Of a stretch of 64,000 nucleotides of DNA, positions 1 to 64,000 are shown piece by piece. Made by a program: the position numbers and the translations under genes. Source of the stretch: Halorubrum sp. PV6. Lineage in GTDB: Archaea > Halobacteriota > Halobacteria > Halobacteriales > Haloferacaceae. Every line of letters starts with the position of its first letter. Position 1 is the stretch's first letter. The stretch lies in assembly GCF_003990725.2 (NCBI RefSeq), contig NZ_CP030064.1:992001-1056000 (forward strand). The letters are read 5' to 3'. The notes beneath the pieces were generated by a model. The model did no database searches. It had not been told where the DNA came from and saw nothing but the letters and a program-made list of their open reading frames with translations.

Positions 1-968
1 AGGGGTCGGGGAAGTCGGCGATCACGTCGGCGCTTTTCGACGGGCTCTCGTCGCACAGCGGCCCGCAGCGAGCGATCCAGACCTCGACGCGGGCAGTCGA
101 GCCGACGCCGCCCGGATTCGTGTACGTCGACGCCAGACACGCGTCGACGCGGTTCCGGCTCTATCACGCCGCGTTCGCCGCGGTCAGCGACGACACCGTC
201 CCCGAACACGGAATCGGGACGGACGAACTGGTCGAGGCGCTGCGGGGCGCCGTCGACGCCCGCCACGACCTCGTCGTCGCCGTCGACCACGTGAACGAGC
301 CGGAGACGCCGAGCGCGACGACCGTCGTCGAGTGGCTCTCCGCCCTCAGCGACCGGATCGTGCCGGTGTGTCTGGGACGCGACCCGCCGGACGATATCGA
401 GTGGGAGCCGAACGAGACGGTCCAGTTCGAGCCGTACCGTCGCCACGTGCTCGTCGAACTCCTGACGAGTCGCTGTTCGACCGGCCTCGGGCGCGACGCG
501 CTCACGCACGACCAGATCCGAGAGGTCAGCGAGTGGGCCGACGGCGACGCCCACGACGCGCTGGCGGCCATCGCCGGCGCGGCGATCACCGCGGAGCGCG
601 CACGCGCCTCCACCGTGCGCCCGGAGGACCTCGATACGGGCATCGAGGCGGTCCCGCGTCCTGGGGTCGTCCTCGGACGAGTCCTCGCGCTCTCGGAGAG
701 CCGCGGGCGACTCCTCTACGAACTCGTGCGGCTCTCCGACGAGGAGCGCGCCTCGGTGAGCGCGGCGACGGAGACGATCGCCTCGCGCGAATCGGTCGAC
801 CTGTCGGCCTCGACGATCCGCCGGGTGCTCTACGAGCTCGCGGACACCGGGCTGCTCGAACGCGTGACCGCGAAGCGGAGCGACGGCAAGGGGCGACCGC
901 CGAGCCGGCTCGTCCCGCGGTTCCCGACGCTCGTGTTCCGCGAGCTGTTCGACCGCCCGACGTGGTAG
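1..968 (+). CDS. Orc1/Cdc6-like AAA+ ATPase, 5' end outside window
   Basis: The frame is open from base 3, and its first codons read GSGKSAIT, a Walker A P-loop, so the true start lies upstream and the first internal ATG is not the start. A Walker B-like strand (LVVAVDH, with DH instead of the usual DE) lies about 90 residues further on. The last 90 residues form a winged-helix-like domain (SASTIRRVLYELADTGLLER). This is the layout of archaeal Cdc6/Orc1 proteins, which bind origins or act as related ATPases. The segment between P-loop and Walker B is short, and the Walker B change suggests a diverged Cdc6-like paralogue rather than a main initiator. No origin repeats like those at 57-58.7 kb were seen here. 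Confidence 0.8.
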   Translation, partial: GSGKSAITSALFDGLSSHSGPQRAIQTSTRAVEPTPPGFVYVDARHASTRFRLYHAAFAAVSDDTVPEHGIGTDELVEALRGAVDARHDLVVAVDHVNEPETPSATTVVEWLSALSDRIVPVCLGRDPPDDIEWEPNETVQFEPYRRHVLVELLTSRCSTGLGRDALTHDQIREVSEWADGDAHDALAAIAGAAITAERARASTVRPEDLDTGIEAVPRPGVVLGRVLALSESRGRLLYELVRLSDEERASVSAATETIASRESVDLSASTIRRVLYELADTGLLERVTAKRSDGKGRPPSRLVPRFPTLVFRELFDRPTW

Positions 969-1050
969 GGCGGCGGGCTGTTCCGCTTTTTTCCGGCCGC
1001 CGAACGGCCGCGAGCGCAAGACTGTTCGGCCCCGTCTGCGAATTTGGCGT

Positions 1051-1731
1051 ATGGTTCCGCCCCTCGCGCTGGATATCGACGGCACGCTGACGACGGCGAG
1101 CGGTCGGATCGACGCTCGCGTCTTCGAACTGTTGCCCGATTGGGACGCGCCGATCGTCTTCGCGACCGGGAAGTCGTTCCCCTACCCGGTCGCGCTGGCG
1201 CACTTTCTCGGCCGCGCGGAGACCGTCATCGCCGAGAACGGCGGCGTCGTCCACGTCGACGGCGAGACGACGGTCCTCGGCGACCCGACCGCTTCGCGGG
1301 CCGTCGTCGAGGCGTTCCGCGAGCGAGGCGGCGACCCGATCTGGGGGCCCGAAGACACGGTCAACCGCTGGCGGGAGACCGAGGTCGCGGTGTCGCTCGA
1401 CGCCGACGAGTCGCTGTTGCGCGCGGCCGCCGCGAGCACCGACGACGTAGAGGTCGTCGACACCGGCTACGCGTATCACGTCAAATCGACCGGCGTGAGC
1501 AAGGGCCGCGCGCTCGAACGGGTCGCCGACGCGCTCGGTCTCGACCCCGGCGCGTTCGTCGCCGTCGGCGACAGCGAGAACGACGCCTCGACGTTCGCGG
1601 TCGCCGGCGAGTCGTACGCGGTCGCCAACGCTGACGAGACCGCGCGCGACGCCGCGGACACCGTGGTGTCGGCGTCGTACATGGACGGCACCGCCGGCGT
1701 GCTGGCGGACCTCAGGAAACGAAGCGAGTAA
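1051..1731 (+). CDS. Phosphoglycolate phosphatase, archaeal HAD type
   Basis: A 226-residue HAD-superfamily hydrolase of the archaeal phosphoglycolate phosphatase type (Cof-like, cap type IIB). Motif I is LDIDGTLT near the N terminus with the nucleophilic and acid/base aspartates, a Lys lies in the KSTGVSKGRAL segment, and the C-terminal motif is VGDSENDASTF. Length is normal for the family (220-230). It would dephosphorylate 2-phosphoglycolate in the cytosol, although a related sugar phosphate is possible. It sits 82 bp after the Cdc6-like gene and converges with the phosphoribosyltransferase gene. Confidence 0.85.
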   Translation: MVPPLALDIDGTLTTASGRIDARVFELLPDWDAPIVFATGKSFPYPVALAHFLGRAETVIAENGGVVHVDGETTVLGDPTASRAVVEAFRERGGDPIWGPEDTVNRWRETEVAVSLDADESLLRAAAASTDDVEVVDTGYAYHVKSTGVSKGRALERVADALGLDPGAFVAVGDSENDASTFAVAGESYAVANADETARDAADTVVSASYMDGTAGVLADLRKRSE

Positions 1732-1741
1732 AAGGGGCGTC

Positions 1742-2311
1742 TCAGTCGTCGCCCTGCGCGTCGACGATCACGACCTCGCCGTCGTCGACGGTGACGTTGA
1801 TGAGCGTCTTCACGTTGTAGTCGGTCTCGTCGAGCTCGTTGTCGCCGGCCTTCTTGATCACGGCGACCACGTCGACGACGTCGGCGCCGACCTCGTCGGT
1901 GAGCGCGTCGAGGATGGCCTTCATCGTGCCGCCCGTCGAGAGCACGTCGTCAAGCACGAGCACGCGGTCGCCCTCCTCGACGTCGTTGATGTACATCTCC
2001 GACTCCGAGTAGCCGGTCTCCTGGAATAACGGAACCTCGCCGTCGAGGCCGTACTGGCGCTTGCGGATGACGACGAGCGGGATGTCGGTCATCAACGAGA
2101 GCGCGGTCGAGATGTGGATCCCCATCGCCGCGGGGGTGACGATCTTGTCGACGTTCTCCAGTTCGGCCTTCCGGATGATCCGGATGACGATCTCGCGGAG
2201 GAGTTCCGGCTTGAGCATCGGAACCCCGTCGCTGATCGGGTGAACGAAGTACTGGTACTCGCCTTTCTCGATGATGGGCGCGTCGAGGAGCGACTGCCGC
2301 AACTGGTCCAT
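1742..2311 (-). CDS. hpt: HGPRTase-like purine phosphoribosyltransferase
   Basis: A 189-residue PRTase-fold protein starting [12 protein letters not shown]. The PRPP-binding loop is [16 protein letters not shown], and the protein matches the archaeal adenine/hypoxanthine PRT group (PyrE-like) annotated HGPRTase-like in haloarchaea. It would salvage purine bases with PRPP. The longer frame to 2377 is rejected because a TTTATTAA box at 2331-2338 lies about 25 nt upstream of the ATG at 2311, the spacing of a leaderless haloarchaeal transcript. The gene converges with the HAD phosphatase across 10 bp. Confidence 0.9.
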
Positions 2312-2462
2312 GTCGCCGGTACTCGGGGGGATTAATAAAGCGTGGCGATTGTCCGGCCCCGTGAACCCCGATGGCACGGGCCGCGACCGGCGTCCCGTGA
2401 GTCGCCTCGGAAGTCGGTTCGCCCCTCCCGAGTCGGTGTGCGACGTCTCCTACTCGAACTCC

Positions 2463-3242
2463 CTACTCGAACTCCGGCTCTCGCTTCTCGACGAACGCGG
2501 CCATCCCCTCACGCTGGTCGTGGGTGCCGAAGAGCCCCGCCCACGCCCGCCGCTCCAAGGCGAGACCGGTCTCGGTCGCCCCGTCGCGGGCCGCGTCGAG
2601 CGCCTCCTTCGCGGCGCGGGTCGCGACGGCGGGCTTTGCGGCCAGCTCTCGGGACAGCTCCGCGATCCGCTCGTCGAACGCGTCGTCCGGGACGACCTCG
2701 CCGACCAGCCCGATATCCGCGGCCTCGCTGGCGTCGATCCGCTCGCCGAGGAAGACGAGCCGTCGCGCGGTCTCGTCGCCCACGAGCCGCGGGAGCCGCT
2801 GTGTCCCGCCCCAGCCGGGGATGATCCCGAGGTCGATCTCGGTCTGTCCGATCACCGCGCGCTCGGCGGCGACCCGGAGGTCACACGCGAGGGCGATTTC
2901 GGCGCCGCCGCCGAACGCGTACCCGTCGATTGCGGCGACCGTCGGCGCCGGGAACGACTCGATCGCGTTCGCGACGCGGTGACCGAGTTCGGCGTACGCC
3001 TGCGCCTCCGGCGTCGAGAGGTCGACCATGTACGAGATGTCCGCGCCGGCGATGAACGCCTCGTCGCCCGCGCCCGCGATCACCAACGCGCGAGCCCCCG
3101 CTTCCGCGGCCTCGTCGAGGGCGTCGCCGAGTGCTTCGAGCGCGTCGACCGTGAGGGCGTTGAGCTGTGCCGGCCGGTCGACGGTGATCGTCGCCATGCC
3201 GCTGTCGTCGTCGACGTCGAGAGTAATCGCCTCGCCTGTCAT
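2463..3242 (-). CDS. Enoyl-CoA hydratase/isomerase family protein
   Basis: A 259-residue crotonase-fold protein. The oxyanion-hole segments are AGADISYM (about residue 65) and AFGGGAEIALACDLR (about residue 108), followed by IIPGWGGTQRLPRLVG. The glutamate in GGGAE and an acidic residue in QTEIDLGI match the hydratase catalytic pair. It should hydrate trans-2-enoyl-CoA in beta-oxidation or acyl-CoA degradation, but the exact substrate cannot be read from sequence. Length is typical. It stands alone between hpt and a small membrane-protein gene, so the neighbourhood adds nothing. Confidence 0.88.
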   Translation of the reverse strand: MTGEAITLDVDDDSGMATITVDRPAQLNALTVDALEALGDALDEAAEAGARALVIAGAGDEAFIAGADISYMVDLSTPEAQAYAELGHRVANAIESFPAPTVAAIDGYAFGGGAEIALACDLRVAAERAVIGQTEIDLGIIPGWGGTQRLPRLVGDETARRLVFLGERIDASEAADIGLVGEVVPDDAFDERIAELSRELAAKPAVATRAAKEALDAARDGATETGLALERRAWAGLFGTHDQREGMAAFVEKREPEFE

Positions 3243-3326
3243 ACGGCCCCGTCTCGCGGCGGCGTGAAAACCGTTCGGCAGCCGGCACTCGGGGGCGGCG
3301 GACGTTCGTCCGGCTCGCGCGCCGAC

Positions 3327-3548
3327 TCAGGTCTGTTCGCGGCTCTCGATCTCGGCGTAGATGTACCACGCGACGGTGTAAACGCCCATGAAGAGCAGGT
3401 AGCCGACCACGAGCCCGACGAGTTGCCGGGAGCCGAGCCCGTCCGGCAGCGTCCGTGAGAGCAGCGCTAACGCCACGGCGAACACGACGAGCGAGAACAG
3501 CCCGGAGAGGGAGTAGACGCCCAGATCGGAGGTGAGACGTTCGCGCAC
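3327..3548 (-). CDS. Small two-helix membrane protein, GTG start
   Basis: A 73-residue protein with two hydrophobic segments (YSLSGLFSLVVFAVALALL and LVGLVVGYLLFMGVYTVAWY) and a charged C terminus. The open frame extends to 3665, but that extension is arginine-rich and overlaps the promoter. I chose the GTG at 3548 because a TTTTAAA box (3570-3576) lies 22-28 nt upstream, giving a leaderless mRNA. No family was recognised. It is divergent from aroC and may share its promoter interval. Confidence 0.7.
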   Translation of the reverse strand: MRERLTSDLGVYSLSGLFSLVVFAVALALLSRTLPDGLGSRQLVGLVVGYLLFMGVYTVAWYIYAEIESREQT

Positions 3549-3569
3549 GGGCGCACAAACGACGCCCGC

Positions 3570-3576
3570 TTTTAAA
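3570..3576 (-). promoter_or_regulatory. TATA box of the small membrane-protein gene
   Basis: TTTTAAA centred about 25 nt upstream of the GTG at 3548. It decides the start codon of that gene and implies a leaderless transcript. Confidence 0.65.
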
Positions 3577-3696
3577 CGCCCATCGGTCGCGGCGCGGCGT
3601 GGAGTGGCGTTCGGGTACGGGGCGTCGTTCGGCCGCGACCCGGAACGCCGTTGCGCGGATTGCAACCCCTATATGCCCTCGGCCATACGGTCTCGT

Positions 3697-4884
3697 ATGA
3701 ACGGAAACCGGTTCGGTCGGCTCTTCCAGCTGACGACGTACGGCGAGAGCCACGGCGACGCGATGGGCGTGACCGTCTCTGGCGTCCCCGCGGGCGTCGA
3801 ACTCGACGAGGAGGCGATCCAGGCACACCTCGACCGGCGTAAGCCGGGCCAGTCGATGATCACCACCTCGCGGGGCGAGCCGGACGAGGTCGTCGTCAAC
3901 TCCGGCGTGCAGGACGGCTACACCACGGGCACGCCCATCGGCATGGTGATCCAGAACAAAGACGCGCGCTCGGGCAAGTACGAGCCGTACGTCACGGCGC
4001 CGCGCCCCTCGCACGGCGATTACACCTACTCCGCGAAGTTCGGCACGCGCAACTGGGGCGGCGGCGGCCGCTCCTCGGCGCGCGAGACGGTGAACTGGGT
4101 GGCGGCCGGCGCGGTCGCCGAGCAGGTCCTCGACGCCTCCGAGTACGACGTCGAGATCAAAGCCCACGTCAACCAGATCGGCGACGTCGAAGCCGACCCG
4201 GTGACTTTCGAGCAACTCCTCGCGAACAGCGAGGAGAACGACGTTCGCTGTGCCGACCCCGAGGCGGCCGCCGAGATGCAGGAGCTGATCGAGGAGTACC
4301 AACAGCAGGGCGACTCGATCGGCGGATCCATCTACTTCGAGTGTCGGGGCGTCCCCCGCGGGCTCGGCGCGCCGCGGTTCGACAGCTTCCCCGCGCGACT
4401 CGGCCAGGCCATGTTCTCGATTCCGGCGACGACGGGCGTCGAGTACGGCCTCGGCAACGAGGCGACCGACGTCGCCGGCAGCGACCGCAACGAGGACTGG
4501 ACGTTCGACGACGGCGAGTCCTTCGAGCACGTCGAAAGCGAGGAGGGCGACCCGGTCCCGGTCGGCAACGACCACGGCGGGCTCCAGGGCGGGATCACCA
4601 CCGGCGAACCCATCTACGGCGAGGCGACGTGGCACGCGCCCACCTCGATCCCGAAAAAGCAGCGCTCCGCGGACTGGGAGACGGGCGAGGAGAAGGAGGT
4701 CCAGGTCGTCGGCCGCCACGACCCCGTCCTCCCGCCGCGGGCCGTCCCGGTCGTCGAGGCGATGCTGTACTGCACCGTCCTCGACTTCATGCTGCTCGCG
4801 GGCCGAATCAACCCCGACCGCGTCGACGGCACCCCCGGCCAGTACGACACCGGCTACCACCCGAGCAGCCCGGACAACGAGTAG
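3697..4884 (+). CDS. aroC: Chorismate synthase
   Basis: A 395-residue protein with the AroC signatures: GESHGDAMG near the N terminus, RRKPGQSMITTSR, and FGTRNWGGGGRSSARET, with the conserved arginines and serines that bind EPSP and reduced FMN. The C terminus has PRAVPVVEAML. It catalyses the last shikimate step, 5-enolpyruvylshikimate-3-phosphate to chorismate. Length is normal for archaeal AroC. The upstream extension of the frame to 3532 is discarded because it lies in the divergent promoter region and is unlike AroC. No other aro gene is adjacent. Confidence 0.95.
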   Translation: MNGNRFGRLFQLTTYGESHGDAMGVTVSGVPAGVELDEEAIQAHLDRRKPGQSMITTSRGEPDEVVVNSGVQDGYTTGTPIGMVIQNKDARSGKYEPYVTAPRPSHGDYTYSAKFGTRNWGGGGRSSARETVNWVAAGAVAEQVLDASEYDVEIKAHVNQIGDVEADPVTFEQLLANSEENDVRCADPEAAAEMQELIEEYQQQGDSIGGSIYFECRGVPRGLGAPRFDSFPARLGQAMFSIPATTGVEYGLGNEATDVAGSDRNEDWTFDDGESFEHVESEEGDPVPVGNDHGGLQGGITTGEPIYGEATWHAPTSIPKKQRSADWETGEEKEVQVVGRHDPVLPPRAVPVVEAMLYCTVLDFMLLAGRINPDRVDGTPGQYDTGYHPSSPDNE

Positions 4885-4899
4885 GAATCGGGGGCCGGA

Positions 4900-5904
4900 C
4901 TACTCCTCTCGGATCGCCTGCCGCCGGTCGGCGATCAGGTCGAACTCCGCTTCGGTGTCGCCCAAGACGAGCAGCGCGTAGTACCTGAGATACGTCTGGA
5001 CGGGCACGGCCACGATCAGCCCGAGCGCGACGACCGCACAGACGAACAGCAACGCGGCGACGGCGATCACGACCCCCCCGCCGAGTTCGCTCACCGAGAG
5101 CAGCGCGGCGCCGGCGACCCCGAGGATACCGAATGGGATCGCGGCCACGACGGCGCCGAGAACGACGACGATGGCCGTGAGGATACCCGTCGCGATCTGG
5201 AGGACGAACGAGATGAGGGCGTAGGCGGCGTACTGCTTCCACTGCCCGACCAGCGTGGGCCAGAACCGACGCCACGCCGAGAGGACGCCGCGGCTCTCGA
5301 CGAGCATGATCGGCACGACGAACTTCGTGGTGAACGCGCCGACGAGCCCGCTGACGATACTGATGACGATGAATACCGGGACGGCGAGTATCACCAGTGC
5401 GACCGCGGCGCCGCCGCTTCCAAAGGCGAGCGGCGACAGCGCGAGCGCGAGCGTCGCGAGGACGAGCGCGAGCGTGACGGCGCCGAAGAGGATCCGGAAT
5501 CCGAACAGTCGGGTGGCGATCCGCCAGTACTCGCCCCAGTATCGGCGGATCGACACCGCCTCTCGTCGGAGCGACTCGACGAAGACGAACTCCATCACCG
5601 ACCCGACGAAGAGGAGGCCGAAGACGAGGGCGGCGATCAGCGCGAAGATGGCCACGATCACGAGGAGTTCGCCGCCACCGGGTGCGACGAACTCCGGCGA
5701 GGGGGCCGCAGACGGGAGCGAAACGTCGGAGCCGGTCCCCGTGGGCGTGCCCCCGGTGAACTGAAACGGCGAGAATCCGCTGCTTCCCCCGACGAACAGG
5801 AGAATAAGCGCCAGGCGGAGCCACCGTCCCCGGTCGAACGGCCAGAGGAACGACTTCGTCGCGTCGATCGCGTCGTCGATCGCGTCGACGGCGTAGAGGC
5901 TCAT
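4900..5904 (-). CDS. Multi-pass membrane protein, DUF7544-like
   Basis: A 334-residue integral membrane protein starting MSLYAVDAIDDAIDATK, with about six hydrophobic helices and a short soluble C terminus (AEFDLIADRRQAIREE). The start WPFDRGRWLRLALI and overall layout resemble a haloarchaeal family (DUF7544) related to glycerophosphodiesterase-type membrane domains. That family name comes from memory and no function is assigned. A GGAGGG Shine-Dalgarno-like sequence sits about 6 nt before the ATG. It converges with aroC (15 bp gap). The protein at 8269 has a similar architecture. Confidence 0.75.
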   Translation of the reverse strand: MSLYAVDAIDDAIDATKSFLWPFDRGRWLRLALILLFVGGSSGFSPFQFTGGTPTGTGSDVSLPSAAPSPEFVAPGGGELLVIVAIFALIAALVFGLLFVGSVMEFVFVESLRREAVSIRRYWGEYWRIATRLFGFRILFGAVTLALVLATLALALSPLAFGSGGAAVALVILAVPVFIVISIVSGLVGAFTTKFVVPIMLVESRGVLSAWRRFWPTLVGQWKQYAAYALISFVLQIATGILTAIVVVLGAVVAAIPFGILGVAGAALLSVSELGGGVVIAVAALLFVCAVVALGLIVAVPVQTYLRYYALLVLGDTEAEFDLIADRRQAIREE

Positions 5905-6273
5905 CGCCGCCCTCCGCGCTGTGTGAGCATGGTCGAGTCCGATACGCGCGCTCGCGACGGCGCTCGTCGATTCGCTCTCGCTGCGCGGGTCGTCGCTATA
6001 CGTCCTCCCGTACCGCGTCTACACCGACGAGCGGCGCGGACGCTACCGATGGAGGTCGGATCGCGGGAACCTGTTGTCGACATTACACCGCCCAGATCGT
6101 CACCCATCGGATTAACGTTTCTATCTTGGTGTCACCGTCTGTGACGGTCGGCGACGACGGGCGGCCCTCGGCGACGGCGAGTGACTTCGCCTGCGAGACA
6201 CACGCGCTCGTGAACCGATCGCGAACCGAGCGGCGAGCCACTCGGGACGGGACCCCCGCGGACCGGTGGCCGG
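5905..6273. other. Intergenic region without a supported gene
   Basis: Short frames overlap on both strands here, but all are arginine-rich shadows of GC-rich sequence. A small hairpin (ACCGTC-TGT-GACGGT, 6134-6148) is the only structure seen, possibly a terminator or regulatory site between the two membrane-protein genes. Confidence 0.4.
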
Positions 6274-6816
6274 TCACGCCGTGACGATCCCGCGCAGGTC
6301 GTTCCCGTACACCCCGATCGCGACCGCCAGCGTCGCCAGCGCGCCGACCGGGACCACGGCGAGCCACCCCGCCGTGGTCCCGACGCCGAACCGGAACGCG
6401 ACCCCGACGGAGACCCAGAGGCTCGCGGCGGCGGCGAGCACGAGCAGGCCCCCGGTGACGCGCCGGTCCTCGCGCCCGAAGGTCACCCCGGCGGTCGCGC
6501 TGCCCGCGGCCAAGGCGTAGAACCCGATCGCGAGCGGCCACGCGCGTATCGACGGGGGGAGCGCGCCGAACGGCCGCGGCTGCTCGACGAAGTACGCCCA
6601 CACGGGGTACCCGCCCGCGAAGAGTCCCGGCCCGGACGTGCTGAGGAACCCCCAGAGGCTCACGATCGTGAGGTTCTCTCCGGGGATCACCGCCATCGGG
6701 ACCGCGAGCAGCGCAGCGACGAGGAGCCATCCCACCCGGCGAGAGACGCGCTCACCGCGGTCCGCCGCGGCCCGGCGCCGTGCCCTCGCCGTCTCCGATT
6801 CCGGTTCCTCGGACAT
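6274..6816 (-). CDS. Four-helix membrane protein, possibly TIGR04206 family
   Basis: A 180-residue protein starting [15 protein letters not shown]. It has a charged cytoplasmic N terminus followed by hydrophobic segments ([79 protein letters not shown]). It recalls the haloarchaeal TIGR04206 membrane family, from memory and at low certainty. The open frame runs on to 7416 but that part is antisense to UDP-glucose dehydrogenase. The start at 6816 leaves a 96-bp divergent interval to the dehydrogenase gene. Confidence 0.65.
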
Positions 6817-6912
6817 ACCACAGATCGGAGCCCCGGAGGTAAGTATCGCCCGGAGGCAGTCGCAGACGCCGAGACGCACAACGCTCTTTTGTGCGGGGGT
6901 CGCTTCTCCGAT

Positions 6913-8211
6913 ATGCGAGCCACCGTCGTCGGAAGCGGCTACGTCGGAACGACTCTCGCGGCCTGTCTCGCGGACGCGGGCCACGACACCACCGCCATCG
7001 ACATCGACTCGGACGTTGTCGCGGCGATCAACGACGGCCACGCGGCCATCCACGAGCCGGGCCTCGACGACCTGCTGGCCGAACACGCGGGCGACCGCCT
7101 CCGCGCGACGACCGAGTACGACGGCATTCCCGACGCCGACGTGACGTTCCTCGCGATCGGTACCCCGTCGAACGAGGACGGGAGCATCGACCTCGGCGCG
7201 CTCACCGCGGCCGCCGAGATGACCGGAGAGGCGCTGAAAGCAGCAGACGGCGACGCCCGTCACCTCGTCGTCGTCAAGAGCACGATCACGCCGCCGGGTG
7301 TCGGAGCGGTCCGCGAAGCGCTCGAAGCGGGCGCCGGCGACGCGGCCGACCGCGTCGAACTCGCGACCAACCCCGAGTTCCTCCGCGAAGGGTCGGCCGT
7401 CGACGACTTCCAACACCCGGACAAATTAGTATTTGGGGCCGAGTCCGACTGGGCGACGGAGCGGTTAGAGCGCCTGTACGAACCGCTCGTCGCCGCGGCC
7501 GACACGGATGTATCTGTGATCCGGACCGACCCCGAGACGGCCGTGATGATAAAGTACGGGAACAACGCCTTCCTCGCGTCGAAGATATCGCTGGCGAACG
7601 ACCTTGGAAACATCTGCAAGCGGTTCGGGATCGACGCCTACGAGGTGATGGACGCGGTCGGCCTCGACGACCGGATCGGGGCGAAGTTCCTGCGGTCGGG
7701 GGTCGGCTGGGGCGGGAGTTGTTTTCCGAAAGACGTCGATGCAATTAGGGCGGCGGCCCGCGAGGCCGGCTACGAGCCGCCGATGCTGGACGCCGCGGTC
7801 GCCGTGAACGACGGCCAACCGGAGCGCATGCTCGAACTGCTCGACTCCCACGTCGACGTCGCGGGCGAGCGCGTCGCCGTCCTCGGTCTCGCTTTTAAAC
7901 CCGGCACCGACGACGTGCGCAGCTCGCGGGCGATTCCGATTATCGAGGCGTTACAGGCGCGCGGCGCTGAGGTCGTCGGCTACGATCCCGTCGCGACCGA
8001 CGCCATGCGCGAGCGCTTCCCTGACCTCGCGTACGCCGACTCGGCGGCCGACGCCATCGAGGGGGCGAGCGCCGCGCTCGTCGTGACCGACTGGGACGAG
8101 TTCGCGGCGCTCGACGACGCGTTCGACGCCATGGCCGACCCCGTCGTGATCGACGGCCGCCGGATCGTCGAGCGGCGCGACGGGCTGACCTACGAGGGGC
8201 TCACCTGGTAG
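6913..8211 (+). CDS. UDP-glucose 6-dehydrogenase
   Basis: A 432-residue nucleotide-sugar dehydrogenase. The N-terminal Rossmann motif is [16 protein letters not shown], the catalytic cysteine lies in [10 protein letters not shown] at about residue 260, and the C-terminal UDP-binding domain has [17 protein letters not shown]. It oxidises UDP-glucose to UDP-glucuronate with NAD+, and in haloarchaea this feeds N-glycosylation (AglM of Haloferax). GDP-mannose or UDP-ManNAc dehydrogenases are relatives, but length and motifs fit UDP-glucose dehydrogenase best. The ATG at 6913 is preferred over 6889 because the Rossmann fold begins immediately after it. Confidence 0.88.
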
Positions 8212-8239
8212 CGCAGTTCCACCTGTCACATCACCTCGA

Positions 8240-8246
8240 TTTATTA
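8240..8246 (+). promoter_or_regulatory. TATA box for the 8269 membrane-protein gene
   Basis: TTTATTA centred 26 nt before the ATG at 8269, implying a leaderless transcript separate from the dehydrogenase gene upstream. Confidence 0.6.
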
Positions 8247-8268
8247 CTCCCGGACAGAATCACGGGGT

Positions 8269-9129
8269 ATGGCGGCCCTCCACGCCCTCCGCCCGGCAGT
8301 CGGTGGTATCGTTCGCAATCCGATCCTGGTGCTCGTCACGGCGCTGTTCGGCGTGTCACAGCTTCCGAACCTGCTCGTGCAGTCGACGAGCCCGGTGCTC
8401 GCGTCGGCGATCTCGCTCGTCACGTTCGGCGTGCTGGTCCTCGTGCTCCCGTTCTTCCAGGGCGGCCTGCTCGGAATGGCCGACGAGGCGCTCGACGGCG
8501 GGACGGGCCTCGGAACGCTGGTCGCGACCGGGAAGGCGAACTACGTCTCGCTGCTCTTGGGCTACTTCGTCCTGCTCGCGGTGAACATGATCTTCGGGTT
8601 CATCGCGTTCATGGGCGCGCTCATCGTGGTCATCGGCGGGTCGGTCGCCGGGATGGGCGGCGACGGCGCCGCGGCCGTCGACGCGCCGACCCTCGGCTTC
8701 GACCCCACGCTGCTCGTGGTCGTGGCCGTCGTCGCGGTCGTGTTCGTGTTGGCGTACCTCCTCGTCGCCTTCTTCGTCCAGTTCTACGCCCACGCCGTCG
8801 TCCTCGACGACGCCGAACTCGTCGACGGGTTCCGCCGGAGCGCGGGGCTCGTCCGGTCGAACCTCCTGAGCGTGTTCGGCTACACGGCCCTGCTCACGGT
8901 CGGCGGCGCCGTCGTCGGCCTGTTGGCCGGGGGCGGCTCGCTCCTCTTCGGGCCGCAGCAGCCGCCGAACTCCCCGTTCGCGGCTGTCGCCTCGGTCGAG
9001 CCGACGACCGCGGTCCTCGCCGCGGTCGCGCTCGGATACGTCCTCCTGACCGGGGTGGTCGGCGCGTTCTACGCCACGTACTCCGTCGCGTTCTACCGGT
9101 CGATTCGGGGCGACTCCGCGGCGGCGTAA
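8269..9129 (+). CDS. Multi-pass membrane protein, DUF7847-like
   Basis: A 286-residue protein with about six transmembrane helices and small polar loops. The start MAALHALRPAVGGIVRNP and a segment like FFVQFYAHAVVLDDAELVDG followed by GFRRSAGLVRSNL resemble the haloarchaeal DUF7847 family, whose function is unknown to me. Its own TATA box gives a leaderless start. The protein at 4900-5904 has a similar plan, and both recall the membrane domain found with glycerophosphodiesterases. No catalytic residues are visible. Confidence 0.75.
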   Translation: MAALHALRPAVGGIVRNPILVLVTALFGVSQLPNLLVQSTSPVLASAISLVTFGVLVLVLPFFQGGLLGMADEALDGGTGLGTLVATGKANYVSLLLGYFVLLAVNMIFGFIAFMGALIVVIGGSVAGMGGDGAAAVDAPTLGFDPTLLVVVAVVAVVFVLAYLLVAFFVQFYAHAVVLDDAELVDGFRRSAGLVRSNLLSVFGYTALLTVGGAVVGLLAGGGSLLFGPQQPPNSPFAAVASVEPTTAVLAAVALGYVLLTGVVGAFYATYSVAFYRSIRGDSAAA

Positions 9130-9201
9130 GGCGACGACGCGCGAACCCCTCTCGGGTCCCGTCCCCGCCAACACTAATTTGCTGAAGTCCCTCAGTCGGG
9201 T

Positions 9202-9969
9202 ATGAACACGCAGCACGGCGGACACTACGACGCGGCGGTCGACGCGCTCGCGGCCCGCGACTACGAGACGGCCGGCGACCGGTACACGCGCGGCGGACGC
9301 CGCGTCCTCGCCGACCCTCGCGAGGACCTCGACCCCTTCACGCCCGACGAGAAGGGCTGGATCGGACAGGGACTCCAACAGCTGTGCGCGGCCGCCGTCG
9401 CCTACCGCGTCGCCGGCGCCGACGCCCGCGCCACGCAGCGGGCGGTCGAAGGGATCGCCGCGACGCGCGACTTCCAGCGCGTCCTCGACGCGCCCGGTCA
9501 GGGCGCGTGTCTCGCGGAGTTCGTCGCCGACTTTCGCGTCGCCGGCGGCCTCGACGGCGCCTCGAACGCGTACGACGACGCCGCGGAGCGCTACGGGGAC
9601 GCGGGCGACGCCATCGACTCGCCGCAGGCGCTCGCGACCACGCCGCTGTTCGGCGCCGCGGCCGCGACGATCAAGCAGGTCGCTCGCGGGCAGGCGAACG
9701 GCGAGATAGCGATCAAGTGGGAGGATCTCCACGGTTCCGACCCGTCGCAGCCGGGCGAGTTCCTCGCGCACCGCGCCCGGTTTAAAAGACAGCGCTTCGG
9801 GGGACTCGTCGAGAAGGCGGTGGCGGACGGTCACCTCGCGGCGCCGCGCGGGACGACCGAGTACGGCAACGAGACCCATCGCTGTCCGAACTGCGGCGCG
9901 AACGACGTCAACTGGGCCGGCAGCGACGTGCTCTGTATGCGGTGTTCGACGCCGACGGAACGGGTTTAA
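9202..9969 (+). CDS. Haloarchaeal protein with helical N-domain and C-terminal zinc ribbon
   Basis: A 255-residue soluble protein. The first 180 residues are alanine-rich helices with a TPR-like rhythm (HYDAAVDALAARDYETAGDR, YDDAAERYGDAGDAI). A basic stretch RARFKRQRFGG follows, then a C-terminal zinc ribbon HRCPNCGANDVNWAG and LCMRCSTP. This suggests a nucleic-acid- or protein-binding adaptor, an inference from architecture alone. An ACTAATTT box about 27 nt upstream fits a leaderless start at 9202. It is followed convergently by the phosphodiesterase gene. Confidence 0.75.
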   Translation: MNTQHGGHYDAAVDALAARDYETAGDRYTRGGRRVLADPREDLDPFTPDEKGWIGQGLQQLCAAAVAYRVAGADARATQRAVEGIAATRDFQRVLDAPGQGACLAEFVADFRVAGGLDGASNAYDDAAERYGDAGDAIDSPQALATTPLFGAAAATIKQVARGQANGEIAIKWEDLHGSDPSQPGEFLAHRARFKRQRFGGLVEKAVADGHLAAPRGTTEYGNETHRCPNCGANDVNWAGSDVLCMRCSTPTERV

Positions 9970-9984
9970 AAAGGCGGTTGCGGC

Positions 9985-11331
9985 TCAGTCCGCGAGGAGA
10001 CTCTCGCCGTCGAACGCCGCGTCGGTGTCGACGTCCATCAGGTCGAGAATCGTCGGGGTCACGTCGAAGAGGTTCGAGCCCTCGATATCGAGGTCGGGAT
10101 CGGTCGAATACAGGAGCGAGTTCTCGAACTTGTGCATCCCGTTCCGCGGCCCCTCGGTGAAGACGGCCGACTTCCCTTTAAATCCGGACTTCAGGTCGAA
10201 GCCGTCGGCGGGGATGACGACGAGGTCGGGGGCTATCTCGTCGCGGGCGCCGTCGAAGGCGTCCTCACCGTCCACGATTCGTTTACACACCTGCTGACCG
10301 TCGGGGCCGGTGAGCGATTCGAGGTCGGAGCGCAGCTCCTCGCGGACCGCCTCGTACTCCGCCTCGGGAACGACTCCCTCGGGCTCGCGGCCTTCCAGAT
10401 TGAGGTAAAACCGGCCGGGGATGAGCGAGTAGGCGCGGGTCTCGTCGTCGATGTCGGCAAGCGAGTCGTGGTCGTCGCCGTCGTACGAGAGCCACCCCTC
10501 GTCGGCGAGGAACTGGTTGCAGTTCACTTCCCACTTCAACTCGGTAAAGCCGTGGTCGGACGCGACGATCAGCGTCGTGTCGTCGTCGAGCGAGTCGCGG
10601 ATCTCGCCGATGTACTCGTCGAGCTGTCGATAGAACTCGAGGAACTCCTCTTTGTACTCGCCGTCGTTGACGTAGTCGCCGAACAGAAAGTGGTTGACTC
10701 GGTCGGTGCTCATGAAGACGCCGAAAAACAGGTCCCAGTCGTCCGCCGCGAGGTAGTGGGTGAACACGTCGTACCGTGCGTCGAGGGTCGCGTGCGCGTC
10801 CTCGATGAACTCGGTTTTGTCGTCGTCGTGCCCGAGTTTCGCGTTCACGTCGATCCGATAGTCGCGGTCTTCGAGGACCTGCCTGACCGCGTCGTCGCTC
10901 GCGGCGGCGTCGAGGCCGGGCGAGAGGAACCCGGAGACCTGCCGCTGAATCCGGCTCGACGGCGGGAAGGTGACGGGCACGTTGAGGACGGTCGCGTCGC
11001 GACCGTCGTCGGTGACGCGGTCCCAGAGCCGCGTCGCCGACACGTGTTTGCCCATCGGCACGTACGTCTCGTAGGAGTCGACCTCGCGGTCCTGGAACCC
11101 GTACACGCCCGTCTCGCCGGGGTTCACGCCCGTCGTGAGGCTCGGCCAGCACGCGCTCGACTCGGGCGGCACGATGCTCTCCAACCGGCCCGCAGAGCCT
11201 GCGGCGGCGATGTCGGTCAAGTTCTCGAACACGTCGGGGTGTTCCTGTACGAGGTCGTACGGTACGCCGTCGATGCCGAGAAAGACCACGCGCTCGTCGT
11301 CGTCGCCGCGGAGCCGATCGAACAGTCCCAT
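9985..11331 (-). CDS. AlkP-superfamily phosphodiesterase/nucleotide pyrophosphatase
   Basis: A 448-residue protein of the type I phosphodiesterase/nucleotide pyrophosphatase branch. Metal ligands appear in VVFLGIDGVPYDLV (N terminus), the nucleophile region in SSACWPSLTTGVNPG, and the second metal site in IVASDHGFTELKWE and NGMHKFENSLL. The family hydrolyses phosphodiesters or transfers phosphoglycans, and the substrate here is unknown. The nucleophile is probably serine where most relatives have threonine. The open frame extends to 11880 but that part is antisense to the neighbouring gene, so MGLFDRLRG at 11331 is chosen. It is divergent from the PAPS-reductase-like gene. Confidence 0.85.
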   Translation of the reverse strand: MGLFDRLRGDDDERVVFLGIDGVPYDLVQEHPDVFENLTDIAAAGSAGRLESIVPPESSACWPSLTTGVNPGETGVYGFQDREVDSYETYVPMGKHVSATRLWDRVTDDGRDATVLNVPVTFPPSSRIQRQVSGFLSPGLDAAASDDAVRQVLEDRDYRIDVNAKLGHDDDKTEFIEDAHATLDARYDVFTHYLAADDWDLFFGVFMSTDRVNHFLFGDYVNDGEYKEEFLEFYRQLDEYIGEIRDSLDDDTTLIVASDHGFTELKWEVNCNQFLADEGWLSYDGDDHDSLADIDDETRAYSLIPGRFYLNLEGREPEGVVPEAEYEAVREELRSDLESLTGPDGQQVCKRIVDGEDAFDGARDEIAPDLVVIPADGFDLKSGFKGKSAVFTEGPRNGMHKFENSLLYSTDPDLDIEGSNLFDVTPTILDLMDVDTDAAFDGESLLAD

Positions 11332-11457
11332 GCCTACAGCGTGACTTCGTGCCGACAAATCGCTTGTGTTCTGGCGAGTGACGCCGGTATCTGGGGCTCC
11401 TGACAAGCCGTACCGATTCAGAAGGCCTATTCCCACCGGCGAACACATATCCGGCGT

Positions 11458-12429
11458 ATGACCGACGACTTCCCGGCGAGCGTCGACGTCGATTACACCG
11501 ACGGCGAGGGCGAGACTCCCGACGACTACCCGTCGATCCAGCACAAAATCGAGAAGGCGGTCGAGGTCACCCGCCGTGGACTCGAACAGTACGACAACCC
11601 GGCGGTGATGTGGACCGGCGGCAAAGACTCCACGCTGACGCTGTACTTCATCAACCAGGTCGCCGAGGAGTACGGCTATGAGAAGCCGACCGCGGTGTTC
11701 ATCGACCACTTCCAGCACTTCGACGACATCACCGACTTCGTCGAACACTGGGCCGACGAGTGGGACATCGAACTGGTGTACGCCCGCAACGAGGACGTCG
11801 GCGCGTACGTCGACGAACACGGCCTCGAACCCGGCGACGACATCCCCGTCGACGCGCTCTCGGAGCACAACCAGCACCACATCCGAAATATACTAGAGTT
11901 CGAGGAAGACTCGTTCCCGTTCCTGCTCGACACCTACGTCGGGAACCACCTGCTGAAGACGGTCGCGCTCAACGACGCCCTCGAAGAACACGACATCGAC
12001 GGCGTCATCTCCGGCGTGCGCTGGGACGAGCAGGAGGCCCGCGCCGACGAGACGTTCTTCTCGCCGCGCCACGACCCCGACTTGTTCCCGCCGCACGACC
12101 GCATCCAGCCCATCCTGCAGTTCGCCGAGGCCGACGTGTGGGAGGCGTTCTGGAACTTCGTCGTACCGGACACCGTCGAGGCGTTCCCCGACGAGGGGTA
12201 CATCCCGCAGGCCGACGACGACCTGCCCGAGGGCGTCGCCCAGGAGGACATCCCCATCTCGCCGAAGTACTTCGCCGGGTTCCGCTCGCTCGGCAGCGAG
12301 GTCAGTACCGAGAAGACGACCGAGGAGCCCGCGTGGCTGCAGAACCTCGAAGACACCACCGAGCGCGCCGGCCGCGCCCAGGACAAGGAAGACCTGATGG
12401 AGCGCCTGCGCGACCTCGGCTACATGTGA
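11458..12429 (+). CDS. PAPS-reductase/PP-loop ATPase family protein
   Basis: A 323-residue protein with the PP-loop AVMWTGGKDSTLTLYF (about residue 50), as in phosphoadenosine phosphosulfate reductase and sulfate adenylyltransferase subunit 2. The middle holds SGVRWDEQEARADETFFSP, the usual substrate-loop region, and the C terminus is acidic. No CysH-type Cys-Cys or ECGLH motif is visible, so true PAPS reduction is doubtful; adenylation of another substrate is as likely. It lies divergent from the phosphodiesterase gene (126 bp), which may hint at linked phospho- or sulfo-ester chemistry (inference). Confidence 0.8.
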   Translation: MTDDFPASVDVDYTDGEGETPDDYPSIQHKIEKAVEVTRRGLEQYDNPAVMWTGGKDSTLTLYFINQVAEEYGYEKPTAVFIDHFQHFDDITDFVEHWADEWDIELVYARNEDVGAYVDEHGLEPGDDIPVDALSEHNQHHIRNILEFEEDSFPFLLDTYVGNHLLKTVALNDALEEHDIDGVISGVRWDEQEARADETFFSPRHDPDLFPPHDRIQPILQFAEADVWEAFWNFVVPDTVEAFPDEGYIPQADDDLPEGVAQEDIPISPKYFAGFRSLGSEVSTEKTTEEPAWLQNLEDTTERAGRAQDKEDLMERLRDLGYM

Positions 12430-12538
12430 TCTGAAGCGGCTCGCCCGTTCTTTTCACCCTGTCTCGGCGCTTCTTCTCGCTCTGTCTCGGCGCTTCTTCC
12501 CACCCTATCCCGATGCTTTCCTTCCCGTTCGCGGCGAT
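12430..12538. repeat. Short direct repeat downstream of the PP-loop gene
   Basis: Two copies of TGTCTCGGCGCTTCTTC about 30 nt apart, in a pyrimidine-rich stretch between convergent genes. It may take part in termination. No gene fits. Confidence 0.4.
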
Positions 12539-13807
12539 TCACGCGCTACCGTCCGACACCTGTCGTACCGACGCGGTGAACCCGACCTCTCGGAGCCGGT
12601 CCGCGAGGGGGAGCCCGATCCCCGACGCCGGCGTCAACACGCCGCCCTCGTGCGGCGAGTCGAGGTCGCCGCGCGCGAGACACACCGCCGACTCGCCGAG
12701 CATCCGCCCGGTCGCGCCGTAGCCGGGGTCCCGGTCGGCGCCGAACTCCGCCTCGACGGTGAAGCGACCGCCGGGGGCCACGCCGCGCCCTAACACCCGA
12801 ATCGAAAAGCTGCCGGCCTCGGCTTCCGATCGCGTCGGCCCCTCACCCGGATCGGGGAAGACGTACTTTTGAATCGCCGACCGCAGCGGTCTGATAGACA
12901 TGGCGGCAGTGAACGCGCCGAGCCCGCCGGCGACGAGGCCCGCTGTCGCCGCGCCCACGGGCCCCGTTCCCGTGGGGACGACCTCCGAACACCGAAACTC
13001 GCGGGTCCACGGGTACCCGAGGAGCGCGTTGCTCCGGCGGACCACGCGCTCGTTTACGGCTGCCATCGGCGACGGCGCGGTCCAGGACCCGCGCAGCGGG
13101 TCTCGGCGCGGCCCCCGCTGTTCGCCGGGGTCGATACCGCTCCGCTCGCCCGCGGGCGCGAGCGAGTACGGGTTCCGGAGCGTCTCCCTGGCGAGCGGGT
13201 CGGTCGCGACCGCCTCGAACAGTTCGCCGAAACTCGCGAGCGTCCCGCCGCTGACGCTCCCATTTCCGCCTTCGAGGTAGATCCGGACCGTCTCACACGG
13301 CGCGCCGAACTCCTCCGTCGCGAACGACTGGACGAGCAGCGTGCCGATGTCCGCCGGCACCGAGTCGAACCCGCAGCTGTGGACGATCCGGGCGCCGGCG
13401 TCGACGGCGGCCTCGTGATACCGGTCGATCATCTCGCGGACCCAGTTCACCTCGCCGGTGAGATCGCAGTAGTCGGTACCGGCGTCGACGCAGGCCGCGA
13501 CGAGGTTCGAGCCGTACGTCGTGTACGGACCGACCGTCGTGCAGACGACTCGGGTGTCTTCCGCGATGGCGCGCAGGCTCTCGGGGTCGGTCGCGTCGCC
13601 CACGACGACGGGCACGTCCTCCCACCCGTCGCTGCGGCGAGTGAGGTCGGCGGCGACGTCGGCGAGTCGCTCTCGGCTCCGTCCGCCGATCGCCAGTTCG
13701 AGGTCTGCCGAGTCGTAGCGCTCGGTGAGGTACTCTGCGGTGAACCGCCCGGCGACGCCCGTCGCGCCCCACACCACGATGTCGTGCGTTCGGTCGCTGT
13801 CGCTCAT
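12539..13807 (-). CDS. Saccharopine dehydrogenase family / trans-acting enoyl reductase
   Basis: A 422-residue protein with an N-terminal Rossmann segment (IVVWGATGVAGRFTAEYL), then VCTTVGPYTTYGSNLVAAC and CDLTGEVNWVREMIDRYH. These are typical of the saccharopine-dehydrogenase-like group that includes mycobacterial trans-acting enoyl reductases. The expected role is NAD(P)-dependent reduction, possibly of polyprenyl or fatty-acyl chains. The archaeal substrate is not known to me. Length is typical (about 410). It stands alone, convergent with the PP-loop gene. Confidence 0.82.
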   Translation of the reverse strand: MSDSDRTHDIVVWGATGVAGRFTAEYLTERYDSADLELAIGGRSRERLADVAADLTRRSDGWEDVPVVVGDATDPESLRAIAEDTRVVCTTVGPYTTYGSNLVAACVDAGTDYCDLTGEVNWVREMIDRYHEAAVDAGARIVHSCGFDSVPADIGTLLVQSFATEEFGAPCETVRIYLEGGNGSVSGGTLASFGELFEAVATDPLARETLRNPYSLAPAGERSGIDPGEQRGPRRDPLRGSWTAPSPMAAVNERVVRRSNALLGYPWTREFRCSEVVPTGTGPVGAATAGLVAGGLGAFTAAMSIRPLRSAIQKYVFPDPGEGPTRSEAEAGSFSIRVLGRGVAPGGRFTVEAEFGADRDPGYGATGRMLGESAVCLARGDLDSPHEGGVLTPASGIGLPLADRLREVGFTASVRQVSDGSA

Positions 13808-13991
13808 CTACGAGTCTCTACACCGACGGCGGTGAAAACGGCGGGGGTCGCTAGCGGTCCGGCTGCGCTCGGTCGCGTCCCGAAATTGAATCGAGCACGG
13901 GCCAGGTGATGACCGGGTCTCAGCGAGCGAACGAGTGCACGAAGTGTTTGTGACTCGCTACCTCTTTACATCCGCGGCCACAACGACGGTT

Positions 13992-14255
13992 ATGGCCGTT
14001 GGCACTAGTCTTTCCCTACAGCTCGCTGACTTTGGCACCCGCTCGTTGGTCACGCACAGCCTCATGGCGGTGGGGTTCGTTGGGGCCGTCGTGTCGGGCC
14101 TGTTCGTCGAAGGGCAGCTCGGCATCGTTTCCATGGCGGCGTTCATCAACTTCACCGCCGGGCTGTGGATCTGTCAGTCGATCCACTCGCTCGGCAACGC
14201 CGCGACCGAAGACGAGTACGAGGGCGTCCTCAAGGAGCTTCTCAACCGTGTCTAG
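13992..14255 (+). CDS. Small membrane protein, two hydrophobic segments
   Basis: An 87-residue protein starting MAVGTSLSLQLADFG with two hydrophobic stretches (SLMAVGFVGAVVSGLFVEG and GIVSMAAFINFTAGLWICQS) and a charged tail EDEYEGVLKELLNRV. No family was recognised. A CTCTTTACA box about 27 nt upstream supports this leaderless ATG over the one at 13935. Its stop overlaps the GTG start of the next small membrane-protein gene, so the two are probably translationally coupled and may form a complex (inference). Confidence 0.7.
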   Translation: MAVGTSLSLQLADFGTRSLVTHSLMAVGFVGAVVSGLFVEGQLGIVSMAAFINFTAGLWICQSIHSLGNAATEDEYEGVLKELLNRV

Positions 14256-14457
14256 CGAACCCGGCATCGACGTCGGCCGACTCGGGCGCACGCTCGTGCT
14301 CATCGGCTTCGTCACGACCGTGTTCATGCTGTTGATCGCGAACCGGCTCTCGGGGGACACGTTCCGTATCGGCGCGGTCGCGATCGGCACCGTCGCGTTG
14401 ATCACCGCGATCACCGGGTTCTTAATCGCGGCGGGCAGCGCGCTCGACGGGCACTAA
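14248..14457 (+). CDS. Small membrane protein coupled to the preceding gene
   Basis: A 69-residue protein starting at GTG 14248 (VSSEPGIDVGRLG) and overlapping the preceding stop codon by 8 nt. It has two hydrophobic helices (LVLIGFVTTVFMLLIAN and IGAVAIGTVALITAITGFLI) and a short polar tail. No family was recognised. The overlap and matching size suggest a two-gene unit with 13992-14255. Confidence 0.65.
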   Translation: MSSEPGIDVGRLGRTLVLIGFVTTVFMLLIANRLSGDTFRIGAVAIGTVALITAITGFLIAAGSALDGH

Positions 14458-14535
14458 GCGCCGTTCGACGCGTCCGACTCGTCGACCGCGGGTTAGTTAA
14501 CTCACCGAGGCAGAGTGTGGGACCACTTAGTGTAC

Positions 14536-14706
14536 TCAACGGAGGTCTTTGAACTCACTACCGCACTCGGGACAAGTGCGTACGGAAAACACTTCAGCCG
14601 AATCGGTCTTCTTCTTTAACACCATCTCACATGCAGCGCAGTTTAATCGCTCATATGTGTCTTTAATCAAGTCACCGTCACGAAGCCCTTTTCGCGTGGA
14701 TTTCAT
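14536..14706 (-). CDS. HVO_0758-family zinc-finger microprotein
   Basis: A 56-residue protein, MKSTRKGLRDGDLIKDTYER then LNCAACEMVLKKK and a second CPEC. The two C-x2-C knuckles about 27 residues apart form one zinc ribbon. Sequence and length match the HVO_0758 family of haloarchaeal zinc-finger microproteins, whose role is likely regulatory or nucleic-acid binding but undefined. A TTTATAC box about 27 nt upstream (near 14733-14739) fits a leaderless mRNA. It marks the end of the core region. Confidence 0.85.
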   Translation of the reverse strand: MKSTRKGLRDGDLIKDTYERLNCAACEMVLKKKTDSAEVFSVRTCPECGSEFKDLR

Positions 14707-14762
14707 ATTCGATGACTAACTGTGCAAAAGTATAAATTTTGTACGGAAGCATGACTGGCCGC

Positions 14763-15455
14763 TCAAGGCTGTGATGCCATCGACTCATCGGCAAACAGTC
14801 CTGTGACCACAGTATCGATCAATGCTTCCTCAACTTCGCTATAACTGTCTTCAGACACAATCGGTGTGTTTTGCGCCTGTGTTACAAACAGCAGTGACTG
14901 TAGGAGCTGACGTACAATCTCGGGATCGCTGATACGGACCTCCTCGCGGGCAACCCACTCATCTGGCTGCGGGAGGACTCGCGGGAGGTCGGATCCCCCG
15001 TGTAAATCAGCGCTGATATTTTCCTCACCGCAATCGGCGCCAGAAGCAGTTTTATGATCAGTCTGAGCATTGTTCTCATACTTTGTCCCCTCCAACTGAT
15101 CCTCGATTCGTTGGAGTTCCCCGTCAACAAAGAGTCGTCGAATAAGCGTGTTTGACCGCACCTGCTCAAGTGTCGTTCGCAGTATCATCTCTGCCTCTGC
15201 TTGTGGCGTTTCCATCTCAGCAACTGCTGTCTCCAGTCGGCCAAATAACTGCTCACGCTCGGCCATTAACACCGCAAGGTACAACTCTTCTTTTGAGTCA
15301 AAAAACTGGTAAAACGTGCTGGTACCGATTTCGACAGCGTCTGTTATGTCACTCACCCGCGTTCGATCAAACCCGTAACGGGCAAATAACTCGTGGCCTG
15401 CCTCAATCATTTCGGCACGAATTCGTTCCCGATCTTCGTCAGAAAATTGCGTCAC
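14763..15455 (-). CDS. TetR/AcrR family regulator
   Basis: About 230 residues from the GTG at 15455 (VTQFSDEDRERIRAEM). The helix-turn-helix is clear: AGHELFARYGFDRTRVSDIT then AVEIGTSTFYQFFDSKEELY. The C-terminal ligand domain is less conserved and includes a hydrophilic insert (about residues 125-155). The frame is open to an upstream ATG at 15572, but that extension is unlike TetR N termini and overlaps the probable promoter of the divergent operon. It probably represses the adjacent secreted-protein/RND operon (198 bp divergent interval), as local TetR regulators usually do. Confidence 0.85.
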   Translation of the reverse strand: MTQFSDEDRERIRAEMIEAGHELFARYGFDRTRVSDITDAVEIGTSTFYQFFDSKEELYLAVLMAEREQLFGRLETAVAEMETPQAEAEMILRTTLEQVRSNTLIRRLFVDGELQRIEDQLEGTKYENNAQTDHKTASGADCGEENISADLHGGSDLPRVLPQPDEWVAREEVRISDPEIVRQLLQSLLFVTQAQNTPIVSEDSYSEVEEALIDTVVTGLFADESMASQP

Positions 15456-15637
15456 AACTGGTCCCTCTTTATCAACAGAACTACAGTATTTGTCAATTCC
15501 ATATCGGCTGTGGGACTTCAGGAAAGAAAGGTTTATTGATTCGTGAGGGGAGTATCTGTTGTGCAACGACATCGTTACCTGTCAAATGGTCCTGCTTTGA
15601 TTCCAACGCAACTGCTACGCGTGGCTGTCTCTACTGT

Positions 15638-15647
15638 GAGGAGGGAG
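15638..15647 (+). promoter_or_regulatory. Shine-Dalgarno site of the 15654 gene
   Basis: The purine run GAGGAGGGAG ends 6 nt before the ATG at 15654. A leadered, Shine-Dalgarno-type start is unusual among the mostly leaderless genes here, and suggests transcription starts further up, near the TTTATTG at about 15530-15536. Confidence 0.5.
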
Positions 15648-15653
15648 TAGTGT

Positions 15654-17285
15654 ATGCAGACCCGAACGCTGTCAGTCGTCCTCGTGAGTATTCTACTGGT
15701 CAGTAGTGGTGTCGGCGTCGGTGCAGTTGGTGCCGAGCTAACCGGCTCCAACGCTGCACCTAGCGTTGGCGTTGGAACACCTGCACAGGCCTCGAACATT
15801 GGTGGGTCTCCTGACCTCGACGTGTACGCCCCGAACCCGAACCTTGTCCCAGGGCGGACGAACGCAATCACGCTTCAGATAGCTAACGATGGGAACTTCC
15901 GGTTCGGGAACGCTGCGAACAGCGATCTTGTCACGACCGCGCGCAATGTCCGTGCCGAAGTCGAGGCGAACGGTCCACTATCTGTTGAGTCGGGTGAGAC
16001 ATCGATCGGCAGCGTGACAACAAGCGTCCCCAGCGAACTCCCGGTGAGTCTGAACGTACCAGAAGGCGTCGAGCCTGGAACATACACACTGGATCTGGAT
16101 CTCACCTACAGCTACATTTCTTCGGGTGAGAGCCGAACCGTGACCGTCTCCCGCGATGTGGAAGTTCGCGTGCGTGACGACGCCCGGTTCGAAGTGGTCG
16201 ACATCGACAGTGACGCACAGATCGGTGACAGCGGCACCGTTGAGGCGACAATCGAGAACGTCGGTGCGGAGACGGCCCGCAGTGCTGACGTGACTTTCGG
16301 GACGCAAAGTACCAGCGTCACAGTAAGTGATGGGCAATCTGACACCGTGCGGATTGAGGAAATCGACCCCGGTGAAACGGTGACCGTCGCATACGACGTG
16401 GGCGTCGCACCCGATCTCCCCGTCCAGCAATACACCCTCGCCGGCTCCGTGCAGTACGAGGACCCCGATGGGATCACCCGCACCGATGACGGACTCTCGC
16501 TCGGAATCCTCCCGCTTGCCGAGCAAGAATTCACCTTCGCGAACGTGGAGTCACAACTTCGCGTCGCTGAGGACGGCGAACTCGTCGGTACCGTTCGTAA
16601 CGATGGTCCTGTTCCGGCCCGTAGCGTTGTTGTTCAATATGCCGGTGATTCCCAGAGCGTGATCCCGGCGGAGCGGTCGACTGCTGTGGGGACACTTGAC
16701 TCCGGCGAGTCAGCGACTTTCTCTTTGCCCATCGCAATCGGCGGTGAAGCTGAGGCCGGACTCCGATCGCTGGATATGGCTGTTCAATACCGCAACGATG
16801 AGGACGAGATGCGAGCGTTTGAAGAACTTGTCGTCGATGTTGAGGTTGCGCCCGAACGTGACCGGTTTGATGTTGCTATCGAAAATCGGTCGATTCAGTC
16901 TGGTGGGACCCGTACTGTCGACGTTGCGGTGACAAACAATCTCAATGAAACTGCAAGCGACGTGGAGGCTCGGCTATTTGCCGATGACCCGCTTGACACT
17001 GGTGACACCGATACTGGATACGTCCAGTCACTCGATCCCGGCGAGACGACGACGATGACGTTCGAGCTGACAACGACCGGGTCTGCGACCGCAGGAAGTA
17101 CGTACCCAATCTCGCTCGACTTCCGGTATGATGATGCTGACGGTGACAGCCAGCTCACTGACACCTTCCGTGTCCCTATTGATGTGGTTGAAAGCGAGGA
17201 TGGTGGGCTACCGTTACCCGTTATCATCGTCGCGCTTCTCGTTGTCGGAACGGGGGCTCTTGTCGTCTACCGGAGGCGGCAGTAA
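15654..17285 (+). CDS. Secreted, membrane-anchored COG1361-type (CARDB-like) protein
   Basis: A 543-residue protein with a signal peptide (VVLVSILLVSSGVGVGAVGA), several beta-sandwich domains with repeated phrases such as DPGETVTV, DSGESATFSL and DPGETTTMTF, and a C-terminal transmembrane anchor (LPVIIVALLVVGTGALVVY) ending in arginines. This is the COG1361 S-layer-domain/CARDB pattern. It is 3 nt upstream of the RND transporter gene and surely cotranscribed with it, so it may act outside the cell as the transporter's accessory protein, taking the place of a bacterial periplasmic adaptor (inference). Confidence 0.8.
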   Translation: MQTRTLSVVLVSILLVSSGVGVGAVGAELTGSNAAPSVGVGTPAQASNIGGSPDLDVYAPNPNLVPGRTNAITLQIANDGNFRFGNAANSDLVTTARNVRAEVEANGPLSVESGETSIGSVTTSVPSELPVSLNVPEGVEPGTYTLDLDLTYSYISSGESRTVTVSRDVEVRVRDDARFEVVDIDSDAQIGDSGTVEATIENVGAETARSADVTFGTQSTSVTVSDGQSDTVRIEEIDPGETVTVAYDVGVAPDLPVQQYTLAGSVQYEDPDGITRTDDGLSLGILPLAEQEFTFANVESQLRVAEDGELVGTVRNDGPVPARSVVVQYAGDSQSVIPAERSTAVGTLDSGESATFSLPIAIGGEAEAGLRSLDMAVQYRNDEDEMRAFEELVVDVEVAPERDRFDVAIENRSIQSGGTRTVDVAVTNNLNETASDVEARLFADDPLDTGDTDTGYVQSLDPGETTTMTFELTTTGSATAGSTYPISLDFRYDDADGDSQLTDTFRVPIDVVESEDGGLPLPVIIVALLVVGTGALVVYRRRQ

Positions 17286-17288
17286 CCA

Positions 17289-19760
17289 ATGACACTCGGC
17301 GAGCGGATTGAGGCGTGGACGCGGCGGCTAAATGACACCATCGTCGATAGCCCACGCCGAGTCATCATTGCGTTTCTTGTGCTCACACTCGTGTTTACTG
17401 GCGGAATCGGACTCGTCAGCACAGACACCGAAGCAACTGACTCATTTACCGAGGGGCTTGAAGAACAGGAAGCGCTTGACGCGGTCAATCAAGAGTTCGA
17501 AGACCCATTTCAACCAGACAGCGAATCAACACAGATTATTCATTCGGGCGGTAACGTTCTGACGAAGGAAGCTCTGCTTAGGGATCTCAGAATCCTTGAA
17601 GAGGTTGAATCACGCGACGACCTCCGTGTTGCGTCCACAAGCGGCCCAGCGACGGTCATTGCCCAGCAGGTTGACCCGACAGCGACCACAGCAGCAGAAC
17701 AGCGACGCGCTATTGAGTCAACGAGTGCAACTCGGGTTCGACAAATCGTCCGCAGCCTCTCCGAGAACGCACGATTCACCCGATCACTCGCGACTGATTT
17801 CAACCCAACGAGTGCAAGTGCCTCAGCGTCAATTACGGTCGTTACACACGATGTCCCGGCTGGATTCGCTAGTGGCGACCTCCAAGACGTTCAAACAGAC
17901 ATTCGATCTATCGCAGCGGAACAACCCGGTGACATAACTGCCTTTGGCAGTGGCGTCACGAACGCTGAGACCGCCAGTGTCATCGGCGATTCACTGATCA
18001 TTGTCATGCCTGTTGTCGTGGTGTTGTTGCTGTTATTCTTAATCGTGGCTTACCGCGATCCGATCGATCTTTCGCTGGGGCTGCTATCACTATTAATGAC
18101 CGTTATCTGGACCTTCGGATTCCTCGGCTTGTCTGGGATCCCGTTTAATCAACAGATGATTACGGTTCCTGTGTTGTTACTCGCAGTAGGCGTTGACTTC
18201 GGGATCCATATTATCAATCGCTATCGTGAGGAGGCTGTTGCGGGATACAACGCTACCGAGGCGATGCGGGAAGCAAACAATCAACTGATGATTGCCTTCA
18301 TCATCGTCACCGTGACTACGGTATTTGGGTTCGGCGCAAATGTCATCTCTGATCTCACGCCGATCCGGAACGTTGGAATCGCCTCAGGTATTGGGATCAT
18401 TTTCACCTTCCTGATTTTCGGGCTGTTTCTCCCAGCAGCCAAATTGGAAGTTGACCAATTGCGAGATGCCTACAACGTCCCCGAATTCAATTCAGCACCA
18501 ATCTCATCTGAGGAGTCTACGCTCGGGAAAATCCTGACGTTTCCGGCGCAGGCCAGCCAGTACGCACCGATTGCGTTTGTGTTCGTACTGCTTGTGACTG
18601 GCGGGATGGCAGCTGCATACGGGAGTGGAGTTGACACCTCTTTTGAGACCGAAGACTTTCTTCCCCCAGAAGAGCAGCCGGACTACATAACGGCACTTCC
18701 AGAACCGTTTGCACCAAGTGAATACACCGTTACTGAGACACTAAATCTGCTTGAAGATCGCTTTTCGACTAACCAAGATCAATCAGTAAAGTTGTACGTG
18801 CAAGGCAACTTCGAAGAGGGCCACGCGTTGGAGGCCCTCGCAGATCCAAACGATGATGCTGTAGGGGCACTCGCAGTCGGCAGCGGCGGAGCTGCTCGTC
18901 CCACGAGTATTGTGACTGTCATCCAGTCACATGCTGAACAGGATCAGGAGTTCGCCAGACTGGTCGCTCGAAACGACCTCAACGACAACGGAATTCCTGA
19001 CCGCAATCTCGATCGTATCTATGATGAGCTGTTCGCGTCATCGTCCGGCGATCGTGCCGAGCAGTATCTCACACCAGATCGACGGAGCGCACAGGTCCAA
19101 TACGCAATTGATTCGGGTGCTTCACAAAGTGAGGCTGCTGGTGATGCCCGAGCATTCGTCGAGGACTTCCGGTATGAAACGACTGCAACTGGTCAAATTG
19201 TCGTTTTTGATGCGGTGACTGACATCATATTCAACTCTTCGATCCAAGGATTGGTGATTGCGATAGGGCTAACTGGCTTGTTCCTCATCATCGCGTACGC
19301 AGTACTCGAAAGCAAGCCGCTCCTCGGAATTGTGAATCTCTTCCCAATCCTGATCGCAATCGCGTTCCTACTCGGTACGATGCGATATCTCGGGATATCA
19401 CTAAACGCGTTAACTGGGACAATCCTCTCCATTTCAATTGGACTTGGGATTGCATACTCAGTCCATGCTACCCATCGCTTCGTTGATGAGTATAACGCGG
19501 GTGCTGGCGCTTATGAGTCAATGATTATCACACTTTCGGGAACTGGTGGTGCGCTCCTCGGGAGTATGCTTACAACGTCGCTCGGGACGGGCGCGCTTGC
19601 GCTTGCTATTACACCTGTGCTAGGTGATTTTGGCCTGCTAATGGCGATAAGTGTCATCTACTCATTTGTGTTCACAATTATTGCACTTCCTCCTGCAGTC
19701 CTTCTGTGGGAACGGTACCAAGGTGTCTGGACTGGGATCGACCTAGCAATAACGAGTTGA
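17289..19760 (+). CDS. RND superfamily (MMPL/HAE3-type) transporter
   Basis: An 823-residue transporter with duplicated RND architecture. One helix lies near residue 25, a large external loop (about 45-225) follows, then five helices (about 230-410). The second half repeats this with a helix near 435, a loop to about 640 and five helices to about 815. The SSD-like helix VPVLLLAVGVDFGIHIINRY carries the aspartate expected for proton relay, mirrored by ILSISIGLGIAYSVHATHRF, which lacks it. Likely substrates are lipids or hydrophobic compounds. It follows the CARDB-like gene by 3 nt with a GGAGG site, under probable TetR control. Confidence 0.88.
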   Translation: MTLGERIEAWTRRLNDTIVDSPRRVIIAFLVLTLVFTGGIGLVSTDTEATDSFTEGLEEQEALDAVNQEFEDPFQPDSESTQIIHSGGNVLTKEALLRDLRILEEVESRDDLRVASTSGPATVIAQQVDPTATTAAEQRRAIESTSATRVRQIVRSLSENARFTRSLATDFNPTSASASASITVVTHDVPAGFASGDLQDVQTDIRSIAAEQPGDITAFGSGVTNAETASVIGDSLIIVMPVVVVLLLLFLIVAYRDPIDLSLGLLSLLMTVIWTFGFLGLSGIPFNQQMITVPVLLLAVGVDFGIHIINRYREEAVAGYNATEAMREANNQLMIAFIIVTVTTVFGFGANVISDLTPIRNVGIASGIGIIFTFLIFGLFLPAAKLEVDQLRDAYNVPEFNSAPISSEESTLGKILTFPAQASQYAPIAFVFVLLVTGGMAAAYGSGVDTSFETEDFLPPEEQPDYITALPEPFAPSEYTVTETLNLLEDRFSTNQDQSVKLYVQGNFEEGHALEALADPNDDAVGALAVGSGGAARPTSIVTVIQSHAEQDQEFARLVARNDLNDNGIPDRNLDRIYDELFASSSGDRAEQYLTPDRRSAQVQYAIDSGASQSEAAGDARAFVEDFRYETTATGQIVVFDAVTDIIFNSSIQGLVIAIGLTGLFLIIAYAVLESKPLLGIVNLFPILIAIAFLLGTMRYLGISLNALTGTILSISIGLGIAYSVHATHRFVDEYNAGAGAYESMIITLSGTGGALLGSMLTTSLGTGALALAITPVLGDFGLLMAISVIYSFVFTIIALPPAVLLWERYQGVWTGIDLAITS

Positions 19761-19790
19761 GACTGCTCCTCTAAGAGAGAATTGACGAGA

Positions 19791-19822
19791 ACGCCTCGCG
19801 CTTCAGCGCGGGGAGGATGTCA
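19791..19822 (+). mobile_element. Orphan right end of a TnpB-type IS200/IS605 element
   Basis: The stem-loop CCTCGCGC-TTCA-GCGCGGGG (19794-19813) followed by AGGATGTCA closely matches the right end of the intact TnpB element ending at 49442 (CCTCGCCCTTCAGGGCGGGG then AGGATGTCA). No tnpB is attached. The final TCA is also the stop codon of the cetZ gene on the other strand, so this end abuts or was inserted at the gene's 3' end. Confidence 0.65.
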
Positions 19823-21235
19823 ACTACTACTGTCGCTTTCAATGTCACCGAAATCAAATTCATCGGTTCGTACACCCTCGTCCACGGGTGACTGGGTATT
19901 TTGTTGATCGGCACTCACCATATCAGGCCCTTTGATTTCAGACGGCTGTTCCACGGTTTTATCTGAATCAGTAGCTTCTTGAATAGCAACTGCTCGACGC
20001 TGTAGTTGATCGATTCGTGGGACGCCCGTCACATTTGAGAGCACTACTGTTGCCGTGAGTTGTGTGGCGTTTTTTATTGACTCATCACCCGCAAGAACCT
20101 CGACAGTCTTGGTCTCTTCTTCAAGAAGATACCGCCCCGTCTCGAAGCCCTTACGCGAGATTGTGTTTGGTGGACCAGTGAGGATAACGAGGACACGGTC
20201 CGCTGAGGTGATGTCACACGGGACGGTCATTTTTGACTGAACTGATCGGCTGATGAGGTCTTTCACAGTTGATGCGTCAACTGAGATAGTATTGCTTTCG
20301 GGTGACCGCCCGAGAAGCTGAAGAATCCGGGCAAGCAACCCTTCGGGTTTCATATCAATGTCAACCTTTGCTTGACCGATCGTCGCAACGCCACCAATCT
20401 CAAGCGTTCGCTTGATATCTGTCGCGTCGATCCGCACCTCGGACGCAGACCCCCGGTCACGTTCTCCCGCACCGAAGATTCCCAACACCCGCTCGACAGC
20501 CATCGTATTGATCGACTCATAGCAGTCAGCGACACGATCCGTGTCTTGACACCACGCATCGTTGTCAACGAGAAACACAGCGTCTGCTTTCGGGACCACT
20601 GTTCGGACCCCACGAGCTGCGGTCAGGATCCGGCGGTCAGGCTCCCCACAAGCCGGGAGCACACCGAGTGCATACACTGATGTCTCGTAGATCGATTGGA
20701 GTTCCTCCAAGAGGATGCTTCCGACGCCACAACCGGTCCCGCCACCCAGCCCAGTAACAAGCAGTATGGCTGCAACCTCTGTTTCATCGATCCGATCAAG
20801 CGCTCGGCGAATCTCTGGCCCATCAGCTCGTGCTACTTCTGCACCCACTTCTGGATCGCCGCCCACGCCGTATTCGGTCACTTCTGCGGTCAGGTGGCTT
20901 CCGTCGGCGTTGACCGTACTATGTGACTCGCGTGGTGTCGCCGCGGCAGTGGCCGCATCTACTGCAGTTGCCGTCTCATCGGCGGGGCGTGGCTTGTCGT
21001 CTCCGTGTGAACGATCATCATCTGGCTCTCGCCGGGTGACTTCGGGATGGGTATCGCCGATAAGCACTTGCTGGTCATCAGTGAGTGCTATTGTCTGGTC
21101 GAAGGCTTGAGACTCAGTGTTGAACGCAAGCACATTTCCACTCGTCACAGATCGGTCTGTCTCGCGTTCAGCGCAGACCAACCGGTCGACAAGTCGCGTT
21201 CCACAGTCTCCAACCCCGATACACGCGATTTTCAT
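19820..21235 (-). CDS. CetZ-family tubulin-like GTPase with insertion
   Basis: A 471-residue tubulin/FtsZ superfamily protein. The tubulin signature is GGGTGCG (about residues 164-170), against GGGTGSG in most CetZ. Other CetZ landmarks are CIGVGDCGTRLVDRLV, VYALGVLPA, VFLVDNDAWCQ and LEIGGVATIGQAK. It is longer than its 390-residue neighbour because of a polar, Ala/Thr/Asp-rich insertion of about 55 residues (about 66-122) between the first GTP-binding loop and the VGGDPEVGAEVA helix, plus an acidic tail ending FDFGDIESDSSS. CetZ proteins shape cells and affect motility. It lies 63 bp downstream of a second cetZ, probably in one operon. Confidence 0.85.
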   Translation of the reverse strand: MKIACIGVGDCGTRLVDRLVCAERETDRSVTSGNVLAFNTESQAFDQTIALTDDQQVLIGDTHPEVTRREPDDDRSHGDDKPRPADETATAVDAATAAATPRESHSTVNADGSHLTAEVTEYGVGGDPEVGAEVARADGPEIRRALDRIDETEVAAILLVTGLGGGTGCGVGSILLEELQSIYETSVYALGVLPACGEPDRRILTAARGVRTVVPKADAVFLVDNDAWCQDTDRVADCYESINTMAVERVLGIFGAGERDRGSASEVRIDATDIKRTLEIGGVATIGQAKVDIDMKPEGLLARILQLLGRSPESNTISVDASTVKDLISRSVQSKMTVPCDITSADRVLVILTGPPNTISRKGFETGRYLLEEETKTVEVLAGDESIKNATQLTATVVLSNVTGVPRIDQLQRRAVAIQEATDSDKTVEQPSEIKGPDMVSADQQNTQSPVDEGVRTDEFDFGDIESDSSS

Positions 21236-21298
21236 GTACCTAACTGCAGGCTCGGATCACCCGTATGGAGACAACAACCGAAGCGCCTCGTTGTGGAC

Positions 21299-22471
21299 TC
21301 AGACGATCGGATCCAGGTCATTATCGTCATCCGTAATTAGCGACTGTATTTCCTCCTCGCGAACGGCATCTTGCTGTTGGATCTTATTTTGGGCGTCAAC
21401 AGCCTGATTCTGAATTTCGTTGATCCGGGGCGTGTCGGTCACGTTCGAAAGTAACACTACAGCCGCAAGTGTCGTAGAATCCGGACGGGGGTCGTCACCG
21501 GCAAGGACATCAACAGTGTCCGCTTTTTGTTCGAGCCACTCTCTGGCGGACTCGACACCTTTCCGGGAAATTACATCCGGCGGACCAGCGAACACGATGA
21601 GCGCCCGGTCAGCACTCGATACATCGCACGGTACAGTAAGCCGCGAGTTGGTTGCTCGGCGAACCAGTCCCTTGATTTTTGCCGCGTCAGTAGACTCGCG
21701 TTGGACTTCTTCTGACTCGTTGAATTTTGCCAGTAACCCCTCTTTTGCGACAGTAACATCCGTTGATGCGTAACCAATTGAAGAGACACCCCCGGTTTCA
21801 AGCGTTCGCATGATGTCACTGGAGTCCATGGCATTTTCACCGACTTCCGACTCATCAACTTCCCCTGCCGCGAGCAGCGTGACAATCCGTGTTGCCAGCT
21901 CTTCGTTCATCTCTTCGTATCCTTGCTCTATCGTCTGTCCGCGAGAGCGCCACGCATCATTATCGAAGGCGATGAAGTTGTCGACTTTATTAACAAACGA
22001 TTGAAGTGAGCGGGCGGCGTTGAGTGCCGGTCGGCCACCCTCATAAGTTCCGGGCAGTACCCCAAGCCCATAGACCGGTTCGTCATACATCTTTTGTAGC
22101 TCCTCGATGACAACCGGCGCGGCGCCACTGCCAGTCCCGCCACCGAGGCCGGCAGCGACGAGAACCGCATCAACTTCGTGTATCTCGACGTCGTCAAAGA
22201 CGCGCCTGATCTCATCGATATCCGTTTTGGCAACCTCGGCCCCGATCTCGGCGTCACCGCCGACACCGTGACCACGAGCCTTCCGATGGGTGTCGCCGAT
22301 CAAGACGCGACGGTCTTCATCGATGTGTTGTGGCTTAGCGAGGTCAGTTCGAGCGGTATTAATGACAAGCGCATGCCGACAAAGATTACGGCCCGTTTCA
22401 AACTCGAATTCGATCATCTGATCGATGAGTTTGCTCCCTGCATTCCCGACGCCGATGGTTGCAAGCTTCAT
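21299..22471 (-). CDS. CetZ-family tubulin-like GTPase
   Basis: A 390-residue tubulin-superfamily GTPase with the canonical CetZ layout: ATIGVGNAGSKLIDQMI, RRVLIGD, HGVGGDAEIGAEVAK, GGGTGSG (residues 110-116), VYGLGVLPGTYEGGRP, FIAFDNDAWR, LETGGVSSIGYAS and IVFAGPPDVISRKG. It should polymerise with GTP under the membrane and control cell shape. It is the first gene of a probable two-cetZ operon, and is the parent-like sequence of the decayed inverted copy at 38.8-40.0 kb, whose surviving blocks are nearly identical. Confidence 0.9.
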   Translation of the reverse strand: MKLATIGVGNAGSKLIDQMIEFEFETGRNLCRHALVINTARTDLAKPQHIDEDRRVLIGDTHRKARGHGVGGDAEIGAEVAKTDIDEIRRVFDDVEIHEVDAVLVAAGLGGGTGSGAAPVVIEELQKMYDEPVYGLGVLPGTYEGGRPALNAARSLQSFVNKVDNFIAFDNDAWRSRGQTIEQGYEEMNEELATRIVTLLAAGEVDESEVGENAMDSSDIMRTLETGGVSSIGYASTDVTVAKEGLLAKFNESEEVQRESTDAAKIKGLVRRATNSRLTVPCDVSSADRALIVFAGPPDVISRKGVESAREWLEQKADTVDVLAGDDPRPDSTTLAAVVLLSNVTDTPRINEIQNQAVDAQNKIQQQDAVREEEIQSLITDDDNDLDPIV

Positions 22472-22688
22472 TGTGTATCCCTCATTTGGTGACTGTGAGA
22501 TTGTGCTGATCGCAGTTGTGTCTCACCGTGGCTTACACGGATACCTCTCTGTTTACTCATCAGATGTTGGTGTATTTGACTCAGTACGTATTAACCTGCG
22601 TCAGACACACCTGGTAGAATAAAATGCCACTGACAAGCTTTGAGACTCGACCCCGAGGTATTTGACACTAACACCCGGAAGATGCCAT
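22472..22688. other. Intergenic region upstream of the cetZ pair
   Basis: No gene was found in these 217 bp. They should contain the cetZ promoter, but no box could be fixed with confidence. Confidence 0.4.
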
Positions 22689-23480
22689 TCACAATTGTTT
22701 AAGAATCCAGTCTTGTTCTGTCTGAATCGCTGTTCCAAGTTCAGCAACAGCTGATAAGACAGGGTATCGAGGAACTCCCTCTACCGAATAAAGATACACA
22801 TAAAACCCCGTATTATTTGTTCTATCGGTTGAGGTTTCACTCACTTTTACTGGAGGATCTTGTAATCTCTCTTGTCGTTTTTGCGCAATAGTATCAACGT
22901 CAGACTCGAGATCGCGGAGAACACACAACACGTCAAATGCTGCCTCCGATCGATTTCGCTCGACGCTCTCGAGGTGGGCACGGAGTTTCTGTTTACGCGT
23001 CTCGATCATTTCAAGATCTGTCTGAGCGTCAGTAAGTGCATCAATCTCGGTTGCGATTGCTTCTAGTAGGTTTGTGCGACTGTCGATCGCTTGCTGACTC
23101 CGTTCAACGAGCGCACGTTTTGTAGCTGGGACAAGGACATTATTCGTGGCTAGCGAGGTAGCGATATCTTGTCCAAGTTCAGCAGAGAGGCTTTCAGTGA
23201 GCGTTTCATCATACTCGTCTCGGTAATGTGGAAGTGATTGGACGGTCTGTTTATAACCCGATAGGACGCTTTTTAGTGTTGCGTCCTGAGGATCTGAATC
23301 CGTAATCGTTGGGTGTTTGATCCCACTTAGATTCGGTGCCGACTCAGATGATGAGTTAGTTCCAACTGTGTTAATTGAACGGACATAATGTAAAAACGTC
23401 TGGAAGGCATCTCGCTCTGCAACCAACCGGTCGCATTCGTCTTGACACGCTTCAATTCCATCTTGCACTTGTCCAATCAT
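22689..23480 (-). CDS. DUF7260-like coiled-coil protein
   Basis: A 263-residue soluble, helix-rich protein. The N terminus (IEACQDECDRLVAERDAFQT, then FLHYVRSI) matches my memory of the haloarchaeal DUF7260 family. The middle (about 145-205) has long heptad-like stretches with many Glu, Gln and Lys residues, consistent with a coiled coil, and the C terminus ends AVAELGTAIQTEQDWILKQL. Function is unknown. It lies on the same strand just upstream of the cetZ genes, so a cytoskeletal link is possible but unproven. Confidence 0.7.
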   Translation of the reverse strand: MIGQVQDGIEACQDECDRLVAERDAFQTFLHYVRSINTVGTNSSSESAPNLSGIKHPTITDSDPQDATLKSVLSGYKQTVQSLPHYRDEYDETLTESLSAELGQDIATSLATNNVLVPATKRALVERSQQAIDSRTNLLEAIATEIDALTDAQTDLEMIETRKQKLRAHLESVERNRSEAAFDVLCVLRDLESDVDTIAQKRQERLQDPPVKVSETSTDRTNNTGFYVYLYSVEGVPRYPVLSAVAELGTAIQTEQDWILKQL

Positions 23481-23833
23481 AAGTACTACTGTGAGTCCAA
23501 CTGAAAGAAGTCCGACACGATCTGGAGCACATCAATCACCAAGCTTTCCGTACAGTAACATCTGAAAGACGTGTCGGCGACCGGTCTGTCTGTCAGGTAA
23601 AATGGCATTAGCACCTGCTATACGGCCAATTCATAGTTTTGATCACACGAAATATATATTTTGTTGCTACCGTCATCTTGTCGTTGTTTTAGATCACATT
23701 CAACTCAGATGAAAGAGCGTGTCAATATGCAGGGGGTGACAGGCTACAATTTCACTGTTTGAAACTTGGTTTCACTATCTGCTCCGATTGTTGAGTGTAC
23801 TAATTTAAATCCTTGGCTACAAAAGTTCGCCGT
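23481..23833. other. Divergent promoter region
   Basis: This AT-rich 353-bp stretch between divergent genes has no gene. It holds the AATATATATTT run near 23650-23660, a candidate promoter for the DUF7260 gene, and the ATTTAAAT box serving the lipoprotein gene at its right end. Confidence 0.5.
23803..23810 (+). promoter_or_regulatory. TATA box of the Tat lipoprotein gene
   Basis: ATTTAAAT centred 27 nt upstream of the ATG at 23834. It supports that start and a leaderless mRNA. Confidence 0.65.
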
Positions 23834-25042
23834 ATGCAACGGACACGGCGCGAGCTATTAACTGTAGGAGCCGTTGCCGCTGGGTTTAGCGGGTGTCTAA
23901 GTGTTGAAGGTGTTCGATATCCCGATGAACTCCCTGACGAAAATGAAACGGACGGGACAGATGGTTCTGATGAGCGCCCTGACGGTGAATCGTCTGTTCC
24001 ACACTCCGAGATAGCGGCCGCGACCCGCGACATTGTTACCGACACAGTTTGGTTTGCAACCGTGTATCGAAAAGCGATCGACACGTATCGTGACGCGACC
24101 GCTGACATCCTCACCGCGGTTTCCTCGATTCGAGAACAGATCCGGGACCCAAGTGACCCAGCCACCGAGATGGTTACACGGCTCGAAACGGTCAGCTATG
24201 AGGCGGCTGAGCGGGCGGCAGCAGCGCTTGAACCGCATTTTTTCCCCCGTGAGCTCATCCAGTCGCGGATCGATAGCCACCTCCCAGCTTTGTTTCGATC
24301 AGCTCGACGGAACGACGCTGATCGGTTTGTCGAGGAACTCAACCGAGTCTCCCGGACGATTTCACAGATTCGCACACCAATATATATCAACGGGACGTTC
24401 TCACGGGATCCAATCCACAATCGACTCCTTGACCGTCTCGCCCCAAGCAACGCATCTGAAGTCCTCGTGGAGCTGGCAGTACCAGCTCACCGGTTCACAA
24501 CGGTTGCACATCGTCCGTATACTGACGACGATCGCTTCCCGCCAGAGTTCACTGCGGAGCCGCTCGCTCAGACTCGACGAGATAAGCTACGGAAGCGTCT
24601 GGGGCCAGTTGTCCAAGCACCTAACCGCGTCCGCGAGGTGTTCTACACGGTTGCACCGCGCCCGTCAGCTACTGATCGGGCTGCGGATGCGTTTTCGGGG
24701 TCTCCGGGTGATCTTGACGTGGTCCCTATCTACGTCCAACAGTACGCAGATGTTGACGCTGCGGCTGACACAATGGAGACCGTCCTCGAGGCTGGTGAAA
24801 CCGACGGTCAGGAACCGCTCTTGCCCGAGACCGAGGCGGCCGACGATGCGGCTCGTTGGTACCGATACTACCATCGTGAGGCGCGAAGCGACCGAACTGA
24901 CCTCGATCGGTTCCCCGGCGTTCAGTACGGCTACTTTCTGCAGGCTGGCGAGTTCCTTCTTGCCACGGGCTTTTCTGGCGATGCATGGGAAGAGCGCCCA
25001 CGCTGGCAGGGCCGACTGTCCGATGTATGGGTGACGATATGA
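23834..25042 (+). CDS. Tat-exported lipoprotein of unknown function
   Basis: A 402-residue protein whose N terminus MQRTRRELLTVGAVAAGFSG followed by Cys is a twin-arginine signal with a lipobox, so it is exported folded and lipid-anchored at about Cys21. A disordered Asp/Glu/Gly linker (DELPDENETDGTDGSDERP) follows, then a helical domain (about 60-190) and a mixed domain containing RPSATDRAADAFSG and LDVVPIYVQQYADVDAAA. No family was recognised. The start at 23834 is preferred over 23813 by the TATA box. Its stop overlaps the next lipoprotein gene, so they are coupled. Confidence 0.75.
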   Translation: MQRTRRELLTVGAVAAGFSGCLSVEGVRYPDELPDENETDGTDGSDERPDGESSVPHSEIAAATRDIVTDTVWFATVYRKAIDTYRDATADILTAVSSIREQIRDPSDPATEMVTRLETVSYEAAERAAAALEPHFFPRELIQSRIDSHLPALFRSARRNDADRFVEELNRVSRTISQIRTPIYINGTFSRDPIHNRLLDRLAPSNASEVLVELAVPAHRFTTVAHRPYTDDDRFPPEFTAEPLAQTRRDKLRKRLGPVVQAPNRVREVFYTVAPRPSATDRAADAFSGSPGDLDVVPIYVQQYADVDAAADTMETVLEAGETDGQEPLLPETEAADDAARWYRYYHREARSDRTDLDRFPGVQYGYFLQAGEFLLATGFSGDAWEERPRWQGRLSDVWVTI

Positions 25043-25647
25043 CTCGACTATCCTCGCGGCGGCAGTTCCTTGCGGCCGCCATCCCTATCGCACTCGCGGG
25101 ATGTCTCGTGGAGGGCGAATCGAACGCGGCCGATCAGACCAGGGAGACGGCCAACGGTGACCAAACTGCGGAGCCGACACCGGCGACAAGCGCCGAGTCG
25201 ACCACGGGTGAGACAAACGACGGGCCCGGTGACGGGGGGTCGAACGGGGATACAGCCGGCGACTCCAGTGAGGCGCTGCCTGACCCTGCTGGGATCACGG
25301 TCGAAGAGACTGAGATTGTTCGGATTGTTGAGTCGAATCTGCTGTCGCAGGTGGTGGCTGACATAACTATTCGCAACACCGGCGAGCGCACGTACGGTAC
25401 GCTCGAACTCCGGGTTGACGCCTACTACGAACCGCCGGAAGACGACCGAACGTACCACCCACCACGGGTCAACGAGCGGACGGCTATTGGGCGGACATAC
25501 GTTGAAGACGAGTTCGAGTCGTTCGACTCCGGGACGCAGACCTTCGAGGATGTGGTGGTGCAGTACGACGCTGAGGACGCCAATGGTTCAACCGATCCGG
25601 CCGAGTTCGAGTTAGAAATCGTGGTCCGCCGTGCGGAGCCGTTGTAA
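25039..25647 (+). CDS. Tat-exported lipoprotein with FxLYD-like beta domain
   Basis: A 202-residue protein starting MTRLSSRRQFLAAAIPIALA then GC, a Tat signal with lipobox. A long Thr/Gly/Asp linker (about 25-75) leads to a beta-sandwich domain (VADITIRNTGERTYGTLELR, FDSGTQTFEDVVVQYDA) like the FxLYD domains of haloarchaeal lipoproteins. It overlaps the preceding gene by ATGA, so the two lipoproteins are probably made together. Function unknown; a structural or binding role on the outer membrane face is inferred. Confidence 0.75.
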   Translation: MTRLSSRRQFLAAAIPIALAGCLVEGESNAADQTRETANGDQTAEPTPATSAESTTGETNDGPGDGGSNGDTAGDSSEALPDPAGITVEETEIVRIVESNLLSQVVADITIRNTGERTYGTLELRVDAYYEPPEDDRTYHPPRVNERTAIGRTYVEDEFESFDSGTQTFEDVVVQYDAEDANGSTDPAEFELEIVVRRAEPL

Positions 25648-25685
25648 ACTTTCCATAGTCAAAGCCGTGATGGACGACGGACTCA

Positions 25686-26522
25686 TCATACGACTACAGC
25701 GGCAACACCACCACCCAAGATTGCGAGCCCCCCCAATCCGAAACAGACCGCCCAGAATGGGACACGGTCGACGAATCGCATTAACGCACCAATGGTCAAA
25801 TACCCAACTACGCCGCTTACTGCGAGTGCTACCCCAGCAGCGATCGGCGTAATCCCCGGAAGCCCGCCTGCGCCGACGAGCGTCAGGGCAGCGGCACCGA
25901 GACTCGCTGGAATTGAAAGCAGAAATGACAGTCGAAAGGCAGCCGGTGGATCATAACTCCGAAATAGAAGTGCACTTGTCGTGACACCTGAGCGTGAAAC
26001 ACCGGGGAGAATTGCTATTCCCTGTACGGCGCCAACAAGTATGGAATCAGTGAACGTCGGTTTCTCACGACCGCCAAGTCCGACCGACTCGGAGGCCAAC
26101 TGGATGCCACCAGTAAGAATAAGCAGGACGCCGATTCCAGCGATGAACACCCCACCCGTGAGCTGACCGGCAATATCAACCGCAAAAACGTACAGCGGAA
26201 TCCCGACGAGACCGGTACACAGTGAGGCGATCCCGATGTATGAGACAATCGCAGACTCACCCTCGTATGCGTGTGATGGCCGCCAGCCGGGTGTTGCACG
26301 AAGCGCAGCCGCGACTTCGTCTCGATAGTATGCCGCTGCAGAGACTGTCGTTCCAAGCTGTAAGAACAGCGCAAGCTGAACGGCCATAGCGGGACTAGTG
26401 CCAAGAAAGGTCAACACGAGTGCGAGATTACCTTGGCTTGAGACAGGCAACCACTCAACGATGCCCTGGACAACCCCCGCGAGGATGGCAACTGTAATCT
26501 CCGTAGTAATCACTACACACAT
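25686..26522 (-). CDS. uppP: Undecaprenyl-diphosphatase-like polyprenyl phosphatase
   Basis: A 278-residue membrane protein of the UppP/BacA family with eight or so helices. Signature motifs are GVVQGIVEWLPVSSQGN (about residues 16-32) and ILPGVSRSGVTTSALL (about 170), with the essential Glu, Ser and Arg residues present; the family's usual His after SSSG is Asn here. In archaea it should recycle the C55-C60 polyprenyl/dolichyl pyrophosphate carrier of glycan synthesis. A TTTAAG box about 22 nt upstream supports a leaderless start. It lies downstream of a DUF4330/membrane-protein pair on the same strand. Confidence 0.88.
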   Translation of the reverse strand: MCVVITTEITVAILAGVVQGIVEWLPVSSQGNLALVLTFLGTSPAMAVQLALFLQLGTTVSAAAYYRDEVAAALRATPGWRPSHAYEGESAIVSYIGIASLCTGLVGIPLYVFAVDIAGQLTGGVFIAGIGVLLILTGGIQLASESVGLGGREKPTFTDSILVGAVQGIAILPGVSRSGVTTSALLFRSYDPPAAFRLSFLLSIPASLGAAALTLVGAGGLPGITPIAAGVALAVSGVVGYLTIGALMRFVDRVPFWAVCFGLGGLAILGGGVAAVVV

Positions 26523-26611
26523 CAGGTTTGCGAATGAACTTAAACCGATTCGTTTGTCGGTCAGCTACAGATCCTTGAAGAGAGCCAACAGTTTTAGCTT
26601 GTGCGGCGCGG

Positions 26612-27262
26612 TTAAGATTCATCTCTTGGCGGCGATTCCGGTTTAGTTGAGTGCTCGCTGGACACAGCCGTCGCATCCGTCTGATCTGGCCGATCGTGGG
26701 GCAGCCCACCGCTATCAATTTCTGTATCAGACGAGTCGGTCTGAGTAGGCGGGTCAGGCGGTTCAAGCGCTGCAACGAGCAGTTCGACTGGTCGTGTCTC
26801 ACGAAGTGTATCCCAGCTACGGCGGTCGCGGGTTACAGCGATGCCAGCGAGAACGGCACCGAGTCCGACAGCTAGCTGCGTTGTTGACATCGTGTCGCGC
26901 ATAACGCCTATCAGTGTGATGAGGAGGCCGCCAATCGCGAGACTGACTCCGCCAGCTGCCAGTGGTGCAGCGTATACCATCCGAAATCCTCTCTGTGTAA
27001 CACGCAGCACCCCTGCGTTTTTGACCGCGGGCCGTAGCCGGTGTATGACGATATCGAGCAGCCGAAGGATGGGGCCAACAGTCCACGTCTCGCGGAGGTC
27101 GATCACAATCACCTCTGGGTCGGGCTCAGCAGTCAGCCACTGATACAGAAACGACGCCTGGACGACAGCCACAAGGCGCCGCCAGAGTGTGGCAACGCGT
27201 GAGTTACGCGCCGCTTGCCGGAGTGTTTGGGTGGTGTCTCCAGTGTCAGTGCTGGTGTCCAT
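26612..27262 (-). CDS. Membrane protein of unknown function
   Basis: A 216-residue protein. A soluble N-terminal part (about 1-95) contains EVIVIDLRETWTVGPILRLL and HRLRPAVKNAGVLRVTQRGF, then two hydrophobic helices follow (YAAPLAAGGVSLAIGGLLI and TTQLAVGLGAVLAGIAVT), with a polar, Pro/Asp/Ser-rich tail. No family was recognised. It starts 8 nt after the DUF4330 gene ends, so both are one operon, and the polyprenyl phosphatase gene follows 89 bp on. Confidence 0.65.
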   Translation of the reverse strand: MDTSTDTGDTTQTLRQAARNSRVATLWRRLVAVVQASFLYQWLTAEPDPEVIVIDLRETWTVGPILRLLDIVIHRLRPAVKNAGVLRVTQRGFRMVYAAPLAAGGVSLAIGGLLITLIGVMRDTMSTTQLAVGLGAVLAGIAVTRDRRSWDTLRETRPVELLVAALEPPDPPTQTDSSDTEIDSGGLPHDRPDQTDATAVSSEHSTKPESPPRDES

Positions 27263-27270
27263 ACCGGGAG

Positions 27271-28368
27271 TTACTGTGTGGCCATGACGACTTCCGCTTC
27301 GACAGTTACCGTTCCGAGATCGAGTACAACCGTCGATCCCTGCCGGAGTTGGTCACCTTTGAACGTGAGTCCGGCGGGCGTCTCGCGTAGCTGCAGGTCA
27401 GCCGTAATTGTGACATCACGGTTGACCGGATGGTCGGCAACGTTGATGCTTCCATCTTCACCCGTCGCGATAATAAGTGAAGGCTCGGTCTCGACGTCGG
27501 TAATGCGGGCCACGGTCGTATCTCCGGTGCGTTCTATCATCCCGGGCTCGATTGCATCGGCGTAATCTTCACGAACATCTTCCATCCGGAGCGTCACTGT
27601 CCGTGTCGTCATCGCGCCGAGGCTCCCATCACCACCGACCTGTTCGATCTGCCCGTCAAGCACATACTCCTCTGTTGGGAGTGTAATCGTCTGGCCACGA
27701 CGGAGCGGCTGACCGCTGAAGCGGCGTTCTCCCTGTTGGTGGTGTGCAGTAAGCGAGACGGCTGCGAACACACGCCGCTTGGTGGTATTAGTTGCATACG
27801 TGGTGACATCCTCAATTTGGGCTACAGTCCGGCCGGCGACGCGAATTTCATCGCCCGGCCTGATTGCCTCGGCTGTTCCTGCATCAAGCTCTGTCGTGAG
27901 AGTGACGCGCTGCTGTGATTGCGTCAGCGCATCAGATTCACCAACCTCACGAAGCTGGCCGGTCACGGTGTAACGGTTCGTTTCGAGCGTCAGACTCCGG
28001 CCAAGTCGCGGTGGGGCTCCAGCGTACACGAGGTTGTTCTGATTGTTGAGCTGCCCTTCCAATGCCACACGGAGTAGGACTCTCGCGTTCCCGTCTTGTG
28101 GTGTGAGATGGACGTCTGTCACCCGGAGCGTCGAGGAGCCGTCGGGTTCGTAGGTGTCGCCCTCTTCGATTGCGTCAACAATGTACGACTCTTGAACGCC
28201 CAGATCTAGCGTGGCGTACGTCGTCTCGGTGTCGGGGGCAGGGGCAGGATCATCGGAAAGTACGAACGCGGCCCCCGCGACCACAACCGCAACAATAACC
28301 AGCACGACAAGCGCGTCGATGACGTTTACCGCGCCGAAAAGTCGGCCATCGTCGTCGATTAGCTCCAT
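27271..28368 (-). CDS. DUF4330 membrane-anchored protein
   Basis: A 365-residue protein starting MELIDDDGRLFGAVNVIDAL, the typical DUF4330 beginning, followed by one transmembrane helix (VVLVIVAVVVAGAAFVLS) and a large extracytoplasmic beta-rich region. That region has two related halves, with AVALEGQLNNQ-type and LTTELDAGTAEAIRPGDEIR-type blocks. DUF4330 proteins are found in cyanobacteria and haloarchaea near surface polysaccharide genes, and the function is unknown. The frame extends to 28485, but the ATG at 28368 begins the family domain. Divergent from the VanZ-like gene. Confidence 0.82.
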   Translation of the reverse strand: MELIDDDGRLFGAVNVIDALVVLVIVAVVVAGAAFVLSDDPAPAPDTETTYATLDLGVQESYIVDAIEEGDTYEPDGSSTLRVTDVHLTPQDGNARVLLRVALEGQLNNQNNLVYAGAPPRLGRSLTLETNRYTVTGQLREVGESDALTQSQQRVTLTTELDAGTAEAIRPGDEIRVAGRTVAQIEDVTTYATNTTKRRVFAAVSLTAHHQQGERRFSGQPLRRGQTITLPTEEYVLDGQIEQVGGDGSLGAMTTRTVTLRMEDVREDYADAIEPGMIERTGDTTVARITDVETEPSLIIATGEDGSINVADHPVNRDVTITADLQLRETPAGLTFKGDQLRQGSTVVLDLGTVTVEAEVVMATQ

Positions 28369-28518
28369 GCGAGAACCTCCAGAGGCTGCATTACGATGTG
28401 GGTGTGTCGGGCAAGACAAAAACGTACCTGTTTGCCAAGAGATAGACGCCACACCAGTTGGTGTGTCGCTCCGACTAATCCACACTCTTTACACTTAGGA
28501 CGTGAATTCTCACGCGAG

Positions 28519-28962
28519 ATGGGTCGGATCCGCGTGCCGCTGGTTCCACGGACGCTGCGGTGGGGAGTAGTCATTGCCGTCGCAGCGATGATTCTGTATT
28601 ATTCGGTGTTTACCCCACCAGGAAGCGGCGCGATCCGAACCGGGCCGTTTGGAGTCTTTGCGTACGGCGTGTGGCTGCACGGACTCGCATATGCCGGGCT
28701 TGCGATCACGCTCGCATACGCCGTTCAAGACAGGCCATGGCGAGACCGCACAGTTCTCGTCGGTGTCTTTCTCATGGCAGTTGGCTACGGAGTGGGAGTT
28801 GAACTGCTTCAATCAACGCTGGCGACACGGACGGCTGCTTTCGACGATATTCTCGTGAACGCGGTCGGTGCCGGCGTCGCCGCGGTCTGTTGGCGGGTGC
28901 TGACACGTCGGGTCAGGTTCTATCGCGCGCAGCGGTTGGCAGAAATCGAAATGCCGGTCTGA
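28519..28962 (+). CDS. VanZ-like membrane protein
   Basis: A 147-residue protein with four helices and the VanZ-type core VGYGVGVELLQSTLATRTAA followed by FDDILVNAVGAGVAA, where the E-Q and D-N residues are conserved. VanZ-family proteins in haloarchaea are linked to surface glycan or teichoplanin-type functions, with no proven activity. A TTTACA box about 27 nt upstream of the ATG at 28519 supports this start over 28396. Divergent from DUF4330, possibly sharing regulation. Confidence 0.78.
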   Translation: MGRIRVPLVPRTLRWGVVIAVAAMILYYSVFTPPGSGAIRTGPFGVFAYGVWLHGLAYAGLAITLAYAVQDRPWRDRTVLVGVFLMAVGYGVGVELLQSTLATRTAAFDDILVNAVGAGVAAVCWRVLTRRVRFYRAQRLAEIEMPV

Positions 28963-29158
28963 GTTTTCTCCTACGACTTCACAGTGGGTGCCGAAGTAGC
29001 TGAGTCGTTGTTTTTGTTGTTGATGACCTATCCGTGGCATGATTCACGCAATCGTCTCTGTCGCGGCCCATCATTATCTCAATTTTGATAATTATCGCAG
29101 TATATTCTTATACTCTACTACATCAACAATAGTACACAGACGAGTTTATCAGTGTAAT

Positions 29159-30757
29159 ATGACCCTCCACATCACGCAACTACTCCGAGAAATCACTTAC
29201 AGGCACTTGGCGACTGCTTTGTGTGTTATGTGTCTCTTACTCCTAGCCGTGTATACGGGGGCCGGGTCTGTAACAGCAGAGGGGACGACAGTCAACATGA
29301 CTATAAATAATGAAGATGCTACGGATGAGGCCGAATTGGTAGTCTTTGAAGACCCGGATACAAACATTACAGTCACGGCAAATACTCCGATAGATTTACT
29401 CGAAATTCGTGTTAATGGTGACATCTACCGTTCATACCGGCCAAACTCCACCCAGTTTGACCGCTCTCTTACACTTGAGTTAGACCCCAACGAGAATACA
29501 GTTGAGACAATTGTCAAAACGGACGGGCTAACAACCATACAAACCTCCGTAACGAAGCATACAGCCGCGCCTCGTGTGCGATATACTTCGCCGTTCTCGA
29601 CAACCGTCAAAGGGGGGCCAAATAGCACAATAAACGTGACGAGTGGACAGGTTGCACTAGCTGGTGATTTCCATACGATGTTGGATGTTGAGCGGGTTCG
29701 GATTGAACGAACCACTAACTACGGACCTGGTGAAAATAGTTCTCAAGTCGATCGAAGAATCCATCGTATTTCGAATCCTGGGGATTCATTCTCTCAAGAA
29801 TTGTTACTCGCAAACGGAACGAACGATATTGTTGCGGAGTACACGGACAGTCGAGGCCGCACAAACACCGATCGGTTCTCGATTATCCTCGACGATGAAA
29901 CCGACCCGCAGATTGAGTTCACAGCCGAAAATGAAAGCTATACTGACACCGCGCACATCAGTGGAGTAATCCGGGATGAGACTAAACTCACACGCGTTGA
30001 AATAAACCGGACCTCCAATAATGGGTCACAGGTACTGCTGTTGAGTGGAAACGCAAAGCCAAACCCAGATATGCTGAGATATGAATTTGATACGACAGTA
30101 GATCTATATGATAATAACGAGGACAACGAGTTTCAAATCACAGCAGAAGACGCTGCGGGGAACATCCGGAATAGGACGCTCTCAATTCGGTATGAGCCTG
30201 AGCCAGATGTGAGTGTTACAGAGGCGACTACTAATGTAGAAACAGAAACAGTCCGTGTTACCGGGACAGTTTCGGAAGCAGAGATTAGTCGGGTTACGGT
30301 TGAGACAGTTGATACACGCACTGGTGAACGGACTGACCTCGTTCGGCTGTATGACGCAGGGAGATTTACTGATAAAGTAAATATTGATCAAGAGCTCAAA
30401 GCCTCTCCTGAGAATACACTGGTATACGTGTTGGTTAATTATCGTACTGGAGAGTACTCAACAAAAATCACTCCAGACGTATCGGACACACAACAGGACA
30501 CAGACGCAGACACTGACACAGCATCTGCTACTACCATAAACTCAACAAATTCTACGGAAACGAATACCACGATACAGAACGCACGTAGTGAGGACACACG
30601 TAACAAAAGCGTCAACGATACAGAGAGCACTGGCGAGGACGGGCCACCATCGGACACTGGACCAGAGTCTCCGACGCTTCTCCCAATCCGCACACGTGAT
30701 GCTCTTGGTGGAATCGTCGTTGTGGGAGGGACTTACTTACTTGGACATTGGGTCTGA
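29159..30757 (+). CDS. Secreted surface protein rich in N-glycosylation sites
   Basis: A 532-residue protein with a signal peptide (LATALCVMCLLLLAVYTGAG), repeated Ig-like beta domains and many N-x-S/T sequons, for example NMTINNEDAT and NNGSQVLLLSG. Phrases such as NAGNIRNRTLSIRYEPEPD-type blocks recall cadherin/Big-like repeats. A Thr/Asp/Asn-rich stalk (about 455-500) leads to a weakly hydrophobic C terminus (GGIVVVGGTYLLGHWV). It is likely an exported, glycosylated cell-surface protein. The upstream ATG at 29039 would put the signal peptide too far inside, so 29159 was chosen. AT-rich compared with the core. Confidence 0.72.
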   Translation: MTLHITQLLREITYRHLATALCVMCLLLLAVYTGAGSVTAEGTTVNMTINNEDATDEAELVVFEDPDTNITVTANTPIDLLEIRVNGDIYRSYRPNSTQFDRSLTLELDPNENTVETIVKTDGLTTIQTSVTKHTAAPRVRYTSPFSTTVKGGPNSTINVTSGQVALAGDFHTMLDVERVRIERTTNYGPGENSSQVDRRIHRISNPGDSFSQELLLANGTNDIVAEYTDSRGRTNTDRFSIILDDETDPQIEFTAENESYTDTAHISGVIRDETKLTRVEINRTSNNGSQVLLLSGNAKPNPDMLRYEFDTTVDLYDNNEDNEFQITAEDAAGNIRNRTLSIRYEPEPDVSVTEATTNVETETVRVTGTVSEAEISRVTVETVDTRTGERTDLVRLYDAGRFTDKVNIDQELKASPENTLVYVLVNYRTGEYSTKITPDVSDTQQDTDADTDTASATTINSTNSTETNTTIQNARSEDTRNKSVNDTESTGEDGPPSDTGPESPTLLPIRTRDALGGIVVVGGTYLLGHWV

Positions 30758-30824
30758 GTTAACTCGACCTGCTACAGTCGGAATAAGAGGTAGGACGGAA
30801 CGTCTCGCCTAGGTTCGAACGGGC

Positions 30825-31100
30825 TCAGTCGGTGGTCGACTCCCACAGCGTGCCGACTCGCTCGTCAACCCACGGGAGCACAGTCTCCTCGAGAACGCGC
30901 GTGAGATCCGTCGCGTAGTTCCGGTCGACCGCGGCAGCCGTGCCCGCGTCCGGAAGCGGATGGTAGTGATCCCGGGCGTTGTGTGGCTGGTCGTGCCGGT
31001 CCCATTGACACCCTCGTCGGACGCCGGCGTATGTCTCGTGGTACGAGACGTGAAAGTCGCTGTTCGTGTACGCGCGAATTTCGAGCGAGACGTCGTCGAG
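30825..31100 (-). pseudogene. N-terminally truncated toxin-like gene (same family as 51415-51870)
   Basis: The frame encodes EIRAYTNSDFHVSYHETYAG, then RGCQWDRHDQPHNARDHYHP and a C terminus LPWVDERVGTLWE. It shares the CxWDRHxxPxxxRxHxHP pattern with the protein at 51415-51870, which pairs with a DUF7342-like regulator. The frame continues to 31187, but that part is antisense to a sugar-nucleotidyltransferase fragment, so the original N terminus appears lost at a recombination point near 31100. I recall such proteins as haloarchaeal toxin-like (TumE/DUF6516-type), but the family call is tentative. No partner regulator is present here. Confidence 0.5.
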
Positions 31101-31394
31101 AAGCCCGAGAACCCGCCAAGCAATCTGGTTATGACCGGATTCTGCACCTTCTCGCCCGCCATCTTCCACGCGTGTCACCTCGTCCAACCATCGAACCGCG
31201 ACGAGTACGAGATCAGCGACGCCGTCGACCTCCTCATCCAGTCTGGTCGGACCATCGACGCCATCGGCCTCGACGGCTGGCGCATCGACGTGGGGTACCC
31301 CAAAGACCGTGACGAGGCCGAACAGCGTCTCACTGGTGGCTCACAGAGCGGCGGAGAACAGAGTACAGACAGTACGGCCGAATCTGACGACTGA
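31092..31394 (+). pseudogene. C-terminal fragment of an AglF-like sugar nucleotidyltransferase
   Basis: The reading VVEKPENPPSNLVMTGF, then IFHACHLVQPSNRDEYEISD and GRTIDAIGLDGWRIDVGYP is the C-terminal third of a glucose-1-phosphate uridylyl/thymidylyltransferase (AglF-type). The N-terminal pyrophosphorylase motif (AAGxGTRLxPLT) is absent from the window at this place. Sequence before about 31092 does not match the family. It lies beside sugar-transferase and surface genes, so a complete copy probably once served the same glycosylation locus. Confidence 0.75.
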
Positions 31395-31511
31395 GCTCCG
31401 GTCACCCCAAGTGACTACGCAGTTCCACACATTCGTTCGGTCTCAAGTCCACAACTCACCGTGTCGTTAACAAAACACTCGACACGGTGGGGTGACAGAA
31501 ACACCAACTTC

Positions 31512-32927
31512 TCATTCTGTAGGCGTCCCGCGGATCGTCGCCACCACATCCAGTCCGACCTTCCAAATCTGGCGAACGACGAGTTTCAGATCGTAGGTGA
31601 ACGACTGCTGTTTGACGTACTGTAGATCATATCGTAATTTCTCTTCGGGGTCCGTACTTTTTGCGTCGTTCACCTGCGCAAGCCCCGTCAGTCCCGGCTT
31701 GACGAACCAGCGTTTACGCCAGGACCGTTCTTGGGCCTCTAACAACGACTCTTCTTCAGTCCACACGGCACGCGGCCCGACGACGCTCATGTCCCCGACA
31801 AGGATCGACCACAGCTGTGGAATCTCGTCGAGATGCGTCTGTCGCAACACCTTCCCGACTCGCGTAATCCGATCATTCACCTCGTCATCGACCGGCTCGA
31901 CAGACTCTCTCTCAGGGACCATCGACCGGAACTTGAACACCTCGAACGTCTCCCCGAACACCGCTGTGCGCTCTTGACTGTACAAGATCGACCCACCGTC
32001 ATCCAGTTTGATCGCGACCACGATTGCACCGATGACGGGGCTCAACGTCACCAAACCAACCGCCGCAAACACGACGTCAAAGCCACGCTTGAGGATGTGA
32101 TCTTGGATGTCCCACGGCTCGACATCGACACTGACCAGCGTTCCGACATCGTCGTCGGCAGTCAACACCCGGTCGGCGTGGTCGCGATGGACAAGCGCGT
32201 CAACACCGTGTTCGTAACAGGCATCAAGTGCACCGAAGAACTCGGCCCGGTCTGTGTGCTCGAACGCCAGAACCACTGTGTCAACGTCACACTCGACCAG
32301 CACGTCCTCAATGCGAGAGAGCCCACCCAGTCGATCCAGCCCCCCGAGTGTGAACCCACCGTCCGCGACAGCCGTCACCGGAGTTGACGACCGCTCAGTT
32401 AGAAACACACTCGTGGGACACAGATGTCCGAGCAGTGGCATCTCGATATCGTTCGCGAGGCGCTCGATCTCGCCCGGGTCGTCGCCCACGATGATTGCGC
32501 GCTCGGCGTCACCACTTGGCCGCCCTCGGATCCAAACAAACCACGCAGGTAGCATGACGAGCAACAGCGGCGTGATCACGATGAGCGTCGCCCGCGGGAG
32601 TCGATACGTGTAATCGAAGTAACCGATTGCGGCGAGCGTCAACACGGCAACCATCACCCGCTTTTGCGTGAGTGCGACTGTGTCAAGAATGCGCCGCGGC
32701 CGGGGTTTGTACAACGGCAGAAACGCCGCCGTGACGATGAGGACCGTCGTCGCCATCTCGAACACAAACTCGGTGCCCATCGGCGCGTCCACGGCCAGCC
32801 GACCGATCACTGGTAACTGAGTGAGCACCGTGTGGACTACGGTGCTGTTTGCGACTGCAACCGCAAGGGCAGTAACGACTGCGACGCCGCCAACGCTGCG
32901 CAGTCGATACTGCCACCCGGAAAGCAT
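31512..32927 (-). CDS. Polyprenyl-phosphate glycosyl-1-phosphate transferase (bacterial sugar transferase family)
   Basis: A 471-residue protein with four or five N-terminal helices, a central nucleotide-binding-like domain (about 140-260) and the C-terminal catalytic PHPT domain. The catalytic part has ILKRGFDVVFAAVGLVTLSP, FEVFKFRSMVPE, LRQTHLDEIPQLWSILVGDM then SVVGPRA, and KPGLTGLAQVN. It moves a sugar-1-phosphate from a nucleotide sugar to a membrane polyprenyl phosphate, the first step in building a lipid-linked glycan. The start at 32927 is fixed by a TTTATATA box 27 nt upstream. It fits with the nearby STT3-like and UppP genes. Confidence 0.9.
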   Translation of the reverse strand: MLSGWQYRLRSVGGVAVVTALAVAVANSTVVHTVLTQLPVIGRLAVDAPMGTEFVFEMATTVLIVTAAFLPLYKPRPRRILDTVALTQKRVMVAVLTLAAIGYFDYTYRLPRATLIVITPLLLVMLPAWFVWIRGRPSGDAERAIIVGDDPGEIERLANDIEMPLLGHLCPTSVFLTERSSTPVTAVADGGFTLGGLDRLGGLSRIEDVLVECDVDTVVLAFEHTDRAEFFGALDACYEHGVDALVHRDHADRVLTADDDVGTLVSVDVEPWDIQDHILKRGFDVVFAAVGLVTLSPVIGAIVVAIKLDDGGSILYSQERTAVFGETFEVFKFRSMVPERESVEPVDDEVNDRITRVGKVLRQTHLDEIPQLWSILVGDMSVVGPRAVWTEEESLLEAQERSWRKRWFVKPGLTGLAQVNDAKSTDPEEKLRYDLQYVKQQSFTYDLKLVVRQIWKVGLDVVATIRGTPTE

Positions 32928-32949
32928 TAGTCGTATGTAAGGACGAGTC

Positions 32950-32957
32950 TATATAAA
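32950..32957 (-). promoter_or_regulatory. TATA box of the sugar transferase gene
   Basis: TTTATATA (reverse strand) centred 27 nt upstream of the ATG at 32927, a textbook leaderless haloarchaeal promoter. Confidence 0.75.
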
Positions 32958-33106
32958 TGAACTGCGATGTCGGTGACAGCAGCGTGGTGCTGTGTGAATT
33001 ATTCCACTGTATTTCGCTCTCCGGTTGCTTCGGTCCCTGTGTTGCTCCTCGATGAAGTGGACTTGGCACATATTTTTTAATTTACTAGGAGAATGTGATT
33101 TGCCGG

Positions 33107-33231
33107 TCACGGTCTCTGCAAGGACAAATCATCTACTGTGATTTCAGGTTCCTCCGCGCGGTCCGATGCGTTCAATGATAAGTACCCACCGTCAGGCGTT
33201 ATTGTCTCAACCTCGATCGAGAAGCGCCACT
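33107..33231 (-). pseudogene. Orphan C-terminal coding remnant beside the TnpB element
   Basis: One reading frame gives about 41 clean codons ending in TGA (WRFSIEVETITPDGGYLSLN, then ASDRAEEPEITVDDLSLQRP). It has the look of a beta-rich protein C terminus, cut off at its N-terminal side close to the right end of the TnpB element. No family was recognised, and chance cannot be excluded. Confidence 0.3.
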
Positions 33232-33238
33232 AATCTCG

Positions 33239-34586
33239 TGAATCGCCTCGGGGTCAAGCCCCGAGGCTTCCCGTTTCCACGACATGACTTGCAGACACGG
33301 ACTCGAAGTGAGTCGTGTCCGTAGCGGTCACAGTCTCCACGGGCGTGTCTTCGGGCCATCCCAGCCCTAATTCAGCAAAGCCTCTCTGTAAGACGTTCAT
33401 CGCCGCATTCGCGTCCCTGTCCGTCTCAAATCCACACGACGGACAGGAGTGTTCCCTGACCCAGATGGGTTTCGCTGTCTCCACACCGCACGACGCGCAT
33501 TCTTTGGTTGTACCTCGGGCTTCGACCTGCACGACGTGACTGCCGTACAATTCTGCTTTGTATTCGAGCAGGGTGATGAACTGTCGCCACGCCGCATCCT
33601 GCTTGTTTCGAGTGTTGTGCGACTGTTCAAGCATCCCCTTCACGTTCAGGTCTTCGACGAATACGGCGTCGTACTCGCGGACAAGCCATGTCGTTATCTT
33701 ATGCTGGTAGTCCAGCACCTTCCGGCGAATTCGACACTTGAGTTTGGCAACTTCGACTCGTTGTTTCTCGTAGTTGTTCGACCCCTTCTCCTTCCGAGAT
33801 AACTTACGCTGTTCGCGTCCGAGTCGCTCGTAGTCGTTTTCGAGGTCGAGCCACTCCACGGGTTTGCCGTCGCTAGTGTGGATGTAGTTGAGTATTCCGA
33901 GGTCGATGCCGACGCTGTTGCTCGCGTCCAGCGATTCCACGTCGGGTTTCTCGGGGAGATCGGCGTCGTCGGTTTCGAGGCCGAAGGAGACGAACCACTC
34001 GCCAGTCGTCTCCTTCTTGAACGTGATCTCTTTGATGCTGGCGTGGTCGGGAATCGGGCGGTGGTAACGAATCTTCATCCAACCGATTTTGCTGAAGCGG
34101 ACGTACGCGAACCTGTCTTGGCCCCTCTTTTCATCGAGGTCGAAACCAGACTGGTTGTACGTGACGCTTCGATAATCGGTGGGTGCTTGCCGTTTGAGCC
34201 GACCAACGTTGTATCCCTTCTCTTTCTTCTTGCGAAGGTTCGAGAGGTTCCGATAGAAGCGTGCGACGGTGGCTTGGGCGGCCTTCGAGTGTAGTTTACT
34301 GAAGACGGGCCACTCTCGCTTCCAGTCGGGAAGTTTGTTGTTCTGGTCGTACTCACTCGGCTTATTGTCTTCCGGGGCTTGTTCGTAGTCCCAGCGGACG
34401 TGGTTGTAGAGCTGGCGATGAACATCTAGATGGTGTTCCAGTCCAGCCGCTACCTTTTGTGTCGGGTAAGCGTGGTAGCGGTGACTGTGTTCCATCGCTG
34501 TCTATTGATTAGTGATGTGTTCATTTAGTGGTTTGTATCACGAGTTGTCGGCTTCATCTCCGAGGTCAAGCCTCGGGGTATTCGCC
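33239..34586 (-). mobile_element. TnpB-only IS200/IS605-group (IS1341-type) element, copy 1
   Basis: The element is bounded by related stem-loops. At its right end GCCTCGGGG-TCAAG-CCCCGAGGC (33245-33267) overlaps the tnpB stop codon. At its left end is CCGAGG-TCAAG-CCTCGG (about 34560-34576). The left boundary (CAA then GGCGAATACCCCG on the reverse strand) matches that of copy 2 at 47986 (CAA then GGCTAAAACCCCG), and the right end finishes in TTCA. No Y1 transposase TnpA is present. The 3' part of tnpB plus the right end (about 33239-33400) is where an omega guide RNA is expected. Confidence 0.75.
33254..34495 (-). CDS. tnpB: TnpB, RNA-guided endonuclease of IS1341-type element
   Basis: A 413-residue TnpB/OrfB protein. 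The RuvC-like triad is visible: Asp in SVGIDLGILNY (about 195), Glu in AVFVEDLNVKGML (about 280) and Asp in TDRDANAAMNVLQRG (about 370). A zinc ribbon (CASCG and CPSCG) lies between the last two. The N-terminal helical domain is complete and length is normal. TnpB cuts DNA under guide-RNA control and helps retain the element. No inactivating change was seen. It seems to have landed in a small membrane-protein gene (34525-34824). Confidence 0.92.
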   Translation of the reverse strand: MEHSHRYHAYPTQKVAAGLEHHLDVHRQLYNHVRWDYEQAPEDNKPSEYDQNNKLPDWKREWPVFSKLHSKAAQATVARFYRNLSNLRKKKEKGYNVGRLKRQAPTDYRSVTYNQSGFDLDEKRGQDRFAYVRFSKIGWMKIRYHRPIPDHASIKEITFKKETTGEWFVSFGLETDDADLPEKPDVESLDASNSVGIDLGILNYIHTSDGKPVEWLDLENDYERLGREQRKLSRKEKGSNNYEKQRVEVAKLKCRIRRKVLDYQHKITTWLVREYDAVFVEDLNVKGMLEQSHNTRNKQDAAWRQFITLLEYKAELYGSHVVQVEARGTTKECASCGVETAKPIWVREHSCPSCGFETDRDANAAMNVLQRGFAELGLGWPEDTPVETVTATDTTHFESVSASHVVETGSLGA

Positions 34587-34824
34587 TTGTCCGCCGATAA
34601 AATTGCCCAACACGATACACAGCGAATGCAGAGAACACAATGGGGGTCTCAATGAAGAAGATCAAGAGTACCTCTTCACGCGTGAACAGCCCGGTGATCG
34701 CACTTCTGTTGACACTAGGCACCCCCGCGAGAACAATGGGGATGAACAGGAACGTACTGAACATCAACGCGGCCGTCAATCGCGTGTACGGCCATAATCT
34801 GTCGCCGCTATCTGTCGAAGACAC
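34525..34824 (-). pseudogene. Two-helix membrane protein, 3' end altered by IS insertion
   Basis: From GTG 34824 the frame encodes a small protein with helices LTAALMFSTFLFIPIVLAG and VLLIFFIETPIVFSAFAVY, then GQFYRRT. Past the element boundary at about 34586 the residues are read from the left end of TnpB element copy 1, so the natural C terminus is probably lost. It follows the ATP-grasp remnant on the same strand. No family was recognised. Confidence 0.5.
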
Positions 34825-35294
34825 CAGGCCCCCACCTCCGAACTGATTTCGAGGTCTGTCGACGGCTGGGTGAACGTCTCGCAATCCTGTTTGGCCCATT
34901 CTTGCGCGCGTCGCACGCGATCGGTCGCAGATTGGAATTGGCCGTGATCGCCGTGGTCTTCGACGTAGCGAAGACGGCAAAGCAAGCCGTCCATATTCGC
35001 GTTTCGGATGCCCAGACTAGGACGCCGGTTCATCTTGAACACCATCGGTCCATTGGCCTCATCAAGGACTATGCCAACACCGGCGAATCCAAGCCCGCTG
35101 GAGATCGCAGCGCAAGAGGCCATCGCGAGCACTGCTTCCCACTCCGGAATGGCGAACTTGATGTGGCCCCCCGTATCAGGATGAGACTGAATGAACGTAT
35201 CGCGAGTCTGCTGGTAGCCACCAGACGCTTCGCCAGTGAGAATATCGATAACGACGGCAACAGCACTGGTATAGATGTTGGCGGTCCCGTTTGA
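34776..35294 (-). pseudogene. Decayed ATP-grasp (alpha-L-glutamate ligase-like) C-terminal fragment
   Basis: The frame reads SNGTANIYTSAVAVVIDILT, QSHPDTGGHIKFAIPEWEAV, LGFAGVGIVLDEANGPMVFK, then NRRPSLGIRNANMDGLLCRL. This parallels RimK/alpha-L-glutamate-ligase-like ATP-grasp proteins, which have GTANIHQGA, HPDTG, D-iVlD and lElNaRPGLaIQiAN. The metal-binding Glu is Lys and the RPGL motif reads RPSL, so it is inactive. Its N-terminal half is replaced at about 35290 by an IS5-type transposase fragment. Family call is from motif memory. Confidence 0.55.
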
Positions 35295-35658
35295 TTCGCT
35301 GGCAGTAGTGGCGGTTCGCTGGTGAGCGGTCGTAGGACGTAGCGTCAACCGCGGCGTGTTCGGAAAAATCGTGCAGCTGCGCCGACTGGCGCAGCAGCAC
35401 TCGACAGACGCTCATGCTGATCCGATCGAACGCCTTACACAACGTGCGTGGATAGGGGGGGAGGTCGGCTGCGCTGAGGCAGACCTCTCTGGTTATTTGT
35501 GGCATCTCTTTGAACAAGTCGATCGTCATGCGGTACAATGTATCGAGGAAAATCCGGGTACAGTGGTGGAATGGAGTGCTTAATCGGCGGTAACTCTTTG
35601 AGCAACCGGCACACCCTTTCCGATGAAGCGAGAGATTTGGGTAGACAATTGAAGTCAC
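35290..35658 (-). pseudogene. N-terminal fragment of an IS5-family (ISH11-like) transposase
   Basis: The frame encodes YRMTIDLFKEMPQITREVCL, SAADLPPYPRTLCKAFDRIS, CRVLLRQSAQLHDFSEHAAV then DATSYDRSPANRHYCQR. This is the N-terminal third of a common haloarchaeal IS5-group transposase, including the first catalytic Asp (DAT). It stops at the join with the ATP-grasp remnant near 35290. A C-terminal fragment of the same type of transposase lies at 59578-59709. Confidence 0.72.
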
Positions 35659-35949
35659 CCGTTTCAGACACTTTGATTTAGCGGCCTACCCCGCTGCTGT
35701 ATAGCGATTCAACACAGCCCAATATTCTCAAATACCACTGAAACCGCCGCTACCAGCGCAACGCCAGTGACGCTCACGAGCCAATATCGGCAGCCGGTAT
35801 TCATCATCAACGAGTTGGTACGAACATCTCGTTAAGCACTATGCTTGTCTGGTCGGGGGAGCCGAGCGGGGTTGCGGCCCCTTAGCCCATACTGCTGTCC
35901 GCTCTTGTGACCGAAACGATAATCGGCACCCCCACACACAGAATGAACA
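35659..35949. other. Intergenic region
   Basis: No gene was seen between the transposase fragment and the STT3-like gene, and no clear TATA box was placed for the latter. Confidence 0.35.
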
Positions 35950-38487
35950 ATGCCCTCGCCCGAGGAGACAACTGCAAACGCCCGGGCGTTTCTCGACGAA
36001 CACCCTCAAGCCGAGAAACCGCTCGAAGCACTCGTCGAGCGTGACGCCCGCGGCGAGCCGTGGACCTTTGATCAAATCGATCTCGACTCCGGCCGGTTTG
36101 GAGAACTTGTATCTCGTGACCTCGCGACCAGTGTAGATGGTGGCTATCGGCTGGAACATCCCGATGCGATCCGAGCCGCCATTGAGATGGAGTCTGACAC
36201 ACTTGATGACGCTCATCTGTCGACATCTGAACAAGCAACGACGCGTCCTGACCCCGGACCAGCTCATGATACCAACAGCGACGCGATATCGAACGTTACT
36301 ACCCACACTTCTGTCGATCCATGGACTACACTCGGACTTATCGGGACACTCCTCACAGTTGCCGTAGCGCGGCTCGTAGCTGCCCCTGCTGTGTTTCGTA
36401 ACGGATTCATCGTCTCCCCGAGCAACGACACGTACTTTTTCCGCTACTGGCAGGAACGACTCGCGGCTCGCGCGGACGGGCTCTTTGATCTTGGGCTGTT
36501 CGCAGACATGGGCGGCGCCGCGAGCACTCGCCCGCTCGCGCACGCAACGAACTGGTGGATAACGGTCCTACTCGGCGGTGTCGACGCCGCGCCCGCGGTC
36601 GCCGCGTGGCTTCCGATCGTCGCATCTGTTTGTCTGGGGTACCTCGTCTACCGGACCGCGCGTCTGCTCACCGATGACGTTCGCGTCGCGCTCGCCGCGG
36701 TGCTGTTCTACGGGCTCGCACCAGTCAACGTTGTGTATACGTCTGTTGGCTTCCTTGACCACCAGGCACATCAGTATCTATGGCTCGGCTTGCTCGTCGC
36801 GGCGCTGACCACGCTCGGGGTCAACGTCGCCCGACGGGACAACAGTGATCCACAGGCGACCGCTCGCGATCACGCACGCGATGCGCGAATGTGGTTCATT
36901 GCGCTTGCGCTTGCCGTCGCCGTGGCGGCGTCCGCGCACGTATATGGCGGCTCGCCGCTCACGTTCGTCCCGGTTGCGGCCATCGTCGGGCTCCGCGTCG
37001 CACTCGACGTTCGGCACGGCCGCTCTCCAGCCTACGCGAACGCGCCGCTGATTGCTGGGCTCGCGCTCGGCGCTGTGGGAGCGGTCGCCGCACACGTCGT
37101 GTTAGGCTGGCACGAGTCGATCGCCGCGGTCACGCCCACCCTCGTCGCGGGCGGGGCGCTTGTCGTTGCCGGGCTGGGTGAGTTGTGGCGTCGCGTCTCA
37201 TTGCCGCCGCTGGGGCTCATCGCGGGCGAGGTGGTCGTCGCTATCAGCGGACTTGTCACCTACGCGCGCTTGCGCCCGAGCGACATCGACCGTATATGGA
37301 CGCGCGCCGATGATCTGTTCTTTCGTGAGGGGATCTCTGAGACGGTCTCGCTTTTCTCGCCGGACTTCGCGGTGGTTTTCGGGCCGCTGCTCCAGCTCGG
37401 GCTCGGATTCTACTTCGCAATTGCCGTCCTCGTGGTCGCGACATGGGGCGTCGCGCGGCACGACGAGCCTGGGTGGCTGGTTCTTGTCTGCTTTGCGTGG
37501 TACTACACACTGCTTGCGACGATTCAGGTGCGGTTCGCCGGGCAGTTAGCGATCATGATCGCTCCGTTCGCGGGGATTGGCCTCGTCTATCTCCTGTCGG
37601 TAATCGATATCGCGCGTCCCGTCGTGGCTCTCAGTCAGGACGATGAGAGCAATACCACTTCTCGGCCAAGTCGGCATCAGGGCGATGATAACGTAGAGGA
37701 TGGGCAGTCGATCACGTCGCTTGCGGTTCCGGAGAAGACCCGCCTGCGCGGGTACCTCGCCGCGACGGTTGCGCTCGTGTTGTTATTCAACCTTCTTCTC
37801 GTCCCGTCGCTCGTCGGCCAGACGACCTATGACCGCGCGCAGTTCGACGCCACCCAGGCGATTAGCGCCCACGCCGAGCAGGCCGACCGCGAGTATCCAC
37901 GCAACTTCGTGTTGAGCCAGTGGGGAGATAATCGAATGTACAACTACTTCGTGAACGGTGAAGCCCGAAGCTACGGCTATGCACGAAGCAACTACGATCA
38001 GTTCCTTACCGCTGCGCACCCAGACGACTGGTACAACCGCTTTCAAGATCGTGTCGGATACATCGTCGTTACCGAGCGTGAAACCACGCCGCCAGCGGGG
38101 TCTACCTACACTTCGCTCTATAACGGGCTTGGTATCGGTATCAACAACACCGCCGCAACCAGCCATTATCAACTGCTCACAAGTACGGAGGGTGTCCAAA
38201 CGTTTGCGGTCGTCCCCGGCGCGACGATCGAGGTTTCTGAGCCCAGTTCTGTCGGCGCCGCAAACGGGACGGTGACCGCATCCACCACCGTGACAGTTCC
38301 CGATTCGTCTCCCGAAGCCGCATCTAACGGCACAACGTTCGAGTACATTCGTCGCGCTGTTGTCACGAATGGAACCGCAACGATCCGGGTTGCCCATCCT
38401 GGGGAGTATCAGGTTGGTTCCCAATCTGTGACCATACCCACTGACGCCGTCCTCAGCGGTAATCACACAGTAGTCCGGGCGAATTGA
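35950..38487 (+). CDS. STT3-like membrane glycosyltransferase (AglB-related)
   Basis: An 845-residue protein with about a dozen helices after a soluble N-terminal domain (about 1-75) that looks like a winged helix, with a polar linker to about 115. The GT-C motifs resemble STT3/AglB: SPSNDTYFFRYWQERLA (first acidic loop) and VGFLDHQAHQYLWLGLL (GFxDHxxxE-like). The WWDYG block is replaced by SQWGDNRMYNYFVNGEARSY. It may transfer glycans, or be a diverged STT3 relative with another acceptor. A C-terminal beta domain with sequons is extracellular. It sits between glycosylation and S-layer genes. Confidence 0.75.
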   Translation: MPSPEETTANARAFLDEHPQAEKPLEALVERDARGEPWTFDQIDLDSGRFGELVSRDLATSVDGGYRLEHPDAIRAAIEMESDTLDDAHLSTSEQATTRPDPGPAHDTNSDAISNVTTHTSVDPWTTLGLIGTLLTVAVARLVAAPAVFRNGFIVSPSNDTYFFRYWQERLAARADGLFDLGLFADMGGAASTRPLAHATNWWITVLLGGVDAAPAVAAWLPIVASVCLGYLVYRTARLLTDDVRVALAAVLFYGLAPVNVVYTSVGFLDHQAHQYLWLGLLVAALTTLGVNVARRDNSDPQATARDHARDARMWFIALALAVAVAASAHVYGGSPLTFVPVAAIVGLRVALDVRHGRSPAYANAPLIAGLALGAVGAVAAHVVLGWHESIAAVTPTLVAGGALVVAGLGELWRRVSLPPLGLIAGEVVVAISGLVTYARLRPSDIDRIWTRADDLFFREGISETVSLFSPDFAVVFGPLLQLGLGFYFAIAVLVVATWGVARHDEPGWLVLVCFAWYYTLLATIQVRFAGQLAIMIAPFAGIGLVYLLSVIDIARPVVALSQDDESNTTSRPSRHQGDDNVEDGQSITSLAVPEKTRLRGYLAATVALVLLFNLLLVPSLVGQTTYDRAQFDATQAISAHAEQADREYPRNFVLSQWGDNRMYNYFVNGEARSYGYARSNYDQFLTAAHPDDWYNRFQDRVGYIVVTERETTPPAGSTYTSLYNGLGIGINNTAATSHYQLLTSTEGVQTFAVVPGATIEVSEPSSVGAANGTVTASTTVTVPDSSPEAASNGTTFEYIRRAVVTNGTATIRVAHPGEYQVGSQSVTIPTDAVLSGNHTVVRAN

Positions 38488-38790
38488 CTCCAGCATCTCT
38501 GTAAAGAGGAATTCCGCACGGTGGGCATTTTAGGCTCGGTGTCCGGTCACACAACACGAATGACGCCGGAAGACCGGGCTCGACACGGCCCGATCACACG
38601 GATCATCTCGGTCTTTGAGACCCTTTCATATCAAATTGATATCTACTCCAAATTCTGCCCGAAGCAGATTAATACGTCTGGGACCACACAGATGGGCGTT
38701 CAATGTGTTGTTTTATAAGACTTACACAAAGCGTCATAAGCCCCACTCGCAACCAGTCCATCTACATACGGCTCAACGAAGAGGTAGCCA
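38488..38790. other. Intergenic region
   Basis: Only a 65-codon frame without recognisable features is present. A TTTTATAAG run near 38710-38718 could be a relic of the cetZ promoter belonging to the following pseudogene. Confidence 0.3.
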
Positions 38791-39960
38791 ATGAAACTAG
38801 CCACATTGAGAGTCGGTAACGCTGGAAGCAAGCTCATCGACTAGATGACTGAGTTTGAGTTCGAGACGGGTCGCAACCTGTGCCGCCACGCAATTGCCAT
38901 TAACACGGCTCAAAACAGATCTCGCCAAACCACAGCATCTTGATGAGGACCGTCGCGTACTGATTGGCGACACGCGCCAGAAAGCCCGTGGGCACGGTGT
39001 TGGTGGTGATGCTGAGATTGGCGCGGAGGTAGCCAAAAGGGATATCGATGAGATCCGACGCGTCTTCGACGACGTTGAAATCCACGAGGTCGACGCTGCC
39101 TTAGTTGCAGCCGGGCTCGGTGACGGAACTGGTAGTGGCGCTGCCCCGGTTGTCATGGAGGGGCTACAGAAAATGTATGATGAGCCGGTGTATAGACTTG
39201 GAGTGTTACCTAGCACGTACAGGGACGGTCGGCCAGGACTTAATGCTGCCCGCTCGCTTCAGTCATTCGTCACCAAGGTGACAACTTCATCGCATTCGAT
39301 AACGACGCGTGACGCTCTCACGGTCAGACAATCGAACAGGGCTACGAGGACATGAACGAAGCGCTTGCAACACGCATCGTCACCCTACTTGTCGCTGGCG
39401 AAGTTGATGAGTCAGTGGTTGGCGAAAACGCGATGAATACAAGTGACATTACCCGAACGCTTGATACTGGCGGAGTCTCCTCAATTGGGTATGCTTCTAC
39501 TGACGTTACGCCTGCGAAAGAAGGGTTGGCTCATTTCAAAGAAGCCGAGGAGCCGCAAAGCGAGTCAACAGATGCTGAAAAAATCAATCTGATTGATTGG
39601 GCGCGCAACGAACTCCCGGCTCACCGTTCCGTGTGATGTCTTGAGTGCGGACCGTGCGCTGATCGTGTTTGCTGGGCCGCCGGATGTGATTTCTCGGAAG
39701 GGCGTGGAGTCTGCCCGCGAATGGCTTGAGGAAAAGGCTGACACTGTTGATGTCCTTGCTGGTGACGACCCTCGCCCGGACTCCTCTACGCTTGCGGTAG
39801 TGGTGTCACTCTCGAATATAACTGACACGCCACGAATCAGTGAAATCCAAGACAAAGCTGTTAACGCGGAAAATAAGATTCGAGAACAGGATGCAGTTCG
39901 CAAAGGATAAATTCGTCATTGATTACCGATGACGGCAATGATCTGGACCCGATTGTCTGA
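38791..39960 (+). pseudogene. Decayed copy of the 390-residue cetZ gene
   Basis: The copy starts MKLATLRVGNAGSKLID and hits an in-frame TAG at 38842-38844. Its remaining blocks, in shifting frames, match 21299-22471 almost word for word: HLDEDRRVLIGDTRQKARGH, VEIHEVDAALVAAGLGDGTG, EPVYRLGVLPSTY, ALATRIVTLLVAGEVDESVV and IVFAGPPDVISRKGVESARE. The tubulin signature GGGTGSG reads GDGTGSG. It has several frameshifts, a stop after VRKG, and ends at the TGA at 39958-39960. It is clearly non-functional and lies inverted relative to the intact gene. Confidence 0.92.
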
Positions 39961-40041
39961 GCCTATATGTGGCCAGCGGCCCGTCCCACAGACGGAACAC
40001 CATCTTGTTAGCCGCCATCGCTTTCGGCTGCTGCTGAACTC

Positions 40042-40230
40042 ATGAAACTAGCGGTTCTTGGGGTTGGTGGCTGTAAAGCCCGACTTGTTGATCAGTTCGT
40101 CCGTGCTGAACATCGCACCGGGGGTCGGTGACTGCTGGAAACGTACTCGCATTTCACACCGAATCACAACCACTCGCGTAGACGACAGCCCTCAGGTCTG
40201 ACGGAGACACACATCCGGCAGTGTTACACG
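40042..40230 (+). pseudogene. 5' fragment of a copy of the long (471-residue) cetZ gene
   Basis: It starts MKLAVLGVGGCKARLVDQFV, then after a frameshift continues SVTAGNVLAFHTESQPLA, parallel to the first 50 residues of 19820-21235 (GDCGTRLVDRLV, SVTSGNVLAFNTESQAFD). The rest is lost. It follows the first pseudogene in the same order and spacing as the intact pair, so the whole two-gene unit was copied. Confidence 0.8.
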
Positions 40231-40414
40231 TTTCTTATCTCCTATACCGACACGGACTTACCCAAAGTGGATTCTGACCTGTCTTCCTGTCAAATTACTG
40301 TTTGAACATTCCTGGCCGCCGACAGCACCGGATTTCAGATGAATCTGTCACTGAGTACACCTACGTAGAGGAACCAATGTGATCAATAGTTGTCCTCTCA
40401 GTTGTTGATTCTAA

Positions 40415-40650
40415 GATTGGTGGGCTGTTGAGGTCCGCTTGTCGTTGTCCGTGCGAATCCTGCAGATATCACCCATGGCAATGATTGGTTCCCCCTTTGA
40501 GAGCTTTCATAAGTTGTTGAGCAACCTTGTGGAGGCTGTAGTCCTCTTTTGCGCTTCCCCGCCACTGATGTGCTTAATTATCTACTCTCCCTGTCGGAGG
40601 ATGGCCTTCCCGATAGACTTCCTTAATTGGTTAGACCATTCGTAGGGAGG
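40415..40650 (-). pseudogene. TnpB remnant upstream of the S-layer gene
   Basis: The reverse strand reads SAKEDYSLHKVAQQLMKALK, then after a one-base shift GEPIIAMGDICRIRTDND. This is the TnpB stretch around the catalytic Glu/Asp region (LHKLxxRLxxxAxxxxPIIxxGDLxxIR). Upstream pieces (SIGKAILRQGE and IIKHISGGE) are broken by stops. The element is dead; its ends were not recognised. It lies just upstream of the S-layer promoter. Confidence 0.6.
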
Positions 40651-40886
40651 AGAGTTCGTCGGCGTAGATTGTGGCGCCGCAGTCGGAGAGAATGGACAGG
40701 TAGTGACCCCACCGTACGTCCAACTAATGCCTCCTCAACGTGAAGAAGTAGGGTAGAATTGAGACCTGGACTGCGACCCACAGTCACGGTCGGCGGCTAT
40801 CCAATGACCACCCCAATTTGGAAAATGGAGTCTGACTGCCTTAGACTGCCATGTGTGTCATTCTCACTGAAGCAGATCCACACAAA

Positions 40887-40898
40887 GCATATATATGC
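40887..40898 (+). promoter_or_regulatory. Probable S-layer gene promoter (palindromic TATA)
   Basis: GCATATATATGC, a perfect 12-bp palindrome with an AT core, fits a strong archaeal TATA box. Transcription would start near 40922, leaving a leader of about 145 nt before the ATG at 41068. Long leaders are known for haloarchaeal S-layer genes. Confidence 0.55.
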
Positions 40899-41067
40899 GC
40901 CACATTAAGGTTTGTTTGCGAACCCCTGCTCAATGCGAATGCGACATGGGAGCGAGTAATCTAACCCGAGTCCGGTCGTGCCCTCGATGCAGTGTTGGTC
41001 GACGACGAACGGGCGAGTAAGGCGCGGACAAAGCACACTGTCGCGATGCAGACCAAAAGAACATACA

Positions 41068-43578
41068 ATGACAAACGAAAATAACACACGCACGAAGGCC
41101 AATGCGGTCTTCTTCAGCGTCCTCATGGTAATTTCCATGGTGGCCGTTGGATTTGCGGCTGCACCTGCTGCTGCGGTTAATGCAGACGATGCAGAGAATC
41201 GTGATGAGATAACAAATGGCGATCTTGACGGAAGTATCGCAATCACAAGTGGAAATACGGTCTACCAAGGCGAAGAAAACCTTGCCTTTGTTCGCCCTAA
41301 TGGCGAAGAAGTCACGGCCAGTGATCTAGAAGGTACTTCCGGAAACCGAGAAGGTACTCCGTTGCAGATGCCTATTCCAGTAGACCAGGAAACTGGTTCC
41401 TACGCGATAGGTGGCCCGGACGCAGCTGACGGGGCGTTCAACGTAACGGTCGTCACGCCTCGGATCACCACCGCGGAGGTCCAATACGAGAACAGCGATG
41501 TTGAGCAGATTTCCACTGAGAACGCGAAAGATCTCAGCGTTTACGCAGAGTGGAACTTCGACGACGCTGAAAATCTGTCAGTGTCTGTCGAGGATCCGTC
41601 TGGTGACGAGATTACTGGTGAGGTCCTCACAGATGGAAGTGAACTCAACAACAGCGGCGATAGCGTCCCCCTCGACCTGAGCACCGAAGATGCCGGTGAA
41701 TACAGCGTCATCTTCGAGGGTGCCAACAATCTTGACCAGAGCAGCGTGGTCCAAGAGTACACCATCGAGACCACCTCACAGGATCAGCTTGCGATCGACA
41801 CTGCAGAGGACTCTGTCACGCGCGGTGACAATCTCCAATACACCCTGAGCGGCGGAACGAATGGCGTCGAACACGTTGTTGGCATTGACGCAAGTGACTT
41901 CCGCGACGGTGTCAGCTTCGACAATGCGGAGGACATCTTCCGTAACGTTCAGGATGTCAACGCCACTGGCGTCCACAACAACTCTGAAACGGGCAACATG
42001 GAGTACGCGTACGCCACTGTCGAGATTGATGGTACGCAGGGCGTTGGTTCTATCGAGACAGCGTATCTCGATGACTCCTCAATCGATATCGATGTCTACA
42101 CCAACTCAACTCCGAATGACGCGAGTGACATGGTGTCTGCAGACGATGTCAGCTTCGATGTCGAAGAAGGTGAAGTTTCCCTCAACAACCCGACCGATAC
42201 TTACACGGTCGGCTCTGAAGTCAACATCAATGGGACTGCCCAGAGCGCCGACGAAGTTGCGATCTACGCTCGTGACAACAGCGACTGGGAACTGCTTGAC
42301 ATCGACGGCGAAGATGGCGACGTTGAGGATGACTACATCTCCGTCGACTCGGACGACACGTTCGAAGAGGAAGATGTCCGGCTCTCGTCGGCCAGCAACA
42401 TCTACTCTTTCGAGGGTCAGTATGACATCGGTGTCGTCGATACCTCTGACCTGAGCAGTGCCGATGTTGGCGACGCCAGCACACTCACCACATCGCAGTT
42501 CAGCAGTGCATCGAGTGCTCGGTACACGCTCAGTGTCCAGCCCGGTGATCTGACCGCCAACTTCGGCACGATCAACGGACAGATAGACGACGTTGATTCC
42601 GAAATTGACGTTGAGGGTACTGCAGCGGGTCAGGACGAAGTGGTCATCGCATTCGTTGGTGAGCGTGGTGACACGGTCACCACGACCGCAACCGTTGACA
42701 GCGATGAGACATTCGAAGAAGACGATATCGACATCAGCGACATCTCCCAGGGTTCGGTTACTGGTCACGTGATCTCACCCGGCCGTGACGGTGAGTACGG
42801 TGACGAATTCGGGACTGATGCGCAGACCGTTGCCGGCAAGATTGCAGACTTCGGCGACGGTAGCAGTACCGGCGACCAGATCCGCAGTCAGATCCTCTCG
42901 AACACGGTCGAAGACACTGGGAGCGACGACCTGATCGTCAACCAGAACTTCCGGCTGAACGATCCGACGCTCTCGATCAACGATGTCTACCCTGAGCAGG
43001 CAGAGGCCTCGGGCATCAACCCGGTCGCGACCGGCGAGACGCTCGTTGTCGACGGTGACACCAACCGTCAGCCCGACAACGCGGCGATCACGCTCGAACT
43101 CCTGACGCAGGAAGATGACTCTGTTGCGTCGGCTTCCACCGACGAGTGGGAGAACGACGGCCAGTGGAGCGCTTCCTTTGACACATCTGACGTTGAGACC
43201 GGCACGTACATCATCGAAGCTGACGATGGCGAGAGTACGGACCGTGTCACTGTCGAGATTGTCGAAGAGCGCCAGACTGACGACTCCGGTAGCTCCGACG
43301 ACTCCGGTAGCTCCGACGACTCCGGTAGCTCCGACGACTCCGGCAGCTCCGACGACTCCGGCAGCTCCGACGACTCCGGTAGCTCCGACGACTCCGGTAG
43401 CTCCGACGACTCCGGTAGCTCCGACGACTCCGGTAGCTCCGACGACTCCGGTAGCTCCGACGACTCCGGTAGCTCCGACGACTCCGGCTCTGAAGACGGA
43501 ACGCCCGGCTTCGGTGCCATCGTCGCGCTCGTCGCCCTCATCGCGGCTGCGCTGCTCGCGACCCGTCGCAACAACTAA
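41068..43578 (+). CDS. csg: S-layer glycoprotein with PGF-CTERM anchor
   Basis: An 836-residue protein with the haloarchaeal S-layer signal ([19 protein letters not shown], then PAAAVNADD) and beta-rich domains of the DUF7827 type with several sequons. An 11-fold DSGSSD repeat stalk follows, then the archaeosortase signal [20 protein letters not shown] with a trailing RRNN. The PGF motif should be cut and lipid-anchored by ArtA, which is not in the window. It is very acidic, as expected for an S-layer in molar salt. [11 protein letters not shown] at 41068 is chosen because it directly precedes the signal peptide; the open frame from 40978 is leader RNA. Confidence 0.92.
43282..43491 (+). repeat. 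18-bp tandem repeat encoding DSGSSD
   Basis: Eleven full copies of GACTCCGGTAGCTCCGAC (43282-43479), differing only by GGT/GGC, plus a partial twelfth. It encodes the Ser/Asp stalk of the S-layer protein next to the membrane anchor and is prone to copy-number change. Confidence 0.9.
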
Positions 43579-43877
43579 TATAGACTAACTACCGAGCGGA
43601 CCTTCCGTTCGGCCTTTCGCAGTTTGCGGCTTCATTTTTTGCCCGATGTGACGCCCTGAGTGACTCTATTACTACGATTACTGTGGGATTTCAGAGAACC
43701 GAATAGATGCCTTGCAGGTTAGCGCAGGGATGAATTCGAGGCTACCTCATACAGTCCACCGCCCAATACTCAGCTGGCTATTTTCTACAACTATGCAGTC
43801 CTGAGATACACCTGAACAACCCCTGTGACAGAAAGTATTTACCCAGCACAGCAGTATGCGTAGGCATCCACATACAT
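43579..43877. other. Intergenic region downstream of the S-layer gene
   Basis: No gene was found. The pair CGAGCGGACCTTCCGTTCGG (about 43591-43610) forms a stem followed by T-rich sequence (CATTTTTTGCCC) and is a plausible S-layer transcription terminator. Confidence 0.45.
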
Positions 43878-45497
43878 ATGCATACACATATCGCCGTCGT
43901 CGTGACATTGCTCCTTATTGGCGTTGCTGCGCCGTTTGCCGCTCCAGCGGCAGCGCAGTCAGGGTCCGCAGTTGGTTTTGGAACTGCGGAAACTACAACG
44001 ACGCAGGGAGATATTGCGACGGCTGAAATCCAGTTGCGTAACACTGATGAGGCGCTCTTGCGCGTTCTCTCCGCAGACCAGCGGTACCGGGCAACGGTAC
44101 GGGTGGTGGATGGAGACAATGATGGGACCGTCAACGTCCAAATCAACACGTTCCGCGGCCCCAACAGTGACGATACTGCCGGATTTACGGCTACTAGTGG
44201 CGCTGATAGCGCCGAACTTCTCGTTGAATCAGCAGATAACCCAGAAACTGTACTTGACACTGGCCGGTATAATATGATTGCTTCGACTGCGACGACAAGT
44301 GTCTCAGCGGTGCTCCATATCACCCCTCCAAGCGAGGCGGAGAGCTACACTAATATCGTTGCACCTGGAACTCCGCCCTCGGAGTCTACGTTACCCGCAA
44401 ACGAGTCAACGGAAGCTGCTCCAAGCAACTCCAACGCCGAGTCATCGACCACAGACAATCAGGTTCCAACGGCAGCCATTGGTGATTTTGTCCGGACGCG
44501 GTTTTCAGTTGGAGGTATTGGAGGTGCCATTGATGCGTCACCACCTGCACATAACCTAATATTTTCCGCGGACAGTTCCCCTAGCGCCCGCACGACGCAC
44601 ACAATGCAGGTCTCACCAAATCAGACAGTCACCATGCGTTCGCTACTGATCAATTACGGCGCCGGTGAGAGTGACATGAGCGCGAAAGTCTATCGACTCA
44701 CAGAAAGTGATATTGAGACACTTGGCATCGATGAAAACGGTGACGGCTATGTCGATCGGTCCGTACAGATCGCGATCCGAAATATCCAGACAAGCACCAA
44801 CGGTCAAATAGAAGTTACGTTTGACCGGCCGATTACTGTCTCACCGGGTGAACGCCTCTTAGCGACCTATAAGGCCGAGAACCCCGATACCCTGGGGACA
44901 CAGACTGTCGAGACTACATTAACTGGAGAATCAGCGACCTACCACGAATCGGGAACCATACTGTACGGACCAGCTGGACAGGGTACGCTTGGGTACGGCG
45001 TTAACCTCCAACTCGAATCGACTACAGACAAGTCATTGCCGACGGCCCCGCTGTCGGCGGTGAATCTCACTTACGATACAGCTACGAGTGAACTCATCGC
45101 CGATACAGACACATCAGTGCTTGCACCAGGAGAGTATGCAATTCGACTTCACACCGAAGAGACCGCGCCTACAGCTCTCCCAGAGGTTGACCTTACAGAA
45201 CAGTTCACTACTGTCGAGCCTGCTGCAGATATCACGAATCACTCTATTGACGAAGGCTCACAGCTTTCTGTCACCGCAAACACGAACCTCGCGCCCGGGA
45301 ATACAGTCATTATTCGGATTGACGCTCAAGAAGAAGCTGGTGGAATTAGTCAGGTGCAAAACTGTGTGGCAACAGTTCAACCTGACGGGAAAATCAGTTG
45401 TGGATTCGACCTATCTGAATCCGGGAGCGACCTCACAATTGAGGTATCGATCCGCCAAAATGATACCACGATCGCCGGCCCAACCCGAATCAGGTAG
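43878..45497 (+). CDS. Secreted surface protein, BGTF/DUF7827-like
   Basis: A 539-residue protein with a signal peptide (AVVVTLLLIGVAAPFAAPAA, then AQSG). A beta domain (TTTQGDIATAEIQLRNTDEA) resembles the surface-protein domains of haloarchaea, followed by a Ser/Asn/Glu-rich linker (about 160-190) and further beta-rich regions. There is no PGF-CTERM or C-terminal helix; it ends abruptly at TTIAGPTRIR, so it is either released, held by other surface proteins, or C-terminally truncated. It is downstream of the S-layer gene and AT-richer than the core. Confidence 0.65.
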   Translation: MHTHIAVVVTLLLIGVAAPFAAPAAAQSGSAVGFGTAETTTTQGDIATAEIQLRNTDEALLRVLSADQRYRATVRVVDGDNDGTVNVQINTFRGPNSDDTAGFTATSGADSAELLVESADNPETVLDTGRYNMIASTATTSVSAVLHITPPSEAESYTNIVAPGTPPSESTLPANESTEAAPSNSNAESSTTDNQVPTAAIGDFVRTRFSVGGIGGAIDASPPAHNLIFSADSSPSARTTHTMQVSPNQTVTMRSLLINYGAGESDMSAKVYRLTESDIETLGIDENGDGYVDRSVQIAIRNIQTSTNGQIEVTFDRPITVSPGERLLATYKAENPDTLGTQTVETTLTGESATYHESGTILYGPAGQGTLGYGVNLQLESTTDKSLPTAPLSAVNLTYDTATSELIADTDTSVLAPGEYAIRLHTEETAPTALPEVDLTEQFTTVEPAADITNHSIDEGSQLSVTANTNLAPGNTVIIRIDAQEEAGGISQVQNCVATVQPDGKISCGFDLSESGSDLTIEVSIRQNDTTIAGPTRIR

Positions 45498-46125
45498 GCT
45501 ACCCTGTTCTACCGGTTTAGTGTTTCGCGGCTTGATCTTTGATGATAATCAGATGTGAAATTCCGATATTCAGCCGCCAGATCTAGCACGATGACTCCCG
45601 TCATTCAACGTCCCATCATCAGTACGCACGTCTAATACGTCTCCAATCCCCAACTTAGATGGACTAAAACAGAGTCCGTGTGTCTGCTTTCGACCGCATC
45701 GTAGTCTGTTGCTCTTTGTACTGTTGCAATTCGTATTTACTTCATACCTACACTTCAGGAGCCTTTTTTAGACGCTCTCGTCGACTGCGGTTAGTTGCTC
45801 TGTTGGACGACTTAATCACTCCGAGAGTAGCTCTTTACCCACCCTTGTTCGTTGGACAACGACTGTAGAACACGATCTGTACGGCGTCTAAACAAGGCCC
45901 ATTTCAGGCAAGCAGAGTTTCGCCTTACCGATTACACTCGATATCTGAGGCGATAAATTGCACCAACACTCACAGTTCCATCGAACGCGTCACAAGTTTA
46001 GATCGGTATTAAAGCCGAGGTAAAGGATGGCGAACCGGGTGTAGTATCTTTCTTGATAGTGATAATTCAACCTAGGAAAATCTCCAAAATTGGATCCTGA
46101 TGAGTCGGTTGGGATTCGCTATCGG
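45498..46125. other. Gene-free stretch, possibly remnant DNA
   Basis: No intact gene is supported in these 628 bp. The forward-strand frame around 45700-46000 gives coding-like words interrupted by stops (STAVSCSVGRLNHSE, TRPISGKQSFALPITLDI), which may be a dead gene, but no family was recognised. Confidence 0.35.
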
Positions 46126-47037
46126 CTACTGGTACGGCTCACACACCAACTCGACGCCCTCCTCGAATTCGATTTCGGGTTCCCAGCCGGTCGCGTCGTG
46201 GAACGCCGAGTAGTCGGCCATCGTATCGTGGACGTAGCCGTCGAAGGGACACTTGATGTACTCCGGGTCGATGTCGGTCCCGAGCGCGTCGTTGATCATG
46301 GCGACCATCTCGTTGAACGTGTACGCCTCCTGGGTACCGACGTTGTAGACCCCCGTCAGCTCGTGGTCGGCGGCGAGTTCGCAGGCGCGCGCCACGTCGG
46401 AGACGTGCGTGAAATCGCGCGTCTGGGTGCCGTCGCCGAACAGCTTGGGCGCCTTGCCTGCGGCGATCTTGTCGGCGAACTGCGCGACCGTGTTCGCGTA
46501 CTCGCCTTTGTGTTCCTCGTTGCCGGCGAAGCCTTGGTAGACCGAGAAGAAGCGGAGCCCCGCCATGTCCATCTCGTGGTGGTTGGCGTAGTACTCGGCG
46601 TAGCGCTCGCGGGCGAGCTTGGAGGCCTCGTAGGCGGTGTGCGCCTCCACGTCCATCTCGACCGGCGACGGCTCGGTGCGGCTGCCGTAGATGGAGGAGG
46701 TGGAGGCGTAGACGACGGTGTCACAGCCCGCCTGTCGAGCGCGCTCGACCGTGTTGACGAACCCCTCGACGTTGACGCGGCAGCCGCGCTGGGGATCGGA
46801 CTCGTGCATGTTCCGCGAAGAGAGCGCGGCGAGGTGGAAGACGACGTCGACGTCGGCGGGGAAGTCGTCGTCGACCACGGAGGCCTTGACGAATTTCACG
46901 TCTTCGTCAAGGTTCTCGGGCGTGCCGAGGTAGGTGTCGTCGACGGCGATCACGTCGTTGTCGGCCGCGACCCGGTTCGCGAGGTTCGAGCCGATGAAGC
47001 CCGCGCCGCCCGTGACGAGAATGCGTTTGTCTTGCAT
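46126..47037 (-). CDS. NAD-dependent epimerase/dehydratase (extended SDR, GalE-like)
   Basis: A 303-residue extended short-chain dehydrogenase. It shows the NAD-binding TGGAGFIGSNLANRV at the N terminus, VFHLAALSS, the catalytic Ser region ASTSSIYG and the Y-x3-K pair in TAYEASKLARERYAE (about residues 140-145). It probably converts a nucleotide sugar, such as UDP-glucose/galactose 4-epimerisation, and the exact substrate is open. A CCATAATCC box 27 nt upstream supports the leaderless ATG at 47037. High GC marks the return to core-like sequence and to the sugar-nucleotide genes. Confidence 0.87.
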   Translation of the reverse strand: MQDKRILVTGGAGFIGSNLANRVAADNDVIAVDDTYLGTPENLDEDVKFVKASVVDDDFPADVDVVFHLAALSSRNMHESDPQRGCRVNVEGFVNTVERARQAGCDTVVYASTSSIYGSRTEPSPVEMDVEAHTAYEASKLARERYAEYYANHHEMDMAGLRFFSVYQGFAGNEEHKGEYANTVAQFADKIAAGKAPKLFGDGTQTRDFTHVSDVARACELAADHELTGVYNVGTQEAYTFNEMVAMINDALGTDIDPEYIKCPFDGYVHDTMADYSAFHDATGWEPEIEFEEGVELVCEPYQ

Positions 47038-47119
47038 AGGTTTGTGTCGTCAGGGCCGGAGGATTATGGCTTCGGTTCGCTGTCGCCGATGGGTCCTCTC
47101 AGCTGGAGATCGCCAGCTG

Positions 47120-47563
47120 CTACTCTCCGGACGAGAGCGTGCTCGGCACGAGTCGGGTAACGACACCGTCGAAATCGTCGTCGAAACTCAACACGGAGTC
47201 GATATCGTGGTGTTCGACGTGGACCACGGTCATCGCGTCAGTGAAGCTCAGACGGTGCTCGGCGTACTCCTCTTGTATCGTCACCGCGCGGTCGAAGAGC
47301 GTCTGGGACGAGTGGAGCAGGTTGATAGCCGACGGGTATCCCTCGCCCCGGATTCGTCGGCCGACTTCGAGTCCGGCCTCGACGTCACCCGTTCGTCGCT
47401 GGGTCAGCGTTACCGTCTCGTCGTAAATGTAGTCGCTCGTCATCACGTGACCGTATTCGGGCGATCTGAGAACGGTGTTTAGTGCCGCCATCCCCGTCTC
47501 GTGCCGGCCGGCATCGGTATCGTGGTGCGCGTAGAACACTCCGGTATCGACGAAGACGCTCAT
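47120..47563 (-). CDS. vapC: PIN-domain ribonuclease toxin (VapC-like)
   Basis: A 147-residue PIN-domain protein. The metal-binding acids are Asp in SVFVDTGVFYAHHD, Glu in YIYDETVTL, Asp in LSFTDAMTVV, and Asp in VLSFDDDFDGV. VapC toxins cut RNA, usually tRNA or rRNA. Its ATG overlaps the stop of the upstream small gene (ATGA), giving the classic antitoxin-toxin coupling. All active-site residues are present. Confidence 0.85.
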   Translation of the reverse strand: MSVFVDTGVFYAHHDTDAGRHETGMAALNTVLRSPEYGHVMTSDYIYDETVTLTQRRTGDVEAGLEVGRRIRGEGYPSAINLLHSSQTLFDRAVTIQEEYAEHRLSFTDAMTVVHVEHHDIDSVLSFDDDFDGVVTRLVPSTLSSGE

Positions 47564-47835
47564 CCGTACAGTACGTCGTCGATATCTTCTTCGTCCGTCT
47601 TCACACCGGACGCGATCGTTCCCTCGTTGAACGCTCGAACCTCCGTCTCACTCAGACTCGTCTTCCCGTCGCGAAACGAATCGACGAATTCCGTTCGGGA
47701 CTCGACGACCGATTCGATCAGCCGCGTGAGGATCTCCTGTTGTGTGACCTTCTTCCCGGTCTTCAGTTTGATCTCCGCCTGGAGTTCCTCGAGTTTGGAC
47801 TTCGCCTCCTCGTCCATTTTCACCGCTGTCGACAT
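47560..47835 (-). CDS. vapB: VapB-like antitoxin
   Basis: About 91 residues from MSTAVKMDEEAKSKLEELQA. The N-terminal half resembles a ribbon-helix-helix DNA-binding region (VTQQEILTRLIESVVESRTE), and the acidic C terminus (GVKTDEEDIDDVLYG) would bind the toxin. A GTAAAGATTA box about 26 nt upstream supports the ATG at 47835 over 47856. It should repress its own operon with VapC. Confidence 0.8.
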   Translation of the reverse strand: MSTAVKMDEEAKSKLEELQAEIKLKTGKKVTQQEILTRLIESVVESRTEFVDSFRDGKTSLSETEVRAFNEGTIASGVKTDEEDIDDVLYG

Positions 47836-47972
47836 ACGTGTCGGTTGTGTCCGCAACGTAGTTAATCTTTACACTGAAAACCGCAGTGATCGTACTGCGG
47901 CCATCGCAGGTCGCTTTCTCCACTCGATCCCGCTCGCCACAACACTATCCGTCTGTACTCTCTCGGTCGATT

Positions 47973-47985
47973 ATGGAAGATTCAA
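47973..47985 (+). pseudogene. Displaced start of the interrupted Nudix gene
   Basis: ATG-GAA-GAT-TCA-A lies directly left of the TnpB element. Joining it to 49443 restores an in-frame MEDSKDDHWIPDDEW, so these are the first codons of the Nudix hydrolase whose body resumes at 49443. Confidence 0.65.
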
Positions 47986-49442
47986 GGCTAAAACCCCGCC
48001 CTTCAGAGCGGGGATACAGCCGACAATTCCTCCACTAACCACGTTCGATGGCACTGCTGGATATTCCACACTCAGCCGTTACTTTTAATATACATTCTTT
48101 CATAACTAGTTATAATCACAGTCTGATGCTGGAGACCACTCGTACCTATCGGGCGAAAATCGTCAACCGCTCTCAGGTGAGTGACGACTTCGACCAGTGT
48201 GGGTTCTCCGCATCAAAACTGTGGAACGTCGCCCGATACTACATACAAGGTCGGTGGGATGAAGACGGGGAAATACCCGACGACGGCGAACTCAAATCCG
48301 AACTCAAGGAACACGAACGATACAGTGACCTACATTCTCAGTCAAGTCAGCGAGTTCTCGAAGAGCTTGCTGAGTCGTTCACCAGTTGGTACAAAGCACG
48401 CCAACGCGGAGATGAGGACGCCAACCCACCCGGCTATCGCAAACACGGCGACGAACACCCGCGCTCCACCGTGACGTGGAAGCAGAAGGGCATCAAGCAC
48501 GATTCCAAACACAACAAACTCCGACTGAGCAAGGGATTCAACCTGAAGAACCACCGCTCAGACTTCATCCTGTGTAAGTACGAGACGCGACCGGACGTGA
48601 CCGTGGAGAACATCCAGCAAGTGCGAGCCGTGTGGAACGGCGACAACTGGGAACTTCACCTCGTCTGCAAGGTCGAGATACCTGTTGAGGACGCACCGGG
48701 AGACAACACGGCGGGGATCGACCTCGGGATCAAGAACTACCTCGCTATCGTCTACGACGACGGTGAGGCAGAGTTATATCCGGGGAATGTGCTGAAACAG
48801 GACAAGCACTACTTCACCCGCGACGAGTACGACACGGAGGGCGAGAATGGCCCGTCACGCCGTGCCCTTCGTGCCCGCCAGAAACTCTCACGCCGGAAAG
48901 ACCACTTCCTTCACTCACTCGCCAAGCACGTCATAGAGCGGTGTATCGACCACGAGGTCGGACGCATCGCCATCGGTGACTTGAGCAAGATTCGTGAGGA
49001 CGAGAACGATGAGTCTCGGAACTGGGGTCGAAGTGGAAACAAGAAGCTCCACGGTTGGGAGTTCGACCACTTCACCACGTTGCTTGAATACAAGGCTGAG
49101 GAACACGGTATCCTCGTTGACCGAAAGAGCGAGCGCGACACGTCGAAGACGTGTTCGTGTTGTGGTCGGAAGTGTGGCTCAAACCGTGTCGAGCGTGGTT
49201 TGTACGTCTGTGAGTCGTGCGGTACAACGATGAACGCGGACGTGAATGGTGCGGTGAATATTCGCAGAAAGATAACTCAGAATCCCCCCACAGGGGATAT
49301 GAGTAACGGTCGTTTGGCACGGCCAGTAGCCTACCTGTTCAACCAAACCTCTGGGTCGTTCCACCCGAGAGAACAGGTGGGGTGCGAACCTTAATATCCC
49401 AACGCTCGGGAATCCTCGCCCTTCAGGGCGGGGAGGATGTCA
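47986..49442 (+). mobile_element. TnpB-only IS200/IS605-group element, copy 2
   Basis: The left end begins GGCTAAAACCCCG with a stem-loop (CCCCGCCCTTCAGAGCGGGG, 47994-48013). The right end carries CCTCGCCCTTCAGGGCGGGG (49414-49433) and finishes AGGATGTCA. Only tnpB lies between, with no TnpA. The ends resemble the orphan ends at 19791 and 63692. A precise insertion into a Nudix gene is reconstructed from the flanks, with TTCAA left of the element as the probable target motif. The guide RNA should come from about 49250-49442. Confidence 0.8.
48126..49394 (+). CDS. tnpB: TnpB, RNA-guided endonuclease of IS1341-type element
   Basis: A 422-residue TnpB starting MLETTRTYRAKIVNRSQ. RuvC residues: Asp in AGIDLGIKNYLAIVY (about 200), Glu/Asp region IAIGDLSKIREDEND (about 285) and Asp in NADVNGAVNIRRKI (about 380). 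Zinc ribbon: CSCCGRKCG and CESCG. The usual RuvC-II acidic position reads GDL here (E in VEDL of copy 1), as in some relatives, so activity is plausible but not assured. It differs clearly from copy 1 and belongs to another TnpB subgroup. The ATG at 48126 is chosen over 48048. Confidence 0.9.
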   Translation: MLETTRTYRAKIVNRSQVSDDFDQCGFSASKLWNVARYYIQGRWDEDGEIPDDGELKSELKEHERYSDLHSQSSQRVLEELAESFTSWYKARQRGDEDANPPGYRKHGDEHPRSTVTWKQKGIKHDSKHNKLRLSKGFNLKNHRSDFILCKYETRPDVTVENIQQVRAVWNGDNWELHLVCKVEIPVEDAPGDNTAGIDLGIKNYLAIVYDDGEAELYPGNVLKQDKHYFTRDEYDTEGENGPSRRALRARQKLSRRKDHFLHSLAKHVIERCIDHEVGRIAIGDLSKIREDENDESRNWGRSGNKKLHGWEFDHFTTLLEYKAEEHGILVDRKSERDTSKTCSCCGRKCGSNRVERGLYVCESCGTTMNADVNGAVNIRRKITQNPPTGDMSNGRLARPVAYLFNQTSGSFHPREQVGCEP

Positions 49443-49903
49443 AGGACGACCACTGGATTCCGGACGACGAGTGGCGGACGATCGTCGCCAACGTCCCGAT
49501 CGTTTCCGTCGACTTGGTGATCAGGCGTGACGGCGGCGTGGTGCTGGGCCGACGGACGAACGAGCCCGTGAAGGGATACTGGTTCGTGCCCGGCGGACGC
49601 GTTCTGAAAGGGGAAACGCGCCGCGAAGCCGTCCATCGGGTCGCTGAAGAAGAGTTAGCACTCGAAGTCGAGATCGTCGAATCGCTCGGCGCGTTCGAGC
49701 ACCGGTACGAGAGTTCAGACATCGCGGGCGTCGACTCCAAGCACTACCTCGCGAACGGCTACGTGGTCGACGTGGTTGATGGAACGCTGGATCCGGACGA
49801 CCAACACGACGAGTTTCGAGTGTTTCGGTCGCCACCGGAGCCGTGTCACGAGTACGTTCGTGCATACCTCGAAGCCGCCTCGACGGTAGACGGGTGGCGT
49901 TGA
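49443..49903 (+). pseudogene. Nudix hydrolase (GDP-mannose mannosyl hydrolase-like), split by IS
   Basis: The body encodes DHWIPDDEWRTIVANVPIVS, GYWFVPGGRVLKGETRREAV, and AEEELALEVEIVESLGAFEH. The Nudix box lacks the usual Glu of REVxEE (Val here), as in GDP-mannose mannosyl hydrolases, whose PGGRVxKxE pattern it follows closely. It would hydrolyse a GDP-sugar. The start codon has been parted from the body by the TnpB element. A GTG at 49382 inside the element could start a fusion of about 173 residues, so residual expression is possible. Confidence 0.75.
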
Positions 49904-50095
49904 GACGGCGGTCACGCGATACCCGGAGGTCCGTTTCGGGTGTGGTCCCGCTGGGCCCATCGGGCGTTTCTCACCGCCGAACGAGGAGAGCGAGGTCGTG
50001 TAAGAGATCGTCCGATGGTAGAGAGCACACCTACGCACTTCAATCAGCTCCGGATCGACCCGAAGCGTCTTTTCGCCCGCGAGTGAACTCGCGGT
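49904..50095. promoter_or_regulatory. glmM upstream region with perfect hairpin
   Basis: CCGCGAG-TGAA-CTCGCGG (50077-50094) ends one base before the ATG at 50096. At that place it could be a repressor operator over the start site or an mRNA hairpin at the 5' end. A weak CTTTTCG box lies at about 50068-50074. Confidence 0.5.
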
Positions 50096-51418
50096 ATGTT
50101 CGGAACCAGCGGCGTTCGCGGCCCGGTCGGCGAGAATGTCACGGCTGCTCTCGCGCTCGACATCGGGCGCGCGCTGGCCACTGACGGTGCCGAGGCGGTC
50201 GTCCTCGGACGCGACGCCCGGCAGAGCGGCCGCACGCTGAGCCGCGCTGTGTCGGCCGGCGTCACCGAGTGCGGCGGCGACGTGATTGACGTCGGCGTCC
50301 AGCCGACGCCGACCGTCGCGCGAACCGTCGTCGACGAAGGCGCCGACGCTGGCGTCGTCGTGACCGCCTCGCACAACCCCGCGCCGGACAACGGGATCAA
50401 GCTCTGGGCCGAGGACGGCCGAGCGTTCGGCGAGGACGCGAACGCGCGGATCGCGGAGATAGTCGAACAGGGCGCGTTCGAACTCGCCGCGTGGGACGAC
50501 CTCGGCGAGCATCGCGAGGGCGACGACGCGCGCGGGCGGCACGAACGCGCGCTCCGCGAGTCGGTCGCGATCCCGGACGATCTGTCCGTCGTCGTCGACC
50601 TCGGCAACGGGGTCGGTCGCGTGACCGCCGACGCGCTCCACGCGGCCGGCTGCGACGTGGAGACGCTCAACGGTCAGCGCGACGGGCGATTCCCCGGCCG
50701 GCCGAGCGAGCCGACCGCGGCGAACTGCCAGACGGCGTGCGAACTCGTCGCCGCGACCGACGCGGACCTCGGGATCGTCCACGACGGCGACGCCGACCGG
50801 ATGATGGCGGTCGACGAGCGGGGGCGGTTCGTCGCCGGCGACGCGCTGCTCACGCTGTTCGCACGTCGCGAGGCGGGAGCGGGCGACCGCGTGGTGGTCC
50901 CGGTCGACACGAGCCTGCTCGTTGCCGACGCGCTCAGCGAGGTCGACGCCGAGGTCATATACACGCCCGTTGGCGACGCGTACGTCGCGGCCGAGACGAC
51001 GCGGCCGGACGTGGTGTTCGGCGGCGAGCCGAGCGGCGCGTGGATCTGGCCCGAGCAGACCCGGTGTCCGGACGGGCCGCTCGCCGCCTGCACGCTGGCC
51101 GCGCTGGTGGGCGGGGAGGGGTCGCTCGCGGCGCTCGTCGACGACCTGCCGGCGTATCCGATCCGACGCGATTCGGTCCGAACCGAGCAGAAAGCCGCCG
51201 TGGTCGAGCGAGTTGCGACGCTTGCTCGCGAACGGTTCGACGACGTGACGACGCTTGACGGTATCCGCGTCGAGACGGCGGACGGCTGGTTCCTCGTGCG
51301 CGCGAGCGGCACCGAGCCGCTAGTGCGACTGACCGCCGAGGCGCGCGATGAGGACGACGCCGCAGCGCTGTTCGAGACGGCGCGTAAGCTGATCGAGCGG
51401 GCCAGAAAGACGGCTTAA
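50096..51418 (+). CDS. glmM: Phosphoglucosamine mutase/phosphohexomutase
   Basis: A 440-residue alpha-D-phosphohexomutase. The start MFGTSGVRGPVG, the phosphoserine loop VVVTASHNPAPDNGIK (Ser92), the Mg site IVHDGDADRMMAV and the C-terminal phosphate loop VRASGTEPLVRL are all intact. It interconverts hexose 6- and 1-phosphates. The nearby glmS and GlmU-like genes favour glucosamine-6-P to glucosamine-1-P, though mannose or glucose phosphates cannot be excluded. Length is normal for archaeal GlmM/PGM. Confidence 0.88.
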   Translation: MFGTSGVRGPVGENVTAALALDIGRALATDGAEAVVLGRDARQSGRTLSRAVSAGVTECGGDVIDVGVQPTPTVARTVVDEGADAGVVVTASHNPAPDNGIKLWAEDGRAFGEDANARIAEIVEQGAFELAAWDDLGEHREGDDARGRHERALRESVAIPDDLSVVVDLGNGVGRVTADALHAAGCDVETLNGQRDGRFPGRPSEPTAANCQTACELVAATDADLGIVHDGDADRMMAVDERGRFVAGDALLTLFARREAGAGDRVVVPVDTSLLVADALSEVDAEVIYTPVGDAYVAAETTRPDVVFGGEPSGAWIWPEQTRCPDGPLAACTLAALVGGEGSLAALVDDLPAYPIRRDSVRTEQKAAVVERVATLARERFDDVTTLDGIRVETADGWFLVRASGTEPLVRLTAEARDEDDAAALFETARKLIERARKTA

Positions 51419-51870
51419 TCGGTGCGGTTCGGCTCGTCGTGGAATCGCTCGACGCGTTCGGCGACCCAGTCGAGAACCGAAAACAGGACGTCGAGATGGT
51501 GGTCGTCGAGCGGCGACGGTTCGACGCCGTTCGCGCCCGGCGGGGGATGGAAGTGGCTCCGCGGGGCGTCGGTCTTCGGGTGGCGGTCCCACCGACACTG
51601 AAACCGGGTGGTGCCGCGGTCCTCGACGTAGTGAAAATAGTAATCGCTCGTCACAAACCAGTGGACTTCGATCCGTGCGGCCTCGGTCTCGGCCGGATAC
51701 GCGGTCGAACGAAGCGAGATGATGAGCGACCGGGGAGTAATCTAGTCCGGCTCGAATCGCCAGGACTCGACCAGCGGGTGCGTCTCTGCCCGTCGACCGA
51801 GCGTCCGCATCGTCGTCCGGTCAAGGCGATCGGTCGCCGTCGGATCCTCGGGTGCGTCGTCGTCCGACAT
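51415..51870 (-). pseudogene. Toxin-like gene with in-frame amber stop
   Basis: From MSDDDAPEDPTATDRLDRTT at 51870 the frame runs through VESWRFEPD to a TAG at 51742-51744, then continues in the same frame as ITPRSLIISLRSTAYPAETE, HWFVTSDYYFHYVEDRG and CRWDRHPKTDAPRSHFHPPP to the stop at 51415. The join reads as one normal protein of about 150 residues apart from the amber codon. It starts 20-26 nt after the DUF7342-like regulator gene and shares motifs with 30825-31100. The toxin role is inferred. A GTG at 51654 could still make the C-terminal half. Confidence 0.65.
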
Positions 51871-51895
51871 CCGCATCGAGGTATCAGGCCGACGC

Positions 51896-52435
51896 TCAAA
51901 GGTCGCTACTGTCGCGCCCGTGCGCTTCAGCCCGTGAGACGGCCCGCTGGAGGAGTTCGATATCGTGACGAACCATACGCCACCGCGACAGCGATTCGAG
52001 TCGGTCGTGGACCGCCTCGTGGTCGCCGTCTTCGATCCCTGTGACGGCGGCGGCGTCTGGGTCTGGGACACCGAACGACCGCTGGAAGTCAGCGTCCTCT
52101 CCAATAAGGTCGTCCAAGCGCTCCCGGAGTTCCGCCGGGGTGTGCTCGTCGGCCAGCGTTTCGACGCGCTTCCACTTGAAGTATGACTCGTTGCGACGAT
52201 ACTCCGCCGGGTGACTCCCTCGGATATTGGCGATTCCCATCTCGGCCAGCTGGGTGAGCGCGGTTCGCGCGCCGTCAGGGGAGCAGTCCGCGCGCTCAGC
52301 GATGTCGCTCGCCGGCGCGTACTCGGTGCCGCCCGTTATCACGTCGTACACCCGCTGGAACGTCGTCCGGTTGCGCTTCCACCGACGCCGCGCGGTCTCG
52401 CCCGACGGCGGGTTCGCGGTGTTGTCGCCAGACAT
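51896..52435 (-). CDS. Winged-helix regulator, DUF7342-like (probable antitoxin)
   Basis: A 179-residue protein from MSGDNTANPPSGETARRRW. An ArsR-like winged helix spans about 20-90 (NRTTFQRVYDVITGGTEYAP, DIAERADCSPDGARTALTQL, MGIANIRGSHPAEYRRNESY), followed by a helical C-terminal part. It matches the haloarchaeal DUF7342 family (name from memory), which often precedes a small toxin-like gene. The longer frame to 52570 overlaps the divergent GlmU-like gene's promoter. Intact, while its partner has a stop codon. Confidence 0.75.
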   Translation of the reverse strand: MSGDNTANPPSGETARRRWKRNRTTFQRVYDVITGGTEYAPASDIAERADCSPDGARTALTQLAEMGIANIRGSHPAEYRRNESYFKWKRVETLADEHTPAELRERLDDLIGEDADFQRSFGVPDPDAAAVTGIEDGDHEAVHDRLESLSRWRMVRHDIELLQRAVSRAEAHGRDSSDL

Positions 52436-52570
52436 GTCGTGTGATAGTGGCTTAAAGGATAAATAAATTTGATAGCGTAGATATATCTTCAAATTCAGCT
52501 TCTGCAGGGGAGCCGTGAAAATCATCAGACACCGCAGCCGATAAGCCCCATCCCGCCGTCGACACCGCAC

Positions 52571-53782
52571 ATGTACGGAGTCGTACTCGCGGCGGGTCGC
52601 GGGACTCGCATGCGACCGCTGACGGACCGCCGGCCAAAGCCGCTGTTGCCGGTCGGGGACCGGACGCTTCTCGAATCGGTGTTCGACACCGCCCGCGACG
52701 TCGTCGACGAGTTCGTCGTCGTCACGGGGTACCGCGGCGAGGCGATTCGCGAATCGATCGGCGAGTCATACCGAGGGCTGCCGGTTCACTACGTCGAACA
52801 GCCCGAAGCGCTGGGGACGGCTCATGCAGTTGCACAGGCGGAACCGATCGTCGACGACGAGTTCCTCGTTTTAAACGGCGACGTGGTAGTCGACGCGTCG
52901 CTCCCGCGCGCGCTCGCCGAGGCGGACGGGACGGCGATCGCCGCGACGGAGGTCGAGGACCCGCGGGCGTACGGCGTCCTCTCGACAACTTCCGACGGCG
53001 CGCTCGCCGGGATCGTCGAGAAGCCGGACGACCCGCCGACGACGCTCGCGAACGTGGGCTGTTACGCGTTCACCCCCGAGGTGTTCGCGTATATCGACCG
53101 CACGCCCGAGAGCGACCGCGGCGAGTACGAGATCACGACGACGATCGACCTCCTCCTTGACGACGGCCACCGGATTGACGTCGCGCCCTACGAGGGAACG
53201 TGGCTCGACGTCGGGCGCCCGTGGGAACTCTTAAAAGCCAACGAGCTCGCGCTCGCGGAGTTGGGCGATGGTGTCGAAGGCGCCGGCACCGTCGAGGACG
53301 ACGTTCACCTCCACGGCCCGGTCGTCGTCGAGGAAGGCGCCCGAGTGAAGTCCGGGGTCTACGTCGAAGGCCCCGCGCTGATCCGCGAGGGCGCCGAGGT
53401 CGGCCCGAACGCCTACCTCCGCGGCGCGACCGTCGTCGGCCCGAACGCGCACGTCGGTCACTCCGTCGAAGTGAAGAACTCGGTGCTCATGGCGGACGCG
53501 TCGGTCGGACACCTCTCGTACGTCGGCGACTCGGTGCTCGGCCGCGGCGTGAACTTCGGCGCCGGCACGAACGTCGCCAACCTCCGGCACGACGGCGAGC
53601 ACGTCCGGGTGACGGTCAAGGGCGACCGCGTCGACACCGGTCGCCGAAAGCTCGGGGCGATCGTCGGCGACGAGGCGAAGACGGGGATCAACACCTCGCT
53701 GAATGCGGGCGTCAAACTGGGCGCCGGCGAGACGACCGCCCCCGGAGAGACGCTAACTCGGGATCGGAGCCCGGAGCGCTGA
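52571..53782 (+). CDS. GlmU-like bifunctional sugar-1-phosphate nucleotidyl/acetyltransferase
   Basis: A 403-residue protein. The N-terminal nucleotidyltransferase (1-225) has VLAAGRGTRMRPLTDRRPKP, LGTAHAVAQAEP and LNGDVVV, and VGRPWELLKANEL ends the domain. The C-terminal left-handed beta-helix (about 245-400) carries hexapeptides such as GARVKSGVYVEG and AHVGHSVEVKNSV, with FGAGTNVANLRHDG and EAKTGINTSLNAGVKLG. This matches archaeal bifunctional enzymes making UDP-GlcNAc from glucosamine-1-P via acetyl-CoA and UTP. Its neighbours glmM and glmS support that. Divergent from the regulator/toxin pair. Confidence 0.88.
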   Translation: MYGVVLAAGRGTRMRPLTDRRPKPLLPVGDRTLLESVFDTARDVVDEFVVVTGYRGEAIRESIGESYRGLPVHYVEQPEALGTAHAVAQAEPIVDDEFLVLNGDVVVDASLPRALAEADGTAIAATEVEDPRAYGVLSTTSDGALAGIVEKPDDPPTTLANVGCYAFTPEVFAYIDRTPESDRGEYEITTTIDLLLDDGHRIDVAPYEGTWLDVGRPWELLKANELALAELGDGVEGAGTVEDDVHLHGPVVVEEGARVKSGVYVEGPALIREGAEVGPNAYLRGATVVGPNAHVGHSVEVKNSVLMADASVGHLSYVGDSVLGRGVNFGAGTNVANLRHDGEHVRVTVKGDRVDTGRRKLGAIVGDEAKTGINTSLNAGVKLGAGETTAPGETLTRDRSPER

Positions 53783-53796
53783 CGGACCGCGAGCGA

Positions 53797-53802
53797 TTTA
53801 AA
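53797..53802 (+). promoter_or_regulatory. TATA box for the second nucleotidyltransferase
   Basis: TTTAAA centred 27 nt upstream of the ATG at 53827. The gene therefore has its own leaderless promoter inside the apparent operon. Confidence 0.65.
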
Positions 53803-53826
53803 CCGCAGGCGGGCGACGGTTGCCAC

Positions 53827-55011
53827 ATGAACGACGAGCCCGTGACCGCGGTGATCCTCGCCGCGGGCGAGGGCAGGCGGTTAGAGCCGCTGACGAACCG
53901 GCGACCCAAGCCGATGGTGCCCGTGGCAAACCGGCCGCTCTTGGAACACGTCGTCGAGGCCGTGGCCGGGGCGGGGATCGACCGGATCGTCCTCGTGGTC
54001 GGGTACAAGCAGGAACGCATCCGGAACCACTTCGGCGATGGCGACGACTGGGGCGTGACGATCGAGTACGTCGAGCAGTCGACGCAGCTCGGCACCGGTC
54101 ACGCGGTGTTGCAGGCCGAACCGGTCGTCGACGGTTCCTTCGTGGTGCTCAACGGTGACCGGATCGTCGATAGCGCGGCCGTCTCCGCCGTCCGCGAGCG
54201 ACTCGGCGACGGCAACGCGCAGCTGGTGACCGCGACCGCCGTGGAGTCGCCTCGCGACTACGGCGTCGTCCACCTCGACGGCGACCGCGTCACGGAGATC
54301 GACGAGAAGCCCGAGGGGCCGGTCGACACTAACCGTATCAACGCCGGCGTGTACGGCTTTTCGCCGACGGTGTTCGACGCGATCCGTGCGACGAACGTGA
54401 CGGGCGAACTCGCCATCACGGCCACGCTGAACGACCTGGCCGAGCGAGACGCGGTGACCTGCGTGGAATACGACGGGCGGTGGCTCGACGTCTCGAACCT
54501 CTGGGACGTGCTCACGGTGAACGCCGCGCTGATCCACGACACGGACCACGCTCGCGACGCGCCCGCAACAAGCCAGCGGGTGGGCGACACCGTCACCGTC
54601 GCCGACGACGTGGTGCTCGCCGGTAACGTGCGCGTCGGGTCGAACGCGACGCTGAGCGGGGCGACAGCGGTCGGCAGCAACGTCTCGATTGCGGCCAATG
54701 CTGTCGTCGAGAACAGCGTGGTGTTCCCCGACGCCGTCATCGGTCCCGGCGCGGTCGTCCGCGACGCCGTTGTCGCTGGTAACGCCCGAATCGGACCAAA
54801 CGCGACCGTCACGGGCGGGCTGTCGACGGTCGTCGTCGGCGACGCCGTCCATCGCGGCGTGACGCTCGGCGGCGTCGTCGGCGACAACAGTTCGGTCGGC
54901 GGCGGCGCGACGCTCACCGACGGCGCCGTGGTCGGCGACGACGTGCAGGCCGAGGCGGGGGTCGTGATAGACGGGCGAATCGAGCCGGGTGCCGTGGTGC
55001 GGAGGGGGTAA
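53827..55011 (+). CDS. Sugar-phosphate nucleotidyltransferase with beta-helix domain
   Basis: A 394-residue paralogue of the preceding enzyme. It has VILAAGEGRRLEPLTNRRPK and LGTGHAVLQAEP, VVLNGDRIVDSA, and a hexapeptide beta-helix (about 255-390, for example VRVGSNATLSGATAVGS). The C-terminal acetyltransferase landmarks of the GlmU-like neighbour (the RHDG and KTGIN blocks) are not seen, so it may be only a uridylyl/thymidylyltransferase for another sugar. It overlaps no gene, ends 2 nt before glmS, and has its own TATA box. The frame to 53200 is antisense-free but out of family and was rejected. Confidence 0.85.
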   Translation: MNDEPVTAVILAAGEGRRLEPLTNRRPKPMVPVANRPLLEHVVEAVAGAGIDRIVLVVGYKQERIRNHFGDGDDWGVTIEYVEQSTQLGTGHAVLQAEPVVDGSFVVLNGDRIVDSAAVSAVRERLGDGNAQLVTATAVESPRDYGVVHLDGDRVTEIDEKPEGPVDTNRINAGVYGFSPTVFDAIRATNVTGELAITATLNDLAERDAVTCVEYDGRWLDVSNLWDVLTVNAALIHDTDHARDAPATSQRVGDTVTVADDVVLAGNVRVGSNATLSGATAVGSNVSIAANAVVENSVVFPDAVIGPGAVVRDAVVAGNARIGPNATVTGGLSTVVVGDAVHRGVTLGGVVGDNSSVGGGATLTDGAVVGDDVQAEAGVVIDGRIEPGAVVRRG

Positions 55012-55013
55012 TC

Positions 55014-56879
55014 ATGTGTGGCATTATCGGGTATATCGGCGAGTTGCACGTGGCCGCCGGTGGCACAGACAGTGGGACGGCAAACGGAGGGACACCCGCG
55101 AGCGTCGGCGACATCGTTCACACCGGACTGAAAAATCTGGAATACCGCGGCTACGATTCCGCGGGCGTCGCGCTCGTTGGCGCGGAAAGCGGACTGACCG
55201 TGGCAAAGCGCTCGGGGGAAGTCGACGCGCTCACGCTGCCGGACGTACCGGACCCGACCCTCGGTGTCGGGCACACCCGCTGGAGTACGCACGGGCCACC
55301 GACGGACGCGAACGCCCACCCGCACACGGACTGCGTCGGCGACGTGGCGGTCGTTCACAACGGGATCGTCGAGAACTACGAGGCGCTCAAAGACGAGCTG
55401 TCCGACCACGAGTTCACGAGCGACACGGACACCGAGGTCATCCCGCACCTCATCGAAGAGGAGTTGGCGGCCGATCCCGACACCGACCTGCTCGACGCGG
55501 TCCGGCGCGTCGAAGACCGGTTGGAGGGGAGTTACGCGATCTGTGCCGTTCGCGAGGGCGACGACCGGATCGTCGTCGCGCGTCGCGGCAGTCCGCTCGT
55601 GTTGGGTCGCGGCGAGGACGCGGCGTTCGTCGCCAGCGACGTGACCGCATTCCTAGAACACACTCGTGATGTGACCTACCTCGAAGACGGCGACGTGGCG
55701 GCGCTTTCGCCTGACGGCGTCGAGATATTTGCACACGGGGAGCCCGTCGACCGCGAGATCGAGACAGTGACGTGGGAGGCCGACGCCGCCGAGAAGGGTG
55801 GGTACGACCACTACATGCGCAAGGAGATCCACGAACAGCCCGAGGCGCTCCGACAGACGCTCGCCGGACGGCTGGACGTGGACGCCGGAGACGTTGATCT
55901 CGATGTCTCCTTCCCGCCGGGCTTCCTTGCGGATCTCGAAGAGATTCGGATCGTCGCCTGCGGGACCTCCTACTACGCGGGGCGGTACGCGGCGCAGCTG
56001 TTCGAAGAACTCGCAGGGGTGCGCGCGACCGTCGAGATCGCGAGCGAGTACGAGTTCGGCGCGGGTCGCACCCCTGACCGGACGCTCGTCGTCGCCGTCA
56101 CCCAGAGCGGAGAGACCGCCGACACGCTCGGGGCGGTCCGGCGCGCGAACGCCGCGGGCGCGCGGACGTTCGCCGTGACGAACACTTTGGGAAGTACGGT
56201 GACGCGCGAAGTCGACGGGACGGCGTTTATCAGGGCCGGGCCGGAGATCGGCGTCGCCGCGACGAAGACGTTCGCCTCACAGGTGGCGACGCTGGCGATG
56301 CTCGCGGTGGCCGTGGGCCGCGATCGAGGGGCGTTGGCGGCGGCTGACGCGCGGTCCGTACTGGAAGATCTGCAAGGGCTGCCGGGCGCGGTCCAGCAGG
56401 TGTTAGACGAGGAACCACAGGTTCGAGAGGCCGCACAGGAGTACCAAGACAGCGAGGCGTTCTTCTTCGTCGGTCGTGCGCTGGGCGTGCCCGTGGCCTT
56501 GGAGGGTGCGCTGAAGCTCAAAGAGATTTCGTACGACCATGCCGAGGGGTTCGCGGCGGGCGAGCTGAAACACGGGCCGTTGGCGTTGGTGACGCCCGAG
56601 ACGCCCGTGCTGGCCGTGTTGACCGACGGCGCGCGGGCCGACGAGACGATGAACAACGTCACCGAGGCGCAGACGCGCGGGGCGCCGGCGCTGGGGTGTG
56701 TCTCGGCCGGTAAAGAGTACGCAACGCTGGACGCGTCGTTCGAGGTTCCCGATGTAGGTGTCGTTGAACCGCTCGTGGCCAACGTGTATCTGCAACTGTT
56801 TGCGTATCACGTGGCGAACGGGAAGGGGCGGCCGATCGATAAGCCGCGGAACTTAGCGAAGAGCGTGACGGTGGAATAG
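55014..56879 (+). CDS. glmS: Glutamine--fructose-6-phosphate aminotransferase (isomerising)
   Basis: A 621-residue GlmS. Cys2 is the N-terminal nucleophile of the glutaminase (MCGIIGYIGEL); a short insertion (about 12-30) precedes LKNLEYRGYDSAG. The glutaminase has VGHTRWSTHGPP and AVVHNGIVENYE. Two SIS domains follow (VACGTSYYAGRYAAQLFEEL, VTQSGETADTLGA, FVGRALGVPVALEGALKLKE) and the family's C-terminal signature KPRNLAKSVTVE is complete. It makes glucosamine-6-P from fructose-6-P and glutamine, the entry to UDP-GlcNAc. It starts 2 nt after the nucleotidyltransferase gene, so they are cotranscribed. Confidence 0.95.
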   Translation: MCGIIGYIGELHVAAGGTDSGTANGGTPASVGDIVHTGLKNLEYRGYDSAGVALVGAESGLTVAKRSGEVDALTLPDVPDPTLGVGHTRWSTHGPPTDANAHPHTDCVGDVAVVHNGIVENYEALKDELSDHEFTSDTDTEVIPHLIEEELAADPDTDLLDAVRRVEDRLEGSYAICAVREGDDRIVVARRGSPLVLGRGEDAAFVASDVTAFLEHTRDVTYLEDGDVAALSPDGVEIFAHGEPVDREIETVTWEADAAEKGGYDHYMRKEIHEQPEALRQTLAGRLDVDAGDVDLDVSFPPGFLADLEEIRIVACGTSYYAGRYAAQLFEELAGVRATVEIASEYEFGAGRTPDRTLVVAVTQSGETADTLGAVRRANAAGARTFAVTNTLGSTVTREVDGTAFIRAGPEIGVAATKTFASQVATLAMLAVAVGRDRGALAAADARSVLEDLQGLPGAVQQVLDEEPQVREAAQEYQDSEAFFFVGRALGVPVALEGALKLKEISYDHAEGFAAGELKHGPLALVTPETPVLAVLTDGARADETMNNVTEAQTRGAPALGCVSAGKEYATLDASFEVPDVGVVEPLVANVYLQLFAYHVANGKGRPIDKPRNLAKSVTVE

Positions 56880-57106
56880 GTCCGTATCCCTAGGTGGTCA
56901 GTGGAGGCTGCCTTCAGGAACACACGGACGAAACGTACTCTCTGTAGCGGAGACGAAGGGCACGCTCGCGTTATCCGACTCGTGAGTGGCAGCGATATCG
57001 TTGTACTCACACACCCCTCATTTCGTCTGTTCTTGCTCAGTCGTCAGGGTCGGTATCTTGGCGTTTCTGTGGCCCCTCGTTTTGTCTGTTCGTTCAGGGG
57101 AACTGG
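56880..57106. repeat. Intergenic region with two origin-box repeats
   Basis: Downstream of orc1 are two copies of the origin repeat: ACACCCCTCATTTCGTCTGTT (57011-57031) and GCCCCTCGTTTTGTCTGTT (57072-57090), in the same orientation as the copy at 58633. No gene is present. Confidence 0.65.
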
Positions 57107-58303
57107 CTACGGCTGCTTCTCGATCAATTCGCGCGTTTCCAGAATGATCTCAGGATCCAACGCGAGTTCGTATCGATAGTGGACACCGCCTGCGCGCCCC
57201 TCATTCTGTTCGGATCGTTCGAGGAACCCGAGCATGGTGAGATCGGCGAGATGGTTCTGGATACTTTTCAGGGTGGTCAGCGGATCGTGGCCCCAGTTTC
57301 GCGCGACGCGCTCGTAGACGGTCTGAATCTCCTTCGATCGCGCAGGGACGTTGCCGTTCGCCTCGATCCGCGCAAGAGACTCCAAAATGAGCTGTCCGTG
57401 CATGGTCTGATCACGCAGTTTGTCCTGGACGCGACCTCGCTGAACACGTGCCGCGGCCACTTCGATATGGTCGTCAGTGATCGCTGCCGCTCCCTGTTCT
57501 TCGGCAACGTCGCCGCCCTCCCGGAGGAGATCTATCGCCTGTCGTGCGCTTCCGGTGTCTTTCGCCGCCTTAGCGGCTGCAAGCCTAATCGCGGAGTCTT
57601 GGTAAGCATTGTCGACGAGCGCCTTCTTGGCTCTGGTAGTGAGGATTGACTGCAGTTCGTCTGCGTCGTACGGCGAAAAGGCCAGCTCCTTCTCCATGAG
57701 CGTGTCCTTGACTTTCGGGCTCAGCGACGAGCGAAACGTGTGGTTGTTGCTGATTCCGATCACGCCAACGCGTGCCGCGTCAAGGTGCCCATTTGCCCGT
57801 GCACGGGGGAGTTCGTACAGCAGCGAATCGGGATCGGAAAGGTGGTCGATCTCGTCGAGAATGAACAGAAAGGTACCGCCGAGAGCCTCCATCTCGTCGT
57901 ACAGCGTTTCTAGGGCGTGTGACGTTGATAGACCGGTTTCCGGAAACGTCTCTTCCTCATCGCCACGGATGCTATTTATAAGCGATCGTACGGTCCTATA
58001 GACACTGTCGTCGTTGCAGTTCCGGAAATGGACGTGGAGTTCCTCGGCGTCTTCCCGTCGGTTCACTTCCTGCTGGAGCGCACTCATCATGTACTCCGTG
58101 ACGGCCGTCTTTCCGACTCCGGTCTTTCCGTAGATGAATACGTTTGCGGGGTTTCGGCCGAAGAGAACGTCTTTGAGCGCCGATCGGTATGCGTCGATCT
58201 CGTCGTCCCGTTCAACGATTACATCCGGGCGATACTCCTCCGAGAGTATTGATTTGTCCGCGAAGAGTGTTTCAGTTATCTCCGTGAAAAGTTCTTCAGA
58301 CAT
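57107..58303 (-). CDS. orc1: Orc1/Cdc6 replication initiator
   Basis: A 398-residue archaeal Orc1/Cdc6. Walker A is IYGKTGVGKTAVTEYMM (about residue 58), Walker B is FLFILDEIDHL, sensor regions include VGVIGISNNHTFRSSLSPKV, and a C-terminal winged helix covers the last 90 residues (TVYERVARNWGHDPLTTLKS, LADLTMLGFLER). It binds origin boxes and loads the MCM helicase. The ATG at 58303 (MSEELFTEITETL) is favoured over 58327. The adjacent repeat cluster strongly suggests it serves the origin immediately upstream. It lacks nothing essential. Confidence 0.93.
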   Translation of the reverse strand: MSEELFTEITETLFADKSILSEEYRPDVIVERDDEIDAYRSALKDVLFGRNPANVFIYGKTGVGKTAVTEYMMSALQQEVNRREDAEELHVHFRNCNDDSVYRTVRSLINSIRGDEEETFPETGLSTSHALETLYDEMEALGGTFLFILDEIDHLSDPDSLLYELPRARANGHLDAARVGVIGISNNHTFRSSLSPKVKDTLMEKELAFSPYDADELQSILTTRAKKALVDNAYQDSAIRLAAAKAAKDTGSARQAIDLLREGGDVAEEQGAAAITDDHIEVAAARVQRGRVQDKLRDQTMHGQLILESLARIEANGNVPARSKEIQTVYERVARNWGHDPLTTLKSIQNHLADLTMLGFLERSEQNEGRAGGVHYRYELALDPEIILETRELIEKQP

Positions 58304-58807
58304 CGTTGATACTCCGATGAACACCACTTGGTGACTTAACTGTACTGTTCGTCTGTTTCTTATGCTTCGCCTGTTTGATTACTCTAATCGACCAGGAGGT
58401 CCACACCCGAATGTGTCCGGCAGAACAGACGAAATGAGGGGTGTGACTGCCGGTTGATCGTTCTACACTCCGTGCTCCTACCGGGAGAACAGACGAAACG
58501 AGGGGTGTCAGATCGACAGTCTCTGCCTCCGTCCATCCTGCAGACAACAGACGAAATGAGGGGTCACCCACCTCAGCAGCAGATCAGTCCGATTTCGTAT
58601 CTTTCCGAACGCGATCGGCTCGCCGGCGCGAAACACCCCTCGTTTCGTCTGTTCCTGTTCAGTTATTGGAGCCTCAGCAGACAATAGATACTCTTCCGCA
58701 CATCGTGTTCCAGTCGTCGCTGAGGGGTCGGGCATGAGCGGGCCGAAGTCAATTATCAACGACTAGCGCTCCCAGACGGTCAGCGATCGCGCTGTTGGTT
58801 CCGGGTC
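58304..58807. other. Putative replication origin with ORB-like repeats
   Basis: Four 19-21-bp repeats lie upstream of orc1: AACAGACGAAATGAGGGGTGT (58424-58444), AACAGACGAAACGAGGGGTGT (58488-58508), AACAGACGAAATGAGGGGT (58546-58564), and an inverted copy ACACCCCTCGTTTCGTCTGTT (58633-58653). The G-run at one edge and opposed orientation are typical of archaeal origin-recognition boxes. The AT-rich stretch 58330-58390 next to orc1 may be the unwinding element. The boxes are distinct in sequence and presumably specific to this Orc1. Confidence 0.8.
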
Positions 58808-59540
58808 TCACCCGTCCGCTTCCGTCGTCAGTTCCGCTCGTAGTTCGGACGCCGCTCGCTCGAACTGGTCGGCACAATATGGCGTTCCTGACTCTATTCG
58901 CTCCTTGAGGAAGCCGACGGCGTCCGTGGCTCCACCGGCCTTGCGGTCCGCGGTCGCGGCGCACACGACGTAGCCGTCGAGGACCCGCGCGAATGCCTGT
59001 GAGAAGTGGTCGTACGCGCCGTCGACGCGCTCCATGTTGTCGTCGAGCGACTCAACGAACGCCCGGTAGACGGTCGCTGCCGACGCGTCTCGGCCTTGTT
59101 CGCGGTACTCGTCCGCGAGGTCGAACCACTGCGTGAACTCGATCGGCTCGAAGACGACGTAGTACTCGGGGTTCGTCTCCTCGAACCGCCGGTCGATAGC
59201 GGCGCGCAACTCGTTGACCGACCGCGTCGAGCACTCACCGGACCGGGCGAAGAACCGCTCACGGGGGATAGTGCCGGTCGCCAACCCGTCGCGAAGGAAC
59301 GCCCGGAGATCGTCGTGGTCTGCGGTGTCGAGCCCGATTGCCCTCGTCCGGCGGGAACTCGTCGACACACCGAAGCAGCACGGCGACAGCATGCTTGCAC
59401 GCGCCTGGGCCGTCGTACGGGCAGGTACACCACGGGTCGAACCCGTCGGCCAGAAGATTGACGCGAACGTCGTACTGGCGGCTGCCGCTCACAACGGCGG
59501 TTACCCGTCACGCACCAGTGCTCACAGGACAGTCAATAGC
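58808..59540 (-). pseudogene. SWIM zinc-finger protein gene with frameshifts
   Basis: The reverse strand first encodes RVTAVVSGSRQYDVRV, then FDPWCTCPYDGPGACKHAVA and CVDEFPPDEG (59343-59510), a SWIM zinc finger (CxCx-n-CxH). A frameshift near 59340 leads to LDTADHDDLRAFLRDGLATG and about 180 further residues to 58808. A second shift and stop lie near 59507, where LVRDG meets RVTAVV. The original N terminus is not found. Haloarchaeal SWIM proteins are DNA/protein-binding factors of unclear role. It is most likely inactive. Confidence 0.75.
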
Positions 59541-59577
59541 GAGAAAAATCAGCGATGAGCTACAATCACCCACTCTG

Positions 59578-59709
59578 ACCGGAGCTGTGAACTTGGCAGG
59601 GAATCGGTGGCTTGGCTTCGCCGCTCAAGCGCGGTCGTGGTTTCATAAGTTCCGCGACATCGCACTGGTGTAGGTCGTCGATAACATCAAACTCTTTGTC
59701 ACACAGTGA
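59578..59709 (+). pseudogene. C-terminal fragment of an IS5-family (ISH11-like) transposase
   Basis: The frame reads AGNRWLGFAAQARSWFHKFR, then DIALV, a stop, and VVDNIKLFVTQ up to the TGA at 59707-59709. This matches the end of the haloarchaeal IS5-group transposase (RSLGYAVRARSWFREFREIA), with the catalytic Glu replaced or lost. Its N-terminal counterpart is at 35290-35658. Confidence 0.7.
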
Positions 59710-61870
59710 ACCTTTCCACCTTATCGCGATCTACCACAGTCCTACTGACGTTGTCTCCGACAGCAATTATGATCTACACAGACAAACTGATTGACCAACT
59801 CAGATCAATTTATACGAACTATTCTCTGTTTTAATCTTGCCAAATTATCTAGACAGACTGTTGGAGGGTCCGGTTTGTCTGCTGTTTGGCCTGTATTGTC
59901 TCATCAAGAACACGCCACTGTCACCTGAGCCAGATTACACGGTGCATGGCTACAGTGCCGTCGCATGAGCGAGCATTGGGTAGTGAGCGAGCAGTCGGAC
60001 ACCACCATTGCTGTGACTGGAGGTGTTGTCTGGTTCCAGTAGTGACACTGTCGGACCGGTGCACAGTGGCCGTGGGTGTCTGTGTACGAGGGTCTGCGAT
60101 GGGACATCGTGGCCATCTCTCATCACAAGACGGTGCCGAGTGTAAGCGTATTGGCGTCACACACTGGTCCGGCTGAGAGACCGTTCGCCATCGTCAGTAT
60201 CGCTCTGTGTCGGCTCTGAGGCGTCGACGGACCGAACAGGCCGGGTGTCGCGGGTCGTTCTGTGCGTCCAGGCGTCAGTGTGGGGTGTCGTAACCAACGA
60301 TGGTTGTGAGACAGACGGCCGCGAACCCAAGCAGTAGAACACGGTGAGGGTGTCGTCCGGCATGGCGAGCCATCCCGCATTCGGCAACACACCTGACGAC
60401 GCGTGATGACGTAGCGTACGAACGCTGCTGTTACACGCGCATCGTTGGGTGGGCACCCGACGCGCTCTGGACTGCCGTCGCGCTCGTCGACGTCGAGACG
60501 ACTGTACAGCCCACGCATAGCCAGAGAGAAAAATGGACACGGTGTGTCCGTCGAGACCGACGGATGTCTTCTCCCGGCATCCGTGTGCGGTGAGAGCGTG
60601 GATAGTGGCGCCCGATGTGTTAAATTACCCAGCGACTCGTCGGCTCGGCGTGATCGATGCCGATGCACCGGCAGTGACACTGACGCGATCTATGAGCCAA
60701 GACTGGCTGGCCACGAGGGATCCACTGTGCAGTGACACGGTGCAGTCGGTGTGGCCGGCTGACCCCTGTGTGTGATCGCGTCAGCGTGAGAGTGCCCGAT
60801 GTCGCACAGCCTGTGGATCGACGACTCAGCGGTCCACACGGGCGCGCTGGCGAGTGGCGTCCATGATCGCTGGCCAGCGCGCTCAGCGTCGTGAGAGCAC
60901 CTGTTGGTTCACAGCTACTCTCACGCCGTCTCATTATGTGGGCGCCGTCACACATTTGACCACAAGTCACTGGTCGATAACCCGTGGTGCGTGGCGGCGT
61001 CGGCGACCCGCTTGCAAGCGGACCACCACAGTGTTTGTCTGTGGTGGCTGACGGGCGTACAGCACTGTAGCGCATCTCTCTGCGTCTCTGCGTGGCTTTA
61101 CGGGTCTGTCTCCAGCGTGGCCACACTGGACGCAACTGACTGGTCACGACCAGCGGGCCATCACGAACGGAGACACGGTGACGCGACTGTTGTCTTGCAG
61201 CAGTGGCTTCCCGTGACTCACGCAACCGTCGATACCGTGAGCGGTGTGTCTCACACAGACAGACGGGTCTCGCTGGCTGTCTCACGGCTGGCAGCGTTGA
61301 TGACGCTGGACGGTGCGGAGGAACAGCCCCCAGGTCCGACGCCACAGGGTTGTGAGGGTATGGAGTTCGCGACTCCCGTCGCTATCTCTATCAGGTGTGT
61401 CTCCCGCGCAGTGGACACGGACAGTATCGATAGACAGTGATCGGCCGCAACAAACCGTCTACAGCCGGAGTATCGGTTTGTCTGTATGGCGACTCCGACA
61501 GCGAGGTGTCCACCGGATGGCTGTGAGGTGGGATCGCTGGGCCATGTGGGGCAGCTGCGGGAGCTGTCCCCTGAGTTGTCCCTTGCGGAGGCGGTCCGCT
61601 GATCTCTCTCATGCAGATCTGTGGGAGGTGACTGACCGGTGGACACAAACCGGTCGATGGCCATCCTCCGGTGGCTGTCTCAGTCGGGGCTATTCCGACG
61701 GTCCGTACAGCGACAGTCCCACAGTCCGGCTGGCCCCCACCGGGGACGACACCACAGCGACAGGAAGACTCTGAGATAACTACTGCAGTGACACACATCG
61801 CGAACCCACCCTAGTTGAACCGGGACGAAGGCGGGCACATATGTCGGTCTCGCTGTACCGCGGCGGCTGC
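59710..61870. other. 2.2-kb region without a convincing gene
   Basis: Many overlapping frames of 60-240 codons occur on both strands, but none has recognisable motifs, acidic haloarchaeal composition or a promoter. Sequence words rich in GTGTG/CACAC and CTGTC recur, and predicted proteins have unusual Cys, His, Arg and Trp content. It could be decayed plasmid or virus DNA, or a non-coding region. Two of the longest frames (60620-61345 reverse, 60904-61440 forward) overlap each other, so at most one can be real. Confidence 0.5.
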
Positions 61871-62911
61871 TCAGGGGTGCTCGACGGCGGTTGTGTCGGG
61901 ACAGGGATCGGTGACTGTCGAGTAGGTTGTAGCAGTTTCAATCCATTCGATGGCTGTTGTGGTGTGGTCAGCGGAGACTTTGTCGGCGAGTTCGAGCCGT
62001 GCCAGTGCGGCCGCAACTTTCGGAACCGTTTCGATTGGAGAAGGTGATCCAGGTGGCGTCCACGCGGGACCCGCGTCAGCTGCCTGTTTGTACTGACTCC
62101 ATCGCTCTTTGGCGGCGCTGGTGACTGTCAGGGTTGTCTCCTGCACTGCCGTTAGATACGCATCAAGCCTTGCTGTCGGAACTGGGCGACAGTCTGCTGG
62201 GGCTGGGTTAGCGGCTGTCTGATCGGTCGGCTGCGCTTCGTCGGCAGCTGCGGCGTCGAGGTCGACGACGAAATCGAGACACGCCGCAAGGTGTGGATCG
62301 AACGGCGCCTGATCACTAGCTGCGCGTGTGTGGGTAACGGCCACAGCGCCGGTTGACGACTGTGTGGTATACTGTGTCTCACTGGTAACCGCCACCTCAC
62401 CGGTGGTGAGTGCCCGTCTGATCGTCATGTGCAGGTCGGCGGTGGCGTGTGCAATCGCGTCATAGATGGTGAGTCGCACCTCGGTATCGACCTGTGGCCC
62501 CTGCTGGAGTGGCTCGCCAACGGCATGAGCTCTCGTTGCGGCTTCACACCCGAGGGTGGCAATCTGTCCACACGTCTCACGCACGTGTCGACACAGCGAC
62601 GCCGTTGATGTCGGGACAGTCGCTGTGTAGCCAACCTGCAGTTCCTCTCGTGACATGTCGATGCTTGACCGGCCAGCACTGGCAAGTTGGAGCGCAACGG
62701 CTTCGCCGGCAGTAGAAGCCATTCCTGGTGGCGTTAGTGTCGCTGCTAGCCGACGGAAGATCTGTGGATCGGCTGCGAGTTCCGCGACCGCATCAGATGG
62801 GTCCATATGTACTGGCTCGGCCGTGTTGGTGTTATCTGCAGCGACTACAATGAGGCGTGTTGACACGGGTTCCGTCAATGGTGATGCTCCCGGGAGCATG
62901 ACGTATGGCAC
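61871..62911 (-). CDS. Hypothetical accessory protein
   Basis: A 346-residue Ala/Thr-rich protein, possibly from the GTG at 62911 or from the ATG at 62806 (MDPSDAVAELAADPQIFRRL). It has a helical middle (SLCRHVRETCGQIATLGCEA, TIYDAIAHATADLHMTIRRA) and a low-complexity Asp/Ala/Thr linker before a helical C terminus. No family was recognised. It is divergent from the two small genes at 62988-63567 over a short shared promoter region near a CATAAAC box (62941-62946). Confidence 0.55.
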   Translation of the reverse strand: MPYVMLPGASPLTEPVSTRLIVVAADNTNTAEPVHMDPSDAVAELAADPQIFRRLAATLTPPGMASTAGEAVALQLASAGRSSIDMSREELQVGYTATVPTSTASLCRHVRETCGQIATLGCEAATRAHAVGEPLQQGPQVDTEVRLTIYDAIAHATADLHMTIRRALTTGEVAVTSETQYTTQSSTGAVAVTHTRAASDQAPFDPHLAACLDFVVDLDAAAADEAQPTDQTAANPAPADCRPVPTARLDAYLTAVQETTLTVTSAAKERWSQYKQAADAGPAWTPPGSPSPIETVPKVAAALARLELADKVSADHTTTAIEWIETATTYSTVTDPCPDTTAVEHP

Positions 62912-62987
62912 CGATCGTGTCGAATTCCATCGGTCAGCTGTTTATGTGCCTGAATGGGTGCGGTCGTGTTCACTCGACCGTGTTGTC

Positions 62988-63236
62988 ATGACGAAGAAGA
63001 CTTCCGTTGACGAGATCGCATTGCCCGACGAACTGTCACACCCTCCGGGAGTGCCCACACTGGACGACGCCACCAGATTCACGCCCGAACACGCGCCCCA
63101 CCGGCGTGTCGAGTACGAGCGGCGCGTCGACGCCGACGGCTGGGTTGATCCCGCCGCCGAGCGGACTGAACAGCCACCCGCTACGGACGCTGCATCGGCG
63201 CTGTCAGCATGGTCTGGTGGTGACTCCGATGCGTAA
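62988..63236 (+). CDS. Small hypothetical protein
   Basis: An 82-residue acidic protein starting MTKKTSVDEIALPDELSHPP, with RRVEYERRVDADGWVDPAAE in the middle and an Ala/Ser/Asp tail. No family was recognised. Its stop overlaps the ATG of the next gene by 8 nt, indicating translational coupling. It is divergent from 61871-62911. Confidence 0.6.
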   Translation: MTKKTSVDEIALPDELSHPPGVPTLDDATRFTPEHAPHRRVEYERRVDADGWVDPAAERTEQPPATDAASALSAWSGGDSDA

Positions 63237-63567
63237 GGCCGTCCCCGAGAGACGGCGGGTGTGTGCGCTGGTGCGTCACCCGCGTCGTCGCGCCCTCCTG
63301 TTGGTGGTTGCGATCGCACCCGACCATGGAGTTCCCTTGCAGACTGCTGTAGAACTGATCCGGACTCTCGAAATTGGTGTGACACCACAGGGAATCGAAC
63401 AGCAATCCGTGCAAATACTCGAGCACACACTCGAACAGACGCATCTGCCGGCGCTTGCAGCCATGGGGCTCGTTACCGTCACCGACACAGGCCACATTCA
63501 GGCTGGGTCTCGGTTTGCGATGGGTCTCCGGTTCCTTGTGACGACCCGGACGGTGTCCAGCAATTGA
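63229..63567 (+). CDS. Winged-helix protein, DUF7344-like
   Basis: A 112-residue protein. ALVRHPRRRALLLVVAIAPD followed by a middle helix pair and HTLEQTHLPALAAMGLVTVT matches the haloarchaeal DUF7344 winged-helix pattern (LxxxRRRxxL, then LHHTHLPKLxxxGLVxxD). It probably binds DNA and may regulate this accessory cluster. It is coupled to the 82-residue gene upstream by an 8-nt overlap. Start MRKAVPERRR at 63229. Confidence 0.65.
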   Translation: MRKAVPERRRVCALVRHPRRRALLLVVAIAPDHGVPLQTAVELIRTLEIGVTPQGIEQQSVQILEHTLEQTHLPALAAMGLVTVTDTGHIQAGSRFAMGLRFLVTTRTVSSN

Positions 63568-63691
63568 TTCCGAGTCTCCGCCTGGTTTGGGTGGAGATGG
63601 GAGTACCGGCTGGGTGGCACAGCCCGGAGTCTCCCTGCACGACTTGTCCGGCGGACTCCAACCGCAGGCACAAGTGGTAGACTGCAAACCG

Positions 63692-63745
63692 TAATATCCC
63701 AACTGCGGTCGGGATTTTTCCACCTTCAGGCGGCGGCGGATGTCA
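63692..63745 (+). mobile_element. Orphan right end of a TnpB-type element
   Basis: TAATATCCCAAC, CGGGA, then CCACCTTCAGGCGGCGG and GGATGTCA reproduce the right end of the intact element at 49391-49442 with small changes. No tnpB lies upstream, so it is a leftover end or guide-RNA-like relic. Confidence 0.65.
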
Positions 63746-63866
63746 CCAGAAATCAAGGTGGATGCCCCGTCCTCACGGAGCGAACGAAGTGATGCGAGTA
63801 GGGCGAGGAGGAAACCGACATGGCTACAACCTCACCTTCAAATACTAGTAGTCTCATAAATACAAC

Positions 63867-64000
63867 ATGAGCGTGAAGGCGAACCGCACTGTGCGTATCC
63901 CACTCTCTGTCCCCGATCACTGGGTGGACGACCTTCACGCCACACATAACCTATATCAATACTGTCAAAACCGAACTGTCGACTGGTGCTGGCCTGACAC
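63867..64000 (+). CDS. tnpB: TnpB N terminus, continues beyond window
   Basis: 44 codons from ATG 63867: MSVKANRTVRIPLSVPDHWV, DDLHATHNLYQYCQNRTVDW. This is the beginning of an IS1341-type TnpB/OrfB protein (beta strand, then the N-terminal helical bundle). A TCATAAATA box lies about 10-15 nt upstream. Catalytic domains are outside the window, so completeness cannot be judged. It differs from both other TnpB proteins. Confidence 0.6.
   Translation, partial: MSVKANRTVRIPLSVPDHWVDDLHATHNLYQYCQNRTVDWCWPD

Follow-up and report, generated by a model that had tools for sequence, protein, structure and literature searches.

The genes for a UppP-type phosphatase, a two-helix membrane protein, a DUF4330 protein and a VanZ-family protein in Halorubrum sp. 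PV6 form one branch of a larger module, the core of which (PGT, STT3b and an S-layer gene) lies 3-13 kb from the genes of the interval first described. Together they probably constitute a second haloarchaeal polyprenyl-diphosphate surface glycosylation pathway, separate from the canonical AglB pathway. PGT would put a sugar-1-phosphate on polyprenyl (dolichyl) phosphate, so that the first sugar is attached to its carrier through a diphosphate; glycosyltransferases would extend the glycan and a Wzx-type flippase turn it outward, and genes for both are present in the loci of relatives. STT3b would then attach the glycan to the S-layer glycoprotein, the acceptor residue probably being an Asn at the mature N-terminus and the usual sequon Ser/Thr being dispensable, after which UppP would hydrolyse the released carrier diphosphate and return the carrier to use. 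Accessory roles, in the membrane or in spatial organisation, may fall to the DUF4330-membrane protein pair and, with less regularity, to VanZ and a CetZ. The predicted scheme resembles bacterial PglB/Wzx/Wzy pathways in its PGT start on polyprenyl phosphate, its Wzx-type flippase and its carrier recycling by UppP, and differs from them in the archaeal S-layer acceptor, the DUF4330 pair, the CetZ association and the lack of peptidoglycan.

Gene content of the window

The window, that is, the whole 64,000-nucleotide stretch analysed, contains the features listed in Table 1. Open reading frames and profile matches confirm the layout given in the preliminary description: overlapping Tat lipoproteins, UppP, membrane protein, DUF4330 and a divergent VanZ. 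The lipoprotein genes LP1 and LP2 are coupled by an ATGA overlap and converge on the UppP gene. UppP scores 161.6 bits against the BacA profile (cut-off 33.4) and falls below the NCBIfam equivalog cut-offs; the membrane protein matched neither Pfam nor NCBIfam. The open frame of DUF4330 extends to a GTG at 28485, the conserved start being the ATG at 28368. The same description had suggested glycan export or recycling. The link to glycans stands, but PGT, the divergent STT3 and the S-layer gene had been missed, and these point more specifically to S-layer glycosylation.

Table 1. Features of the window, with positions counted from its first nucleotide
Feature	Position	Strand	Profile match or remark
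LP1, Tat lipoprotein	23834-25042	+	RR motif, lipobox FSGC; no Pfam match
LP2, Tat lipoprotein	25039-25647	+	RR motif, lipobox LAGC
UppP/BacA-family polyprenyl-diphosphate phosphatase	25686-26522	-	BacA PF02673 3.8e-47
Two-helix membrane protein, 216 aa	26612-27262	-	Same strand as UppP, upstream
DUF4330 protein	27271-28368	-	PF14221 3.1e-31, three stretches; upstream of UppP, same strand
VanZ-family membrane protein	28519-28962	+	PF04892 1.3e-8; divergent from DUF4330 operon
PGT, polyprenyl-phosphate sugar-1-phosphate transferase	31512-32927	-	PF02397 3.1e-56, TIGR03025 4e-78
STT3b, divergent AglB/STT3 oligosaccharyltransferase homologue	35950-38487	+	TIGR04154 4e-26, below cut-off
S-layer glycoprotein, proposed acceptor	41068-43578	+	TIGR04216 7.6e-207, PGF-CTERM
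AglF-type UTP-glucose-1-phosphate uridylyltransferase remnant	31086-31331	+	NF041313 1.2e-40
CetZ tubulin-like genes (two)	19820-21235, 21299-22471	-	PF21011 2.9e-44 and 1.8e-67; associated
Secreted Ig-like protein	29039-30757	+	Associated with S-layer island
Phosphosugar mutase, GlmU-like, GlmS-like genes	50096-51418, 53200-55011, 55014-56879	+	

PGT possesses both the Bac_transf domain (PF02397, 190 bits) and the N-terminal membrane part, TIGR03025 spanning residues 48-457. The S-layer glycoprotein scores 689 bits against TIGR04216 (cut-off 400), carries PGF-CTERM (1.2e-12) and a signal peptide (model match 2.6e-6), and has a predicted mature N-terminus of VNADDAEN. Of the AglF-type gene only the C-terminal third is present (NF041313 model positions 153-234 of 234). 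The mutase, GlmU-like and GlmS-like genes likely supply amino-sugar nucleotides, and GlmS/GlmU-like pairs recur beside DUF4330, UppP and STT3b in relatives. The canonical AglB of the same genome is encoded elsewhere (C1:1108675-1111536).

The residues of UppP were compared in 28 haloarchaeal members with the published BacA mechanism (PMC5852022). Ser26-Ser27 and Glu21 are found in 28/28 and PGxSRSG (Arg174) in 27/28, the remaining sequence having PGITRSG, while the Glu17 position is occupied by Gln. The His of SSxGH is replaced by Asn, Thr, Ser, Ala or Gly in all 28; a role for this residue has been reported elsewhere. The BacA mechanism, in the portion available, assigns it none (PMC5852022).

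The DUF4330 protein consists of an N-terminal transmembrane helix and tandem beta repeats and, as judged from its sequence, would lie on the outer face. This architecture is shared with the MCE/MlaD lipid-binding barrels, to which 12 of 37 relatives show weak similarity (best 1.5e-7), whereas the window protein itself remains under the cut-off for MlaD (14.5 bits against 25.1, E 0.044) and no ABC partner was seen. The DUF4330 profile had no significant match among PDB sequences, the single-sequence AlphaFold model was poor (pLDDT 37), and a literature search found DUF4330 mentioned nowhere.

Co-inheritance across Halobacteriales

Among 243 Halobacteriales genomes the presence of PGT, UppP, STT3b and DUF4330 is close to all-or-none, with all four in 80 genomes and none in 76. 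The co-occurrence holds inside genera (p<1e-7), gain and loss being joint, and its odds ratios run from 7 to 80 or above. PGT is found in 106/106 genomes with DUF4330 and in 119/122 with STT3b. The preliminary description had proposed a check on whether DUF4330 and UppP are conserved together; they are, UppP being present in 87 of the 106 DUF4330 genomes (within-genus p=3e-8); of the 76 genomes with both on one contig, 31 have them less than 10 kb apart. The gene immediately after DUF4330 encodes the membrane protein in about 42 of 58 loci, and STT3b and PGT are separated by a median of 5.8 kb. Compact loci in three genomes (G252, G254 and G282) read DUF4330-membrane protein-CetZ-UppP...VanZ-STT3b-S-layer, with Wzx, glycosyltransferase and sulfatase genes around them. 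CetZ stands between the DUF4330-membrane protein pair and UppP in three relatives, and a VanZ homologue is near or abuts STT3b in seven.

Chance assembly of functionally unrelated genes in a variable surface-protein island is accordingly contradicted by co-conservation, by the odds ratios and within-genus statistics, and by the recurrence of the gene order in distant families, and we regard it as very improbable for the set, although it does hold for LP1 and LP2. LP1 is confined to the genus of the window (28/59 genomes) and is also present next to the S-layer gene of G173, a relative that has none of the module; LP2 accompanies it there and in G234. Both were rejected as module members on account of this restriction and their presence in G173, and they are genus-limited S-layer-island genes. 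The envelope set originally proposed thus retains UppP, the membrane protein, DUF4330 and VanZ, which are conserved and tied to lipid-linked surface glycans, but loses the lipoproteins. A homologue of the Ig-like protein likewise adjoins the S-layer gene in G173, and in Halobacterium salinarum (1e-26).

Two distributions count against the proposed pathway. UppP is absent from 19/122 STT3b genomes, and 26 genomes have UppP and PGT but neither STT3b nor DUF4330, from which it follows that PGT and UppP can serve other polysaccharides. In all, UppP and PGT occur without STT3b in 33 genomes. These 33, and the location of the window within a TnpB-bearing, low-GC island, would suit a reading in which UppP and DUF4330 provide de novo lipid carrier for all glycosylation pathways, by dephosphorylation of newly synthesised dolichyl diphosphate or by carrier flipping, and are near STT3b only through a shared exchangeable surface-gene island. 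We think this improbable. Many genomes with canonical AglB are without UppP and DUF4330, so that the main AglB pathway needs neither, and the joint gain and loss within genera also argues against it. No clear glycan cluster was seen around one cyanobacterial DUF4330 gene. The control genome, Haloferax volcanii, gave no match for DUF4330, UppP or PGT, and absence from this model organism may be the reason that the set was overlooked.

STT3b and its candidate acceptor

The STT3b profile aligns along its whole length with A. fulgidus AglB of known structure (3WAJ, E=4.6e-58), and it matches canonical haloarchaeal AglB with an hhalign probability of 100% (E=5e-76). Members were separated from canonical AglB by a score gap (STT3b at least 668 bits, canonical at most 609, one fragment aside), and one canonical AglB (L057), recognised by its WWDYG, was excluded from the motif counts and the clean profile. 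STT3b keeps the catalytic residues, namely the EL1 Asp (NDP), DHx (EHR in a few), the EL5 xxE and the Arg of QvRF. In STT3 enzymes the acidic, metal-binding and EL5 residues activate the acceptor amide, and the Arg contacts the carrier phosphate. The sequon-binding WWDYG has been lost, (V)(L/F)SxWxxNRx(Y/F)N being found in 32/32 distinct sequences, and STT3b is therefore classed as an AglB-derived variant and not as a canonical oligosaccharyltransferase (OST). The +2 Ser/Thr is bound by WWD, an element conserved across archaea, bacteria and eukaryotes (PMC7226087). A single-sequence AlphaFold model of STT3b was poor (pLDDT 42), only residues 1-88 being confident.

STT3b thus shares with canonical haloarchaeal AglB (GT66) its homology, its catalytic residues and a predicted external transfer to the S-layer glycoprotein. 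It differs in having no WWDYG and an extra N-terminal domain of about 100 residues, and in co-occurring with PGT and UppP, which most AglB-only genomes do not have. Ten relatives have an S-layer-like gene at a distance of 0.2-1.4 kb from STT3b, and such adjacency is frequent within the genus of the window; in other STT3b-bearing families the S-layer gene is distant and has no early Asn, which counts against the proposed pathway. The enrichment of N-terminal Asn in S-layer proteins (11/12 versus 7/24) depends on a cut-off chosen post hoc and on predicted cleavage sites. Mature Asn-2 was dropped as a mark of all STT3b genomes, as other families are without it.

Loss of the sequon-binding motif and the distant S-layer genes could also mean that STT3b is a GT-C enzyme that has left N-glycosylation, either as a Wzy- or WaaL-like polymerase or ligase or with a non-Asn acceptor. 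The module would then make an exopolysaccharide or S-layer-associated polysaccharide, with UppP recycling the carrier; the PGT, Wzx, sulfatase and epimerase genes of the neighbourhood do resemble exopolysaccharide loci. We consider this unlikely, given that STT3b retains the residues that act on the acceptor amide as well as the AglB-type C-terminal part, and adjoins S-layer genes in its own genus and in H. salinarum.

Bearing on the Asn-2 glycan of H. salinarum

H. salinarum was the source of the first prokaryotic N-glycoprotein. The glycan at Asn-2 of its S-layer protein is GalNAc-linked and bacitracin-sensitive, uses a dolichyl-diphosphate carrier and survives substitution of Ser-4, only one OST gene having been recognised (PMC2952790, PMC8674786); the carrier of the AglB-type tetrasaccharide is dolichyl monophosphate (PMC8674786). 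In 2019 it was "still not clear" whether AglB makes the Asn-2 glycan (PMC6591318), and a 2023 profile of this species counted its several glycosylation pathways among the open questions (PMC10202317). Our literature search found no paper assigning a transferase to the diphosphate-linked Asn-2 glycan.

In H. salinarum the S-layer gene, STT3b (C1:932302-934620), GlmS, two GlmU-like genes and PGT lie within 14 kb, the PGT being 72% identical to that of the window; DUF4330, directly followed by the membrane protein, is situated away from this locus. We tentatively suggest that STT3b may be a WWD-less, sequon-independent OST acting on the N-terminal Asn of the S-layer protein. It would then be the second OST so far lacking for the repeating-unit glycan built on dolichyl diphosphate, and DUF4330 and the membrane protein that follows it would be accessory subunits dedicated to this OST. 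The chemistry predicted for the module has in common with the Asn-2 pathway a diphosphate carrier, an S-layer acceptor and a sequon-independent Asn, and H. salinarum itself has STT3b and PGT close to its S-layer gene. The two differ in that the Asn-2 pathway is known biochemically, the genes of the module being linked to it by inference, and in UppP: the H. salinarum genome gave no PF02673 match, so a different phosphatase would have to act there, which counts against the proposed pathway. Situated next to the S-layer gene and part of a co-inherited set, a WWD-less STT3 offers a possible answer to a question about H. salinarum that has stood for decades, and an OST without a motif conserved in all domains would inform how acceptor sites are selected.

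The low-GC island and its contents

The window (G000:C1:992001-1056000) belongs to a haloarchaeal genome of 3.04 Mb, from the GTDB family that includes Haloplanus. GC content is approximately 0.70 in two places, on the left and near 51-55 kb, but falls to 0.49-0.63 at 14-50 kb, the latter stretch being an inserted or exchanged island. It contains CetZ genes, two TnpB genes, the S-layer glycoprotein gene and the six genes of the preliminary description, whose existence and arrangement were borne out. That description had grouped two Tat lipoproteins with the others; the same island, lipoproteins and CetZ pair occur in relative G173, from which the module discussed below is missing entirely, and the two lipoprotein genes merely travel with the S-layer island.

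Features of the window and of related loci
Feature	Position	Strand	Remark
CARDB-domain secreted protein, then directly MMPL/RND-family transporter (HAE3-like)	15654-19760		island edge
CetZ	21299-22471
LP1, Tat lipoprotein	23834-25042
LP2, Tat lipoprotein	25039-25647
UppP	25686-26522
Two-helix membrane protein	26612-27262
DUF4330	27271-28368		conserved start 28368
VanZ	28519-28962		start 28519
AglF-type uridylyltransferase remnant	31086-31331		C-terminal; adjoins PGT
PGT, polyprenyl-phosphate sugar-1-phosphate transferase	31512-32927
TnpB (NF040570)	33254-34495	-
STT3b, divergent second AglB/STT3	35950-38487
Broken extra copy of CetZ 21299-22471	38855-39910		three frames; immediately upstream of S-layer gene
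S-layer glycoprotein	41068-43578
Two small overlapping genes	47120-47856		147 and 98 aa
TnpB (NF040570)	48048-49394	+
TnpB relative, same cluster, near LP1 in relative G234	L198:5662-6942
CetZ between DUF4330-membrane-protein pair and uppP, three relatives	L270:1179-2354; L271:2843-4186; L272:18061-19236
DUF4330 and canonical AglB	G022:C1:35549-40036; G045:C1:276994-281463; G116:C1:1201336-1206100		one genus of another family

An intact GlmU-like gene is found in the genome in addition to the uridylyltransferase remnant. Judged by the appearance of the sequence only, the 147-residue protein begins (MSVFVDTGVFYAHHDTD) in the manner of a PIN-domain toxin, to which its 98-residue neighbor could be the antitoxin.

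A conserved module, probably for a glycan

Sixty loci were fetched, nearly all DUF4330-centered: the two-helix protein directly follows DUF4330 in about 42 of 58, and UppP is present in 33. Also recurrent are GlmS, GlmU-like, PGT, Wzx-like, glycosyltransferase (GT), epimerase and VanZ genes, and a large membrane protein family, represented in the window by 35950-38487, that turned out to be a divergent STT3 (STT3b). Profile searches of 243 Halobacteriales genomes detected STT3b in 122, DUF4330 in 106, UppP in 141 and PGT in 159; PGT accompanies 119/122, 106/106 and 135/141 of the first three, respectively. STT3b and DUF4330 occur together in 96 genomes (odds ratio 41), while all four families are present in 80 and none in 76. 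Within-genus co-occurrence tests gave p from 3e-8 to 5e-13; in the sample from the window's own genus eight genomes possess all four, one lacks STT3b alone, four have none and one has PGT alone. Where STT3b and PGT share a contig, 77 of 93 pairs lie within 30 kb. We are almost certain that the module is real, and it probably represents a polyprenyl-diphosphate glycan pathway, PGT chemistry and UppP being established families and the link genetic. The individual families are already known.

STT3b as a candidate oligosaccharyltransferase

A profile of STT3b aligns along the full length with the AglB structures of Archaeoglobus fulgidus (E=4.6e-58) and with canonical haloarchaeal AglB at E=5e-76. 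A canonical AglB is also present in nearly every genome (235/243 above the cut-off). The catalytic residues named for AglB (D47, D161/H163 region, E360; PMC7226087) are preserved in STT3b, as is the QvRF arginine. The WWD of the WWDYG motif is described in the same review as binding the +2 Ser/Thr and as conserved in all domains of life (PMC7226087); in 32/32 distinct STT3b sequences WWDYG is replaced by SxWxxNRx(Y/F)N. Residues 1-88 form a separate domain, probably of winged-helix type. We somewhat favor STT3b as an oligosaccharyltransferase for the S-layer. A role of the DUF4330 pair as its accessory is put forward tentatively. Co-occurrence with STT3b speaks for it, as does the position of DUF4330 in three genomes of another family (G022, G045, G116): only 1.3-1.6 kb separate it from canonical AglB, which is the neighbor there rather than STT3b.

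The S-layer and the Halobacterium salinarum glycan

The S-layer gene is approximately 2.6-2.8 kb from STT3b in the window, and ten further genomes of the genus carry, 0.2-1.4 kb from STT3b, an S-layer-like gene that encodes the same signal peptide. Compact loci in three relatives (G252, G254, G282) carry DUF4330, membrane protein, CetZ and UppP, then VanZ, STT3b and S-layer, surrounded by Wzx, GTs and a sulfatase. The placement of the tubulin-like CetZ gene suggests that the glycan machinery is tied to the cytoskeleton or to S-layer growth at midcell. Among STT3b-adjacent S-layer proteins (window and G234 included), 11/12 have their first Asn no more than four residues from the AAPAAA end of the signal, versus 7/24 others, some of whose genomes may carry STT3b elsewhere (p=9e-4, the cut-off having been picked after inspection; p=0.13 at a cut-off of two). 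The S-layer N-terminus of G173, which has no module, lacks an early Asn. The link is suggestive but not general, since other families have their S-layer gene far from STT3b and often no early Asn.

In the H. salinarum type strain, a homolog of window 29039-30757, the S-layer gene, STT3b, GlmS, two GlmU-like genes and PGT (72% identity to that of the window) share one 16-kb stretch; DUF4330 and its partner sit on a different contig, next to genes for sugar nucleotides and GTs. A profile search gave no UppP match in this genome, and carrier recycling there must therefore differ from the UppP route. No mention of the module combination, the WWD-less STT3 clade or its tie to the orphan H. salinarum glycan was found in the searched open-access papers. 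The predicted mature S-layer N-terminus is ANADQVL. The second N-glycan of this species, at Asn-2, is described in reviews as GalNAc-linked, bacitracin-sensitive and built on a dolichyl-diphosphate carrier, with Ser-4 replaceable, and one oligosaccharyltransferase gene only has been recognized (PMC2952790, PMC8674786); the role of AglB in its processing has been called unclear (PMC6591318). STT3b and PGT fit this gap for the Asn-2 glycan.
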